From the NCBI GenBank assembly GCA_947568835.1, contig OX387608.1:6114001-6178000 (forward strand): a stretch of DNA of 64,000 bases, in the 5' to 3' direction. The notes beneath the pieces were generated by a model. That model did not search any database and was not told the origin of the DNA. It was given only the letters and a program-made list of their open reading frames with translations. The position numbers and the translations under genes were made by a program. This DNA comes from Protonemura montana (lineage: Eukaryota > Arthropoda > Insecta > Plecoptera > Nemouridae). Positions within the stretch are counted from its first letter, which is position 1, and each line of letters opens with the position of its first letter. Positions 1 to 64,000 of the stretch are shown here, piece after piece.

Positions 1-39
1 GGATTGAAAAGAAGTGAGGGAATTGCTTATTGCTTATCC

Positions 40-175
40 AGGGGCCGAATCCACAAAGTTTAACCCCCATGCATTTGCGGGTTACGTTGTTATCACCATG
101 GACTGAAAATCTGGATACACACTGTGATTGGCTGATCATCGTAAGGCTCTGGAGTAAAAGGGATCTGGCTCCAGG
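40..175 (+). repeat. Family G TIR element, copy 1
   Basis: This stretch shares ordered blocks with 1388-1540, 4934-5157 and 37746-37879: TTTAACCCCCATGCATTTG, GTTGTTATCACCATGG, GAAAATCTGGA and GTGATTGGCTGATCAT. The copy at 37746 has matching inverted ends, so this is probably a short non-autonomous DNA transposon (MITE). Here the far end after the GATCATC block is degenerate. The copy at 1388-1540 lies in the opposite orientation. The family name is unknown to me. Confidence 0.6.
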
Positions 176-1111
176 AAGATAAAAATGTTGTGATACTTGC
201 AAAGTGTATCGGAAACGCATATAAAAATTATCAAATTTGGACTGAGTATAGAAATTTTAATTTGATTTTTTTAACTTGAAGGCTCAGCATTTAGTAGTGA
301 TAAATTATAATGCTCTCCTTCCTACCCGGCCATTATTTCTGTCTGCAGAATCTTAGCATCGAAAGACAATGGTCAATTTAGATGGCATCGCCCTGCAAAA
401 TTTATTTTGAGTATTTTTATGTCCTATACCTAGATAAAGACAAATAAAGTGTAGGACATAGGACATGGTCTGTAGGTAGGTACTGAAACTAATTTATGGT
501 CGCCATTTTCGTATCCTAAAAATCCTGCTAGATGTAATTGGTTCGTTGACACATTTTTTTGGTAAATTTAGTTCGCCAAGTCGATGCCAAATTTCATGAA
601 CGCTAGAAAAGTAAGAAGACGAAAAAAAAACGGCGAAGCATAAAGTTTGCAGCGTGTGAAACGTGTCTAAATTATTCGAGAAAGTCTTAACCGAGCGTCA
701 CTTTTATTGCTCGCTGCAGGAAGCGGTCATTTGTCGTCTGCTTGAAGATGTTTTACAAACTTATTTTGCACCTTTAGGTGCTTGCCCTTTGGAATTTAGA
801 AGTGGAGTGGAGTGGCGTATCTGGACCTGGAATTCAACGGCCCATGGGCCCAGATTCACAAATGGTATCGATGTATACCCTCATGCGCAAAGGGCACAGA
901 CCCAAGGGTGACTTGATTAGAAAACCCCAGAGTAAAGAAAATCTGGAATCGGCTAAAGAATTGCAGCAAAGCACCTTCCGCTGTATGTTTAAACTTATGG
1001 TAAATGTGAAGATCTCTCGTAAAAAATGGAAGAACTCGAGAATTGCCATATTTTACGATTTCGCCTGTGTTTCTTTCGTAGAAACGCAAACCAATCGTGG
1101 CAAAGCGAGAC
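176..1111. other. Unassigned AT-rich sequence
   Basis: No gene, RNA or repeat copy recognised. Short open frames overlap on both strands in 663-1243. The longest runs into the tRNA-like repeat that follows, and none shows a domain. Confidence 0.5.
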
Positions 1112-1290
1112 TGAAAAGTGTGCGACCGAACCGGGATACGAACCCGGGACGACCCGGCTGCCGGTTACCAACTGAGCTATCCACGCGATTCTAGGCTCGC
1201 TGGTGGGGTAAGGGACCAGCAGAAGAAGAGGCCACATAGTCACGTACTTAGCAACTTAGTGTATGCTAATTCAAAAGCCCAATAGCCAGA
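1112..1290 (-). repeat. Family C tRNA-like SINE/foldback copy
   Basis: On the - strand, 1192-1124 reads as a tRNA-like head: a box A block GATAGCTCAGTTGGTA and a box B block GGGTTCGTATCCCGG. The sequence beyond the head (about 1193-1290) matches that at about 5640-5740 in order, including AAGAGGCCACA-like and ATGCTAATTCAA blocks. The 3' acceptor arm does not pair with the 5' arm, so this is a repeat derived from a tRNA, not a tRNA gene. Its end next to the head starts GCGAGACTGAAAAGTGTGC, like the inner part of the left arm of the 5497 copy. Confidence 0.7.
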
Positions 1291-1387
1291 CAAGACCGTT
1301 ACCATCCCTAATATCAAGTTTCAATCTAGAAAAAATTAATGGTCGTAGAGGGATTTTTTGGTTTCTCTGCGACCGGATCTACATAGG

Positions 1388-1540
1388 ATAAATTAGGTTT
1401 AACCCAGGAGTTTCAAGATGATCAGTCAATCACAGCTTGTGTTTCCAGATTTTCAGGGGTAGTTGCCATGGTGATAACAACTAACCTCAAAATATATGTG
1501 GGTTAAGCTTAACTTCTGCTTTGTGGAATCAGTTCCTGGT
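1388..1540 (-). repeat. Family G TIR element, copy 2 (inverted)
   Basis: The reverse complement contains AAGCAGAAGTTAAGCTTAAC, then GTTGTTATCACCATGG, then CTGAAAATCTGGAAACAC and TGACTGATCATC. That is the block order of 37746-37879. It ends at TTCTGCTTTGTGGA, matching the CCACAAAG border that starts copy 1. Together the two copies bracket about 1.2 kb as inverted repeats. Confidence 0.65.
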
Positions 1541-1641
1541 GTTTCTTCATAGGAACGCACCGGAGAAAAGTAAAACATCACCGTTTTGTCAAGCGACGTT
1601 TCAACTTGATAAAGACTCACAGACAGAAGCCCAAAACCTAT

Positions 1642-1671
1642 GGGGGAGGGGGAGGGAGGGAGGGAGGAGGA
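1642..1671 (+). repeat. G-rich run (G-quadruplex motif)
   Basis: There are at least five runs of three or more G separated by single A residues (GGGGGAGGGGGAGGGAGGG). This satisfies the usual G-quadruplex pattern. A similar run occurs at 32350-32370. No function is implied. Confidence 0.6.
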
Positions 1672-1964
1672 TGTCTACGCGGGCGTCGCGTCCCATCCGA
1701 TTGTATAACTAGGACAGTTCACGTGGTGTGTCGAGAGCTGTTGTTTTTCTGTCCGGTCTGAGAAGAGATGGGGTAAGAGTTCTTGGCAAGCATCGTTTTT
1801 CGAATTCAAACTCCAGTAAGACAGACAAGAGTTCCGCCGGCGACATGAGCGGCGACTTATTTTGTTATTGGAATGAACTATTCGTGTTCGGCAGACGATT
1901 CAACTCTGGCTGTGACGATGTTTTGTGGTTTAGAAAAACGATACGACTCGAGTAGGGTGGATTT

Positions 1965-2196
1965 GAAAGTGTTTAGCTTTTGTCAAACACTTTTTAAACT
2001 ACGGTTTGAATGCTGTGTGAAGAACAACTTAATTTCCCCGCTTTTCGTAACTTTTACCTGTTACTTTATCAAGGGTTAAAGTAGTCCTTCACTTAGGTAC
2101 TTTAGTTTCTCACTTAGCATCGAAAATCAAGTTAGAAACGTTTTGTCAAAACTAATGCTAAGGTTAGATAGAGTAGACATGAGTCTAAAAACCATA
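1965..2196. repeat. Family D palindromic element, partial copy
   Basis: The right half ends in AGACATGAGTCTAAAAACCA. The middle carries GTTACTTTATCAAGGGTTAA and the left arm carries TGAATGCTGTGTGAAGAACA. These match the 292-bp palindrome at 19996-20287 in order. The outer left arm is missing or diverged, so the copy no longer folds end to end. Confidence 0.65.
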
Positions 2197-3276
2197 TTTG
2201 AAGCTTTTGTGTTTTTGATGATATATCCGCTTAAAATTTAGTCGAATCAAGAGTAAGTCTTCCAACCCCATGGTCTCTTAAAATTATAATTAAGAAAAAT
2301 TTCGTCAGTTATTATTTATTTAAAAAAAGTTACTTTGTTTAAAGGGCTTTCTTATCAGACACATTAGGTAACTCTGCCAGGTAACTCAGTTTTCCGTAAT
2401 TAGTAGGTCTACCTTTTAGCCATAGCTTAGCCAAATAGCTCAAAATGACTAAAATGCACTTGCTGGTACTTCAGCATTTTCCGGCTATTTTCATCTCGTC
2501 AATTAACAACTGCAAGTGCGCATGACTCAGTGCTTACCTGTAACTGCAGCTCAGTGCAATCGCCGGGGTGAGCAAAGTGCAACCGGGGTCTGAAAAAAAA
2601 AACCCAAAAAACAAATTCAACATTAGTTACAGTCAATATACGTTGGACATCCCAAAAATGGATCCACTCTCCTTCACGTTCATTAAACATCTATGTTAAT
2701 TAAATTTTAATTAAAAAAAATGTCATGAAGGCTACACAGGAAGAGCTGGTCCGTGATTGCAATGAACAGTGATTCTTACAGGAATAGAAACGGAGCTTTA
2801 AGCTCACATATAAGTGTATTTGTATTATTTTGGCAAAGGACACTTTTTAAAGAAAAAAAAAAAATACTTGTCGCTTCGATTTTTTTTTGCTGTAAATATA
2901 TAATTAACCTAAATAAACGGTCCGAGTCTCGATTATTCTTTCTTCCTAACTGTAACAAATTGGATTACCCTTTGATGCATAAATAACAACACAGTTGTAC
3001 ACGCGAGCAAAACAAGAAAATAGAGTTTTGAACAATCTTTTCGCAAGTGTATTAGCTAAATGTTGGAATGTTGCAGCGTATTGTACGCGAGGTCGCGGAT
3101 TGCTTTCGATCATGTTTGAAATAGCTTTCCGAGTCTTCGAGACCACCCAATTGAAAGCAATTATCTCAAGATAAACTTTCAAAAACGCACTCGGATTCGA
3201 AGGGAAGCGTCATAAACAATTTGGAATCGAAATAGCAGCAGTATAAAAATCACGGTCACTGATAGGTTTGGCAAGT
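2197..3276. other. Unassigned AT-rich sequence
   Basis: Nothing beyond homopolymer A/T runs (2590-2612, 2857-2891) was recognised. The short open frames show no domain or exon signals. Confidence 0.5.
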
Positions 3277-3387
3277 TAAGCGACACTAAGCTGGGTAAGG
3301 TATTGAATGGGTGATCCCTGAATGGTTTGGAGTGTTGGAAACACCGGTTCTAGTGAGATCATCGAAGTTAAGAAACACTGTGACTTA
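3277..3387 (+). repeat. Family A 5S-rRNA-derived head fragment
   Basis: Contains TATTGAATGGGTGATCCCTG, GTTGGAAACACCGGTTCTAG and GATCATCGAAGTTAAG. These correspond to the 5S rRNA box C segment (TTGGATGGGTGACC) followed by the start of a second 5S unit (AACACCGGTTCTCG and CACCGAAGTTAAGC). The order shows that two 5S-derived units were joined head to tail. No SINE body follows. Confidence 0.75.
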
Positions 3388-4930
3388 AAAAAAACACATA
3401 CACCGAGCAAATGAGGAACTTTAATTGTAATTGATCAAGTTGGCATGCTCCTTTGACAATGTAAAAGTGTCAAAAAACCAATAGGTGTCCATTACAAGAG
3501 TGCCAACTGCCAAGAAATGTAAAAAAAAGTCTACAAAAAAAATTATAACAACTCCACTATGTGTAAGAAGCTGAAGTAATTGATCCAAATTCAAATTTTA
3601 TTAAGAAAAGCTCTGATATTTTTAAGCGAATCGATAGAAGCAACGATAGCTAGATGTAGATTGCATTTTCCTTTCCTAATTTCCTAGAACTTCAAACAAG
3701 TTGCTGACCAACATTGAAAGCCGAATTACCTATGGGTGCTAAGGAACTAGGACCAAGAAGGAAGAACAAGAAAACTACAAACTACAACATTTTGCACTTT
3801 TCCCAGTTTCAAGTTAAGAAATTTTAGTTCAAGTTTAGTTTGAGTTCAAGTTTTAGTTCAAGTTAAAAGTTTTTGAATGCATGTAAATCTTTCTTTATAG
3901 ATGGAAAGCTTAGAGATGGAAAGCTTATCATCGGCCCCCTTACAGCTAAACATTATAAGATTATTCCTCTTATTTATGCATTTATTCATATGATATTCAT
4001 ATTCATGTGATATAGTAGGGCTTCGAGAAAGCAATTCAAGTTGCATTGTAAATAAACGTAGTATTTTAACCTTTAAATTTATTATTCTTTAAAAAAATTA
4101 GCTAGGTGCATGAAAACACAGCCCAGTCGTACACCCCTCCCCATTCATACCCACATAATACAGTACGTTTCCTAAACACAATTTAAAACTTGAATAATCA
4201 TTTCTACAAATTTCAACCTTTAAATATGTCAGCATATTTTTATTTGAAAATTTTGTTTGGTTAACACAATTTCTGTCCGATTTTTCTGAAAAATGTATGC
4301 GGTCTACGTACCGAACTTATAAAAATATCCTGAATGTTTAGTCAAAATTGGAATAGCCGTTCGGCCGCTAGAGTAATAAAAACAAAAAAAAAACGGTAAA
4401 ACCAAAAAAAAACAGACATCGCTGGTTATTTTTGCGGGTTAGTAAAATTGAAGATTCGCTTCGTTTGCTACGTTCATCAATAATTTATTTATGTTTATAT
4501 TTATAAATATAGATTCATAGAAATCCCTCTTTACGACAAAATAATGATATTGTAAGGCAACTCTGTGATTACCCAAGCGTCTATATTCGGGAGTTTCACA
4601 GACGAAGACGTAATTGCGCCTGCTTCGCCAATCGTAGATAGAAAACAAATCACAGAACGTGAAAGATGCCCGCAAGCCGCGCTTCTACAAAGCAATAAAT
4701 GTGCCATTTTGCGTAATTTGCGTGGATCTATCGCGTTATGGGAGCGCAATTAGCGACATGTGCGGCGTAATGTACTTGCAGACATTGCGCTTGTAGCCCG
4801 ACCGGAATACGGGCTCGTGTTCAATGTAATATATTGATACATGAATGTACAACATTGGTGTTACGTTTTGGAGGATAGATTCTTCACGTTTTTATCCTGT
4901 GTCATTGACCTCTTCTACAAAGTAGAGTAA
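3388..4930. other. Unassigned sequence with a short minisatellite
   Basis: 3806-3866 is a short degenerate array of TTTAGTTCAAG-like units. Otherwise no gene, RNA or repeat copy was recognised. A small CpG-richer patch at 4565-4760 has overlapping open frames on both strands and no recognisable product. Confidence 0.5.
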
Positions 4931-4933
4931 AGG

Positions 4934-5157
4934 ATAAACCCTCAACAATGTCGGGATAAAGTTGTTGGTGCCGTGGTAACAACTCGTTAAAATTAACAAA
5001 CACGGTCTGTGATTGGGTGATCATCTTAAAACTTCTGGTTTAAACTTAAACCCTTGTTAAAATTAGTGGGTTAAGTTGTTATCACCGTGGTAACCACTGA
5101 AAATCTGGAAACAGTCGGTGAATGGCCGTGATCATCTTTAAAGACCGGGGCTAAAAT
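4934..5157 (+). repeat. Family G, two tandem copies
   Basis: Two head-to-tail copies: 4934-5050 and 5046-5157. Each carries GATAAAGTTGTT- or GGGTTAAGTTGTTATCACC-type blocks, then GTGGTAAC, then a GTGATTGGGTGATCATCTT-like block. They meet at TTTAAACTTAAACCC. A tandem arrangement may reflect insertion of one copy at the edge of another. Confidence 0.6.
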
Positions 5158-5496
5158 TGATTTATTTTTTTGGGGTATCTGGCCACTGGATTTTTTATAC
5201 GTGTAGGTGTTTTAGGTGTAAAACATACGAGAAAAACTAAGAAAATTGTACCAGGAAAATTAGGCTTAAGCTAGGAATTTGAGCTACCTCAGAGGAGAAA
5301 AACCTTGCATATTTGTAATAGCTCGAACATCGCAAAACTAACCTGACGAGATCGTTATGAATTTGTAATTTGTAAAATGATTGTTTCTCTTTAGCATAGA
5401 AAATTTTGAATCCAAGGTCACAAATTCACCATTAACTTTTATTTACCAGTCGTCAAACAACATGTTCACTGCAAGGTTTTTGGTTTAACTGGTCAT
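5158..5496. other. Unassigned sequence
   Basis: AT-rich. No coding, RNA or repeat signal seen. Confidence 0.5.
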
Positions 5497-5836
5497 TACA
5501 CTAGGTACCTGAAACCAGCAAGCGATGGATGGAAGGGAAGCTAGGCTGAAAAAGTATGCAACTGAACCGGGATACGAACCCAGGACCTCCCAACTGCCGG
5601 TCGATGCTCTACCAACTGAGCTATCCGGGCACACATATTCCAGTTATCGCCAGGTAGGCTAAGGGATCCACTCAATGGGGAAGAGGTCGAGGCGACTTAG
5701 CAACCTTATTATGAGATGCTAATTCAATGGCCACAGGACAGAACGTCTGTCTCCATTCCTCGAATTCATTATCAGCTCTCCATTCATCGTATCGCGGGTC
5801 GGTGAGACATTTTTCCAGTCTAGCTCCCCTTCCAAC
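5497..5836 (-). repeat. Family C copy with tRNA-like core and inverted flanks
   Basis: On the - strand, 5632-5561 reads GCCCGGATAGCTCAGTTGG, GTAGAGC and then CTGGGTTCGTATCCCGG. These are clear A and B box blocks spaced as in a tRNA. The outer parts form an inverted repeat: 5531-5557 (GGAAGGGAAGCTAGGCTG...) pairs with 5808-5834 (...CAGTCTAGCTCCCCTTCC) with about 5 mismatches in 27. The edge motif GAAACCAGCAAGCGAT recurs at 19152, and related forms are near 37909 and 46005. The acceptor stem does not close, so I do not call a tRNA gene. Confidence 0.7.
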
Positions 5837-6623
5837 CTGTTCATTATTACTATATATCTTTCGAAATATGTCCAATTATTACCTCATTGTTATAACTCTT
5901 ACCCGACATCTTTGGCACCCAATCGCAATTTCGTTACAAATTTTTGTTCGACAAATTCCCAGAGACGAAGTCTACACATGTTGTTATGTATCACGCAAAG
6001 CACACAATTTGAATTTGTTTCACAACTTCCCCTCTGTCTACCAAGCGCCTCTAGGTCCTGGACGTCTTTATCCTGCCAATTTCAAAGAAAATTCAAATGA
6101 AAATTGATGGGGCGCCATCGCCTAACGCGCACGATGTAAATAATTATCCATATACAATAAAATCGCGACGCCTTCGGTCGTCGACCCGCGTATGATTTCG
6201 TGTTAGGATATTAGAACAACAACTCGGCGAAAATATTGGTACAAGTTTAGAAATTAATGCGTCATTTCTGATATTGTAAGATTGTTGTAATAAATCATAC
6301 TTAAAGTGCGTATGTTTTCGTATATGAACTTGCTAATTGTTGCGTAAGTTCGTCTAGGGAATGTTCTATTCAGAGTTCAGCGAGAGAACATACTGTTTCG
6401 GCAGATGTACCACCGGTTGTTTTGAGGTGACATCATTGTAAAAAACATTTAATATCCACTAAAAATCAGTTCCGCCATTTTACTTTGGCTCTCAAGCTTT
6501 TGACGTATGAAGAATTTTTGTTTGTGAGCTATAAAAAAAAAAAAAAAAAAAAATCTAGCAATTTCCAATATATAAAATTATTTTTTGATACGTAAAAGGT
6601 ATTTTAAAATCCCGACACTGAGA
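5837..6623. other. Unassigned sequence with poly-A tract
   Basis: A run of about 20 A lies at 6534-6553. No gene or family copy recognised. A 126-codon open frame that starts inside the family C copy has no recognisable domain. Confidence 0.5.
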
Positions 6624-7223
6624 GACTGTAGCAATGCTGGGGCAATCCTTGTGCTGGTATCTTCTCTCACAGGCTAGACTGTAGCAATGCAGGAGACAGT
6701 CCTTGTGCTGGTATCTTCTCTCACGGGCTAGACTGCAGCAATGCAAGAGACAGTCCTTGTGCTGGTATCTTCTCTCACGGGCTAGACTGTAGCAATGCAG
6801 GGGTCAGTCCTTGTGCTGGTATCTTCTCTCACGGGCTAGACTGTAGCAATGCAGGGGTAAGTACTTGTGCTGGTATCTTCTCTCACGGGCTAGACTGTAG
6901 CAATGCTAGGGACAGTCCTTGTGCTGGTATCTTCTCTCACGGGCTAGACTGTAGCAATGCAGGGGTCAGTCCTTGTGCTGGTATCTTCTCTCACGGGCTA
7001 GACTGTAGCAATGCTGGGGTCAGTCCTTGAGCTGGTATCGTCTCTCACAGGCTAGACTGTAGCAATGCAGGGGACAGTCCTTGTGCTGGTATCTTCCCTC
7101 ACGGGCTAGACTGTAGCAATGCAGTGGACAGTCCTTGTGCTGGTATCTTCTCTCACGGGCTAGACTGTAGCAATGCAGTGGACAGTCCTTGTGCTGGTAT
7201 CTTCTCTCACGGGCTAGACTGTA
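6624..7223. repeat. 54-bp minisatellite (family F), array 1
   Basis: Eleven units begin with GACTGTAGCAATGC-like sequence at 6624, 6677, 6731, 6785, 6839, 6893, 6947, 7001, 7055, 7109 and 7163, followed by a truncated unit at 7217. The spacing is 54 bp with one 53-bp unit. The core is CTTGTGCTGGTATCTTCTCT. Because 54 is a multiple of 3, the - strand stays open and gives an 18-residue repeat in places. That is best read as an artefact of the period. The same unit occurs inverted at 15661-15931. Confidence 0.95.
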
Positions 7224-8174
7224 AATGTTTTGAATAGATTTATCGAAGACCGGCACCTCCACGACGGGTTGGTTACTTTGAAGGTGATGGTTCTAAATAA
7301 CGAAGAACTCAATGATTACTAAATAGACAGTGCATTTCTTTGACTGTTAAAACTATTTTATTGAGTTTTAAATGTGATGTTTTATTAATCATGTTTACGT
7401 CTAAAACAGTTAGTCAAAAACCGACAGTTGCAGTGATACGGTAGAAAATAACTGTACGTCAGAAAAATAATTTACATTTGTATAATAAAAAAAAAGCAAA
7501 AAAATTTTTTACTCAAAAAAATGTGATGATGATTCAAAATATTGTACCAAATTCAACTAAATCGTTCGAAGCTTGTAAGCAGAATTCACACTACAAGAAT
7601 GTGTCAAAATGCACAGGAAAAAAAACTGTAAGTAAGTCCAAAAAGAAACAGTTGTACTAAACACTTTTTCTCTATCAAAAAAAGTACACATTTTGACGCG
7701 ACACCTTACATTTAAAAGTCATTTAACGAGCGCTCGTTAGCGGACTTAAATATTACATTGCTGCGAACTGTACGTCGCTTAGTGCGAGTTGATCTAACCT
7801 TTCAAGCAAACTAACCGAAAGACTTAATGGAAGTTATATTAGGAATCCTAAGTAAACAATGTCTAAATCATTTAAATTAGAAGATATTCCACGCGGGATC
7901 GAGTTCACAGTGAGTTTATTTAGCAGTTAAATAAGATTTTACGAAGCGACTAGAACTAAATCAGATAAACCGAACTGACATTTAAGTTATGGCAAAAAAG
8001 CAGCGATTTTCCACCGAATTTTCTTCTGAAACTACTTCCAGGACGAACAGTATCGTTTTCATGAAACATTTGCGAAACTCTGGCATCTTGAATTACAAAT
8101 TATCTGCTTTGAGTCTATATGGTTAGTCAGAGTAACAGCGATAACGTTAAACTTTTCGCAGAGCAAACCTGTAT
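7224..8174. other. Unassigned sequence
   Basis: AT-rich with short GC-richer stretches near 7720-7800. Nothing recognised. Confidence 0.5.
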
Positions 8175-8216
8175 GGTGCTACGATTAGATAAAGTAGGCA
8201 TGATTCTAAAACCTTC
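8175..8216 (+). repeat. Family D terminal fragment
   Basis: ATTAGATAAAGTAGGCATGA followed by TTCTAAAACC matches the right end of family D (AGATAAAGTAGACATGAGTC and TAAAAACC) with a few changes. The rest of the element is absent. Confidence 0.45.
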
Positions 8217-9450
8217 ATAACGAATCCGAATGGGGTAGTGGGAAGCTAGAAGGTAGATCAGCAAGACTCCAGAGAGAAGAGAACCACCCTAGGTTGTAGG
8301 TTAAGGGCGTTGTTTTTGAATGTACAGAAAAATGTCAAATTTTTTTTTAGTAAAATCTGAAAGTTAAAAAAAATATTCAGAATGAGAATTTTCTAAAAAT
8401 AATTTTAAGCAAAATTGCACGGTGATAAACGCAGTTTATCGAACTTTTTTGAAGTTTTTCGAAGTATGGACAATAACATTTTGATAAGTCATGGCTAGAG
8501 ATAGGAAGACCAATTTTGTACACAATATACTCAACACCTTCCTCTAGGTATTGGCAATAACCCTACAGAAGAAAACCACCCAAGTTGTCAATTATAATTC
8601 CTGATTAGGTGTAGAGATTTAGATGTGGTTTTAGTAAAATAAGGTCTAGACCAGGTAATTGTTTATACTTTTGCTATTCTTTTGCTATGAGAGAAATGAC
8701 ACAACTGATCACCCTTGATGAAGAAACACCTGGAAAGTTGCGATAAGTCGAGTTTTTTTTACATTTGAAGACCCGGTTATAAATAGTTTTATTCCTTTCC
8801 ATAACTTTAATTAATTCGGGCGTATGGAAAGTATTTTAATAAAGTTTTACATTATAAGTTCCCCACTCTTAATTGCAGATCTGCATACCAACTTCAAAAC
8901 TAGCTCAATTTTTTTCAAACAAAACCGTTGCCTCATAAAGTCGGATGGTCTGCAACTTCAGAGATATTTCCGCTTCACATATTTGCACAAGAGTTTGGCC
9001 GAATTTTATTTGTTTGATATCTGATTTTCTTTACGACCCGTTAAAGACCCTGTCAGTCTTCGCGAAACTCGTAAAATCCATCTTTCCACGCAGCGATTTT
9101 CCGCGGCAACATTCAGCATGCCAAGCCTTGCTCGTGAAAATCAAAATGTACAAGCACCGGCAGCCGCCCGCCGGACAGATGTGCAAAAGCAAAAATTTAA
9201 TCCACTCAAAAAAAAAAACAGCAAAAACCGATGGAAGGAAAACTCTTGTTATAAAACAGTCAAAACACGCGCACCTCAATAAGTTAAATTTGGATTTATG
9301 ACTTTAGGCTTGGAGCAATATAGTTTGATGGTCGACCGCGAAAACTCGGCCAGCTGTTCGTGATCAAGGGGGAACAAAAGTTCTGCAAATCTCACTCAAA
9401 TTTAAGTAAAAATATACCGTTTCTCTGACGGAATTTTTCTGTTGGTTCCT
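8217..9450. other. Unassigned sequence
   Basis: Open frames overlap on both strands at 8945-9301, a somewhat GC-richer segment (9050-9180). Neither strand shows a domain, so no gene is called. Confidence 0.5.
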
Positions 9451-9785
9451 CCATTATGTTCGGGAGAGAGGTTGGAGGGATAAAAGTTAGCATAGCCACT
9501 TCATTCACCTTGCTTATCAACCTCTCGACAGCAGGGAATAGTGGAGGAATCCTCTTGTTTGAGTTGTACCGTCCTTCAGAAGGGACGTTAAGCTTATGAT
9601 CACCTTCGAGTCCTCCGACAGGAGTAGGCTTGGTGCCGGCACCGGGTTTCTCTTCCTCCATTCTTGTCTATGCTAGGTTCATAATCATCCTTATAATCAC
9701 TGACTCATTTATCGACGCCATTTGACCGGAGCTACAGGACCCGTTGTCAAAACAGTGCGTCGTTAAACACAACAAATCAATCTTT
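9451..9785 (+). repeat. Family A SINE body, headless copy
   Basis: Carries the body in sense order: GAGAGAGGTTGGAGGGATAA, CTTGCTTATCAACCTCTCGA, GTACCGTCCTTCAGAAGGGA, GGTGCCGGCACCGGGTTTC. It ends with CAAAACAGTGCGTCGTTAAA and an A/T-rich tail. The 5S-derived head is absent, consistent with 5' truncation. An open frame crosses this copy on the - strand but only reads repeat sequence. Confidence 0.85.
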
Positions 9786-10690
9786 CAATCCTCCATATAT
9801 TCCCATCAAATCGAATTGAACATCTGAGGGCTTGATCGCCGGCGCATCTGTACTGGAAATTCCGTGACAGGGTGCTTGTTTCGCTCTACGCCAAGAAGCT
9901 AACACTCGCCATCGCCTCTATGCTGAACAATCCACGACAAAGTCCGATTAACCCTTTAGTATAAAACGAAATTTGAGTCAATTGCCAAATCGCTTAGACT
10001 GTTGTTTTGAAAACTACATAAAAAAAATTGCAAAAAAATTGTAATATCACTTTTGGCTAGTGCACGCATGTTTGCCAAACACCAACAGAAGTACTCAACA
10101 AGTTCCAGACCCCTCAGTGGCGCGGGGTAAACGACTTCTAGACCGAGGTGATGCTCTAGCTAGATAAACATTGCTTCTTAAGTGGTAAAAATCACCGGTC
10201 TAAGCAAAATATCCAGCATGGCCGCCGGCCCGCCTGTACACAGCTGTCCGAACCGGCCGAGATCATAATGGCGTAACCAGACGTCGCGACGACCCTGTTC
10301 AACCGATGTCTTTCGATTTCATCTTCGCGGCGTCTCGTTTTAAATCAAACTGCACTTACGAAACGGCCGCGTGAACCGGATGATTTATTACTTTGTGAAT
10401 CCTAATTAGTTCTTGGATTGTGCTTTAAAAAAATGCTTTTAAGTATGGCAACTCTTGGAATGAGCTGCAGTGCGCTTTGGTGCCGTTGGTAGTTGTCGGC
10501 GAACATGGTGGAGGTGGAGATTGTTGGTAGTATGTCGATTTGAATTTCGTCACCGTGGCAAATGTCTAAATACCGCAAGAACCACTTCCGCCAGCGGGAC
10601 TGCTGCAAGACCATGCTGTTGCTGCTGCTGTATAGGATAAATTTAAATCAGATATTTTAGTCGGAGTTGAGGATTTGGCCGATAAAATAT
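9786..10690. other. Unassigned, CpG-richer patch
   Basis: 10200-10380 is rich in CpG and CCGG-type words (GCCGCCGGCCCGCC, GACGTCGCGACGACC) against an AT-rich background. Next to it on the - strand (10614-10402) a 70-codon open frame follows a CAGCAGCAGCAACAG run. The patch could be a promoter or an exon edge, but I see no splice pair, domain or core promoter that settles it. Confidence 0.3.
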
Positions 10691-11810
10691 CTGTGCACTT
10701 TACGACGGTCAAACATTAATGTTACAGAGTTTATCGAATTTGTTTGCCAGTCATAACAGAATATGTTTTGTTTTCATCATGGCACGTGTAATTAGCAGGT
10801 GACAGGAATGATTCGTATGGCCTTGCAGATGGTAACTATGTAACCTCTTCGTTGTCTCATGAGGTGGTGAAGAAATCACAAATTTACTAATCGATGACAT
10901 AGTAGGTATTTTAATTTTAGATATTGCACGAATAAAAAATGATTTGTTTTTTAAACTAGCACTATAGGTAGCTAATTAGTTAGGTTAGGAAACACTAGAA
11001 AACCAACGAAAAGAGGAAAGACTTTTTTTTTGGAAAATTATGGAGAAACGAGCGTTGGAAAGAACTGAATGTGAAAGATGAACATAGAAGACAACCCTCA
11101 AGAGCTAAATTGATGATAAGATCAAATAAAAATAAAGGACAATTGTTTTACTTATTTAATACGGACCGCTGAAGAATGGAACTTTTAAGAAAAGAATATC
11201 GCGAATTTATTAAACACTTTTAAATGTTTAGCACAATTAAAACCAAGTCAGGGGGAAAAAAATCTTCAGCACAATTTGCATTAAAAGCTGAATAATCAAA
11301 TGGCGCAATTTGAGAAATCACGAATTTCACGGAATCGTATAATTTTCGATATAGCATGCAGTATCAAAAATAAATTGACTCTTAACTTCAAGCCAACAAA
11401 AAGGAAAACCTACAACATATCTTTGATCCAAGTCAAGTAACGGTAAATTAGCGACAAACGTAAATTAGAAGTGTATTACAAAGCCAACCTATGCCCACAC
11501 AAACCATCAACTCAATTCCTTCCACCAATCAATCCAAAGCGCTCAGCGAATATTATGTATATACATTTTATTAACGTAATGATGATAAATCGGGTAAAAT
11601 AAATCACTACACATTAGGCGCGCTGGGTCGCGCGTTCTTCAAGATTGATTGATAAAGAGCTATGGGTGCTAAGGCATGCTCGAGCAGTAGGTGGTGTGAA
11701 GATGCTGAGATGCCGGCACGTATAGCTCTAGAGATGTTAGTCAGTCGCCGAGAATAGCAAGATATATTATTATCCGTTGTGAATCGCGCAGAGATGTTTT
11801 AAAGGGGGGG
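10691..11810. other. Unassigned AT-rich sequence
   Basis: No gene, RNA or family copy seen. 11615-11790 is more GC-rich and looks single-copy within the window. Confidence 0.5.
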
Positions 11811-11836
11811 ACCAAATGGGCGTGGGGGGGGGGGCT
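11811..11836 (+). repeat. G-rich runs
   Basis: Runs of seven and ten G (GGGGGGGACC and GGGGGGGGGG) lie within 26 bases. No further meaning assigned. Confidence 0.6.
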
Positions 11837-13148
11837 CGTTCGGTGACGAAACTTTGGCGATAACTTGACGCTGTCTTCTTGTTGATTTCTTGCGGTCGTG
11901 GTGACCAGAGGTTTCGATCTTGTGAGACGGTCACTGAAATGTTTATTTGACGCTTTGTTTTGTTGATGATGAGGACGATGATGAGTTTTGTTTAGTTTAA
12001 AGGGAAGGGGTGACTTGGTGGCAGAGTTTCCTGTACCTGTTTAAAATCGCTGAAGTTATGATAAGTTATTTTTCATTGTTATTATTATTATTGATGATAA
12101 TTGATTGATGCAGTTTAATGGCCTTGCAAAGCATTGCAAATTTATGGTGCAAACCGATTCTCATTTGCCGATATTTTACAAAAACGTAGCTGATTCTTGT
12201 TCAGAGATTTCGTATGAGGCAAAATAACTAAACAGCAAACAATAGCAAGACCAAATTGTTAAATTTTTTCAAATTTTTCAACTGAGCATGTACTCGATAC
12301 GCTCAATCAATTAAACAGGAATATCTTCAAGAATTTCACTAATTCACTTTTCTAAAAAAAAAATTGGAATGTGGATTAAAAGGTATTTTTTTTTTATTGC
12401 AACTTAGCTGAAATGTGTCGTCACAGATACAGAACTAAAATAAATCGTAGAATATATGTCTGATTAATTTTTCACTAATAGATACACCTTGTTTATTCCC
12501 CGAGTGCCAAGTTGCATAAGAAAAGTCATCAAACGTGATAATTACGCCCGTTAATTTTAAGTGGGCCAAGCTGGAATTTTTGTCGGAATACAACGTTCGC
12601 GGCGTGACGACGTCTCGAGATTTTCAAAAGTCCGCGAGAAGCCTGCTTGACGGCAGAGTAAATTATTCTCGAGGAGGTATACGAGGGGAAAAAACTTATA
12701 ATTCATAGAGAAACAACGTGGTTTCAGCAAAATATGGGAACATATTGTAGTAATTATGGTCATGCCACATCTTGCAGCACAAAAGTAATTTAATACCATT
12801 TCGCAGAAAAAAAAACATCCCAAATGCAAAAAAAAAAAAAAAATCATTATTCTCAGCTTCTTTACTTTTTGTCCTCAAACTCAAATCGCAGATGTCTAAA
12901 CTGCATCTACTGATCTTTTTATTTGAAATTCGGATAATTTTGTAGTTTAGTTTAAAGTAGGGTGGATCTTTGCATGGGAGTGGATCCTCTGGATATATCG
13001 ATAATTCTCAAGAGATATAGAAGATAATTACAGTGAACACTGAGCAGCAGTGGATGTTAGACTAGACTGAATTACAAATAACGCCATCCAGCGGTAAAGT
13101 TCCGAACTACTTTAGCTTGTAGGCGAGGGAGATGCCACAAAAATGTAC
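11837..13148. other. Unassigned AT-rich sequence
   Basis: Contains poly-A/T runs (12384-12394, 12827-12842) and simple TTATTATTA at 12077-12092. No recognisable coding or repeat copy. Confidence 0.5.
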
Positions 13149-13253
13149 GGGGTACCCCAATGATAGTTTTTAGACTCATGTCTACTTGATTTATCCTCAG
13201 CACTAGTTTTAACAAAAACTATTTGAAATGGGTTTTGTTAGGGGTACCCCAAG
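13149..13253 (+). repeat. Family D left-end fragment between GGGGTACCCC repeats
   Basis: AGTTTTTAGACTCATGTCTA, a CTTGATTTATCC-like block and CAGCACTAGTTTTAAC match the left arm of family D, which then stops. The fragment is bounded by GGGGTACCCCAA at both ends (13150-13161 and 13241-13252). Confidence 0.55.
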
Positions 13254-14046
13254 GTTTTGAGTAGCAACTTAAAGCCAGAATAGAACATCAATTGACCTAG
13301 AATATCTATACTAAAACACCCAACAGCCTGTAATTAGATCAAGCAGTGACCAACCTCACTAAAGAATGCTTTTTTGCACCCCTCTACAACCCTCACCCGC
13401 ACGCAGTTTCAATCACCGCTACCCGAACACCAAAAAGTCACTTCACTGACAGTAGTCACGTGTTATTTCAACGACATTAAATAAGTCACGATCTCTACTG
13501 CCTTGAAGCTGAGAATGTCACCACTGAGCCAACGTTTCCGGACCACACCGCAGCCTATCAATCAAATCGATTTCATCACCGCGCACGCTTATAGCCCGCG
13601 GTTGCCAAATTAATTTTTAATTCATGAAAATAATATAAGACAGCAGACAGCGTTGGTCAATAGCGTCGCGGGAATCATCCTACAATGTGTGGCTGGATAC
13701 GTGGGTTTCGACATAAGCATTCTTGTCTATGCTTGCCGCGTGTCATCCCTAGGTGAAATTATTTTCGTTCGAGACCGTGCCAAGGTTATTTCCGCGTGGG
13801 GTACTCGTTTTTAGAGTAGGTACGCGTATAGATTTTAATCCGACATCTTGATGATGTATTGTGTTATTTTTAACGTCTTTTAATGGTGTTATCACAAGAA
13901 TACTTTTTGACTTATGGGACCTAAGAGTCAATTTGATTCGAAAATAAGACAATAAATTTATTTTTTTTGAATTAAGGTTGATAACTTGATAATTTTTCCA
14001 GTGGCAAGGGGACAGAAAAAAAAAATCTCAATAACAGACGCCAAGA

Positions 14047-14048
<2 letters not shown>
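13254..14048. other. Unassigned sequence
   Basis: GC-richer stretch at 13500-13740 without recognised features. No splice-bounded coding segment found. Confidence 0.5.

Positions 14049-14081
<33 letters not shown>
14049..14081. repeat. (TA)n microsatellite
   Basis: About 16 TA dinucleotides. It sits just beyond the 3' end of the LINE fragment on the - strand, where simple-repeat tails are usual. Confidence 0.9.
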
Positions 14082-14083
<2 letters not shown>

Positions 14084-14084
14084 G

Positions 14085-14660
14085 ATCTAAAATTCGGATG
14101 TGCATTGTATGTATGTATGCAGTTTATTGTCCGGTATGATCAAGAAATAATGATTTACAGACAGTCCATTTTTTTTAAGCTTTTGCATTACATAATGAAT
14201 TCGCCCATAGGATGAAAACAAATTTTTAATAAAAAGTCATTCAACTTCGTTTTGAAACTAGATTCTTTCCCGGTGGCAAAGCATTGTACAGTTTTCGGCC
14301 GGCATATTTAGGAGCTTTTGATTTAAGTGTTAAAGTGTGCTTTGGCAGCACTAAAATACCCCATTTCTGGTGCAAGGTTGCTCCAAGTTGACTGGGGTCA
14401 CTGAGGTCATAGATTCCTAATTGTATATAAACATAATACAGTTTAAGACATGGAAAAGGCACGATTTGAATTTAAAAAAAAAGGGACGACAAGAGTTCTT
14501 ATAGAAAATCTCACTGCATGGATCGTGGCTTGCTCTCACCATTATCCACACCGCTTTTTTCTGGAGTTTAAATAATCTTGATGCTTTAGGTAAGTGTCCC
14601 CACACTGATACGCCATATTGCAGGTGAGAGTGGATGTAAGCAAAATACACCAACTTTACC
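14085..14660 (-). mobile_element. LINE 3' fragment (Jockey-like reverse transcriptase C-terminus), decayed
   Basis: Reading the - strand from 14653, the frame gives AYIHSHLQYGVSVWG, then LFKLQKKAVWIM. This matches the conserved C-terminal part of non-LTR reverse transcriptases (S-hydrophobic-YGI-x-WG, then LQKKAIR). A second frame from 14462 continues with KAPKYAGRKLYNALPPG, the conserved AG-x-K-L-Y-N-x-LP segment further downstream. The coding frame is therefore shifted once near 14420-14470. The expected order, RT thumb then C-terminal domain then short 3' UTR, is kept. Upstream RT catalytic motifs and ORF1 are absent, as in ordinary 5' truncation. The Jockey-like assignment is from memory of the motif and could be a related clade. 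Confidence 0.8.
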
Positions 14661-15660
14661 GCCCTTTTTATTAATTTTCAACAGTTTAAGGCGACGAATT
14701 CATAGAGCACAGAGTTTAAGTCAACCAAAAATACACTTATAAGTCAACAAACCCAGTTTTATTCAGTAATATTGACTGTCAAATGTTAAATTTCGAGATC
14801 ACTCGTCCCTCATGGCACCTTTACAAATATTTAATGACTAACACAATGCAATCGTGCAACATTCTAACACAATTCTAACACAGTGTCAACAAAAGGTAAT
14901 GATCCACGCGAGAAACTTGCAGGATAGAGAACTAAATTTGATTATGGCAAGGGCACAATAATTTAATTGACCATCCACTACGTCGAGTCTGCTGCAGGGG
15001 TGTGTCAAAAAGATTGGACCAGTCACAGCTTTCATTGGCAACCATCTATGTGGTCGTTTTTTTTTTGGCATGAATCAGGATTGAAAATTTGAGAAAACCG
15101 ATGCATTACACCAGCGCTGGTGGTGAATTGCTAGAAATTAATGGCGTACATTCTGGGCCGATGCCCCTTTAAAATGTTAACTCCCGAAAATTGACCAAAA
15201 ATTGTTGATTTATTAACAGGCGTTAAAGGAATTATAATCTAAAAGCTTTTAAAGTGTAAAAGGAGTGATTTACAGTTTCAATATTTGGTAGCGAAAGAGT
15301 TAGCCAGTCTTTTTTTACCCAAATGTATAAATGTGTCAAAACTAAACATTTAAATAGTGTGATATTTTTATGAGAGATTGTTTTCGTTTGCATGATAAAT
15401 AAAATTGGAGACGCTGAAAGTTCTTAGCGTTAATTTAAAGCCGCGAACAGAATAAATCTCTTAAAACATGTGCCCTGTACAAGTTTCTGTGCTCGTTTTC
15501 GACTTTTAATTTCACCCGCGGGAGCGTTTCGTGTCGGAAAAACTAAAAGTGCACTAATTTCGAAATCAGTTACGTGAATAAGTTTTCACTCAGATGCGAG
15601 TAAAAATATTGCATTATTTATATGACATTATTTTAAGATGGATTTCGCTTTGGGCGAAAC
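14661..15660. other. Unassigned sequence
   Basis: AT-rich, no family copy. A 61-codon frame on the - strand near 14886-15071 has no recognised domain. Confidence 0.5.
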
Positions 15661-15931
15661 AGTCTAGTCCGTGAGAGAAGATTCCAGCACAAGGACTGCT
15701 CCCCTGCATTGCTACAGTCTAGCCCGTGAGAGAAGATACCAGCACAAGGACTGCCCCTGCATTGCTACAGTCTAGCACGTGAGAGAAGATGGCAGCACAA
15801 GGACTGTCCTCTGCATTGCTACAGTCTAGCCCGTGAGAGAAGATACCAGCACAAGAACTGCCCCCAGCATTGCTACAGTCTAGCCCGTAAGAGAAGATAC
15901 CAGCACAAGGACTGCCCCACAGCATTGCTAC
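15661..15931. repeat. 54-bp minisatellite (family F), array 2, inverted
   Basis: Five units begin AGTCTAGCCCGTGAGAGAAG-like at 15661, 15716, 15769, 15823 and 15877 (periods 55, 53, 54, 54). This is the reverse complement of the array-1 unit: AGATACCAGCACAAGGACTG pairs with the array-1 core. Sequence outside the units does not obviously match the flanks of array 1. Confidence 0.95.
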
Positions 15932-17228
15932 CAACGCAAAAATAAATTGCAATTATGATTTTAGTGCCAGAATTTCAAAATACCTATTTTATCAGCAAAA
16001 TGATTCAAATTTTGTTAAAATAGGTAGACAAATTCTTATGAGCTCGAAAAACAAAAGATCTTGGCACGAAAAAAGCTTCGAGGCAAAAGAAAAAATTGTG
16101 GCTAGCAGCGGAGATGATTTGTTGTGTTTTTTAAAATGATAGTTGGTCCAAAAGTCACCCCAAAGCGACCGGTGGCACCTCTGACGGAAAATTATGTTCT
16201 CTCGCTGATCGTTCTCTCCTTGAATCGTATTTGCAGGCTCGAAAATAACGCTTCATCTTCTTTGAAAAGACTGAGGGGTTGGTTACGCAAGAGATGCAAC
16301 AGGTGAGGGTGAACTGCAAGACGCTTGCCTTATCGAAGAAATTCGTTGATATAAATATGCCCATATGAATATGGAATCTCTTAAGTTTATATTCGCACGC
16401 GTCTAATTTAATGATCATATGCTAATTATGAAGGACTTTACCAGAGTAATTAAGTGTAGAGAAAAGCTCACTCTCTCACAATCAATTCTCTAACGAAACC
16501 AGAACTAAACTTGAGTCTATCATTAGCAAAAATGAATTCATTTTGCTATTTATCCTTAATGTATACAAAATTTAACAATATATTACCAACATAAATCAGT
16601 CTGTGCAAGCATCCACAAGCCCTATGGTTGACCTGAGTCTAAACGTAATGCTTTTATGTTGAATGCGTAATGCTGAAAAGCTTTAATATGATATGTAAAT
16701 GGTTTAAATGTGATATGATTTTAAAGCCTTTTCCAATTGGTCAAATGAAAACCAAAAAGAGTATGGGTTTTTAACACAAAAAGGGGTTTCAATATAAAGG
16801 TAGAGGGTGTGGGGCTGTTTTAATCTTTTCGGGAAAAATATATTTATAACAGAATAAACTTCTCCGCTAAATTTTAGTTACCATAGAAGTCTAAAATTGA
16901 GTCAGGCCATGAGTGTTTTTTTTTTTATGGAAACCTAGTTTTCGGTGTCTATTAAAACCTCTTCCCCGAGGATTATCAATCGCCTGGATTTATTGGCGTT
17001 GCACGATGACGGGGGGGAGGGATTAAACCCGGCATTAACTTGACATCCAGCTTCCTCATCTAGAGGCTCTAGTGTGTCGACCGGAAGTCCGGCAAAACCT
17101 ATACATCATGGCGCAGGGTATCGTTGAGAAGTGGAAGTCAAAATCCCCTCGACGGCCCGCGGTGAGCCAGGAGATCTACGAAGGCACGCACGGTTGGCCG
17201 TGATTTATAGCCGCCATTTTATATTGGA
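15932..17228. other. Unassigned sequence
   Basis: No gene seen. 16960-17200 is GC-richer and single-copy within the window (GATTATCAATCGCCTGGATT and TTTATTGGCGTTGCACG), so it might be regulatory. That is only a composition-based guess. Confidence 0.4.
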
Positions 17229-17830
17229 TGCGTCAAGAGAGCAACAAGTGGAGGTGCCTGGTTATGCAAGCTTTGTGTGGAGGTGCCAGGTTGAAAAAGA
17301 TGATTGATTGTATTGTTGTTTTACGCCGCACTGTTTTAACATCTGGCCATGCGGCACTGGTCTAATGGCATCGGTGAATGATAAAGATGATGATGAACCT
17401 AACCTAGCCGAGAAGGGAGTAGAGGAAACCCGGTGCTGGCACTTAGCCTACTCCTGTCGTAAAGCACCAAGGGGACCACCGGCTTAACATCCCTTCTAAA
17501 GGACGGTACAACGCAAACAGCAGGATTCCATGCTGTTGAGAGGTTGATAAGCAAGGCGAATGAAGTTGCTGAACTAACTTTCATCCCTCCAACCTCTCTC
17601 CTGAACAGAACTGGTCATGTGTTGTAAGCTGGACGTGGAGGTGCAATTTTTTTAAAGCTTAATGGTGGAGGTCCTAGGTTTTCGAGTTACAGGACTCAAC
17701 TCGGAGGTTTTGACAATCAGAACGGTGAAAGTGGTAAGTTATTAAAACATGACAGTGGCAGTACCGCGTTACACAGTTCAATGGTAGATGTACCAGGATT
17801 TCACCCTTCAGTTGGAGTTTTTGCAATTAC
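17229..17830. repeat. Degenerate GTGGAGGTGCCAGG minisatellite split by a SINE
   Basis: Units of about 30-38 bp start GTGGAGGTGCCTGG, GTGGAGGTGCCAGG, GTGGAGGTGCAA, GTGGAGGTCCTAGG, GTGGCAGTACCGCG and GTAGATGTACCAGG. They lie on both sides of the family A SINE at 17302-17630. The array is old (units differ strongly) and the SINE appears to have landed in it. Confidence 0.65.
17302..17630 (-). repeat. Family A SINE body copy
   Basis: Antisense order: TTTTACGCCGCACTGTTTTA, CACTGGTCTAATGGCATCGG, GATGATGATGAACCTAACCT, AGGGGACCACCGGCTTAACA, CTTTCATCCCTCCAACCTCT. This equals the body in reverse complement. The 5S head is missing. An antisense open frame of 61 codons inside it is only repeat sequence. 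Confidence 0.85.
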
Positions 17831-18672
17831 CCATCTATCTGGTTTCAAACTACCAATAAAAACGTACTGAAATTGCTGAAATCAACTCAAATTAATCACA
17901 TCACTCTTATCTCTCACTACACAATCAGCAACTGCAAGCCGCAGCGGGTTGCACTACTAGTTACTAATAAAAAAACTGCAAGAGAGCGATGTATTGTGCA
18001 ATTTGTAAGATTTCTTGATAGTAACTTATCAGGTATTATCATGCAACTTTAGAAAACACAAAATGTTCCTTCCGCTATTTTCGTATCCAGGCGATGGTTA
18101 TTTAAGTTTTCAAAGTCTGTGGAGGAGCCGAGTTAGCTGATAATAGAGAAATTTGCAAAATTCGTAAATTTAAAGAAAACCTAAAGATAAATAGTCATAA
18201 AACCTAAAAACCAGAATAGAATCCTCTTTTTAAGTACAGAAATTTTTCAACACTTCACATAAACACGATAATAAAATTAAAAAAATGTAGTCTTCACTTT
18301 GATAACGAGTCAACGTAACAGCCGGTGTTGGGAAGGGGGTAGGGTGGGGGGGGGGAATCGATGTCTCTATGTGTTCCTCTGGTTTAATGGACCACGCTGA
18401 GAGCGAATAAAAGATGTCACGCCGATCGGGCGGTGGAAGCCAAGTGGATAAGTGAGCTTAATAATAGGCGGCCACAAATCACTCGACACGCTTTTATTAG
18501 GCGCAATGTGCCCGGGGAGTAATCAGGAAAAAAATAGGCGGGGGAAAAAAAGATTATGTATTTTCTAGATGACAGCTTTGTTGGAATAAATTATTTTAAT
18601 TGGAATGTTAATTGTGGTGAGATGAGAAAAGGGGGAGGGTGAATTTGGAGAAAGTGGTAAGTAATTGTTATA
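17831..18672. other. Unassigned sequence
   Basis: A G-rich run lies at 18328-18356 (GGGGTGGGGGGGGGGAA-like). 18360-18540 is GC-richer and appears single-copy in the window. No gene called. Confidence 0.45.
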
Positions 18673-18812
18673 GATTAACAACACTATATAACCGTCTCAA
18701 AAATTGATGTTTAAACGCGTTTGGGCATCAATTTTTGAGACGGTTATAGTGTTGTTAATAATTAAATTCCCCGCGTGTTGGAAGCGTTTGCAATTTAAAT
18801 AAGATTTCATCC
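18673..18812. repeat. Family B foldback element, core-less hairpin
   Basis: Left arm ATTAACAACACTATATAACC then GTCTCAAAAATTGATG; right arm CATCAATTTTTGAGACGGTT then ATAGTGTTGTTAATAA. The arms are near-perfect inverted repeats separated by only about 16 bases. The right side continues into the family edge GAAGCGTTTGCAATTTAAAT. The tRNA-like core present in other copies has been lost, or was never there. Confidence 0.85.
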
Positions 18813-19131
18813 TAATTGTAATAGAGTCCACGAGTGAAAAATGCGAGTAGGTGTGGAAATATTAAAAACTCAGGTGCATTGGGTTTTCAAGTTTTCAAGT
18901 GGCACTAAAGGAGGATTTTTGTTCGATTCGTGTTTATCTGTTTGGGTATCAACTTTTTAACCCGTTTTACCCCCAACCCTTCGCATTATAGAAACAACAG
19001 AAATATAATTTATACATGAATTAAAATATAATCAAATATAAATGATATCATATGATGAATTGCAATACATTCGACAATTCGAAGCCCAATCAATCAATTC
19101 TGACAGCTGAAATGTTTCAGAGGTAAATATT
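18813..19131. other. Unassigned AT-rich sequence
   Basis: Nothing recognised. Confidence 0.5.
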
Positions 19132-19280
19132 AACTTTCCACTAGGGAGCTGAAACCAGCAAGCGATAAATAGAAGGGGAGCTGGACTGGAAAAATGTCTG
19201 AACGAACCGGGTTACGAACCCGAGACCTCCCAATTGCAGTTAGATCGCACATTTTGCCCGTTATAGCTCCCCTTCCAATT
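19132..19280 (-). repeat. Family C copy with tRNA-like box B and inverted flanks
   Basis: Edge motif GAAACCAGCAAGCGATAAAT, then left inverted arm GAAGGGGAGCTGGACTGG. Next comes a box B block in antisense (GGGTTACGAACCCGAGACC), and the right arm is ATAGCTCCCCTTCC. The box A half is largely deleted compared with 5561-5632. The matching outer arms in this copy and in 5497-5836 show that the inverted flanks belong to the family. Confidence 0.65.
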
Positions 19281-19726
19281 TGAATACTGAACATTTGTTT
19301 ATTTTTTATAAGTAATTGTTAATAAAGGCATACACAATTGCCAAGATCTATCAAAAACAAAGCTACCATTCTTAACAGCACAGTTCCCAAATTTCTACTT
19401 AAATGTTGTTGTTTTAACTCTCACTATGTATCCAAACCCAATTAGTTATATAACTGGAACGTTATATCGCCGAATTTCCTTGGCTTCCATTTTATTTATA
19501 TATTTTTTTGTATTGGGATGCTAAGTGTTTGGGCAGTCTTATATCCTCTGCCAAGAGCACTAGGTGACACCTACTCGCTTTCCCTTGTGCATGACTGTGT
19601 CACAATAGAGACTATATTTAGCATGCCAGTTGCATAATCAGATAATATCAACCAATTAATAGCATCGAATCGAGCTATTTTTCACTTGCTTCCGGTTGTG
19701 AAATTGACAAGAAAATTAAAAGAAAT
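19281..19726. other. Unassigned AT-rich sequence
   Basis: No family copy or gene recognised. Confidence 0.5.
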
Positions 19727-19995
19727 ATGCACGGGGATCGAGTATAGCGCGTACATTGCTAGCTTAACAATACATTTTTACATTGCATATCGTGCCAGCA
19801 ACATTTTTGGGATATTTCCATAGCTTTTCCTAGCTTACAATAGTGTGTTTTTTTTTTTTTTTTTTTTTTTTTTTATCAAAATTGGTACATTTAATATTTA
19901 AAGTGAGTCTGTTTTCCCTACCTTTCCCTAAGCGTTTATAAAAAAAGGTCTGAAATAATAAAAGGTCTTAGGGTTACAAGGAGTTTGTGACATTG
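19727..19995 (+). repeat. Repeat shared with 27698-27910, upstream of family D
   Basis: Blocks shared in order with 27698-27910: GGGATCGAGTATAGCGCGTA versus GCGGATCAAGTATAGTGCGT, ATTGCTAGCTTA, ATATTTCCATAGCTTTTCCT, TCAAAATTGGTAC, TTAAAGTGAGTCT and AAAAGGTCTTAGGGT. Both copies run directly into the left end of family D. A run of 27 T (19848-19874) interrupts this copy only. Confidence 0.75.
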
Positions 19996-20288
19996 TGGTT
20001 TTTAGACTCATGTCTACTTCATCTAACTTTAGCACTAGTTTAAAAAAAAAAATTGTAAATTGGGGTTTGAATGCTAAGTAAAGAACAACAAATTTTCCCA
20101 ACGTTTCGTAACTTGTACCTGTTACTTTATCAAGGGTTAAAGCAGTTCTTGATAAAGTAACAGGTGCAAGTTACGGAACGTCAGGAAATTTAGTTGTTCT
20201 TCACTTAGCATTCAAAACCCAGTTTAAAAAGAGTTTATAAAAACTAGTGCCAAGGTCAGATAAAGTAGACATGAGTCTAAAAACCATA
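19996..20288. repeat. Family D, 292-bp near-perfect palindrome
   Basis: The left end TGGTTTTTAGACTCATGTCT is the reverse complement of the right end AGACATGAGTCTAAAAACCA. Inner blocks TGAATGCTAAGTAAAGAACA and TGTTCTTCACTTAGCATTCA, then TACCTGTTACTTTATCAAG and CTTGATAAAGTAACAGGTGC, pair throughout around an axis near 20140. This is a foldback (long-TIR) element with essentially no internal sequence. Partial copies lie at 1965, 8175, 13163, 27911, 60145 and 61055. Confidence 0.9.
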
Positions 20289-20862
20289 CTAAAATCGCAT
20301 GATAACCAAGTCTCATTGACTCGGGTACCCAGTTTAACAGCAGAAAACTGGCAAAACAGAGTGAGCTAACGCTAACAGAGTTACTTTACAAAGGTTTATC
20401 ATGGTTTATGCATAAATTTCCTTTTGGCGCTATTCGCATCATGGAATTAAATCATTCACAACCCCATCCAGAGGGGTGCTGAAAATACCGAAATAGCATT
20501 CCGTTTAATTAACCCAGAGCAAGAAATGTCAGTCCTAGTTCTGGCTTTGGTGAAAACAGTCGAAGGGAAAACAACATCTGTTTAGTATTCATAGTATGGT
20601 ATTGCTTTACGAAGATAAGATACACGGCTAAACAATTAATCTTGCATTATCTTCACAGAGTTGCCTTGTTAGGCTTAGGGGCTGTTCTGAGAGAATAATG
20701 TATTTGTTGTTTACATCAAGAAATTCAAAACAGTCGCGCAAATTATAGAAAATCAACCAAAAAATATTAAAAAACCAGAAAAATACTAGAAAGCTTCACA
20801 CCTCAAAAAAACGACGGTTCAGAAAAGGTCGATTTTTTTCACAATCTGAATTAAGTAATTTG
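20289..20862. other. Unassigned sequence
   Basis: No gene or repeat copy recognised. Confidence 0.5.
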
Positions 20863-21285
20863 TGGTGTTTAACGACGCACTGTTTTGACAAAAAGTCTTG
20901 TGGCACTGGTCTAATGGCGTCGGTAAATAAATGGATGATGATGATGAATATGATAAACCTAACCTAGCCTAGAAGGTAGGACAGAAACTCGATGCCGGCA
21001 CGAAGCGCATCATTAGGACCTCCGGCGTAACATCCCTTCCGAATCACGGTTTGTTGAGGCACTGACGACTGCTAAGCAAGGTGAGTAAAGCAGTTGTACC
21101 AACTTGTATCCATCCAACCTATCTCCCGAACAGAACTTGATCATGTGTATGATGGCCAGCAATCCAATACCTAACCCAGCGCAGTGTTGCTTAACTTCGG
21201 TGATCTCACTATAACCGGTGTTTCCAACACGCCAAACCGTTCGGTGGTCACCCATCCAATACCTGACACAGCGCAGAAAAACTCT
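20863..21285 (-). repeat. Family A SINE, copy with 5S-derived head
   Basis: From left to right (antisense): GTGTTTAACGACGCACTGTT tail end, body blocks, then CAGTGTTGCTTAACTTCGG and ACGCCAAACCGTTCGGTGG. The last blocks are reverse complements of 5S rRNA segments (GAAGTTAAGC and the TTGGATGGGTGACC region). A second partial 5S unit follows (CACCCATCCAATACCTGACA). An antisense 80-codon frame over the head is not a gene. Confidence 0.85.
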
Positions 21286-21394
21286 TTGAACTGGATTTTG
21301 AATGCCAAGTGAAGAACAACGAATTTTTCAAACATTTTCAAAATTTACTTGACGCTAATCTTGATGCTCTGCAACGGGAGAATGCTTTACCGAG

Positions 21395-21515
21395 TTTTCC
21401 CTTCTAGGCTAGGTACGTTCTTCATAATCTTCATCATCAACCACTCGTTCACTGACGCCATTAGACCAGTGCCACAGAGCCCGTTGACAAAACAGAGTGT
21501 CGTTGACTAATTAAT
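21395..21515 (+). repeat. Family A SINE 3' fragment
   Basis: GAGTTTTCCCTTCTAGGCTA, TTCATCATCAACCACTCGTT, GACGCCATTAGACCAGTGCC and GACAAAACAGAGTGTCGTTG represent the last part of the body in sense orientation. Confidence 0.8.
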
Positions 21516-22342
21516 CAGGAATCCTTAACAATCAGACTCTCTCTAATATAATTGATATCCCATTCAAAATAAAACCTCAGCTATCAACACACCTTTCTTC
21601 CTAGCAAAATATTAAAATCGCACCATCACGAAGAGGAAAAGACTACATTAATTTCAAAAACTCATTTTGACAATTTCGCGCGTGTGTTTTATGACAGAGA
21701 GAGAAAGACCTAGAGAAAGTGGGCCAGTAATAAACGGCAACTATCGCCCCATCCCCGAACAGCTGATGAACGGGGCTCGCCCCCGCCAGATCACTATTTT
21801 TAAAACGTACGATTCGACGTCGCACGTCCCTGACTACATCAGAGCACGGAGTGCAGCGACGCAATTCGCAAACATTTTGGCTACCAAGACAAAGTGTATT
21901 CCACTGGGACTAAATTTGAGACAAGCTCTAAAGTCACTCGCTTCAGGTACTCAAGGCTGTTGCGAATGTACACGCCTGACAGTGTCAAAAATAAGATGAT
22001 TCCCAAAGAAGTGCGACATAAATTCGTTGGAGACGTAGCGCATTTTTTATTGCGGCTGGATGCAAGATTCACACACCTATAAAATATCTATGCCAGAACT
22101 TAATTAAGAGTCTCGTCTATTGAGTGGGTGGAGGCACGATTCGAAAATATATTTTTTTTATTTTGAGAAAAAACGCGAAAAAACGGTGGGCAAAAATCTT
22201 GAAATAACCTTCGGGGGGAAAAGAGTGTCGATTCTATCTTCGCTAGCCGGATGTAGTTTTATTTTACATTGGTTATTATGTTTACGTTTTTAGTTAGTTC
22301 CGGAAATTGCTTCAATATATGCATTGCTTTGAGGGTAATTGA
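21516..22342. other. Unassigned sequence with an unrecognised open frame
   Basis: A 110-codon frame on the + strand (21667-21999) in a GC-richer patch has no recognised domain and is overlapped by antisense frames. No splice signals or homology were evident, so no gene is called. Confidence 0.4.
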
Positions 22343-22813
22343 TTAGTGGGGTTTGACGACGCATTTTTTTGACAACGGGGCCTGTGGCATTGTTATAATG
22401 GTATTGGTGAATGAGTGGATGATGATGAACTCAACCAAGCTTAGAAAGAAGATAAATAATCCGGTGTCGGCACGTAGCCTACTCCTGTCGAAGAGCACCA
22501 AGGAGACCACCGGCTTAACGTCCCTTCCGAAGGACGGTACAACTCGAACAGCAGGATTCCTCCACAAATCCATGTCATCGAGAGGTTGATAAGCAAGGCG
22601 AGTGAAGTTGCTGTTTTGACTTTCATCCCTCCAACCTCTCTCCGGAACAGAACTGGTCATGTGTTTAACTTCGGAAATCTCCTGAGAATCGGTGTTTCCA
22701 ACACGCCAAACCATTCGGTGGTTACCCATCCAATACCTGACCAAGCGCAGTGTTGCCTTGAGCAATCTCACTAGAACCTGTGTTTCCAAAACGCCAAACC
22801 ATTCGGTGTGTAA
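22343..22813 (-). repeat. Family A SINE, near-complete, with two 5S-derived head units
   Basis: Antisense order: GGTTTGACGACGCATTTTTT, GAATGAGTGGATGATGATGA, AGACCACCGGCTTAACGTCC, TTTCATCCCTCCAACCTCTC. Two successive 5S-like units follow, each ending near CGCCAAACCATTCGGTG (22698-22725 and 22790-22813). A 160-codon antisense open frame spans it. That frame reads the SINE and should not be annotated as a protein. Confidence 0.9.
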
Positions 22814-23208
22814 TTGTTGTTTCATCTCAGAAACTAATTGAAAATATCATAAAGACAAATACTTTCACCGCGTGTGATCGCAATTGGTCTGGCGTGCAAG
22901 TGTGTGTGTGTATGCGTTGAAAAATTTGGCACCCACACAAAGAAAACATCACATTATAAAAATATCTAAAAATAAGCTAATTACAGAGCACAGAAAGAAT
23001 GTAAAACGGTGTTTAACGTTTGTCCAAAACCCACGTGTAGTCACATGTAAATAATAAACGCAATTTGCTTACATTCAAGTAAGCAAAAAAAAAATCAATT
23101 ATGCTCGCAAAAACCTTTTTTTTCACTTGTATTTGAAAAAGATGTTAAAAGTGAGTGTGCGTGTAGCGGCTGTTGCGACACAAGAATAACTGGCAGCGAG
23201 CCGTTAGG
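22814..23208. other. Unassigned sequence
   Basis: AT-rich with a short GT run at 22900-22911. Nothing recognised. Confidence 0.5.
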
Positions 23209-23400
23209 GTTTGTCCTCGCCATCATCACGTGACGACGACGCCGCGAATGTTTTAACTGATTTTTATGCTCCAGTTAGCGTCGCGACGTCGGCGTCGGCG
23301 TCGCTAGCTGACTCACCTGTCTCTCTCTTTTCCAGTGACGTAAGCACAAACGCTAATTGGCTGGGTCGCTGCAGTTGCTATGGCTTTGTGATGGGCGTTT
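23209..23400. other. GCGTCG/GACGCC-rich patch
   Basis: Contains GACGACGACGCCGCG and GCGTCGCGACGTCGGCGTCG within 100 bases. The + strand is open for 63 codons over the patch. TCTCTCTCTTTTCCAG at 23320-23335 would make a fair splice acceptor, but no partner or domain was found. Similar patches are listed in the findings. Confidence 0.5.
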
Positions 23401-23472
23401 GAAGAACATGTTCGGTTTGGTTATTCGCAAGGTAATCAAACTTAACGGTGGGTCATAGAGTTTATAGGCATG

Positions 23473-23499
23473 GCCAGAGGGCCAGCGTTAATGTTAATC
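23473..23499 (+). repeat. Family E terminal fragment
   Basis: AGAGGGCCAGCGTTAATGTT matches the family E terminal inverted repeat (TCAGAGGGCCAGCGCTAATG), with no recognisable internal part beyond it. Confidence 0.5.
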
Positions 23500-24033
23500 T
23501 TTCTATCGAGGAAACATTGCAAGATTTGGCAATTATTGAATACTAGGGCTTTGAGTCGCGTTGTAGATGAGCGTAATTATATTACTTCTTGTTACTCCAC
23601 TTTACAGCCCTATAAGATACAGCGACTTAAAGTTTACCCTTGTGTTACTCACCATAAGAGAGAACCAAAAAGAGACCCACTTTCCAGCCCGATTAGATAT
23701 ATAAGATATAGAGATTTCTTCTATATTACTTCATTTTTCTTTGGTTAGGGGTACCTATCCCTCATTATTTTTTCGGTTCTTTAATTTAACAAATACTTTT
23801 TCAAATGCTTTCTGTCAACATTTTTAAATGGAAACTATTTCAATCTTAGAATGTGTGTAGTTATTTAAATCTTTATTTTCAACAAAATCATGAAGCCGAT
23901 AAATTTAATAAACGTGGCTGCTCCAAGTTCACAACATTTCTAAGGTGCCCTGCAAACTTCAACTAAATCGGTCAAACCATTGGGCCGATAAAGAAAAAAT
24001 CACAAATCATAAATAACCAAACAATGAGTAACT
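23500..24033. other. Unassigned sequence
   Basis: No family copy. A 92-codon frame on the + strand (23470-23748) begins in the family E fragment and has no recognised domain. Confidence 0.45.
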
Positions 24034-24035
24034 TA

Positions 24036-24237
24036 GGATGAAATCTTATTTGAATAGCAAACGCCATTAATAGGTATTTTATTATTAACAACACTATAAC
24101 CGTCTCAAAAATTTATGCCTAAACGCGGACTCGAACCCTGATCTCCACCTATCGTGGGTGTTGCTCTGAACCATTGAGCTACTTGGACACTGGCTTTAGG
24201 AGACGATTTTAGTGTATTTGATGAGAATGTCAGTTCT
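24036..24237 (-). repeat. Family B element with tRNA-like core
   Basis: Edge GATGAAATCTTATTTGAATA, then GGTATTTTATTATTAACAAC and ACTATAACCGTCTCAAAAAT. A tRNA-like core follows in antisense (24119-24190): box B GGACTCGAACCCTGATCTCC and box A GCTCTGAACCATTGAGCTA. Then GAGACGATTTTAGTGTATTT follows. The right terminal arm is not recognisable. The core lacks the T at anticodon-loop position 33, so it is not a tRNA gene. Confidence 0.75.
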
Positions 24238-24747
24238 CCAAGGAGTATCTTTATCCCCGGGAAGCAAATTGAGCCTTCACTCGCTACGCACAGCGGGGGT
24301 GCAGACATCCATGCAGTCAAAGTGCAAGATAAACCCTTGTGAACGCTTTCTTAATCCTTAATCTGGCATCGGATTTACTGTCTTGAGAAGCACAGCGATT
24401 CTGAGAAGGAGCGACGACGCAGTACCTTCTGTCATCGTGCGTTGGAACGCCGACCTACTCCTGTATACACAAACCCAGTTCTGAGAGAAAATACCTCGAG
24501 TGTGACAAGCTAGTTTCCTAACGCAAACTATAATAATGTGTAGCAAACTATCAAAAGCGTTGTCAAGACTTCTGTGGTAACAGCCAATCTTAATTTCGTT
24601 GACAAATACTCTGGATTTAACTCATTTATGTAGTACTGATACCCGTGAAATACTGGTATCCGTGAGCCAAACGTTTCAAAACAGGTCTTATGTTAGCTCC
24701 TCATTTGGATAAAAACGTATGTAAATGATAGAGTGGGTTATTTGGTG
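24238..24747. other. Unassigned sequence
   Basis: The segment after the family B copy (24238-24340) may be unassigned internal element sequence. Only ATGAGAATG...TCTCCAAG is shared with the 40744 copy. Confidence 0.4.
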
Positions 24748-24780
24748 TTTAACGACGCACTTGGTTTGACACTGAGCTTT
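24748..24780 (-). repeat. Family A tail fragment
   Basis: TTTGGTGTTTAACGACGCAC and TTTGACA match the antisense 3' end of the SINE. The rest is absent. Confidence 0.6.
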
Positions 24781-25926
24781 TGTATAAGGTATTCATAAAC
24801 AAAAAATCCGTAGAAAAACAAATTTTGTCTTACTCGAGACTAGGACCGCAAAGGGGACAGAAAACAGAAGTACGAGCTTCCAGCCTCCTTGGTCTTAATG
24901 TATCCTCAAAGGAATTGCAATTTTGATCCTAACAAAATCAAAGCTACCGGTCACGAGTCATATGAAACCGTGACCCAAGATGGATCGAGAATGCACGAAA
25001 GATTATCATCTTTGAACTTCAAATTAAATATTTCCTCGTGAAACGTGCCGTGTCGATTAACGGCTTCAACATCCTCAACAACTTCATCCACTGAAAATTA
25101 ATTTTAAAAAAATAATACATCTCAGGGAGGCAGGCTACAAGGATTTAATTCGAACTTGAATGTCTATGATATATTTCACTAACGCAGACTCTGAAGGTAG
25201 CTGACAAACCAGAGGCCCATCGAGTCACGGAATTCCTTTAAGCAACCGGCATCGAAACATCTTTTTAAACCGACGCATTTAGCTGCATTTCGGTCCTCGA
25301 TCTTCTTCTTAGGTCTAATTTAATTGAATCTAACTTGGCACGCTATCATTTCGGGGGGTAGAGAGAGAGAGAGAGATCGGGGGAAAAGAGTCGGCATTCA
25401 GCCCGCGTCAAGTATGAATTTTTGGTAATGAGATAATGAAACAGGTGCTGCTTGCCGTAGTGAGTACGCTTAGGCGAAAAACAACAAACAACATTTGAAT
25501 TATTCGCCCGCAACGACGCCCTAAGTGACCAACGAAACGCCATGCATATAAATTTTAACGCTAGCGCAATTGAAATAATTTGCATCTGTAGTAATATCCA
25601 TGAGTAATATAAATAAAAAAAATGTGAGACTATTTTTGTAATTTGTACTCGTTATTTGCGTAGCGCGCACTTTACGTGTAAAATTATATTTATGGACTTG
25701 GATGGAGAATCTGTAATGTCTTCGCCTGGTGGCGACAAAACTTCACTGCTTTTCAGAATTGGTTTTTGGCAAAAACATGTTTGGATCTGGTTGATTTTGT
25801 GTGGAAAAAACGGGTATAATTCAACGTGGGTTCAGTGATCGGTAAAGTCACAAGTCTTGCAAGAGATATTAAAGTCTTGAAATAATATGTTTCTCAGCGC
25901 AAGTCTTTTTGTTTTACACGTTACGC
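24781..25926. other. Unassigned; candidate regulatory patch at 25380-25600
   Basis: 25362-25375 is a GA run. 25380-25600 combines GC-richer words with AT-rich TAAT/ATGCAT motifs (GCCATGCATATAAATTTT, AATAATTTGCAT) and is single-copy in the window. A conserved non-coding role is only a guess. Confidence 0.3.
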
Positions 25927-26260
25927 CAGAGTCCCGGCGCTAATGTGTTACATCGGAGTTGACAAGCCGGCAAGACGTAGTACCGGTGGTGACCACCCGA
26001 TGGCGCTTGAGGCCGTACTTTTTAACATATATCTCTGCGATTAAATAATTATAAATCAAAATATCGGTGCATGTTTATCAATCGTTGAGGTTAGCATTAA
26101 AAAAAAGAGTAATTGTGAATAAGCTCTCTCAAATAAGTGTAATCTGAGAGAAATAACGAATTGAAAGTGGAAACGATGGTAACTCCATCTCTAGTCTACC
26201 TCAATTTTCGTCGGTACAGTAGCTATTTTTCAGGAAGGCAGTTTAACATTAGCGCTGAAA
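25927..26260 (+). repeat. Family E TIR element
   Basis: Left end GTCCCGGCGCTAATGTGTTA, then CCCGATGGCGCTTGAGGCCG, TATCAATCGTTGAGGTTAGC, a TCTGAGAGAAATAACGAATT-like block and AACTCCATCTCTAG. The right end is GTTTAACATTAGCGCTG. The same blocks in the same order occur at 35443, 44199 and 50136. It is a non-autonomous DNA element with inverted ends. Confidence 0.75.
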
Positions 26261-27697
26261 CAACCAAGTGTTTCATAATACCAGAAAAGTTGCATTAAAA
26301 ATCTTATACAAAACAATTGACTGAGCCTTTGGGCCAATATGAACACAACATATTGTTGAGAATTGTTGTCTACAAAATGATTTTCACCCTGCAGGTCGAT
26401 CTTCTTTTTTTTCATTGATTTAATTTAATCAAGTTAAATATTTTACAAAATATTTATAAAGGAAGTAAAATGTTAGTGAATACCCACATAGACCTCATGG
26501 CTTGTGTGTGCGGGAAAGGTACGAAAATTGCTTATTAACTTGCTAACATTGACTTTCATTTACTTTAAACTTAACGAGTTTTCCGCTGTAATTCATTCAA
26601 TTGTTTGGCGCCCAATGAATGTTATTTGTTTTTGCAAGAAGTTAAAGATGAAATACCTGCTGATGAGGTGCTATAGCTTTCGACGCCAGTGGGTTGATTC
26701 CCTCTCGCAAGGAGAAGTCATTTGCTGGAAAGAAGAAACGTCTATTAAAACATGTAATGTTAAGGCTACAAAGAACAGGATTGACGTTCAGGCAAACATG
26801 GCGGCGATTCCATCTGTTTTCAAGGTTTCAATTTCTCAGGGTTTTTCCCCAAGGCCAGAGTTGGAATTTCCCATACAAGAGTTTTGGCTGAATTTTCTTC
26901 CCACAGCCGAGTTGGAATGTCCCATCCAAGAGTTTTGGTTCCTAGTGATGCCAAAGTCCCGCTCATGTTCTTCCCTCAAAAGCGCAAACACTATCAAGAA
27001 AACCACTGGTGAGTGCTTTTGCGAGAAGAGCCGGGGCAAAAATCATAAATCGCGTCACTGTCGTTGTCAATTCGATATCACTTAATGCTAATTTTAAGGT
27101 TTTTAAAGACAAAACAAGCTCGATTAAGGACATAACTAAAAAAGAAACATCTCAAACTAGTAAAGTTTTCTCGCAATTGGCAGAAACAGGAAAATTTCAG
27201 GAAAATGTTGCACGAAAATTGGCAGGAAAATGAGTTCCCATACGCGGAACAAAGCCCCAGACCTGAGCTTATTGCTTGTTAACCGAACGGGAACAATATT
27301 TTGTGAGGGCGATAAAATATCTGATTAGCTGATTTTGAAGCCATTGCGTTAAACAGAATATTTGTTTTGCAACCTCTTTATTAAAATATCAGTAGTTATA
27401 AAATCAGCATAGGCAAGTTATTCTCCCCATCTTTGTAAGTGTACCAAAACAAACGGCATTTAACATTAAAGAAACCATCCTGCCTGACTATTAGTTATCG
27501 ACAATACTAGAGGCATCAACTTCTCATCAGGCTCGCTCCTCGGCAAGCATCCTAACGACACACGTCTTCGTTTTTAATGAACCCAATCGCGAGAGGAAGG
27601 GAGAGAGTGATGGGTGGGAAATAATTCCGCTCGTCGACGCCATTCATCATGGCGTGAATTCCCGTGATCCGGGGCGAGAAATGCGTGGAAAAACGCA
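26261..27697. other. Unassigned sequence with a 193-codon open frame
   Basis: A + strand frame (26504-27085) contains a 51-bp tandem duplication (two GAGTTGGAATNTCCCATNCA blocks, at 26858 and 26909) and is followed by a good donor-like GTGAGT at 27008. It has no recognised domain and could be chance. I leave it unnamed. Confidence 0.3.
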
Positions 27698-28050
27698 CGC
27701 GGATCAAGTATAGTGCGTGCATTGCTAGCTTACCACAAAACTAGATAACTCATTTTTATATTGCATGTCGCATACAAAAATTTTTAGATATTTCCATAAC
27801 TTTTCCTATCGTGCAATAGTTTATTGTTTCAAAATTGGTACTTTTAATATTTTAAGTGAGTCTATTGTCCCTACTTTAAAAGGTCTTAGGGTAACAAAAG
27901 TTTGGGACATTATGGTTTTTAGACTCATGTCTACTTCATCTTACTTTAGCACAAGTTTTGACAAACGGGTTTTGAATGCTAAGTGAAGAACAACTAAATT
28001 TCCAAACTTTTCGTAACTTCCTGTAACTTCAAGTGTTAAAGCAGTCCTGA
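27698..28050 (+). repeat. Second copy of the 19727 repeat plus family D left arm
   Basis: 27698-27910 matches 19727-19995 block by block. From 27911, TATGGTTTTTAGACTCATGT then GAATGCTAAGTGAAGAACAA and a TGTTAAAGCAGTCCT-like block give the left arm of family D. The right arm is missing, so the palindrome is reduced to half. Confidence 0.75.
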
Positions 28051-28910
28051 GAATTTTCAGATAACAAAAGAACCGCAAAAATTATAATAACTACCTAGGT
28101 AAGGCATCCTAAATGAATCGAACTAAAATAATCAAGGTCAATAATTAAAAAACTAGCATATTTTGTAAATTCAAAAATATGACACGGAAAATTTGTCGTT
28201 TTTTTACTACCCAACCAATTGTGTGTGGGAAAAGTTTAAGACGTGATAATTCCACCCATTCACCACTCGAGGCTTGCTGACAAGAACACGATCTAGCTGT
28301 GTTGAGAGGCGTTTCGAAAGACAGTGACGTTCAGGAAGGGTTCTTAACGTACGGGAAGACGGACGGCTTCGAAAGCACTGGAGCACAGCCATCCAAGTCT
28401 CGCGAGGAATATTTTTAATGGCACCCAATAACAACTTCCGCTCCAACACTTTATGTAGAACGAGAGAAAATTATGTGCATAAAATAATTATAAGCGAGTT
28501 GGTGACTTTTGAAATTCAAAGCTTTTCCAGCGAGATGGTTAATTTATTTTGCGACTTTTATGAAACTCGTCTGTTATTGGTGAAAAGGGTCTTTGGGACT
28601 GCAAAGAAAAATATGTATAGGTGCAAGAGTGGAGGTGGTGTACTTCGAAGAAAGTTTGAAATCAAGTGCTCTTCAGGGAGTTTCAAAGACGTGGAGTACC
28701 TATCCCCCTAATGTATAAATGAGGCTGTGGAAATTTGTTCAGTGAATTTAAATCGTGAAGATTATCAGATGCCTGCATGAGCTCTGGTCTTCCGTAACCG
28801 GAAGACACGATGCCATAATAAGCCATGCTGATCCGCTTTAGTTAGTTCGATAGACCAACGGTAAGAGACGGTGACTTACTAAAAACAAATTATCCATAAA
28901 AACTGTCCAA
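28051..28910. other. Unassigned sequence
   Basis: Open frames on both strands around 28207-28711 lack recognised domains. No repeat copy seen. Confidence 0.45.
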
Positions 28911-28976
28911 ATGGCCGTGACGGGTCACCCATTCAATAAAAAACACAGCGCAGTGTTGCTTAACTTCGATTGTCTA
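28911..28976 (-). repeat. Family A 5S-derived head fragment
   Basis: GGTCACCCATTCAATAAAAA and CAGTGTTGCTTAACTTCGAT are the antisense of the 5S box C and box A regions. Body and second unit are absent. Confidence 0.65.
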
Positions 28977-29575
28977 AATCAATTCGGCGACTGAAAATAA
29001 CCCCACAAACTGATATGAGTAAGTACACATACAAGTACTATGCTATATTTGTATGTAAGTAGGTACTTACTTATAAGTATATCATAAGAACACATATTTT
29101 TAAAACGCATATTTTAAACAGCAGACGTCATATTTTCGAAGAGTTACTGAGGTTAACTTTATAATTTATGCTGAATACGCTTCAAATTTAAAAAAAACTT
29201 CCGGTTAAGATGAAAATAGGAGAATCGAATTGGATATGACCATAGAGACGAGTTTTGTTCGCAAGTTATCTTTTTAATCGGGCATTTCAGTACTGCCCAA
29301 ATTTCAGTCCATTTTACACCCTTACAGGCTGCATGAAGCTAGTTGTACACCCCTGTTTAGATCAGCCCTTGACATATCGTGTCTGGAGTACGCTGAACCC
29401 AAGGGGTGCTAGCGTGACAGATGTGTCTCTCACGACTCCTCATTTTTTCTTTGAAAAGTGGAAAACGCGAGAACGCATTCATGACGACCCTGCGCATATC
29501 ATCACGCACTATAACACTTGCCTGTTACGACCACGCGAATGTTTCTTTTTTTTTGCACCAGCGCTGGCGCCATAG
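28977..29575. other. Unassigned sequence
   Basis: 29020-29085 contains partly palindromic AAGTAC/GTACTT words. A 106-codon + frame at 29255-29575 has no recognised domain. Confidence 0.45.
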
Positions 29576-29599
29576 TATCGTCTGGTTCTGAACTCGAGG

Positions 29600-30064
29600 T
29601 CATGACCTTGTGCATCTGATAGGGGACCCGTTTATGACCTTATTCATGACCTAACTCGTGACCTTGCTCGTGACATTACGCATGGCCTTGCTCATGATTA
29701 TTTATTTATTTATTTTGTGGTGTTTAACGACGCACGTTTTTGACATATGGCCAAGCGGAACTGGTCAAATGGCGTCGGTGAATGAGTGGATGATGATGAA
29801 CCTAACCTAGCCTAGAAGGGAGGAGGGGAAACCCGGTGCCGGCATGTAGCCTACTCCTGTCGAAGAGCACCAAGGGGACCACCGACTTAACGTCTCTTCC
29901 GAAGGACGGTACAACTCGAACAGCAGGATTCCTCCACAAATCCGTGCTGTCTAAAGGTTGAAAAGCAAGGCTAGTGAAGTTGCTGTACTAACTTTCGTCC
30001 CTCCAACCTCTCTCCCGAACAGAACTGGTCATGTGTGTGATGGTTTGCTCATGATTTACTCACG
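29600..30064. repeat. Degenerate CTCGTGACCTTG-type short tandem repeat, split by a SINE
   Basis: 12- to 13-bp units related to CTCATGACCTTG occur at 29600-29699 (TTATGACCTTATTCATGACC, TCGTGACCTTGCTCGTGACA). They resume after the family A insertion at about 30045 (TTGCTCATGATTTACTCACG). Confidence 0.55.
29700..30044 (-). mobile_element. Family A SINE insertion with 12-bp target-site duplication
   Basis: The insert runs from an ATTTATTTATTTATTTTG tail (antisense) through GTGTTTAACGACGCAC and the whole body to GAACAGAACTGGTCATGTGT. It is flanked by TTGCTCATGATT at 29688-29699 and again at 30045-30056, a perfect direct repeat. This fixes the 3' end of the family as an A/T-rich repeat tail and shows movement by target-primed reverse transcription, as in LINE-dependent SINEs. 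The 5S head is missing, so the copy is 5' truncated. Confidence 0.93.
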
Positions 30065-30108
30065 TCCTAAGGCATGCATTTGTGGACTAACCCATCCTAA
30101 CGTAGAAT

Positions 30109-30146
30109 AACCTAACCTAACCTAACCTAATCCTAACCTAACCTAG
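30109..30146. repeat. Interstitial CCTAA (TTAGG-type) array
   Basis: About seven CCTAA units (CCTAACCTAACCTAACCTAA, then TCCTAACCTAACCTA). TTAGG is the canonical arthropod telomere unit. Such short arrays can also arise from the AACCTAACCTAGCC word within the family A body. Confidence 0.7.
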
Positions 30147-30553
30147 ACTTAACGAAGAGACAGAACGTGGTAGTCAAGATTTTTTAAACCTTGCCTCACC
30201 TATAAGGCAACGGGCACTGTTTGAAGCTAGCTTTTTAAAACATGAAAGAAAATGCAAATCAATTTCTTTACTGATAGTGATAATTAACTGCTTTCTTAGT
30301 GGGTGTCAAGGCGAAGAATTCTGAAGTTTTAAGTTTTTCTTGTAACTCACGTAGTTTAGGGCATTTAGGTGTGCCGGTAATGTGCAAAAGTCACCGACAA
30401 ATAAATTTTATCAATGCCAAGTCTCATTTCACATGGCAAAGCAAAGGAAACTAGTAAAACAGAATGAGTCTTAGGGGTCTACCAACTCAGAGACGATTTA
30501 ACCTCACGATTTCAAACGACTTATTCCGTCTTAAAAATTGCATTTCATATTGG
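30147..30553. other. Unassigned sequence
   Basis: Nothing recognised. Confidence 0.5.
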
Positions 30554-30835
30554 GATGAAATCTTCTTTAAATTGCAAACGCTTGCAATGCGCGGGGTATT
30601 TTATTATTAACAACACTATAACCGTCTCATTAAATACACTAAAATCGTCTCAAAATGCGAGTGTCCAAATAGCTCAATGGTTTAGAGCAACACCCGCGAT
30701 AGGTGGAGATCAGGGTTCGAGTCCCCGTTTGGGCCGGCCATTTTTGAGACGGTTATAGTGTTGTTAATAATAAAATACCCTTGCATTTCTTAGATTGTTA
30801 TTATTTTATGGTTCAACGAGCAATGTGGCGTATGT
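30554..30835 (+). repeat. Family B foldback element with tRNA-like core
   Basis: Left edge GATGAAATCTTCTTTAAATT, then TTGCAAACGCTTGCAATGCG and TATTATTAACAACACTATAA. The tRNA-like core at 30661-30735 carries TAGCTCAATGGTTTAGAGC (box A) and GGGTTCGAGTCCCCG (box B). The right arm is TTTTTGAGACGGTTATAGTG then TTGTTAATAATAAAATACC. The right arm is the near-perfect inverse of the inner left arm (about 35 bp). Beyond it comes GGTTCAACGAGCAATGTGGC, shared with the 33520 copy. Open frames over the core are incidental. Confidence 0.85.
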
Positions 30836-31562
30836 CATCGGTTATGATGTAGCTATTTTTTCAGTTCACTGTTGGCCCCCAGAATGACCGGAAAAACCAG
30901 AAAAGAATTTTCTCCCATTGAACGAAGTCTAGTCAAGCTCCATACGTTCACAATTTATTTTACACCCCACTTTAAGCTTCAACATCTTTGTGTCAGTGGC
31001 TTGAATGTCCAGAGAGTATGTGTACATTGGCATGTATTATCGGCCATCAGGTTTGAACATGTTGAAAGATGTGGACATTCACACGTGTTGGTTTTATTTT
31101 AGTTTTAGTTTTATTATTATTATGCTAAAAAGGACCGTACAGACTTTTAGCTGCAATACTACAAGTTTAAAAGATTTTGATTTATCGTAAGTATTCAGAT
31201 AAAACACATGTGCAGAGTAGCCCAAAAGCGAAGATCAAAAATAAACATTGTTTTTCTCCTCGTTTTGGCGACCATACGCGTTCAACAGAAAGAAAACAGA
31301 AAATAAAAAAAGACACCCGAAGAGAATGAGCAAAGACGTAAAAATAATAGTGATATTTTTAATAATTCAACCGAATAGACTGCTCAGTCACGAATAATAA
31401 ATCGGCGGGCGTCGGGCGTCAGGCGTCGCCTTGGTGAAAAAGCGTCGGTCCATAGTGTTGCCGTGTAGCTTATCTATCGCCATGATCTTTCGCGAGACGC
31501 CTACTTGATCACGAGTCGCGCAGCTCTCGCTTATCAAGCTAACGAACGAAATTTAAAACACA
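30836..31562. other. Unassigned sequence with a GCGTCG patch
   Basis: 31403-31440 is another GGCGTCGGGCGTC-type patch. No gene recognised. Confidence 0.45.
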
Positions 31563-31740
31563 TTTGTGATGTTTAACGACGCGTTTTTTAACACCGGGTT
31601 ATGTGGCTCTGGTTAAAAGTCGGTGGTTAATAGGTGAGGACAAACGTTTTCTAGCCTAGAAGTGAGAGAGCGATGCCGGAACAACTAGAAAAGCAAAATT
31701 AGTTCATTAACCCTTGCTGTAGAGAGGTTAGTACTAAATA
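31563..31740 (-). repeat. Family A SINE, strongly degenerate
   Basis: GTGATGTTTAACGACGCGTT, GTTATGTGGCTCTGG, TTTTCTAGCCTAGAAGTGAG and CTGTAGAGAGGTTAG follow the antisense order of the family with many changes and gaps. It is an old copy. Confidence 0.6.
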
Positions 31741-31964
31741 TTAGCTCACGTCTGACAGCACTGGATCCTCTTTATCAAAATAATTTTCCTGCACTTTCCA
31801 ACTCAAACTAAAATGAAAAGCTGACTATTAATTATTTTGTAAGATAGTCTCTCAAAATAGATGTAAGACATATTCGAGGTCATGAGAATCACCAATGAAT
31901 TGTTTGAGTGCTGTTTGGTCGATCATTTCTTATCCTGAAAGTACTACGTATTCCCTTTACAGCA

Positions 31965-32163
31965 GCTGATCCCAAGTACCGAAGTTAAGCAACACTGCAC
32001 TGGGTCAGGTATTGGATGGGTGACCACCGAACGGTTTGGCGTGTTGGAAACACCGGTCCTCGTGAGACCACTGACGTTAAGCAACACTGCGGTATATCAT
32101 ATATTGGATGGATGACCAAAGTATTCATGTCCAGTTGTGTCTGGGAGAGAGGCTGGAGAGATA
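31965..32163 (+). repeat. Family A 5S-derived dimeric head plus start of body
   Basis: CCGAAGTTAAGCAACACTGC, then TATTGGATGGGTGACCACC, then GTTGGAAACACCGGTCCTCG. A second GTTAAGCAACACTGCGG and TTGGATGGATGACC follow, then the body start CTGGGAGAGAGGCTGGAG. The first unit holds close 5S box A, intermediate and box C counterparts. This is the clearest sense-strand view that the head is a duplicated 5S rRNA. Confidence 0.88.
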
Positions 32164-33517
32164 ACAAATCAATTTCAATCGGTAATGTTTGTTGGGTAAA
32201 ACAAGGGGTCTCACACCAATTTTAGAAAGGTATCTCATTAAGCCAAAGAAGTCATGAAGAAGTCGAGAAGAATTCAAGAGACATATTAACAAGAAAACAT
32301 GCATCAAGTAGGCCTAGATCTTACGTCTGACGAAACTACCATATGGCGTGTAGGGGGAGGGGGAGGGAGGCTTAAAACGACGCTTCGCGACGCCTGAAAA
32401 ATCGACGCCTACATTCCTGGCCTGGGAATAGTTGTGTCTAGTTGCAGTTATGAGCGCATGGATTATTTGATTGCCAAGAAGAAGCAGCCCGTGAGTCTGT
32501 ACTTCTATAAAATAGCTGAAAGTACTGAGATGTTCTGACAGAAGCTACATAGCGGCTATGTTTGATAGTAATAGAGGATAGGAATTACCAGAAATGTGCC
32601 ATAGCTGAAAAACTTATTATTTTAACGGTAATGACTTATTATATTTGCTCGTTAGACGCCTGGTTATTTAAATTTAACAAGACATGATTTAGAATCTGAC
32701 GACGACGATGTGAGAAATGTTAAAGAAAATTCCGATTTTCACAGACATAATCGTGAAAGCTTGTGTAAGTTGGAATTAAAAATATATATAATAATAATGC
32801 ATGGTGATTTCTTTGGTAACTAATTTGTTTATTCTCATTTCAAAATAGAAAAAAAAATTAGTAAATTATATGAAAAAAAAACATCTTACTGGCGCACAGA
32901 TTTGAAGACCTTCCAAATAGCCAGGAATGTTCGCTTTATCTATTCTTAGGTAAATGACACTTACCCTCCTACACTGGGTAACCTTCAAAATATTCGCTCT
33001 AAAGGACAAACGGTAAATAAACGACGGGTTTGCAAGAAAAAAAAACGACAAAAACAAAAAACTTAGGTTAAAAACGGCGCCCTCGGAAATGCTTCCAAAA
33101 CATCTTGAAACAGTAAAGTTTGGCCGTTTGGCTGCGTGGCTGTTTTAGTAAAATTAAAAGGCCATGTCTTTAAGATGGTAAAACGTTAATTGGCCATAAG
33201 ATTGGGTTATTCATTCTGAAATTGCCTCAGCGCAGCTTGTTTACATGGTTTTATCGCTAAGTTTATGATAATGCGGGGGAGAATTAATAGACGCCCACGG
33301 CAGAATAGGGTCGACAAAATATGCTCAGGATTCATTTGATTTGGCATGTTTAGCATATTCTACAAATTAGCAATCGATTTTTTTTCGGTTTTGATTTCTT
33401 ATGGATATTGCAAACCGTCCCTTAGTAAGTTAACAATAAAACTCAGAAAAAGCAAAATAAACAAAAAACGCTGAAGTTTCTAGGGTTTTTTTTAATTGTA
33501 TATAAAAGTGTTTAAGG
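32164..33517. other. Unassigned sequence
   Basis: G-rich run at 32350-32370 and a small GACGCTTCGCGACGCC patch at 32375-32412. No gene recognised. Confidence 0.45.
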
Positions 33518-33519
33518 CC

Positions 33520-33828
33520 TACCCGTTATTTTATTATTATCAATACTATAACCGTCTAAAAAATTAATGCCCAAACGTGGCATTCTCATTAAATACACTA
33601 AATTCGTCTTAAAAAGTCAGTGTCCAAGTAGCTCAATGGGTTAGAGCGACACCCGCGATAGATGGAGATCGGAGTTTGAGTCCCCGTATGGGCATCAATT
33701 TTTGAGACGGTTACTGTGTTGATAATAATAAAATACCATTGCATTTCATAGATTGTTATTATTTTATGGTTCAACGAGCAATGTGGCGTATTGCAAGCGT
33801 TTGCAATTTAAATCAGATTTCACCTAAA
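33520..33828 (+). repeat. Family B foldback element with tRNA-like core, complete
   Basis: Left arm TTATTTTATTATTATCAATA and CTATAACCGTCTAAAAAATT; tRNA-like core 33619-33692 (TAGCTCAATGGGTTAGAGC and GAGTTTGAGTCCCCG). The right arm is CATCAATTTTTGAGACGGTT then GTGTTGATAATAATAAAATA, then GGTTCAACGAGCAATGTGG, and the outer edge is ATTGCAAGCGTTTGCAATTT and AAATCAGATTTCACC. The outer edge equals the inverse of the left edge seen at 30554 and 40744. Confidence 0.85.
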
Positions 33829-33909
33829 GGCGTAACCTTTAGTTCACCTGTGTGTAAATAGAATTTTACATGGCTTCAGCGAAATATCGAGCGACAATAA
33901 TTATAATTA

Positions 33910-34135
33910 AAATTAACCTAGCATCGAAGGGAGGGCAATCTCGGCCCCACATGACCTATAATTTCCCCAGTTGTTGGATAAGTGGAAAAGCTCAACCCCG
34001 ACAACTTCATTACTGAAAAGAACTAGCCATCTATAATGGTGGTCACCCATCTAAAAACTGGGTGAACACAATGTTGCTTAACTTCAGTGTTCTAACGAGA
34101 ACCGTTATTACTTAACACGGCAAACCGTTCGGTCA
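33910..34135 (-). repeat. Family A SINE, degenerate, with 5S-derived head
   Basis: AACCTAGCATCGAAGGGAGG (body), then GGTGGTCACCCATCTAAAAA, ATGTTGCTTAACTTCAGTG and GGCAAACCGTTCGGTCA (antisense 5S head). Much of the body is deleted. Confidence 0.65.
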
Positions 34136-34639
34136 TTATATCTCACCGACAGCAGAAAAACTACGAGCAGCCTAGCAAACAATACCTTTAAAGCTTTCAG
34201 TGACTTTAAAACCGTAGGCAGGGTCTATTTGTACGGGTAACAAGACAAAAAAACTGTCGAAATCATACCGCCAATGACGTTACAAATACGTCACTAACTG
34301 TTTAGATAAGTTTCTTCCCCAGTTTTGAGAGTGACGCATCGCTAAAACATTAAAATTGCATCTAAAACAATCTAAAAATAGTCCGTTACGTTGCCGAAGA
34401 TATCGGGCCCTGACTTTGTAGAGGGATGAGAGGAAGGGGAGGTGTGGAGGGGAGTTCCACTCATTCATGAACATGGCCGACATGTTTATAAATCTGTAGC
34501 CTAATTGGGTGAATATTTACCACGCGACATCAAAAGGGTGGCCATTTTGAGATGTGAGAAGGTTGATTTCTTTAATAATAACCTTAAAGACATGTCTTAG
34601 TTGAGGTTACTACCCTTAAAGTGGGGAATAGTTCAAAAC
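34136..34639. other. Unassigned sequence
   Basis: Nothing recognised. Confidence 0.5.
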
Positions 34640-34925
34640 TACGGCTTTTAATACAGCTTGGTACGGCGACAATCCAATCCACCAATCCATAAGTATTGAC
34701 AATCAAGATTTTTAAGACAAACTGGCATGGCGACAGAATCAATCCATAAGTATTGACAACCAAGGTTTTTATGGTAAACTGACACTGGCATGAATCCGCA
34801 AGTATTGGCAATCCAAAAATATTCGCAACCACGGTTCCTTACACAGATTGAAAAGGCGATAATTCAATCCACAAATCCGCAAGTATTGACAACAACGATA
34901 TTTAAGGCAAATTGGCAAGGCGACG
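34640..34925. repeat. Degenerate tandem repeat, about 60-75 bp units
   Basis: The phrases AATCCATAAGTATTGACAA or AATCCGCAAGTATTGACAA recur at about 34685, 34740, 34794 and 34864. They alternate with TTTTTAAGACAAACTGGCAT and TATTTAAGGCAAATTGGCAA-type blocks and GGCGACAAT. Units vary in length. Antisense open frames over it are repetitive, not a known protein. Confidence 0.75.
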
Positions 34926-35442
34926 AAACGTGGATTGGGACCATATCGTGGGTATAGTGCTTTCAGATGGTCACAACAATGGAGTATTTGACATTCCAAA
35001 AAATCTGAAAAAAAATAAAATCGTTTATACAATTGGCTAGCGGCAAATCGCTTTGCTCAGCGCCGAAAGAAATATCGATGCTATTTCCGAATCTTTAGAT
35101 AGTTAGTCGTTGCCACTGAGACGAACAGGTGCTGAAGACACAATCATCTTTAGCAGTTGGTAAGAGAGTCTGTTTTTGTTTCTTTCACTTTGATGGCTTT
35201 TTTTATTAGAAGTTTCATCACCTTTGGCCGCGACCAACAGAATATCGCCGTCAAATAAGATTGAGAAATCAAGTGTTTTGTGGGAACGGCAAGTGATCTT
35301 AGGGTAAAAGAATTTAAAGATTGATCGGGGTGAGAGTCTACGAAAAAGAGAGGAATGCCAGACAGACAAAAGAGTTGGTATAAATAGAATATTTTGGATT
35401 GAAAGAGAATGTGATTCTCGGTGAACAATCTCAAGTTCAACT
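34926..35442. other. Unassigned sequence with antisense open frame
   Basis: Two overlapping - strand frames (120 and 96 codons in 35103-35465) are rich in hydrophobic and Ser residues and have no recognised domain. Confidence 0.4.
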
Positions 35443-35749
35443 CGTAGTAACGATGATGACCACAAGATGGCGCTTGCGGCCGTATTTTGTTAACAAACCT
35501 CTACAATTAAATAATTACGGTTCTAAATATCGATACATTTCGATCAATCGTTGAGGTTAGCATTAATACAGATAAATTGAGAGAAAACCAGTAATAAATG
35601 TGAGTAATCTGCGATAACGAAATTAAGTTTTGTAACATTTGAAAAGACGGTGGCTCCATCTCTAAGCGACCACCATTTCTGTCGGTAAAGTAGTTATCGG
35701 TCGGTAATTTTCGTAAAATGACAGTTTAAAATCAGCGCTGTGACTCTGA
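35443..35749 (+). repeat. Family E TIR element
   Basis: AAGATGGCGCTTGCGGCCGT, AATATCGATACATTTCGATC, AATCGTTGAGGTTAGCATTA, TGTGAGTAATCTGCGATAAC, GACGGTGGCTCCATCTCTAA. The right end is AGTTTAAAATCAGCGCTG then CTCTGA. The left terminal repeat is not recognisable. Confidence 0.75.
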
Positions 35750-36947
35750 CTTAACCAGAAACTCAATGCCGTTACAATACAAACACCGAGAAAAGCTCAA
35801 AGAAAGTTGAGAAAAGATTGCGGATTGTCTGTCGTTACAGCTAAATCAAATTGCATAAATATTTGACATTGGTTTGCAGAATGAATGGGAAAAAAACAGA
35901 ATCTAGCAAAGGGTTGTGGTCTATTTTTTCTTCGTGTTGAATTTTCAAGTTTCTAGCTAGACGCACTGAGAAGAAAAGTACAGAGGGTCCATTGAATTCA
36001 AGACTGCCGGACGAAACGATTTCACAGAAGAAAATTTTCAATTCAAAAGCTGCTGCAAACAACAAACACTTAGTAATGCTAAGAAATTGAAAGAAAATAA
36101 TCATAAATAAAAAAAATGTGTGCACATTTTGCGCTCGAAAATATCGCCTTGAGTCTTTAGATTATTATTTTCAGATGCGCAGAATGTCTTAATCAACATA
36201 CAAGGGGACATATATGAGTTATAATTACTGTATACAATGAAAGATTTATCATTTTTACTTTGAATATATGAGACCAATCCAAATAAAAAATTCCAACACC
36301 GAAATAATAAATTACGTTTTTAGACCTATTTTTACTGTCATCGTATATGATTTAAGATTCCATATCCTCTCCGTAAAAAAAAAACAAAGAAAATACAATT
36401 TCCCATCCCTGCTGTCACTGTAAAACGTAACTGTCAAATTTTAAGCCTCCATTTGAAACTTGCCCTCACTAACATTCCCCCGAACGGTCGCGTAAGACTC
36501 CTTGCTTGCTTTAGAAATTCCTCCGACTGCACATACGCACAACGGACATAAAATTCGGTCGCTATTTCCCGGTGATTTAAAGCAAACATAAAAACTCTGC
36601 ACAACCATACTAACAACGTGAAAACATAAATAACCAATGCAATTTCTTCAGACATTTCGATGCGTTTTACCGTAGCCAAATGGTAGCAAACATATTTAAC
36701 TATTACAGCCCAGTTTCTTCCAATTGACAACTGTAGAATTGTACAGCAGGAATTCAAATTCCTTCTTTTTGCTGTTCATACTTTAGTTACTGCAGCGCCA
36801 CCACAGAAATTCGATTGATCAGTAAAATAAAGAATTATGAGTGTCACATTATTGGACAGCACCATTAAAATTTGGTTATCTTTCATTTAAAAATGAAAAC
36901 TACAACTGGCTATGTGTTTCGTTAGAATATGCTATTGGATTTCACAC
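35750..36947. other. Unassigned; antisense open frame of 107 codons
   Basis: The - strand frame 36757-36434 has a strongly hydrophobic segment (IALVIYVFTLLVWLCRVFMF) followed by a charged and aromatic tail. This could be the end of a membrane protein exon or chance. No family is recognised and no splice acceptor was settled. Confidence 0.3.
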
Positions 36948-37342
36948 ACTGATTTCAAATAACCTGCATAGAGCATAGGATCCAGCCAGCTGATCTCAAA
37001 CATCCTGGATAGAGCATAGAATCCTGCCAGCTGATCTCAAATAACCTGGATAGAGCATAGGATCCAGCCAGCTGGTCTAAAATAACCTGGATAGAGCATA
37101 GGATCCAGCCAGCTGATCTCAAATAACCTGGATAGAGCATAGGATCCAGCCAGCTGATCTCAAATAACCTGGATAGAGCATAGGATCCAGCCAGCTGATC
37201 TCAAACAACCTGGATAGAGCATAGGATCCAGCCAGCTGATCTCAAATAACCTGGATAGAGCATAGGATCCAGCCAGCTGGTCTAAAATAACCTGGATAGA
37301 GCATAGGATCCAGATAGCTGATCTCAAATAACCTATATTATA
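36948..37342. repeat. 41-bp minisatellite, nine full units
   Basis: Units AACCTGGATAGAGCATAGGA-TCCAGCCAGCTGATCTCAAA-T start at 36961, 37002, 37043, 37084, 37125, 37166, 37207, 37248 and 37289, with a partial at 37330. The spacing is 41 bp every time and differences are few (for example TGGTCTAA in two units). Because 41 is not a multiple of 3, three antisense frames cycle through the same repeat. It is not coding. Confidence 0.97.
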
Positions 37343-37745
37343 CAAGCTCAGACTCTCACTAAGCCTATGTACTAAATTTTACACCGTAATTTTAATGTGG
37401 TCGGCCATTTTAACCATACCGATGAAGCAATCGCAAGAGCAGACGATGGGCGCACCCGAAACCGTAAAACCGTTGGGTCTTTACTCGTAACAGATGCTCT
37501 CTAGTGGGCGAGATGAACCGTTTGAAAGGTCAGTAATGAAATGCACCGAGTGCATTTTGCAACATGCTTTGTGTGTGTTTGCATTTTGGTAGGAAGTGCA
37601 TTCTAGCTGAGGCGGGGGCGTTACGAGATGAGTCAAACGGAATGCAGTTGTTAAAGTTCGCCATATCCCAGTGACTCAATTGTGAAGAGGAAAATTGGTT
37701 GGGAAATTTTGGAAAAGTTGGCCTCGAGGCCAAGGCACAATCACA
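37343..37745. other. Unassigned sequence
   Basis: A moderately GC-rich stretch (37400-37640) with TGCATTT/GTGCATT repeats at 37540-37600. Nothing recognised. Confidence 0.45.
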
Positions 37746-37879
37746 GAGCAGAGTTTAGGCTCAACCCCCATACATTTTGGGATAAAGTTGTTATCATGAT
37801 GGTAACAATCTCTGGAAATTTGGAAAAACAGCCCGTGATTGGCTGATCATTTTTTAACTCCTGGGATTAACTTCTGCTC
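37746..37879 (+). repeat. Family G TIR element, complete 134-bp copy
   Basis: Ends GAGCAGAGTTTAGGCTC and GATTAACTTCTGCTC are inverted repeats. Internal blocks GATAAAGTTGTTATCATGAT, GGTAACAATCTCTGGAAATT and GTGATTGGCTGATCATTTTT match the other copies. It is the reference copy for the family. Confidence 0.8.
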
Positions 37880-39454
37880 AGCTTTGTTTTACCGGCCTCT
37901 GAAACTAGCAAGCGGTTGTGCATTTCTTAAGGGCGTCGAAAACTGATATTGGTAAAGTAAAATCACAGAATTTTTACAAAACATCGGAAAAATTTAGAAG
38001 ATTTTCACAAAAATCACGGTTTTTTGAAAACTTGTGTAAAATAAAGTGATTTAAAAGTCCATAAATGTAAAAAAAAATAGCCATAAATTTGAATCGAATC
38101 ACCTGTTTTCAATCCAATAAACCAGTTGAAAAATGAAGACGTGCCCAAGGAGGTCTTCACAGTCGACTGACCGCTCTGAGATGGATCGGTGGAGACGATG
38201 ATGAATCTCCGCGAGGGTCGCGACGCGGGAAACCAACGTGTTAGCCAAAGTAGCATACTTAAATAATCTAATAACGGCCGGCTATTTGGAAAGGTCTAGC
38301 TCATTTATGTGTCAACTGTCTCATTAAATCATTAATTTTTAAAAATTATGCTGCCACTGAGATTTTAATTTCGGACAGCTATGTGGTTGAGTTCTAAAGA
38401 AATTCGTGCTGATTTGATAATAGTTTCAAATAAAAAAAATAAAAATTGATATTTGTCCAATCGAATTTCAATCAACATATATACCTTTAAATAACGACAG
38501 CTCATTTAAAATACTTTTAAACTATTTTATATTTTTAATAATTTCTTAAAAGTTGAATATATATTAAAATATATTTGGAGTAGGCACGACAAGGGTGCAA
38601 ATATCAATAACGTAACTAAACAAAAAAAGACTGGAAACTTCTCCAGAAAATTGGATTAAAACTGACTTACAAAGTATTTTCCTGGTACGACTTGAGGAAG
38701 CGTTGTGAAGGAAAAAAAGTGGGTGGGCGCCAATTGTAAGGGAAATATATGAGTGAAGATTTGTCAATTTTTTTTGTAGGGAATGGAGAGTAAGATTTTA
38801 CTTAAAATTACGAATCTTGTCTGGAATTTTTGTTATTAATATCGCTACTGTAAGAAAACTCAAAAACAATCTTGAACATAACAATTCCCCATTGATTTAA
38901 AAGATTCATCCCGGTATTTCGAACTCTCGAGAAACCGCCAGCATCACTCCTCCTTCGTCGAAACGGGTGACAGGATTGCTTACACTTCTAACTTCAAGGA
39001 CAATGCACAGCTATTTATTTACACAATACGTAAATAGCTGCCAGTTACCACCGCTGGTTTGTGGGTCAGCCAAGATTTCTGTTCTTAAATGCACCAGTTT
39101 TTCTAAACAATAATATGTCGCTCGCGAAGACACCGCAGTCTTCTTCGTCCGCGACACACAAAACAAGCAAAACTTCAAGGATTTTTCCATTTTAAGATTC
39201 TTAGCCAACAAGATTTGCAATAGATGGACAAAAAAAAGCAACGGATATTTGTGAACGATGGTAACGACATTACTCATCATTTGTTACGTCTTCGCATCCT
39301 CATTAGTTAAAATGTCATGACTTGAAAATTTCATTTCCAAATAATTGGGACACACAACTTTCAATAAATAAACATTTTTTTCTACACCATGGTTTAGATC
39401 CTACGTAATTACGTAAACATTCAAAAAAGTTATCGTTTTGATATGATTATTGAT
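37880..39454. other. Unassigned sequence
   Basis: The motif GAAACTAGCAAGCGGTTG at 37908 resembles the family C edge. 38300-38560 is very AT-rich. An 89-codon antisense frame at 39011-39280 has no recognised domain. Confidence 0.45.
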
Positions 39455-39775
39455 TTATTATTGTGTTTCACGACGCACTGTTTTGACAACGTGCCCTGTG
39501 GCACTTGTCTAATGGCGTCGGAGAATGAAAAAATGATCATGAACCTTACCTAGCCTAGAAGGGAGGAGGGGAAACCCGATGCCGGCACGTAGCCTACTCC
39601 TGTCGAAGAGCACCAAGGCCATCGGCTAAACGTCCCTTCCGAAGGACGGTACAACGCGAACAGCAGGATTCCTCTACAAATCCATGCTGTCGAGAGGTTA
39701 ATAAGCAAGGCAAATGAGTTGCTGTACTAACTTTCATCCCTCCAACCTCTCTCCCAAACTGAACTGGTCAATATT
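39455..39775 (-). repeat. Family A SINE body copy
   Basis: TGTGTTTCACGACGCACTGT, GGCACTTGTCTAATGGCGTC, GGAAACCCGATGCCGGCACG, AACGTCCCTTCCGAAGGACG, CATCCCTCCAACCTCTCTCC. It is well preserved and lacks the 5S head. Confidence 0.9.
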
Positions 39776-40743
39776 TTAACCCCTAGCTCTAAGATTTAAC
39801 GATATGCGATTGAAGGCGATTGAAAAGGTTTTGATTAGGTTTTGTCAAGAATGGTATCATTGCAGGTGCTAGGCATGGCAAGAATAAATTTAGTACACAA
39901 TAGAAATCAATTGTTTAATTGATCTATGAAAACAATTGAAATCTATTGAATTAAAACTTTTACTGTCGCAATTAACAATAATCCCCATCAAAAACAGCAG
40001 TACCTATCTGTGCAAATAAAAGGCGAATGCTTATTTGATTTTTGAGAGACAAGTTTAAATTTTAAATCATTAAACAAATTAAGATATTCCTGAATACATT
40101 GCACAAATTTTCTAAAAATCAAAACTGTTTTCGTGATGGAAATACAGAATCTTTACTTGGATGCTGCTAAGCCTACGACCGACGCCACCAAGGGATAAAG
40201 AAAAAGAAAATTACCGAAAAAAATATGCTAAGAAAGCCTAAAAAGAAAGCAGGCAGCCAACTCGACGGAAGATGAAGCCAAAATTGTGTCTCTACCCATA
40301 CAAAAAAAAAAATAATAATAATAAATTTATGTCTTTCCTATAAATTCTTAGACGTCCAAAGAGCATCACTCGCCCACCAGTCATGACCACGCTAATAATT
40401 TCCCCTCCGATCGACGCCACGCAACGACGCCCGACGGCGCGACGTCGTCCATGCGTCACATCTACCTGTTGCACGCGTCGATGAGGTCGCCGCGACGCTG
40501 AAAGGGATGCGTCAGAAGGGCAACGTCATGGCCGAACATGCCATGACCATCACGCACCTGTCCTGATCTACACCTCATCGCCGAGCAGACTATTTTTAGA
40601 AGTATGTTTAACGACGTTGTTGTTCTCTGGTTTAACGACGTTCTTGACACTGGGATGTGTGGCTTTGACCTTTAAGCGCAAGTGATTTATTGAGGTTTAT
40701 GAACATTTGATTGATTACAAAAAAAAAAAGATTTTAGATTATG
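39776..40743. other. Unassigned sequence with a GCGTCG patch
   Basis: 40395-40520 is a GACGCCACGCAACGACGCCC-type patch. At 40627-40670, GTTTAACGACGTTCTTGACA resembles a family A tail end. No gene recognised. Confidence 0.45.
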
Positions 40744-41118
40744 TAAAATCTGATTAAAATTGCAAACGCTTGCAATGCGCGGGGTATTTCATTATTAATA
40801 ACACTAATAACCTCTCAAAAATTGATGCCTAAACGGGGACCTGAACCCCGATCTCCACCTGTCGCGGGTGTTGCTCTAACCATTGAGCTACTTGGACACA
40901 TAATTTTTGAGGGGATTTTAGTGCATTTGATGAGAATGACGGATCTCCAAGTCGTAGAACCAAGAGGCTGTGAATACTCACAGCCAGTAGTACATAAACA
41001 ACCTGGTATCCAAAATAAATTAAGAAAAACTGACTGTGAATACTCACAGCCAGTAGTGTTCCTAATAGTAAAAATAACCCGCGCATTGCAAGCGTTTGCA
41101 ATTTAAATAAGATTTCAC
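40744..41118 (-). repeat. Family B foldback element, longest complete copy
   Basis: Left edge AATCTGATTAAAATTGCAAA then CGCTTGCAATGCGCGGGGTA; right edge CCGCGCATTGCAAGCGTTTG then CAATTTAAATAAGATTTCA. These outer edges pair over roughly 40-45 bp. The tRNA-like core is antisense at 40827-40901 (box B GGACCTGAACCCCGATCTCC, box A GCTCTAACCATTGAGCTA). The interior additionally holds a duplicated 24-bp hairpin word (40968-40991 and 41034-41057). An open frame of 94 codons across it is incidental. Confidence 0.88.
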
Positions 41119-42652
41119 AGGTGATTATCTCTTATTTAACACAAACACCCTATAGTTTCAAAAATGAAATTAAACAAGTGTCTACTGACAGACGGTGGAA
41201 CTCAATAAGATTCTTCCACCGATTTTTGCTGTGTAGGAATTTTACGAATTTTCACTTTTTCCATGGAAGCTTTCCAATTTTCCACTACCAATAAATAATT
41301 TCATATAATCGAAATATAAGAAAAGTATGCGCAGACAGTACCGAACAAATTATACCAAAACTATGCCAAATTATAAAATTGTACATCTCCTAAAAGACAT
41401 ATTTGCAAAATGTTTAAAAATACAGTTAGTGCTTAAAATTTTTTTCTATATTTTCTTTTCTATATCTAACAACTTTTGACACTTGGCGACGCTTTCCGCA
41501 CAAAAGTCACGTGCTACGTTAAGTAACTCCGATGGCGTCGCCTGGGCGTCGCGCGATTTTAATACTCGTCCGGGGGCGTCGGTTTAGGCGCCGCGACGCC
41601 GAAAGTCCGTGGCAGTCGGACTGAGCGTCGGCCAAACCGGGCGCAAACGAACCGTTAACAGAATGAAGAAGTCACTCTCTGTTCAGGTGACCATAATAAT
41701 GCGCTAATTACCTGTGCTGCTCGTAAAAAAACGGTATGGAAGCTAATTATTCAATCGTAGGTGGTATATTTGTTTATTTAACAGTCTGTTCTTGTTGGGT
41801 ACATACATCTTCTTTCATTTTTTTTGCGATACTTTACTTGAATTTTTTTGAAACCGCTCCAATTTAAGAGGCACGGGTGTAATCCGTCTGGGCAACTTTG
41901 TACAGAATGAGAAATTATATTGCTTATATTTACTGCAGTACAAAAAAATATCTTGACAAGATAATTAAGTTTCCTTCAAAATTCAAAACTGAAAAAATAC
42001 AGAAATGCAAATAATCTGCCACAAAAAAAAATAATAAAAATGAATGGAGCGCTCAATTTTGGCAAACCATACGTCTACGTCAAATCATTTGGCGACAAAT
42101 CAATCAACGGTTCAGATTTATTAAACCAAATTTTCACCTTCGACGGCCATGAATGTGTTTATTCTGTTTAGCTAGATTATGTCCAGCTTATTATTATCAT
42201 AAAAGTTGGCAATACTCCTTGACAGTCGTGCATATACCTGTAAAAGAGTGAAAGAAGCTGCAGGCATAACATAAAATTAACTCTCTCGGATCCGCAAGTG
42301 GGCCGTTTCACAGCGACGAAACAAATCAGAGCAATTTGTCAGATGCAAGGAGAGTCGACGGGTAAAATGCGGCGGACAAGTGCGCTTAATTGCAAGTCTT
42401 TTGATTGCCAACGATATTATTTACTTTCGATTTTTTTAAACCGCTTTTAATTAATCAAGAAGTTTGGGTATAACCCGTGTGGTTCAAAAAAATGTCTATC
42501 ATAATAGACGAGTGGCGATACCAACGTAGGCTTACACGAAATTCGATAATTTCGAACACATTTTGTTATAACTTTTTAATTTAATAGTCGATTTGGAATT
42601 CAAATTTTAAACTGACAGTTGAATGATTTTTTAAACGATATATCATGTAAAG
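41119..42652. other. Unassigned sequence with a GCGTCG patch
   Basis: 41530-41645 is a dense GGCGTCG/GCGCCGCGACGCC patch. 42290-42420 is GC-richer and single-copy in the window. No gene recognised. Confidence 0.45.
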
Positions 42653-43242
42653 CAGAGTTTCCAACAAGCCAAACTGTTCGGTGGTCATCAATAACAGAAC
42701 CAGAGCAGTATTGCCTAACTTCGGTGATCTCACGAGGACCGGTGTTTTCGACACACCAAACCGTTGGGTGGTCATCCATCCACTACCTGATTCAGCGCAG
42801 TGTTGCTTAACGGTGTTTCCAACACGCCAAACCGTTCGGTGGTCATCCATCCAATACCTGATCCAGCGCAGTGTTGCTTAACTTCGGTGTTTCCAACATG
42901 CCAAACCGTTTGGTGGTCATCCATCCAATACTGGACCCAGCGCAGTGCTGCTTAACTTCGGTGATCTCACGAGGACCGGCGTTTTCGACACGCCAAACCG
43001 TTGGGTGGTCATCCATCCACTACCTGATTCAGCGCAGTGTTGCTTAACGGTGTTTCCAACACGCCAAACCGTTTGGTGGTCATCCATCCAATACTGGACC
43101 CAGCGCAGTGCTGCTTAACTTCGGTGATCTCACGAGGACCGGCGTTTTCGACACGCCAAACTGTTCAGTGGTCATCCATCCAATACCTGACCCTGATCGC
43201 AGTGTTGCTTAACGGTGTTTCCAACAAACCAAACCTTTCAAT
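42653..43242 (-). repeat. Tandem array of seven 5S-rRNA-derived units (family A head)
   Basis: Units begin GTGTTTCCAACACGCCAAAC-like (antisense) at about 42655, 42742, 42811, 42886, 42979, 43048 and 43141, with a partial at 43215. Full units of about 87-93 bp contain CACCCATCCAATACCTGA-like, CAGTGTTGCTTAACTTCGG and ATCTCACGAGGACCG. Alternating 69-74-bp units lack the ATCTCACGAGGACC part. The 42886-42978/42979-43047 and 43048-43140/43141-43214 pairs repeat as a dimer of about 162 bp. No SINE body is attached. The open frames on both strands are by-products. Confidence 0.92.
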
Positions 43243-44198
43243 GTAAACTCAGTGAGCACATACAATCGAAAATCCCAATTGACATATTATGGCCCGACTG
43301 GATTATTTCTTGAAACAACAATCGATCGTTTGTAATTATTTAACGAGGCCATGTTTACGCCCAAGTGCAGATGCAAGCTCTGCGTACTTGCAACTGGCAC
43401 GATGTACCCAATTTGCACCGCTAGTCGAGCGGGGGGTAAAAATGGGTCAGACATTATAAAACCCGAATTGAAACATAAATAATTCTTTGGACGGAAGCGC
43501 ATGAAAAAATAGTGTGGGTTAAATTTGGCGCAGGGATATGGTTAAGCTCTATATAAACTCCCTTTTGAATTAGCATTTTAGTAACGGCATGGTTTTTAAA
43601 GCCGTGTTGAGCCCATTTAGCCGATGAAAACGCACCTGTTTTCGCGGTTGGAGGAGGAGTTTTTTTTCCCATGTGTGTACCTATATATTTAACTCTAAAA
43701 TGGCAAATTATAAAATATATATTCATTGTTGAAATATGTCAAGATGCAACTTTTTTTTTTGCAAAGTCTAATACTTAAGGCATAAGACTCGATAAAATGA
43801 TCTGCCAAATCATAAGTTTTCTTACTGTTCTTCTCAATATTCCATACTCAAGACTGTCTTTCTCTTCTCTTTCTTTTCCATTTTCCTCCGCTCACCTCCA
43901 CATCTGCTCGTACTTTTTCCATATAGCTATGAGAACACCCCTTGTAAATTTAAACAATATTTTGATACGCACATCCTTCAACGCGACTCTGCCAACACTG
44001 CGTTGGCAGATTTTTAACACAATCAACTCGATTAAGAGCGACACAACCATGCACCAGCCAAGTTTTATCTCTCGGAATGCAACTGCGACTCACTAATTTT
44101 GACAGACAGCTCTCTTTACCAAAGAACACTGTGCAGTGCAGTCAATCTGTCAAAGTCCCCCCTCGCAGAAACCATTACCATTGAGTTTTTAAGTATAT
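43243..44198. other. Unassigned sequence
   Basis: A 99-codon + frame at 43797-44096 has a hydrophobic Ser/Phe-rich start but no recognised family. Nothing else seen. Confidence 0.4.
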
Positions 44199-44568
44199 TC
44201 AGAGAACCAGCGTTGATTTTAAACTTGCTGCTGAGCAAACGAGCTGGCAACACGTGGTAATGGTAGATGCCATACGATGGCGCTTGAGGCCGTGCTTTTC
44301 TAAAAACCTTTAAAATTAAATGATCGCGACTCAAAATGTCAACACATGTTTATCAATTGTTGAGGTTAGCATTAAAATAAATATTAATTGAGTGTAAGCC
44401 AGTCTAAAATGCGAGTAATCTGCGAGAAATAACGAATTACAATTTCGTACCACTCGAAACGACGGTGACTCCATCTAGTAACAACTACCATTTTAATCTG
44501 TAAAGTAGTCAATTGGAGGCCATTTATTTTGTTGCGAAAACAGTTTAGCATAAGCGCTGGCCCTCTGA
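44199..44568 (+). repeat. Family E TIR element, complete 370-bp copy
   Basis: Left end TCAGAGAACCAGCGTTGATT and right end AAGCGCTGGCCCTCTGA are inverted repeats. Internal order: ACGATGGCGCTTGAGGCCGT, TGTTTATCAATTGTTGAGGT, TGCGAGTAATCTGCGAGAAA, GACGGTGACTCCATCTAG. No open frame of note, so it is non-autonomous. I see no convincing target-site duplication. Confidence 0.8.
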
Positions 44569-46516
44569 CAATACCTATAAACTCAATGCCGTACCATATG
44601 CAAACCCGACTGACAAAAAATCACCGAAAAACTCATCGATGCAGAGACGTGTTGAAATAAGTAGAACGATCGACATATTTAAAGTTGAAAAAAAAGACAT
44701 ATTGTCCAAAACGTCTGAATGTATTAAGGGAGAGCTTTATTTATGTGGTAGTCATATGTTAACTATGCGTGAACTCGTCTCGAGAGAGTGTTGGTAACAC
44801 CGGGACGTTTTGGCATCCGTCCCGGGACGATTGCAAACGCCAGTGGCGCACTGGAAAGCAAAATTGAACATAATTTGTCATGATTTTCAGTGGGACGTTA
44901 AGCCGATTGGTTCACTGTAACAGGTTGGTATATTTTAGATGTAATACATTGTTTACAGCATATTATCCGAAGATATATTTATTTGATATTCATAATTCGT
45001 TTTTTTCAATCGTCATTCCATCCCATTCTTCCATTCTCCAAAAAATCCTACTACCAGGGCATGATCGTGGACGTGGTAAGATCTAGAAATATAAACTTCA
45101 TTTTATGGAATGTCGTTATTTTCAACACTGAACTTTTTTATATTAATTATATTTAAATATAATGATAATTAATTAATTTAGACTCACTATTTGACGTCAA
45201 CTTTAATATCAGAGTATTTATTTATATACATATATCTGATTTTCAATAAATCAATTCATCGATCACTCGATACATATTTCAACATATTGATATGCTAATA
45301 TAAAAATATTCTAATATTCTCAAGTTGCTCCATCCCTAGTTAAAATAAGGCGAAAAATGACTAAGAACAAAAATGCAGTTCTGTGCCTGAAGTTTTGTCT
45401 AGTTGTTGTGAAGGTTAGCTATATAACTTCTATCTGTGAAATCATCTAGAAAAAAACCGTAGCAAATATTACTTTACAGGCATTATATTCAAATCATTAT
45501 ATATATATATATACGATTTACGGTCATATTATGTGAAACGGTGTCGCCGAAATCTCAAAAATATTCATTAATGTAGTGGCAAAGTTCGCAGATACCTAAA
45601 TTTGTATCTTGCGGCAAAGTTTAGTTTTCTACTACGGAAGGAAACCGCATTAAGAAAGCTGGCAACTTGTTGGTTAAAATCCCACACCCATGCACCAATT
45701 GTGATGTGGCAGTTTGCGAAAACAAGGCATTTTTAATTAATTCATGTCGTAGTTAGTCAATAGACACGGTAGAGTTAATGCACTTTAACAACACGGATTT
45801 CTCTCATATGAAGATAAGTTAGGAAAATCCCACACCCACACACCAATTGTAATGTGAAGTGTTTTCACAAGCTTTAAAGTAGGACACAGCCTTATACATT
45901 TTTGCATAAATGTACCAAAAATAAGCTTGTGAAATAAAGGTGTTTTTGATGTAATATTGCTAAGCTACAAGAAGTTAATACCAACTAAATCGATGATCAA
46001 ACCAGCAAGCGGTAGTTGATAACCGAAACTATTTTCAAATTGGTCAAAAAACCACAAAAGCAGGTTTAGCGAGTCAAGAAAGCGTCATCACCGACCCGTA
46101 AAATACCGCAACGAAATACCGCAATATAAGAAATGCAGACACGTCCGACCGCCACTGGACAGTGCATATGCTCGCCAGCTCGTCGGCGCTACACAGCCGA
46201 GTCCGCCCACACATAGACGACGACGGCGACGCCGACGCCGGGCAAGTCTCGGGCGTCGGAACGCAACAGCGTCGGTAAATAAACAGGCTGCAGCGCGTCA
46301 CGCAACGACGGCGACGGCGACGGCGAGCATGCCCCCTGTCTTTCTGGGCAAGGGATTGATTCTGATTGGGACTATGGGAACCTCATGGGACTCTACTTTG
46401 ATTGGATACGAAAAAAACGAAATAATAAAGAAAATAATTTAATTTGGACCTAGACACTGTTCATGTGACAGAATTTCGAACTAGCATCGTAGAATACCAG
46501 TATAGACATCAGCATG
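44569..46516. other. Unassigned sequence with small repeats
   Basis: 45677-45708 and 45825-45857 are two copies of a 33-bp word (AATCCCACACCCATGCACCA-like) 148 bp apart. 45499-45512 is (TA)n. 46190-46330 is the strongest GACGGCGACGCCGACGCCGG patch of the window. AAACCAGCAAGCGGTAG at 46002 resembles the family C edge. Confidence 0.5.
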
Positions 46517-46770
46517 ATTAACGACGCACTGTTTTGACAACGGGCAATATGGCACTGATCTAATGGCGTCGCGGTGAACTAGTAAGTGATGATTTGCATA
46601 TTAAGCTCTAGCCTATAAGGGTTAAGACGAAACCCGGTACCTGCACGTAACCAACTCATGTCAAAGAGTACCAGAACACCGGCTTAACGTCCCTTCTGAA
46701 GGACGGTACAACTCAAACAGCAGGATTCCTCCACAAATATATGCTGTCGAGAAGCCGATACACTAGGATT
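46517..46770 (-). repeat. Family A SINE body, partial
   Basis: GATTAACGACGCACTGTTTT, GGCACTGATCTAATGGCGTC, CACCGGCTTAACGTCCCTTC, AACAGCAGGATTCCTCCACA. It stops after ATGCTGTCGAGAAG, so the 5' part of the element is missing. Confidence 0.85.
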
Positions 46771-47311
46771 AATTTGAGTTTGCCACTTTCTGGGGTGCTT
46801 GTACCAACCTAGAAAACATGACACCATGATGCTACTGTTAACTATCCGATTTAAAAGCAACAAAATAATGTTTTTCTTTGGTTGAAACATTTAATAATTT
46901 TAGGAAAACAAAATATTTAATGAAAAACAATAGATGTTTATCAACCAAAGTTAAAATTAATATATTTTGGATTACTTTTAACTTTTATCAGGTTTAGGCA
47001 GGAAACCAAGCTCGCAAACTGCTTTTTGGCAGCCATTGCTAGAATCCGCTAGTGTACGGTAGGTATTTAGCAGAAGTCATTAGGACTTTTAGTTTTGCAT
47101 TTAAGTTCTTATTTTTCAATAGAATTAATTTCACGTAAATAAACTGATAAATCCACAAAGAATTTAAGTGCATGATGCATTGTTTGATCATAATATTCTG
47201 GTTAATTTCAAACTCCCCGGTGAAGATTGGCTTTATTTTGCATTCTAAAGTTGGCAATGTGTAATCAGAGTCCACCAGCTTGTGGCAAGGTAAGACTAAC
47301 ACAACTGTAAG
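46771..47311. other. Unassigned AT-rich sequence
   Basis: Nothing recognised. Confidence 0.5.
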
Positions 47312-47410
47312 CAAAGCGAATGAAGTTGCTGTACAAACTTTCACCCCTCCAACCTCTCTCCCGAACAGAACTGGCCACCAATCTGATGACTGACCCAGCT
47401 CATTGTCGGC
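47312..47410 (-). repeat. Family A SINE internal fragment
   Basis: AAGCGAATGAAGTTGCTGTA, CACCCCTCCAACCTCTCTCC and GAACAGAACTGGCC, then a diverged TGACCCAGCTCATTG head remnant. A 138-codon antisense frame crosses it and is not a gene. Confidence 0.75.
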
Positions 47411-49420
47411 TGGTTTTAGCAAATACCCCGAATCGGTCGATATTATTCTTGACATCGTTTATGCAAATACACCATCGTCTCCTGGTGTAGCCACAGTTTA
47501 TCCATCCTTTCCAAGAATATACAAAATGCCATTATTGTAGTCTCCAACGCTGAACGCTTAAGGCTGGACGATTTGGCGCTTTTAAAAATCACGAATCTAT
47601 CGCAGAGAGATCAACAATCGGTAGCGCGCACAGACTAGCTTGATGATGATCCCACCATCTGGCTTTGATTTTTCACCAAAATAACATCCGTTTATAGGAA
47701 AATAATCAAAATGAAACATGTTTTCAATGATCTTAACTGAAAAGGAAACAAATAAATTCTAAATTGATTAATAAATATGTATTTGTACACTCAGTGGTAC
47801 GTCCTGTTTAGACATCGTCTGTGATTCTCTCCCCCTTTCTGTGTCAGTGTTTTAAAAATAGCACATACACTACCTGCAAGGTAAAAAAAGAATAAGATAA
47901 GAAAAGCAGTATAGAGAGACCACTGGTCTATGTTTACCCGTAAGTGAGTTATGTTTTTACGGGCGAAGAAAAGGATTTCGCGCGAGACTGTTCACAGATT
48001 TGAAAATGCAGGCCTATCCATGTTATGCCAGGTATATTCTTGCCAAAAAACGACCGATTCCCCTTTCCCGCCCCTCACACCACAGCAAAACAGCAAAAAA
48101 ATAAAAATAAAAATAAACAAATGTACAAAGAACTCCGAGGTATGGGTGCCGCGAGGACAACGGTTTTATCCGCGAGATACTCGAAGATGATAAAGATGAA
48201 AAGAAAAACAACGTGTGCGGAGGAAAGAAAATGGTGAAAGACATTCTAACTTGTTAATGGCTGACAAAGATAGGTGATGGCCGATGAGAATAGAATAGAA
48301 TGAGCTAGTTGAACCAACATAACCAACCCGTTGTATAGTTCATCCGCTGTGTATTTTATTAGCCTAATTATTTTTAGAGCTTAGGAACTTTGCTAAGCTC
48401 TCCGACAAGAAGTGGCGCTAAGTTTTGACAGTAACTGGCAGTTGGAATTTCGTTTAGGCGGTGAATCAGAAAGTCTTCGAATCCATTCAGTTAAATTTCA
48501 ATGAAAACCCGAATCTATGGCTGGAAATGGCAAGAAAAACATCTTTTGTGGCTCAAGAATTTCGTAGGTTTTGCACGCCCCTTGCCTGTAATTAAAGATA
48601 ATCAAAACTGTCTAACTTTTGTCTATACTTCAACCTCAAGTTTTGGAGACGATTATAGCAACAACATAAAATTCTCAGCAGGAGCAAAGGTCCTTATGAA
48701 ATTACCAAAGGAATGATTCAGTCCGTAAAGCAACATGAAAGCTCTCCTTACAATTACAGAGTATCTAGCAAAAAGTTTCTAGCGATTTTTTAAATATGAA
48801 TAAAGAAAACTTTGGCGTGACCAAAGCGACGCACAAACTAACCTTCCTCTACGTTTCTAGTAACAGAATGCAGGTATACAGCGGATAAACTATACCAACA
48901 CCGTCCGAAGCTTGCCAAGTAAAATGGCTGCCAAATACCGAGGTACCGGCCGTCAGAAAACAAAAAGCAGACGTCATTATTTTTGTCAACTTATTTATGG
49001 AGTCAGTCTACCGCTGTTTCTTTTATTTTTCTCGTACCTCCTCCTTTTACTTAGCCTGTCTGTTTGAGAAAATCTTGCGATGATTTCCGCCAAAAACAAA
49101 GTAGCGCACCGACGACGCATCGTCAGACGAGAGTAGACGTCGATATGTTTGGCGTCGCGACGCTCGATGAAGGCGTCGGTACGCCCAGTGATATTTCATA
49201 GCAGGACGGCAAAGACACATGGACTTTACTTTTTGAATAACGTATGTGTTAATATACTGTGCATATTTACACTCGCAAACGTCTTAAAACTTGTGTATGG
49301 CAAATTCCTCCCGGCAAATATATATTTTATTATTTTTACTGTTATTTTATTTTATTTTTATTTTTTGAGAGCGTAAACCTAAAATGTTTAGTACCAAACG
49401 ACGGCACAATTAAAACGAAA
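47411..49420. other. Unassigned sequence with a GCGTCG patch
   Basis: 49100-49190 has GACGACGCATCGTC and GGCGTCGCGACGCTCG. Short frames at 47951-48244 and 48501-48716 have no recognised domain. Confidence 0.45.
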
Positions 49421-49618
49421 TGATTCCTCCACAAATCCACACTGACGAGAGTTTGATAACCAAGGCAATATGATGACTTTTACCCTCCCAACTTTTCTCC
49501 CTAACAAAACGGGTCTTGTGTATGGTGGTCACCCATCCAATACCTGACCCAGCGCAGTATTGCTTAACTTCGGCGATCTCATAAGAACCGGTGTTTCCAA
49601 CACGCCAAACCGCTCCGT
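49421..49618 (-). repeat. Family A SINE, 5' half with 5S-derived head
   Basis: TGATTCCTCCACAAATCCAC, then GTCACCCATCCAATACCTGA, CAGTATTGCTTAACTTCGGC and CAACACGCCAAACCGCTCCG. The 3' half of the body is absent. Confidence 0.85.
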
Positions 49619-49956
49619 GTGTTAAGATCTCTCATTAAACGTATCCCCAAGACTCAGTTCCAGCACAAGCACCCAGGAAACCAAGCAGATTGACAGGAAA
49701 AATCCTCCTCCATTGGTTTCTTTAGACATTGAGAGAACATAGCGGTGACATGAGATAATCAGTTCCATCTTTCAAGATAGCGTCAGAAATCGGACACGAA
49801 GTCGGTAGTGCGTTGATCCTCAGCAGCCAGAGAGTTGCTAAACGCAAAGAGTCGCAAACTGTAAAGTTGATGCAGACTAGGAAAGTGAAGGGTATGTATA
49901 AAACGGAGTAGTGTATGGTATGGGGTACTGAAATTAGGTTTCTAGGTATATTGTTC
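49619..49956. other. Unassigned sequence
   Basis: Nothing recognised. Confidence 0.5.
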
Positions 49957-50130
49957 AAATCCCTGCGCTAAAGTCAAACCATCTTCGGGTAAAATAACTG
50001 CCAAATGACTACCTTACCGACAAAAATGGACGTCAAATAGAGATGGAGTCCTGTCGTTTTGATTGTTAAGAAATTTAATTTCGCAGCCTGCTCGCATTTG
50101 AGACTGGTTTACGCTCAATTAATTTTTTTA
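49957..50130 (-). repeat. Family E half copy, inverted
   Basis: AATCCCTGCGCTAAAGTCAA resembles the family terminal repeat. In antisense follow CATTTTTGTCGGTAAGGTAG, ACTCCATCTCTATTTGACGT and GCGTAAACCAGTCTCAAATG, matching the right half of the 44199 copy. It abuts the left end of the next family E copy. Confidence 0.7.
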
Positions 50131-50135
50131 TGCAT

Positions 50136-50470
50136 TCAGAGGGCAGCGTTAATGTTAAGCTTACTGAGCAAACGAGCTGTTAGTACGTGGTAATGGTAGG
50201 CGCCTCCCGATGGCGCTTGCGACCGTCCTTTTTAACAAAATTTATAAAATTACATAATAACGCCTCAAAATATCGATACATGTACATCAATCGTTGAGGT
50301 CAGCATCAATACAGATGAATTACGTGTAAACCAGTCTTAAATGCGAGTAATCTGTGAAAAATGAAATATCTTAAGACGCGACGGTGTGTCCACCTCGAAG
50401 CATCCTCCATTTTAGTCGGTAAGTTGGCGGCTATTTTTCGCGAAAACGGTTTTAACATTAGCGCTATGGT
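50136..50470 (+). repeat. Family E TIR element
   Basis: TCAGAGGGCAGCGTTAATGT, CTGAGCAAACGAGCTGTTAG, TCCCGATGGCGCTTGCGACC, TCAATCGTTGAGGTCAGCAT and, at the right end, GTTTTAACATTAGCGCT. It is almost complete; only the last few terminal bases diverge. Confidence 0.78.
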
Positions 50471-50884
50471 AGAACCGTTCAGTGTATAGGTAGAGTACGG
50501 TAATTTACCAATCCCAGATGAAAAGAGAGCACAAATAAACGATAATAAAAAAAAGTATAAGCTACCGAAGTTTTACAAGATGGCGTCCAAGGCCCAATAG
50601 GTGTATGAACCACTCTCATCCATGTCGTGACTCTCTAGTCGTGACTTCCACGAGCTGACAACAAACAAATGCTCGTCGCGTGAGGTATCCACTCGAGATG
50701 AGGAAGCAAAGACGACGTTTCCGGTGACAGAGGATCCTTCCTTCACCTCTCAGCTATCAAACCTCTTGTGTAGTACGCGACGCGGCTGATAGCCTTGTCG
50801 ATAAGTGTGCTAGGCTCGATTAAAACAGTGGCGGCTCTTGGATGGGCGTAGAGAGAATCACAGCATTGTCATAACTGCCATTTC
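50471..50884. other. Unassigned GC-richer sequence
   Basis: 50600-50830 is CpG-containing and single-copy in the window. No coding evidence. Confidence 0.45.
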
Positions 50885-51300
50885 TAAGAGATCTATTAGC
50901 AGTATTTGTAATGTATATTGTATTTAATTAGCTGCCTAGTACATTTTTCAGTGTGTATACATTGTCATCTTACAGTATTCAAACATAATATTTATCTCTC
51001 ATTTAATAATCTTTATTATAAAAATCATCTAAATTATAAAAATCTCCTTGGAGAAGGAAGATCTTTAGGTTTTTCTAGAAAGCATCCCTGCTTGCAATGC
51101 ATTTAATTTGTAGTGGAAGGTTATTCATAATTTTCACTCCAACATTGAGCAGGTCATCATCTATGATTTAAGCCGATGATGTCCCATCTGCAGTTTTGAA
51201 AATAGTTTTTGAAAATGTTTTTTTGAAAATAGTTGTCAGATAAAATGGCCGATTACGCAGCCTTCGTGCAAAATTTAACCATAAGAGTTTGTTGATCAAT
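50885..51300 (-). mobile_element. LINE 3' fragment (reverse transcriptase C-terminus and 3' UTR), decayed
   Basis: Translating the - strand downward from about 51154 gives DDLLNVGVKIMNNLPLQIK, then IASRDAF, one in-frame stop, then KNLKIFLLQGDFYNLDDFY and a terminal stop near 50987. This matches the very end of Jockey/CR1-type ORF2 proteins (GVKIYN-x-LP-x-x-IK, then LK-x-FLL-x-x-FY-x-x-x-EF). Upstream to about 51300 the reading is too diverged to align. The remaining bases to about 50885 would be the 3' UTR. It is a different copy, and possibly a different family, from 14085-14660. Confidence 0.78.
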
Positions 51301-54300
51301 GATGCAAGACTACGTTGTGTGGTCAGCCATTATGAGTGGAATACAAAATCATACAAATTTAAATTCCAGTTGAAATTTGTGAAACTGGCCCTCATAGACA
51401 ACAAAAAAAAAACTTTTTTGAAGCGAAATTATTCGTCTCCAGTTAAAATCATCCGCTGTCGATTTGCTTTCCCTCCTTCCAAAAACACAAAAATCCTTCA
51501 TTTGTGCCTTTAATGAGTCAAAAAATCATCCCCCGCAAGTGCTACGAGGGCGACACCCTGTTTACGCCACTGCTCCGTGAGGCTGATGAACTCAATCTCA
51601 GTCGCTGGGCAAAGTCTCACTATTAATAATATGGCACGCTGCGTTAAAGAGTTGAACCCTTTGCAATGACAGCTGCCGCGCCGCCGCCTGACGTTACAAA
51701 TGGTGCCGGGTGGTGCTCGAACCTGGGACATGGGGAGGGGAATCAGAGGATAAAAAATGTGTAAGAAGTCTGATGATTTAGGTGCTAATGTGCGAGTCGA
51801 GACGGCCTTAGAAAGTGTTATGGGTTCTTATTTTAAGAGGCGGACTTGCGTTCTAGAAGGGGGGAGGAATCAGGTGCAGTATTATTGGCGGGCAAATCTT
51901 TTTAATTTCATTTGTTAGGTTCTAAAACTTTCTGGATCGACTGGGCCTTGATAAGCAAATCTTAATGGATCCATTTCGTAACCGCAAAAATTTCGCATCG
52001 TGCAAAGCCTACTGTTGAATCTTGAAGCGCCCCAAAACACAAAGAAAACAAAAAAACCTACTGGTATAGCAAAAATGTTTGCTGGAAGCTACTGAACCTA
52101 ATTAGACTTTAGTGAAAGCTAACTTGAGCAAGATAATCCGGATTCTTTGTAACCTAGTTCAATCCCCATATTTTTTGTAAATATAAAACTCCTTTATGGG
52201 TACGGGAAAATGTCGATCTATGCCCAGAAAGAGGTTAAAGACGCAGGTAAACCGCTCAAAAAGTGAGGTAATCGTATATTGAAGTCCTAATTGCTACCAA
52301 TCACCCCCTGGCCCAAAACTCACATTGCCAAAATAAGTTTGCCTCAGGTTCTGCTTCTCAAGTAAAAAAACCGTCGTTCCCTCTAGGTTTTAACATTAAA
52401 AGAGTTTTTCCATGCTTAACCGTTCTTCTAAAGGAGCAAGCCATGTTACACACGGCTATTCTAAATCAAAAGAAAAGTTTGTAAATATTTCCAAAGACTT
52501 TGATGGCCATCGAACATAAAAACGATTCTTATAGCATCAAGTTGTCTTACGTTTCGGTCTCAAATGCAGGGCAACCGGCCCACATGCCCCGACCTTAAAA
52601 TCTTGTTTGACATTCAAAAAATTGAAAATAGCGATTTTCCTCATCCATTTTGACCGTATAGCGCGAACTAAAATAAGAATTTTTATTAACCATTAAGCGG
52701 CTTAAGAGAAACATTTGGCCATTAGAAAACTGGCATCTATAGTTTAGAGGGACGACGTAGATGTCAAATGATTCGAGTACTAAAAATAAATGCTCGCTAT
52801 AGAGGGTCTACTTGGAAGTTGCGTCAGGTTTAAGATGAAGAATCGACACTAAACAATTGGGCAAATACGTCGGCGTTGGAGGAAAACGCAGAGGAAAAAG
52901 TCAGCGATCGTTTTTAAGCGCTGGATGTTTCAGAAATTCGCTGGCAAAAAAATGTTTTGTTTGTTCTTCGCTTACCAAAAGAAGGCTGTTCTTTGTTCAA
53001 TGTTTATTTTAATTATCTTTTTTTACGTTAATTCCAGAAGGATACATGTGAATGCAGAAATCCAAGTCTAAATAAGTTTGATTTGGTAAAAATTGCCTGG
53101 CTAAAAAGTCAGCATTGAGGCATGTTTAGAGAGCCAGAAGCTCAAAAACTAGTCTCTTTACAGTGAAAAAGTCCTTCCTTGCAGCTCAGGATGGTCATTT
53201 TTATTCGCCAATTTTATACGAAAAGTAAAACCTGGCCAATAAACTTATTTCTTAGTACCTCTAACTTTTCTCGCTCCGAGAAACTTTGATAATTTTCTTT
53301 GGTGATGTATACAGTGTGAGAGACTATCGCCTCGTCTCATGCTGAGAAATGTTATAAAAGAATCACAAGAATAAGAATTTAGGGCAAGCCGGAGCAAGAC
53401 ACGAGTATGGTCACATGTCACATTTCTAGATAAAAATTCCTCAAATTCCCCGATTGTAACAAAATGTTTCCAGTATTCTTAAGTCGATTGTCGACAGTTC
53501 AAAAGCAAATAAATCAAACTGCAAACACGATAACAAAGTGCTTCGTAATGCAAAACATCATAAAACCTTGATTGTGTTTGTATCAATATTTGAAAACTCA
53601 ATTTTTCAGGTACCTACCAATTGTTTTTCTCAGAAACCAAATTGCACGACTCTCATTCGCAAACTAGAAAGAGCCGAGCGGCTGAAACGGACACCAGTAA
53701 GCGAACCCCAGAACCGACGACGCCGAAGACGTCAACGACGCCCTGCTAGTCCGTTTATTTGATCTAGCCCAGAAAGCATGGGCCAAGAACAAGCGTTGAT
53801 AGCCCTGCGTTTACACCAGTCATCGTCCGCAAAGCACAGATCCCCAGGCATGTAAGATGAAGGTTACCTAAACAAATGGACTTACGGAGGACTACGCTAA
53901 GATTTCTTAAGGACAGGCCGAGAGCCAACTATACTTATATCTTCTTTTACTATGAGGCCGAGTGGTATTATCAGAATACAAGGCAATTTTTACAAACTGA
54001 GATATACGAAACTTGCGTTAATTCCCCAGTTTTAGCAACACATTTCTTGGCAGCCTTACGAGCTTCGCGAAAACTCCGCCCCTTTCCCTGATGCTGGTAA
54101 AACATCCCAAATATCCCAAGCACAGTTGAGATTTCTTGACTTTTTCTGGAAGTGGTCGAATAGGCCATAATATCTATGCGGTTAGATTTTCCCGGTAGAT
54201 TTCCCGATCAGTCACGAGGTCGGGAAGAATTTCCCGGAAGTCGAAGGTGCAAGCCCCGATATTTGGAAGGAACGGCACAGCGATTTCGCATCAATTATTC

Positions 54301-54507
54301 TTTAATGTGATGATAATGCCATGGAGCATTCTTGGGAACTTTGGCAAAAACGAACATGAGATTAAAAGTATTCTCGATTTTTATATCCCGAATGTCCTAG
54401 AATGGCCAGACATCGATTTCCACGAGACTATTTCTCTTTTTCGGGGGAATGTCATGTCCAGGAGGGTCGGGAGGGGTAGAACCAGCTCAATTTCTCCCCT
54501 TTTATTC
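51301..54507. other. Long unassigned stretch, little repeat content
   Basis: The longest part of the window without a recognised repeat. 51500-51760 is GC-richer. 53690-53745 has a GACGACGCCGAAGACGTC patch within a 74-codon + frame. No splice-bounded exon or domain was found. Confidence 0.45.
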
Positions 54508-54835
54508 TGGTTCAGGAGAGAGGTTGAAAAGATGACAGTAAGCACAGCAAGTTCACTCGCCTTGCTTATCAACCTCTCGACAGCATTGATTTTTGGAGGA
54601 ATCTGTTGTTCGCGTTGTACTGTCCTTCGGAAGGGATGTTAAGCCGGTGGTCCCCTTGGTGCTATTCGACAGGAGTATACTGCGTTCGGACACCGGGTTT
54701 CCACTCCTCCCTTCTAGACTAGGTTAAGTTCATCATCATCCTCATTATCATCCTCTCATACACCGACGCCAATAGACCAGTGCCGCAGGGCCCGTTGTCA
54801 AAACAGTGACCATAAATCAATCAATCATTAACTTG
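54508..54835 (+). repeat. Family A SINE body, sense copy
   Basis: AGGAGAGAGGTTGAAAAGAT, CTTGCTTATCAACCTCTCGA, GTACTGTCCTTCGGAAGGGA, TAAGCCGGTGGTCCCCTTGG, GACGCCAATAGACCAGTGCC, GGGCCCGTTGTCAAAACAGT, then an AAATCAATCAATC tail. It is headless. A 131-codon + frame ends inside the copy. Confidence 0.9.
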
Positions 54836-54892
54836 CATAAGACAGGAAATGTATAGCACTGTCAGAAACCGACACGTCAAACTCACATGGAC

Positions 54893-54932
54893 CCCGCTGT
54901 CAAAACAATGCGTCGTCAAACACAAATGTCAA
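54893..54932 (+). repeat. Family A extreme 3' fragment
   Basis: CCCCGCTGTCAAAACAATGC then GTCGTCAAACAC repeats the last 35 bases of the family shortly after the copy at 54508. Confidence 0.7.
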
Positions 54933-57616
54933 ACAAAAAGCTAAGAGCAACTGGCATTTCACGCTGACAGTCGCAAATCATCTAAAAAAAATCTTCAAGT
55001 ACCCAAAAAAAATATACTTGGAAATGCACACATAATCCCAAAACCAAAAATACGCGCACATAAATTTTAAAAAAATCCACGGCATGCGCTTCAATGTGAG
55101 CGTTATTATTTTAACGAGCTCTCACGTCGCTACTTTAAGAAAATATTTTTATTTCAATCGTTAACTCTCTTGGATAACTCATCGTAAGACGGCATGGTTC
55201 ATGTCGATGTGTCTTGTATGTAAAGACGGAGTTAGTCAAGCTCCAGTTGTTGTGTACCTGTCGGACAGGTTGCAGCTACCTACGACAGAACGACGCCCAC
55301 CGTGTCACGACGCCAACGCAGCGCTATGTAGCGAATGTTCGAGAAGAATTCATGGACTAAAAAAGTGTTGGTTAGCCAAAGGGTGACAAATTGTTCTAAT
55401 CTGGGCTTAGAATTGTAATATTTCTAGCTTTTTTTTCCCAAAGTTATGCCTTCATATGAGTTGTTGTGTGCCTGATTAGACTGAAATAGGTTTTTGATAA
55501 CTGTAATCTACTTTTTCCTCCTTTTCTGGGGTTTCCTGTTTTTTAATGTAATACAATTTATTCCATCGAGCATTCAGAGTTTCAAAACTAACTAATCTTT
55601 ATTCCCTACAGTTTTGAATAGTTTGGCTCATTTGGTACACCGTACAACCCTCCCTCGAGCGTCTGGTGAAATGTTGCAAAGTACAAAACACTGAGGTCTC
55701 GGAAGCTGCCTGTGCTAATGATTTTGCACTAGAAATACGATAGAGGAACTGAAAATGACGAAACGCCTCGAAGATAATGGCACATGCGAGAAGTGACTAT
55801 ACATTCAGTCCAGTTCAGTAGGAAATAATTTTCTCAGGGCAACTTCCAAAAATGCATAGACACTCTCCCATGAAAGATATTTGAAAATTCTCTTTTCCAG
55901 GCCCCCCCCCCCCCATGAAACGAAGGGCAAAGCAATAGGGATGATCCAGTAAAATTATTTGATTTCACCCTCCACGGTGAGCCCCTCTAACAAAATAGAC
56001 TAATTTCCAAGGGACAAACAAAAATCAAGGAACTATTGATCGTACACATCCTGTCCAGCGAAATCTAAGACTCATTATTGACCTATGCATCACAGAACTT
56101 AATTTCTTGCCCTTATATTATTTGCCCCTTCGATGAATCACCATCCACCTAAACCATAAGCCATGACCACCCTCAACGTACAAAAATCTACCCCCAGCTA
56201 GTATACATTACAGGGGAGTTAATTTCAAGTCAAAGTAATATCGAAAACCGTGGGAACTAAATAAGTTTACACAAGGTTTATACCATAGAATCAAAATGCT
56301 GACAACTGGATCTTTAGACCGCCAGTTTGTGTAAGAGTCATCGACTGTATTATCACTTTTACACACATGTAAAATCCCCACCACAATGACTGATATGACC
56401 GGATATTTACTGCATTGATGCGGTTTAGCGGTTAAAAACAAAATGCAGTCAACAATCGCAAACAATTGATCAAAATTTCAACAATATAACAAAGAGATTG
56501 TTTCTATTGTGCACGTATGTAATTTTGGGTTTCAAATAAATACGCCCGCATGCTTTTTTTTAATTTGCCTGCTATTAGAGAACGAGACTCTGCAAATAGA
56601 GCAGCTGATGGCACCTCCCGGATAAACTTGTTACTGGCTGGCTTGTTGAATAGCCACAACGTTTCATTTTACTTATCTAGAAAAATAATCTGATCCCTTT
56701 ATCTTAATCCGCCGATTCAGGTCAACAAGGGATGGTGTAATCTTCAGACAACCCCTGACCTGCAGCAAGATGAACTTCAACTACAGTTGGGGCGCGACTT
56801 ATTTCTTATCTTTGCTGTCATCTATAGCAATACTGCGGTTGGAAAAATCAATGCAAAATAATGGGAATTTCTCTCGCTTCTAACAAATTATGGGATGAAC
56901 CGAATCGGAACGGTTTCACGTCGAATTATGAAATTATTCGTAGATTTCTCCTTATTATAACCTCGTAAATTCTACAGGTATTATGTTGTGCATTGTTGAT
57001 TGTCTGAGACGTAATCTCACAACGGATTCACCTCATGTTTTGGTGTCTATGCACCTTAAGTTATGTCATTAAACACTGGGAAGGTTGATTTAACATTATT
57101 ATTGTCAATTGTTAGCAATAGTGATCACGTTGTGTCTAGACGTCAAAATAAAATATTAAGATGTGAAGCAGAGCAATTTTGCAAGAGTAGAGGGGTGGAG
57201 GAGCGGTGATGTCATTTGAGCTGGAAGATTAAGACTAAACGCTAGGAAAAAAGGTGCAAGTCTTTGCGAAATACCTTGAGTGTAGTGTAAGGCTATCGTA
57301 AGCAGAGAAATATCCACATTTTCTTCGGCGTAAACACGTAAAAACAATTCACAATTGTCTGTCACAGCACACACGAAATATTGGCGGCCATTACCAATCG
57401 AGTTCTTGTACGCTAGCGCCAGTGGAAATAGTAGCTAACGAATGAACTTAATTTCTCATTTCTACCAACTTCTGAAAAAAGTTTTATGGAATTCAAACTC
57501 TTTTTGAACGATTCCTCAGTATTTCCTTGGAAAATGTAAGATAGATTATATATTTGTATTTGGTTACTCTTTTATTCCATCTGAGTTGTAAATGATTTGG
57601 ATTCATTTTTTTCTAG
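54933..57616. other. Unassigned sequence; possible GATA-type motif cluster
   Basis: 55903-55914 is a C run. 56580-56880 holds several TTATCT/AGATAA-type words (56673, 56698, 56806) and a CAGCTG word and is single-copy in the window. It could be regulatory. A 61-codon Cys-containing frame at 55201-55386 has no clear zinc-finger spacing and is not called. Confidence 0.35.
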
Positions 57617-57781
57617 AGGCCAAATACTGGTTTGAGCAAATGAATCCAGATGGCGCTGTAATGCAACATGGCGACCGTCTTCAACTATTTTGTGTCAGTG
57701 ATCCAGTTTCAAGTGAAAAAATTGAATTATATCATTTATTTGAAGACAGATTGAATCATGAGTGGTATTGCTGGACAAGTG
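57617..57781 (+). CDS. Internal exon candidate, unknown protein
   Basis: The segment has 55 codons with no stop. It is preceded by a pyrimidine run and TTTTTTTCTAG acceptor (57606-57616) and ends at a strong GTAAGT donor (57782-57787). Both boundaries fall after the first base of a codon (phase 1-1), so the exon could be skipped or duplicated without changing frame. The peptide reads AKYWFEQMNPDGAVMQHGD, then RLQLFCVSDP, a charged and aromatic stretch (ELYHLFEDR) and HEWYCWTSG. Trp, Cys and His content and mixed codon use look like real coding sequence, unlike the biased short frames elsewhere. Family not recognised. The G-D-x-L-x-L-F-C and C-x-x-SG spacing, and phase 1-1 borders, recall extracellular modules such as sushi domains, but the spacing between cysteines is too long to call. 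An acceptor two bases later (CTAGAG) is possible. Confidence 0.5.
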
Positions 57782-57787
57782 GTAAGT

Positions 57788-59814
57788 TCTTTTAACATTC
57801 TTTAAAATGACATCATTTTCTGTCCGTGTTTCACAGATAAATTGGAACAATTATGGTGAACAGGATGTGCAAAAAAATCGCTATATTTCTTGTGTTAATT
57901 TAATTCTCCGATAATTTAAATATAGGTCTCACCGAAAAGATATATTCTAGCGACATATCAATCTTTATTTAAAATAGTTGTTATTAAAAAACGTCGTAGT
58001 AGTATCCTTCGGCCAGAAACTGTACAAAAAAAATGAAATTACTTCAACAATTAAAGCCCAACAATGTGCCAAAATGATGTCAATACTCCCATGCGCTAAT
58101 AAAATACTTTGGCCACTAACTTAACACACAACTGAAAACAATATTAATTAATATAAAATGTTCATGTCATAAATAGGCGAATTCTAATCTATGCCCACAC
58201 AATAACAGAGACAACGTCCTTGACACATGTGACTTTAGTATCACCACAACAAGCCTATTTTAATATAAACTTAGCGAGAATCTCCTAAAGTCGATCGGAA
58301 TCCAAATCTCAGAAAGCCAGTGAGTGCAGCAAACTATCTGACCCCTTATTCGAAACACGGGGTTGGTGACTCTCCTATTTCTTTAGCCAAAGATTGCAGT
58401 TAGAGTAGTGGAAGTGGAAGGTCTCTAGACACATTCTTGAGCGAGCCAGTAGCCGAAGTCCAACCCAAATATGTCTACGTTTATCGTGGGAACGAATCCG
58501 TTCTTCGACCACACATAGTCGAGTCTCAATACAGCCAGCCTCTACGCTTCCACTTAGACTCGCAGACGTGTTTCATTCAGAAAAATCTCCGTTAATCTGG
58601 TTCTTTCTTACTGGCTGGTCTTAGGTACTACGTATCTCAGTACAAATAGCCAACTTGCACGTGGAAGACATGCCAGAACTTCATAAGCATAACTGACAGA
58701 CGGGAGGGAAAAAGTTTGAAAAGTAGTTAACTGGCTGGAATTGCTTCAATAACGTATTGACAAATTTTCTTTTTCGTTGCGGTCTAGTTGCTAAAGCCAT
58801 TAGTGCGTCTTGTCAAAAAAAAGTCTAAATCAACAGTAAAAAATATCGTCTATTTGTCTCCTGTAAATAAACTTTCCGATGTTTATCCTAAATAGAGTTC
58901 AGCGATCCTTGCTCTGTACTAAAATTATAAGAAATTTTCCTCTGCAAAATATTTTTTTAGTTATCTTATCATTTTTTTTCTTATCAAAATCAACCCGAAA
59001 TGAGTGTACCAAATATTTCGTTCTTGCGTATTGATTTAACACATAGCTGTCACAAATAGTGTATTTCAGGTAGTCGCCAAACGGTGCCTTTTTTTTTTGT
59101 CAATATTGACCAATCAGTCTGCCGACATTGGCGCCAAATGACTGCTCACTGAGCTAATCAACGTCCTAATTCCGAGTCAGATTACAACTTCCTGATTTGT
59201 TTTTTTTTCCTTATGTTCACTTATTTTCAATTAACTCGCTACAAATTACCTAATTACTTCATCGCTAATTAATCGGCATTACAAGTCTCGTGGTATTGGT
59301 TGACTGCAAGATACGGGCAATAAAACCCTGTGAAAGCTTTAATGAAGAATCTAAATTACATGCTTTATTCTTTATTGAGTGCAATCATCTTTTATTATCA
59401 TTCATGAGAATGTAGTTTTAAGTTGTAGTACATATTTTCTGTATTGAATCATATTTGAACCGTCAATAGATTATGTGACATGGAGAAGTTATCTCTCCCA
59501 GGGCTGAATAAAACGAAAATGAAATCTAGATTAACTAAAATAGATTATACAAAGTGGTGTTGTCGAGACACCCCATAAAGTGTTTAAAAGCTTGGTGTAA
59601 TCAGATACATGTCCCACACACAACTTACAATTGTTCCTATGTATTGTGAAAATAGCACAATTCAAATTTTCAAAATGGATATCATATTGCATATGACATT
59701 TATTCTAGTCTACCTTGACTAGCTAGTAGCTACCTCTATAGACTTTTGTTTGCTTGATATTTGTTTACTTCACCAGCTTACCAAGAGTAAACAACATTGC
59801 CAACAATTGAGGGG
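57788..59814. other. Unassigned; probable intron with motif-rich patch
   Basis: If the exon is real this is its downstream intron. 59110-59138 has a CCAAT word and palindromic TTGGCGCCAA. 59225-59282 has repeated homeodomain-type ATTA/TAAT words (AATTACCTAATTACTTC, GCTAATTAATC). No second exon was recognised. Confidence 0.35.
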
Positions 59815-59965
59815 AGATCTGGTATCCCACCGTGCAAAAGCTGGTATGTGTATGCTCGGATAGCACAGTAGTTAGAGCACCCGACGGGCAATGGGAGGTC
59901 CCGAGTTCGTATCCCGGTTCGGTTACAAATGTTTCCAGTCCAATTAGAGTATTTCGATCGACCAC
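59815..59965 (+). repeat. Family C tRNA-like copy, sense
   Basis: GCTCGGATAGCACAGTAGTT then AGAGCACCCGACGGGCAATG, and GAGTTCGTATCCCGGTTCGG (box B), followed by a TTTCCAGTCCAA tail resembling the family C inner arm. The D arm has mismatches and no anticodon stem with a 7-base loop is evident. It is a tRNA-derived repeat, not a tRNA gene. Two antisense frames over it are incidental. Confidence 0.7.
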
Positions 59966-60514
59966 TCAAAATTATGTAATACTCTCGTCTTACCTATTAC
60001 GTTAATTAAGAAATAGATAGCGGCCTATGTCAATATCAATTAGTTGGCGTCAGTTCAAGCAATTATATTAGCTAGTTACACAAATACATTAAGGAACATA
60101 TCGAATTGAACGATCAAATAGCAAATGTAATGATAGTATGTGATATTTTTTAGACTCGTGTTTGCTTTATTTAAACCAGGACTGGTTTTGGAAAAAAAAT
60201 GTTTAAAATTGGGTTTTGAATGCTAAGAAAAGAACAACTAATGTTTCCCCTAATCTATCAACACTGCCGAACTACACATAAAAGAAAATATCAGAGCCAA
60301 CCATTTTAAAAAGACTCCCTTATGTCCCTAATGTCTCCTAAAACTTATTTTTTTAGTTGGGGAAACAGTTTATACGACCCCCAATTAAAGAATAAAACAT
60401 ATGATTTTGTTCCCTGGACCTCTTTAATGCCTGTCTCCGCATAGATAGGTGTACTCCCGAACTATCAGTTTCAAGTATCAGGAATCGGTAAATTTACTTC
60501 AAAAAGTGCCTGTG
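59966..60514. other. Unassigned sequence with a family D fragment
   Basis: 60145-60250 carries a diverged left arm of family D (TTTTTTAGACTCGTGTTTGC, GGTTTTGAATGCTAAGAAAA, GAACAACTAATGTTTCCCC). The rest is unassigned. Confidence 0.6.
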
Positions 60515-60653
60515 GATCTTTTATTATTAGAAACACTAAAAACCTCACAAAAATTGATGCCCAAACGGGGATCAATGTTTTGAGAGGTTAATGGTGTTCT
60601 TTATAGTAAAATACCCCGCGCATTGCAAGCGTTTGCAATTTAAATCAGATTTC
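60515..60653. repeat. Family B foldback element, core deleted
   Basis: TTTTATTATTAGAAACACTA, CTCACAAAAATTGATGCCCA, then ATCAATGTTTTGAGAGGTTA and TAAAATACCCCGCGCATTGC, ending in AAGCGTTTGCAATTTAAATC and AGATTTC. The arms meet at AACGGGG, where a tRNA-like core sits in other copies. Confidence 0.8.
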
Positions 60654-63545
60654 GCATGCCTGTGGCCGTGGGTCGCTTTCAAAATTATTTTAATAACAAT
60701 AATAATTTTATTGGTCCCGATTGATTATCTGAATATAAATTTGGACTAATCAATATTAACATAGTTCTTGCGAATTATTAGCTACCACGACCTCGAATAT
60801 TATCGAAACGGACAGTGGTCACCTTGTCTACATTGTTGTCCTGATTCCGAAGGGAAGATGCGACCATTTCCTGCATTGATATCGCGAGGCAATGACAAAA
60901 CCTTTACACAATCAGTCATTTGAAAAACTTCCATTTGGTAAAAAATAGTTGGTAAACATTTTTTCCTCACAACCTTTGTTTCTGTCGTGGTTCAGCAGTG
61001 ACGTCTTGGATATGAACAAATTCAATACCGAAAAAAAAATCCCCCTCGTAGTTATTATGGGTTTTAGACTCATGCCCACTTAATCTAGCCTTAGCACTAC
61101 TTTTGTATATACATTTAAAACTATTTTTTTATTACAATATTTTTTTAACTCTTAGTTACGCTTGTATCTCACAACAACAGCTGACTCACTGCATCTGAAA
61201 TTCAATGTTTTTCCAATACATTTCGTCTCGATACTCTTTGACTTTCTTATAAAAGAATACTGAAATCGTAAAGGATGTAAGGGAAGGTGGTATTTAGCGG
61301 ATTTAGTTTTTTCGAGTTTCCTCATTCACAGTAGCTGTAAATGGAGGAAAATTTTTACTATACAAGCATTACAGTAATTAGAACAACACATGTTTTTTCT
61401 AGATTTATGCAAGCAATTGTGGCTGAAATATCTGAAGTGACCCACTATGTAACACTTGACTTGCCATGTACCACCCATATAGCAGGTTATATTTGCCATG
61501 ACTGAATATCTCAAAATTCTTCAGTACAAGCACCACTTAAAAACTGTACAAGAATGTAGCTTAGATCAACAAAAAAACACTGTAATTTTTTGAAAATTTT
61601 CTTTCCAGTCAGGTGGCAGAAAAGTTAGATGACCCACTATAGACCGTGACCTAATATGTACCACCTTCCTCTACCCATTTACAATAAGGGCTTTTTTAAA
61701 ACGAGAAATTTTAAAGCTTAACAAAATACAGTTCTAAAATATTTATTTAAAAAAAAATCTTTTAATCTCGTGGTTTTCATGTTTTGGTAAAATAATGTCC
61801 CGACCCATTTTCAATTGCTGCACTGACGAAAACCGGAAATGCCTGCTCGCGAGTCGCGGTGTTCTATTTTCGTGTGGTGCAAAATTGGATTTGAAAAGCG
61901 GACACGTGCTAACGTGTAACACGTCGCAGTTTTTTTTTTTTTTTTTTTTTAATGCAGCTTACTAGCAAATCGAATCTATGTGGCAATAAAAGCAGATAGT
62001 TTTTACCTTGTATTGTTGTGATTTATTTCTATCTTATGTACAAATTGAAGAATGTTCAGCTTGTTAGCACTCCAATGGGAAGCCGTAAGCGTGCCTTGTG
62101 GTATATGTTCAAAGTGAATACCAGCTACTGAGAACATTTTTTACCATCTAGAGTTTCTGCTCCATTTTATAATATCCTTAGGCTCGGTCAGATGAAAATT
62201 TGTGTTGTAAATACTCAGAATTTAAGAGCAAATTTTGATTCACCGATATTTATTTTTTTAGCTGATTAGTGATCTGGTACTGGTTATTAAAGATATAAAT
62301 ATATTAAAAAAGAGATGCGCATTGTCTATGTTTTTTTTCTTGAAGCTTTTGCAGGGTATTACAGAAAGTAATCTTATCAAGCCTTTACATTTAAGAATAA
62401 ATTTAATTCCATCATTATAGACTAGATTCAACTGTCTTTCCTCAGAAAGCGTCAGCAGAAAACCATTTTCCTTCATAGATATTTATACCCTTCCGTTTCT
62501 TCAATTAGCTCGTTGTGAACACGATACCTGGCGTCTCGTATTTCTTTCGATCCCGATATCGAATGCTCCATGGAAAATTTAATTAAAACACGTGTATTAA
62601 CACATTACACCTACACCTAACAATGAAACACTTTCATAAAAAGCGCGTACAGCGAAATTGATGCACACAACTAAAGAAATTATTACAATACATATCATCT
62701 CCGATATTAAGTTACCATGACACCACACATAACATCATCTCCATTGTTTCTCTCAGTGTTATTATATAATAACACCGTTTATTCTTCTGCCGCCACCACT
62801 TTTGTTTAACAGAATGACAATTGTCGGCTGTCTCGAGTTAGCAATCAGCATGAAAGGTTGCTGCCTAAATATAGTCGCAACGAAATGCAGATCACGGCGC
62901 CAATAGTCCAGACAGAACACATTTTGCCCCACTGCTGCAAGGATGTAATAATATGGTAGTGGCACGCATAGTAAAATTTGATATTCCTTGATGATAAGGG
63001 GTGGTTGAACGTGATACCTATGCTGGGGTGGGAGTCGCCGTATAGACTCATTGATGTAATAAAGGTGTATACAAAAGGGGGCATAATTTTTGGCACGCGA
63101 ACGATATTTGGCCCCGTCGCGTCTGGTGGCTTGAAGGATTTTTGCATGTAATTGATCTTGGTTCATGCGATGGGGTATGCGGTCACGAATTAGTTTGAGC
63201 TTGTTTTGTGTTTTTTTGTGTTATTTGGAATGGTTGGCAGACATGTAAACGGACATGTGTTTAGATGTCACGTGGTATTTGAATTTGAGGGTATGTGCGA
63301 CAATTACTGTCTTAGAGGACCTAATAGCCATGGGTTCCGCATTATAGATAAATCTTAACACAGATGTTACCTTTACTGCAAGTATTGAAAAAAAGGGCAG
63401 CAACGATCTTTTTAATTTTTATCTTAATGATCACCGATTTTTAATTAAAGTATTCAAAAATATAATGTTACTGAAATGACAGTGTGTTCTTTTGGAATAC
63501 ATTTTTTTTTTTATATCTTCAAGGTTTTGAGAGCCGTTGGTATAT
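60654..63545. other. Unassigned sequence with a family D fragment
   Basis: 61055-61110 is a family D left-end fragment (GGGTTTTAGACTCATGCCCA, CTTAGCACTACTTTT). 61437-61480 and 61630-61670 share GACCCACTAT and TGTACCACC words. 61929-61950 is a T run. A 134-codon antisense frame at 63166-62762 is overlapped by another frame and has no recognised domain. Confidence 0.4.
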
Positions 63546-63683
63546 GAGTCTTGTGGTTTTTTGGTTTATACTCTTTTGTGAAGGTCTTTTAGTCCTAAAA
63601 AGGACTTTCCAAAAAATGGAGAAATTCTTTTTAGGATTAAAAACCTTCACAAAAAAGCATTTACCGAAAAACCACAATACTTG
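63546..63683. repeat. 138-bp hairpin (foldback MITE-like)
   Basis: Left arm 63546-63610 (GAGTCTTGTGGTTTTTTGGT... AAGGTCTTTTAGTCCTAAAA) pairs with right arm 63619-63683 (TTTTTAGGATTAAAAACCTT... ACCGAAAAACCACAATACTT) at roughly 78% over 65 bp with an 8-base loop. It is unlike families B and D. A 66-codon frame over it is incidental. Confidence 0.8.
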
Positions 63684-64000
63684 AACGCATTATTATTAGT
63701 ATTGTGTGTTGGCAGTGATCACGATTTTCCGTATTTTCCTTTCCAACCGTGCCCCTGTTTTACGGAGTCCAATAAACAAGACAAAAAACAAATAAACCCA
63801 AATTTCAATCTTAGAAAGTACATAGTGAATCGTTTGACCTTTCGCTCGTTCACGAACCTGATTCGCACATTCGATTCCTAGGATCGAAGACGATGTACAC
63901 CTTCTATAAATAAAGAGAATTGCGCTGCCTCCTCGAGTGCTAATAAATATTAGCAATTCCTGAGAAAGCGTGTTTCAAAATGTTTGTCCACCAACCCACA
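63684..64000. other. Unassigned sequence
   Basis: Overlapping short frames on both strands. Nothing recognised. Confidence 0.5.

Follow-up and report, generated by a model that had tools for sequence, protein, structure and literature searches.

A repeat family combining a tRNA-like block with inverted arms, possibly a LINE-mobilised SINE-like retroposon with frequent 5' inversion

The 64-kb stretch of DNA analysed here (the window) contained all six copies of a repeat family that an earlier note had placed near positions 18673, 24036, 30554, 33520, 40744, and 60515, and these six copies from one window are the sample for every claim made about the family. The core unit consisted, in this order, of a leader (~43 nt), a tRNA-like block (~71 nt), a T arm (~44 nt), and a 3' tail, X (~40 nt). 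When mapped onto this unit, all six copies presented a forward segment reaching the same 3' end, and in five of them an inverted segment lay 5' of the forward segment and overlapped it by 36–61 nt. Long inverted arms had been claimed for all copies and were found in these five, whereas the copy at 24036 had a single tail; the arms were unequal in four of the five, which had X at a single end, and 40744 alone had it at both. Exact inverted pairs of 20 nt, spaced by up to 400 nt, occurred at three of the copies (from 18687, 30594, and 40757); out of 20 first-order Markov sequences as long as the window, 19 contained none and the other had one, so that the pairs at the three copies exceed what chance would give in this comparison. 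Among the 60 of the window's 64 pairs that were listed, all others corresponded to an AT run at 14050 and to a separate palindrome at 19996.

Two copies were bare hairpins. Copy A (18675..18812, + strand) ran inverted from unit position 147 to 106 and then forward from 106 to 195, with the leader absent and the tRNA-like block reduced to its last 9 nt; its predicted fold had an energy of -55.4 kcal/mol (z -9.5), and its direct repeats (18662-18674 and 18813-18825) were 12/13 identical. Copy F (60516..60656, + strand) ran inverted 159-102 and then forward 112-195, and its homology began at 60514, 2 nt inside a direct repeat, TGCCTGTGG, that was identical in 9/9 positions at 60507-60515 and 60657-60665. 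Both had been described as lacking the core, which was indeed absent, but the tip retained the last 9–13 nt of the tRNA-like block. Copy C (30550..30780, - strand) presented an inverted segment 159-6 (T', antisense tRNA-like block, and leader) followed by forward T and X (124-195), the two being joined over 5 shared nt; the predicted fold (-86.8 kcal/mol, z -8.7) had an outer stem of 36 bp, and the direct repeats were 11/12 identical. Copy D (33524..33824, + strand; homology from 33527) comprised an inverted segment 156-103, a forward segment 3-158, a 48-nt insert, and X (161-195), with a fold z of -5.6 and a weak direct repeat (p 0.023 in one test and 0.06 in another). Copy E (40744..41117, - strand) displayed X' plus part of T' (195-135), 113 unrelated nt, and a forward unit 1-197; no significant direct repeat was found under three boundary choices (p 0.175 for the whole, 0.45 and 0.88 as two pieces), and this copy may be two neighbouring insertions or one event. 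Copy B (24036..24238, - strand) was a plain unit of leader, tRNA-like block (24116-24188), T, and X, which mapped in one piece to positions 3-195 without a long inverted arm. Its direct repeats (within 24239-24253 and 24022-24035) were 11/13 identical, the 5' edge being partly defined by the repeat, with homology extending to 24229, and the inverted partner of its tail was the short diverged leader, in which 17/20 positions pair. Selection on a stem between leader and T gained no support: 86.3% of cells paired, but only 1/20 pairs had changed on both sides, and 121/500 shuffles equalled that.

The tRNA-like block was present in four of the six copies, with scores of 30.4 bits in B, 42.8 in C (30663..30735, + strand; Ser CGA according to ARAGORN), 30.5 in D (33622-33694), and 39.8 in E (40826-40897), all above the Rfam tRNA cut-off of 29. 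The combination of a tRNA-like core with inverted arms in one family was borne out, and a tRNA-like head with A and B boxes, as in SINEs, was found; of the clear A and B boxes that had been announced, the A box agreed with the consensus in the four copies, whereas the exact B box, GGTTCGAGTCC, appeared only at 24036 and 30554, the other two core copies having 2 mismatches, and the exact string TAGCTCAATGGTTTAGAGC occurred in one of the four (30554). A run of five T followed the Rfam match after 4-5 nt in every core copy. Such a run would be expected to terminate Pol III ahead of T and X, which makes ordinary transcription by this polymerase doubtful, and with it the proposed palindromic transcript from the family's own promoter; judged from the sequence, the run argues against a full-length Pol III transcript driven by the internal promoter.

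At the 3' end of copies A, B, C, D, and F, AGATTTC plus 3-7 nt preceded the direct repeat, a variant being present in E. The direct repeats measured 9 bp in F, 12 in C, and 13 in both A and B; with homology-based edges and 3000 random pairs, p values were 0.007 (A), 0.023 (B), 0.010 (C), 0.023 (D), and 0.012 (F). Direct repeats of variable length are typical of SINEs, and target-site duplications of this kind were found here in A, B, C, and F, weakly in D, and not significantly in E. Constant outer ends with a fixed duplication, proposed as the mark of a DNA transposon, were not observed, the copies having one constant 3' end, differing 5' starts, and repeats of 9-13 bp. As to the features proposed for a SINE, the 5' starts did vary (three of the six coincided within 3 nt), but the A-rich tail was lacking and the 3' end was fixed and non-A. 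Neither did the copies share the terminal inverted repeats at both ends or the single duplication length of a MITE; since X stood at both ends in 1/6 (E) and repeat lengths varied, LINE-type retroposition fits better than a MITE.

The five inverted copies had five different junctions (inverted end/forward start: A 106/106, C 6/124, D 103/3, E 135/1, and F 102/112), with 5 nt common to both sides in C, 4 in F, and none in A and D; from unit coordinates, the segments overlapped by 42 (A), 36 (C), 54 (D), 61 (E), and 48 nt (F). One repeat pair enclosed the inverted 5' and forward 3' parts in A, C, and F, and weakly in D, but not in E nor in the uninverted B. In A, C, and F both arms arrived in one event; the earlier idea that the arms mostly form one unit was upheld, and its refutation, two neighbouring insertions, may hold for 40744 only.

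The family has apparently been retroposed through an RNA copy. The constant 3' end, the differing 5' starts, the variable repeats around 4/6 copies, and the overlapping segments in five lead us to favour, at about an even chance, a SINE-like retroposon that is mobilised by a LINE and frequently has its 5' part inverted on insertion. In the corresponding mechanism, a non-autonomous element with a tRNA-like head would have a second cDNA inverted during insertion. Target-primed reverse transcription would start from X, whose small stem-loop, predicted within the folds of C and D (X of copy A folded alone gave none), could be recognised by the LINE reverse transcriptase. In the same insertion a second cDNA, templated by another RNA molecule or by the first cDNA folding back on itself, would be synthesised in the opposite direction over T (further in C), beginning near the T/X boundary, and the two cDNAs would be joined, over 5 nt in C and 4 nt in F, leaving an insertion that is inverted in its 5' part and can form a hairpin. 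An earlier round may have left its fossil in the leader, which is related to T in inverted orientation and has diverged from it. The partner LINE was not found, a tail query within the window giving no match at E below 0.5 beyond the six copies, and the run of five T, a predicted Pol III stop before T and X, is a point against the retroposon reading.

In two L1 reports (PMC2912911, PMC2837659), 5'-inverted, twin-primed insertions likewise hold an inverted 5' and a forward 3' segment in one repeat pair, with nucleotides in common at the junction, as here in C and F. They differ in their template, which is SINE-like in the family described here, and in that the parts, as PMC2837659 gives the usual form, do not overlap and an internal piece is missing, whereas all five inverted copies overlap. 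This overlap is not accounted for by ordinary twin priming; it could result from another RNA serving as template, from folding back of the cDNA, or from a source RNA that is itself a hairpin. Inversion in 4 or 5/6 copies is also far above primate SINE rates, which counts against inversion of a LINE-mobilised retroposon: PMC2912911 gives inverted insertions for 1/5554 Alu and 4/477 SVA vs. 639/2068 L1. Dual priming, which PMC2837659 postulates as an alternative, not proven, to explain L1 insertions with a poly(T) head, could produce overlapping inverted parts if each target strand primed one of two RNAs, and could also place X at either end of a copy, the arrangement seen in E; copies C, D, and F, in contrast, have no X at the outer end. 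Compared with tRNA-derived SINEs such as Metulj of Heliconius (PMC4016481), the family has in common a tRNA-like head with A and B boxes and a short non-coding unit, and differs by the inverted arms, the run of five T, and the start of copy B ~50 nt upstream of the tRNA-like block. Retro-DNAs (PMC11195612) likewise consist of unusual sequence that moves by target-primed reverse transcription and has longer target duplications, but they differ in deriving from DNA transposons, in being without terminal inverted repeats, and in poly(A) tails.

A possible, clearly less probable account is that a single inversion produced an active source RNA, T'-r'-leader-tRNA-T-X (where r' is the 3' end of the tRNA-like block in antisense), which in its folded form spread by retroposition; A and F would have lost the palindrome centre, B and E would keep the parental form, and C would have its centre flipped. 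The outer inverted ends coincided within 3 nt in three copies (C 159, D 156, and F 159) and the inner ones within 4 nt in three (A 106, D 103, and F 102), a pattern that a fixed hairpin source explains at least as well as inversion at each insertion does, and the high share of inverted copies is in line with such a source. Arms were, on the whole, no more alike within copies than between them: they were 100% identical within A and within C, but also between A left and C right and between C right and B; the D arms were 87% alike and 89 and 91% like the B arm, and the F arms were 79% alike and 83 and 86% like the E forward arm. Within-copy copying is therefore not favoured by overall identity. 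Against the single hairpin source, the junctions of A, C, D, and F still differ, C requires a flip plus a deletion, and some variants track the copy: a private variant, TTGAT, was present in both D arms and absent from the other nine T arms, and two changes in both F arms recurred in the E forward arm but in none of the seven T arms of A-D. These patterns are signs of arms copied within a copy, but arm-to-arm gene conversion could mimic them.

We consider it rather unlikely that the propagating RNA is itself a hairpin whose inverted arm is recopied from its own tail at each insertion, the palindrome renewing itself and the leader representing an older round; if true, such a retroposon would persist as a dsRNA source despite the Pol III stop after the tRNA-like head. 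A MITE or foldback DNA transposon, moved by a transposase after capturing a tRNA or SINE, is unlikely. In its favour, the core is enclosed by inverted arms, E has X at both ends, and SINE sequence spread inside a second kind of element, as here, is reported for MER6 (PMC6887750) and for Metulj subfamily 3 within nMar-16_Hm (PMC4016481). The terminal inverted repeats of MER6, however, measure 24 bp and its duplication is TA, whereas this family has neither a fixed terminal inverted repeat nor a fixed duplication; five copies have X at a single end, and the length of the direct repeats varies. It is very improbable that 5'-truncated units inserted independently next to each other in opposite orientation, since A, C, and F have both arms within one repeat pair and segments that abut or share 4-5 nt, even though E, with its parts 113 nt apart and no significant repeat for the whole or either part, would suit such a history.

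Returning to the LINE-mobilised reading, confirmation by genome-wide copies would show 5' inversion to be common, and not very rare, in this SINE-like family, whose overlapping halves would require a further RNA, a cDNA copied from itself, or a source RNA in hairpin form. Second-strand events in LINE-type insertion would then have left a natural record in its copies, and its hairpins, such as the outer stem of C, would be possible substrates for RNA interference. Automated annotation would then call for caution, as the inverted arms could get copies filed as MITEs. Ten flanking reading frames gave nothing above the Pfam cut-off, and exact-pattern scans for outside copies in viral and prokaryotic contig collections gave 0 matches, which is little informative as an exact match was required. 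No palindromic, hairpin, or foldback SINE and no tRNA-containing MITE appeared among the literature matches listed; coverage of subscription journals was thin and the family is not claimed to be unpublished.

Copies C and D had a further stretch in common. At 33738..33791 (+ strand), D matched the right flank of C (30781-30833; 98% over 53 nt from 33739 by BLAST), these 53 nt corresponding to the right target repeat plus flank in C. The stretch began with the target repeat of C, ATTGCATTTCATA being found at 30537-30549 and 33738-33750 and CTTGCATTTCTTA at 30780-30792, and its last 6 nt overlapped the X match (from 33786). In copy D, T still began with the usual GGGCATCAAT and the leader still contained CATTC, both of which C lacks; because of this, and with C and D ~3 kb apart, 3' transduction from C is not preferred, and on the sequence at hand DNA-level gene conversion would account for the stretch with equal probability.

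The repeats carrying a tRNA-like block and inverted arms form a real family, as the earlier note had proposed, and six copies were mapped in the window with edges accurate to about 3 nt and strands assigned so that each copy reads towards its constant 3' end: A (18675-18812, plus), B (24036-24238, minus, its 5' edge set by a direct repeat), C (30550-30780, minus), D (33524-33824, plus), E (40744-41117, minus) and F (60516-60656, plus). The tRNA-like block scored above the Rfam cut-off in four of them (B, C, D, and E); ARAGORN detected three of these four blocks, each as Ser(CGA), an isotype that we treat as tentative because the long variable arm is absent. Exact-pattern scans, which covered viral and prokaryotic contig collections only, matched no copies outside the window.

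The core of copy E served as a 197-nt ruler, comprising a leader (1-43), the tRNA-like block (44-114), the arm T (115-158) and the 3' tail X (159-197). On this scale copy A reads inverted 147-106 then forward 106-195; C, inverted 159-6 then forward 124-195; F, inverted 159-102 then forward 112-195; D, inverted 156-103, forward 3-158, a 48-nt insert and forward 161-195; and E, inverted 195-135, 113 nt of unrelated sequence and forward 1-197. Inverted and forward segments overlapped in these five copies (42, 36, 54, 61, and 48 nt in A, C, D, E, and F, respectively), so that the long inverted arms previously ascribed to all six are present in five but not in B, a single forward piece (3-195). The inverted/forward junctions fell at five different positions; 5 nt in C and 4 nt in F were common to both segments at the junction, and none in A and D. 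A 24-nt stretch in the unexplained middle of copy E occurs twice, exactly (40968-40991 and 41034-41057).

Five copies (A, B, C, D, and F) have a forward segment that ends in AGATTTC plus 3-7 nt and is followed by a direct repeat of the sequence immediately left of the element (12/13 positions in A, 11/13 in B, 11/12 in C and 9/9 in F; weak in D). With edges set by homology and 3000 random pairs drawn from the window as null, P values were 0.007, 0.023, 0.010, 0.023, and 0.012 for A, B, C, D, and F, 0.175 for E, and 0.45 and 0.88 when E was split into two pieces (P ≤ 0.025 in five of eight tests). In the anchored direct-repeat test, A, B, C, and F had P values between 0.004 and 0.019, D one of 0.06 and E one of 0.12; none of 20000 random sets matched the summed score, but the edges used in this test were ones already adjusted to the repeats. 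Target-primed retroposition, as in LINEs and SINEs, is marked by an invariant 3' end and direct repeats that vary in length. The constant end and the repeats of 9, 12, 13, and 13 bp thus fit this mode and not a MITE, and the DNA-transposon alternative of the earlier note is not supported. The 5' starts differ among copies, although those of C, D, and F agree to within 3 nt. In A, C, and F the repeats lie outside the entire composite of inverted and forward segments, so both arms arrived there in one event; copy E may represent two insertions. On six copies in one window, the best reading, to which we give about an even chance, is a retroposed, often 5'-inverted, SINE-like family.

According to PMC2912911, 5' inversion in L1 is put down to twin priming, and among human- and chimpanzee-specific insertions it affects 639 of 2068 L1, 1 of 5554 Alu and 4 of 477 SVA. 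PMC2837659 describes twin-primed insertions as a pair of inverted fragments between which an internal piece has been lost, whereas the fragments here overlap. The overlap requires a second RNA ('dual priming', a postulate of PMC2837659), a cDNA that folds back on itself or a source RNA in hairpin form. We weakly prefer that the inverted arm would be copied afresh at each insertion. In favour of this, TTGAT occurs in both arms of D and is missing from all nine other T arms, and two changes occur in both arms of F, also in the forward arm of E, and are missing from all seven T arms of A-D. Against such copying, whole-arm identity was no higher within copies than between them: the arms of F were 79% identical to each other and 83 and 86% to E, those of D 87% to each other and 89 and 91% to B, and those of A and C 100% within the copy, as was A's left arm with C's right arm. 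A source RNA already folded as a hairpin is less favoured; for it speak the outer ends of C, D, and F, which lie no more than 3 nt apart, and the inner ends of A, D, and F, which lie within 4 nt.

The leader is itself related to T in inverted orientation (70-86% over 22-43 nt when compared with the E ruler), pairing with it within the copy at 17, 19, 16, and 17 of 20 positions in B, C, D, and E, respectively. The plain unit is therefore a weak hairpin, with a fold z-score of -1.6 in B vs. -9.5, -8.7, and -5.6 in A, C, and D; covariation between leader and T found no support in the copies. In all four copies carrying the tRNA-like block a T5 run begins 4-5 nt past the Rfam match. Such a run is a likely Pol III stop. 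Together with the start of copy B, 50 nt upstream of the block, this makes it unlikely that the mobile RNA, including T and X, was a simple product of the internal Pol III promoter; read-through or Pol II transcription would have produced it. The insert of D duplicates the target repeat and flanking sequence on the right of copy C (98% over 53 nt) and sits immediately past the same end of T. Flanking DNA carried along in an RNA would explain this, as would gene conversion between the two loci, which are some 3 kb apart.

The window overall contains tandem arrays, dispersed repeats and 5S-like repeats, and its longest open frame has 197 codons, features that give it a eukaryotic look. A minus-strand frame at 14420-14677, which to us resembles the terminal part of a LINE reverse transcriptase, had no match in Pfam. 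Three minus-strand 5S rRNA-like sequences exceeded the Rfam cut-off (21124-21245, 42891-43005, and 49503-49618), at least the first adjoining a repeated body (dispersed families D3-D10); they may constitute a 5S-headed SINE family, a type known from moths according to PMC8010984. A large MITE-like palindrome at 19996-20286 has 139-nt arms, 85% complementary, around a 13-nt loop, parts of which arms recur at 27899-28019 and near 1992, 13150, 21284, 60202, and 61044. One 54-bp tandem repeat forms two arrays in opposite orientation about 8.4 kb apart (6623-7223 and 15659-15931), 9.4 copies of a 41-bp repeat lie at 36949-37334, and about seven units of (TAACC)n, the arthropod telomere unit and so a possible hint at the host, at 30108-30145. 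Another dispersed repeat (families D11 and D14) has four plus-strand copies, at 25954-26124, 35421-35590, 44231-44399, and 50164-50333.
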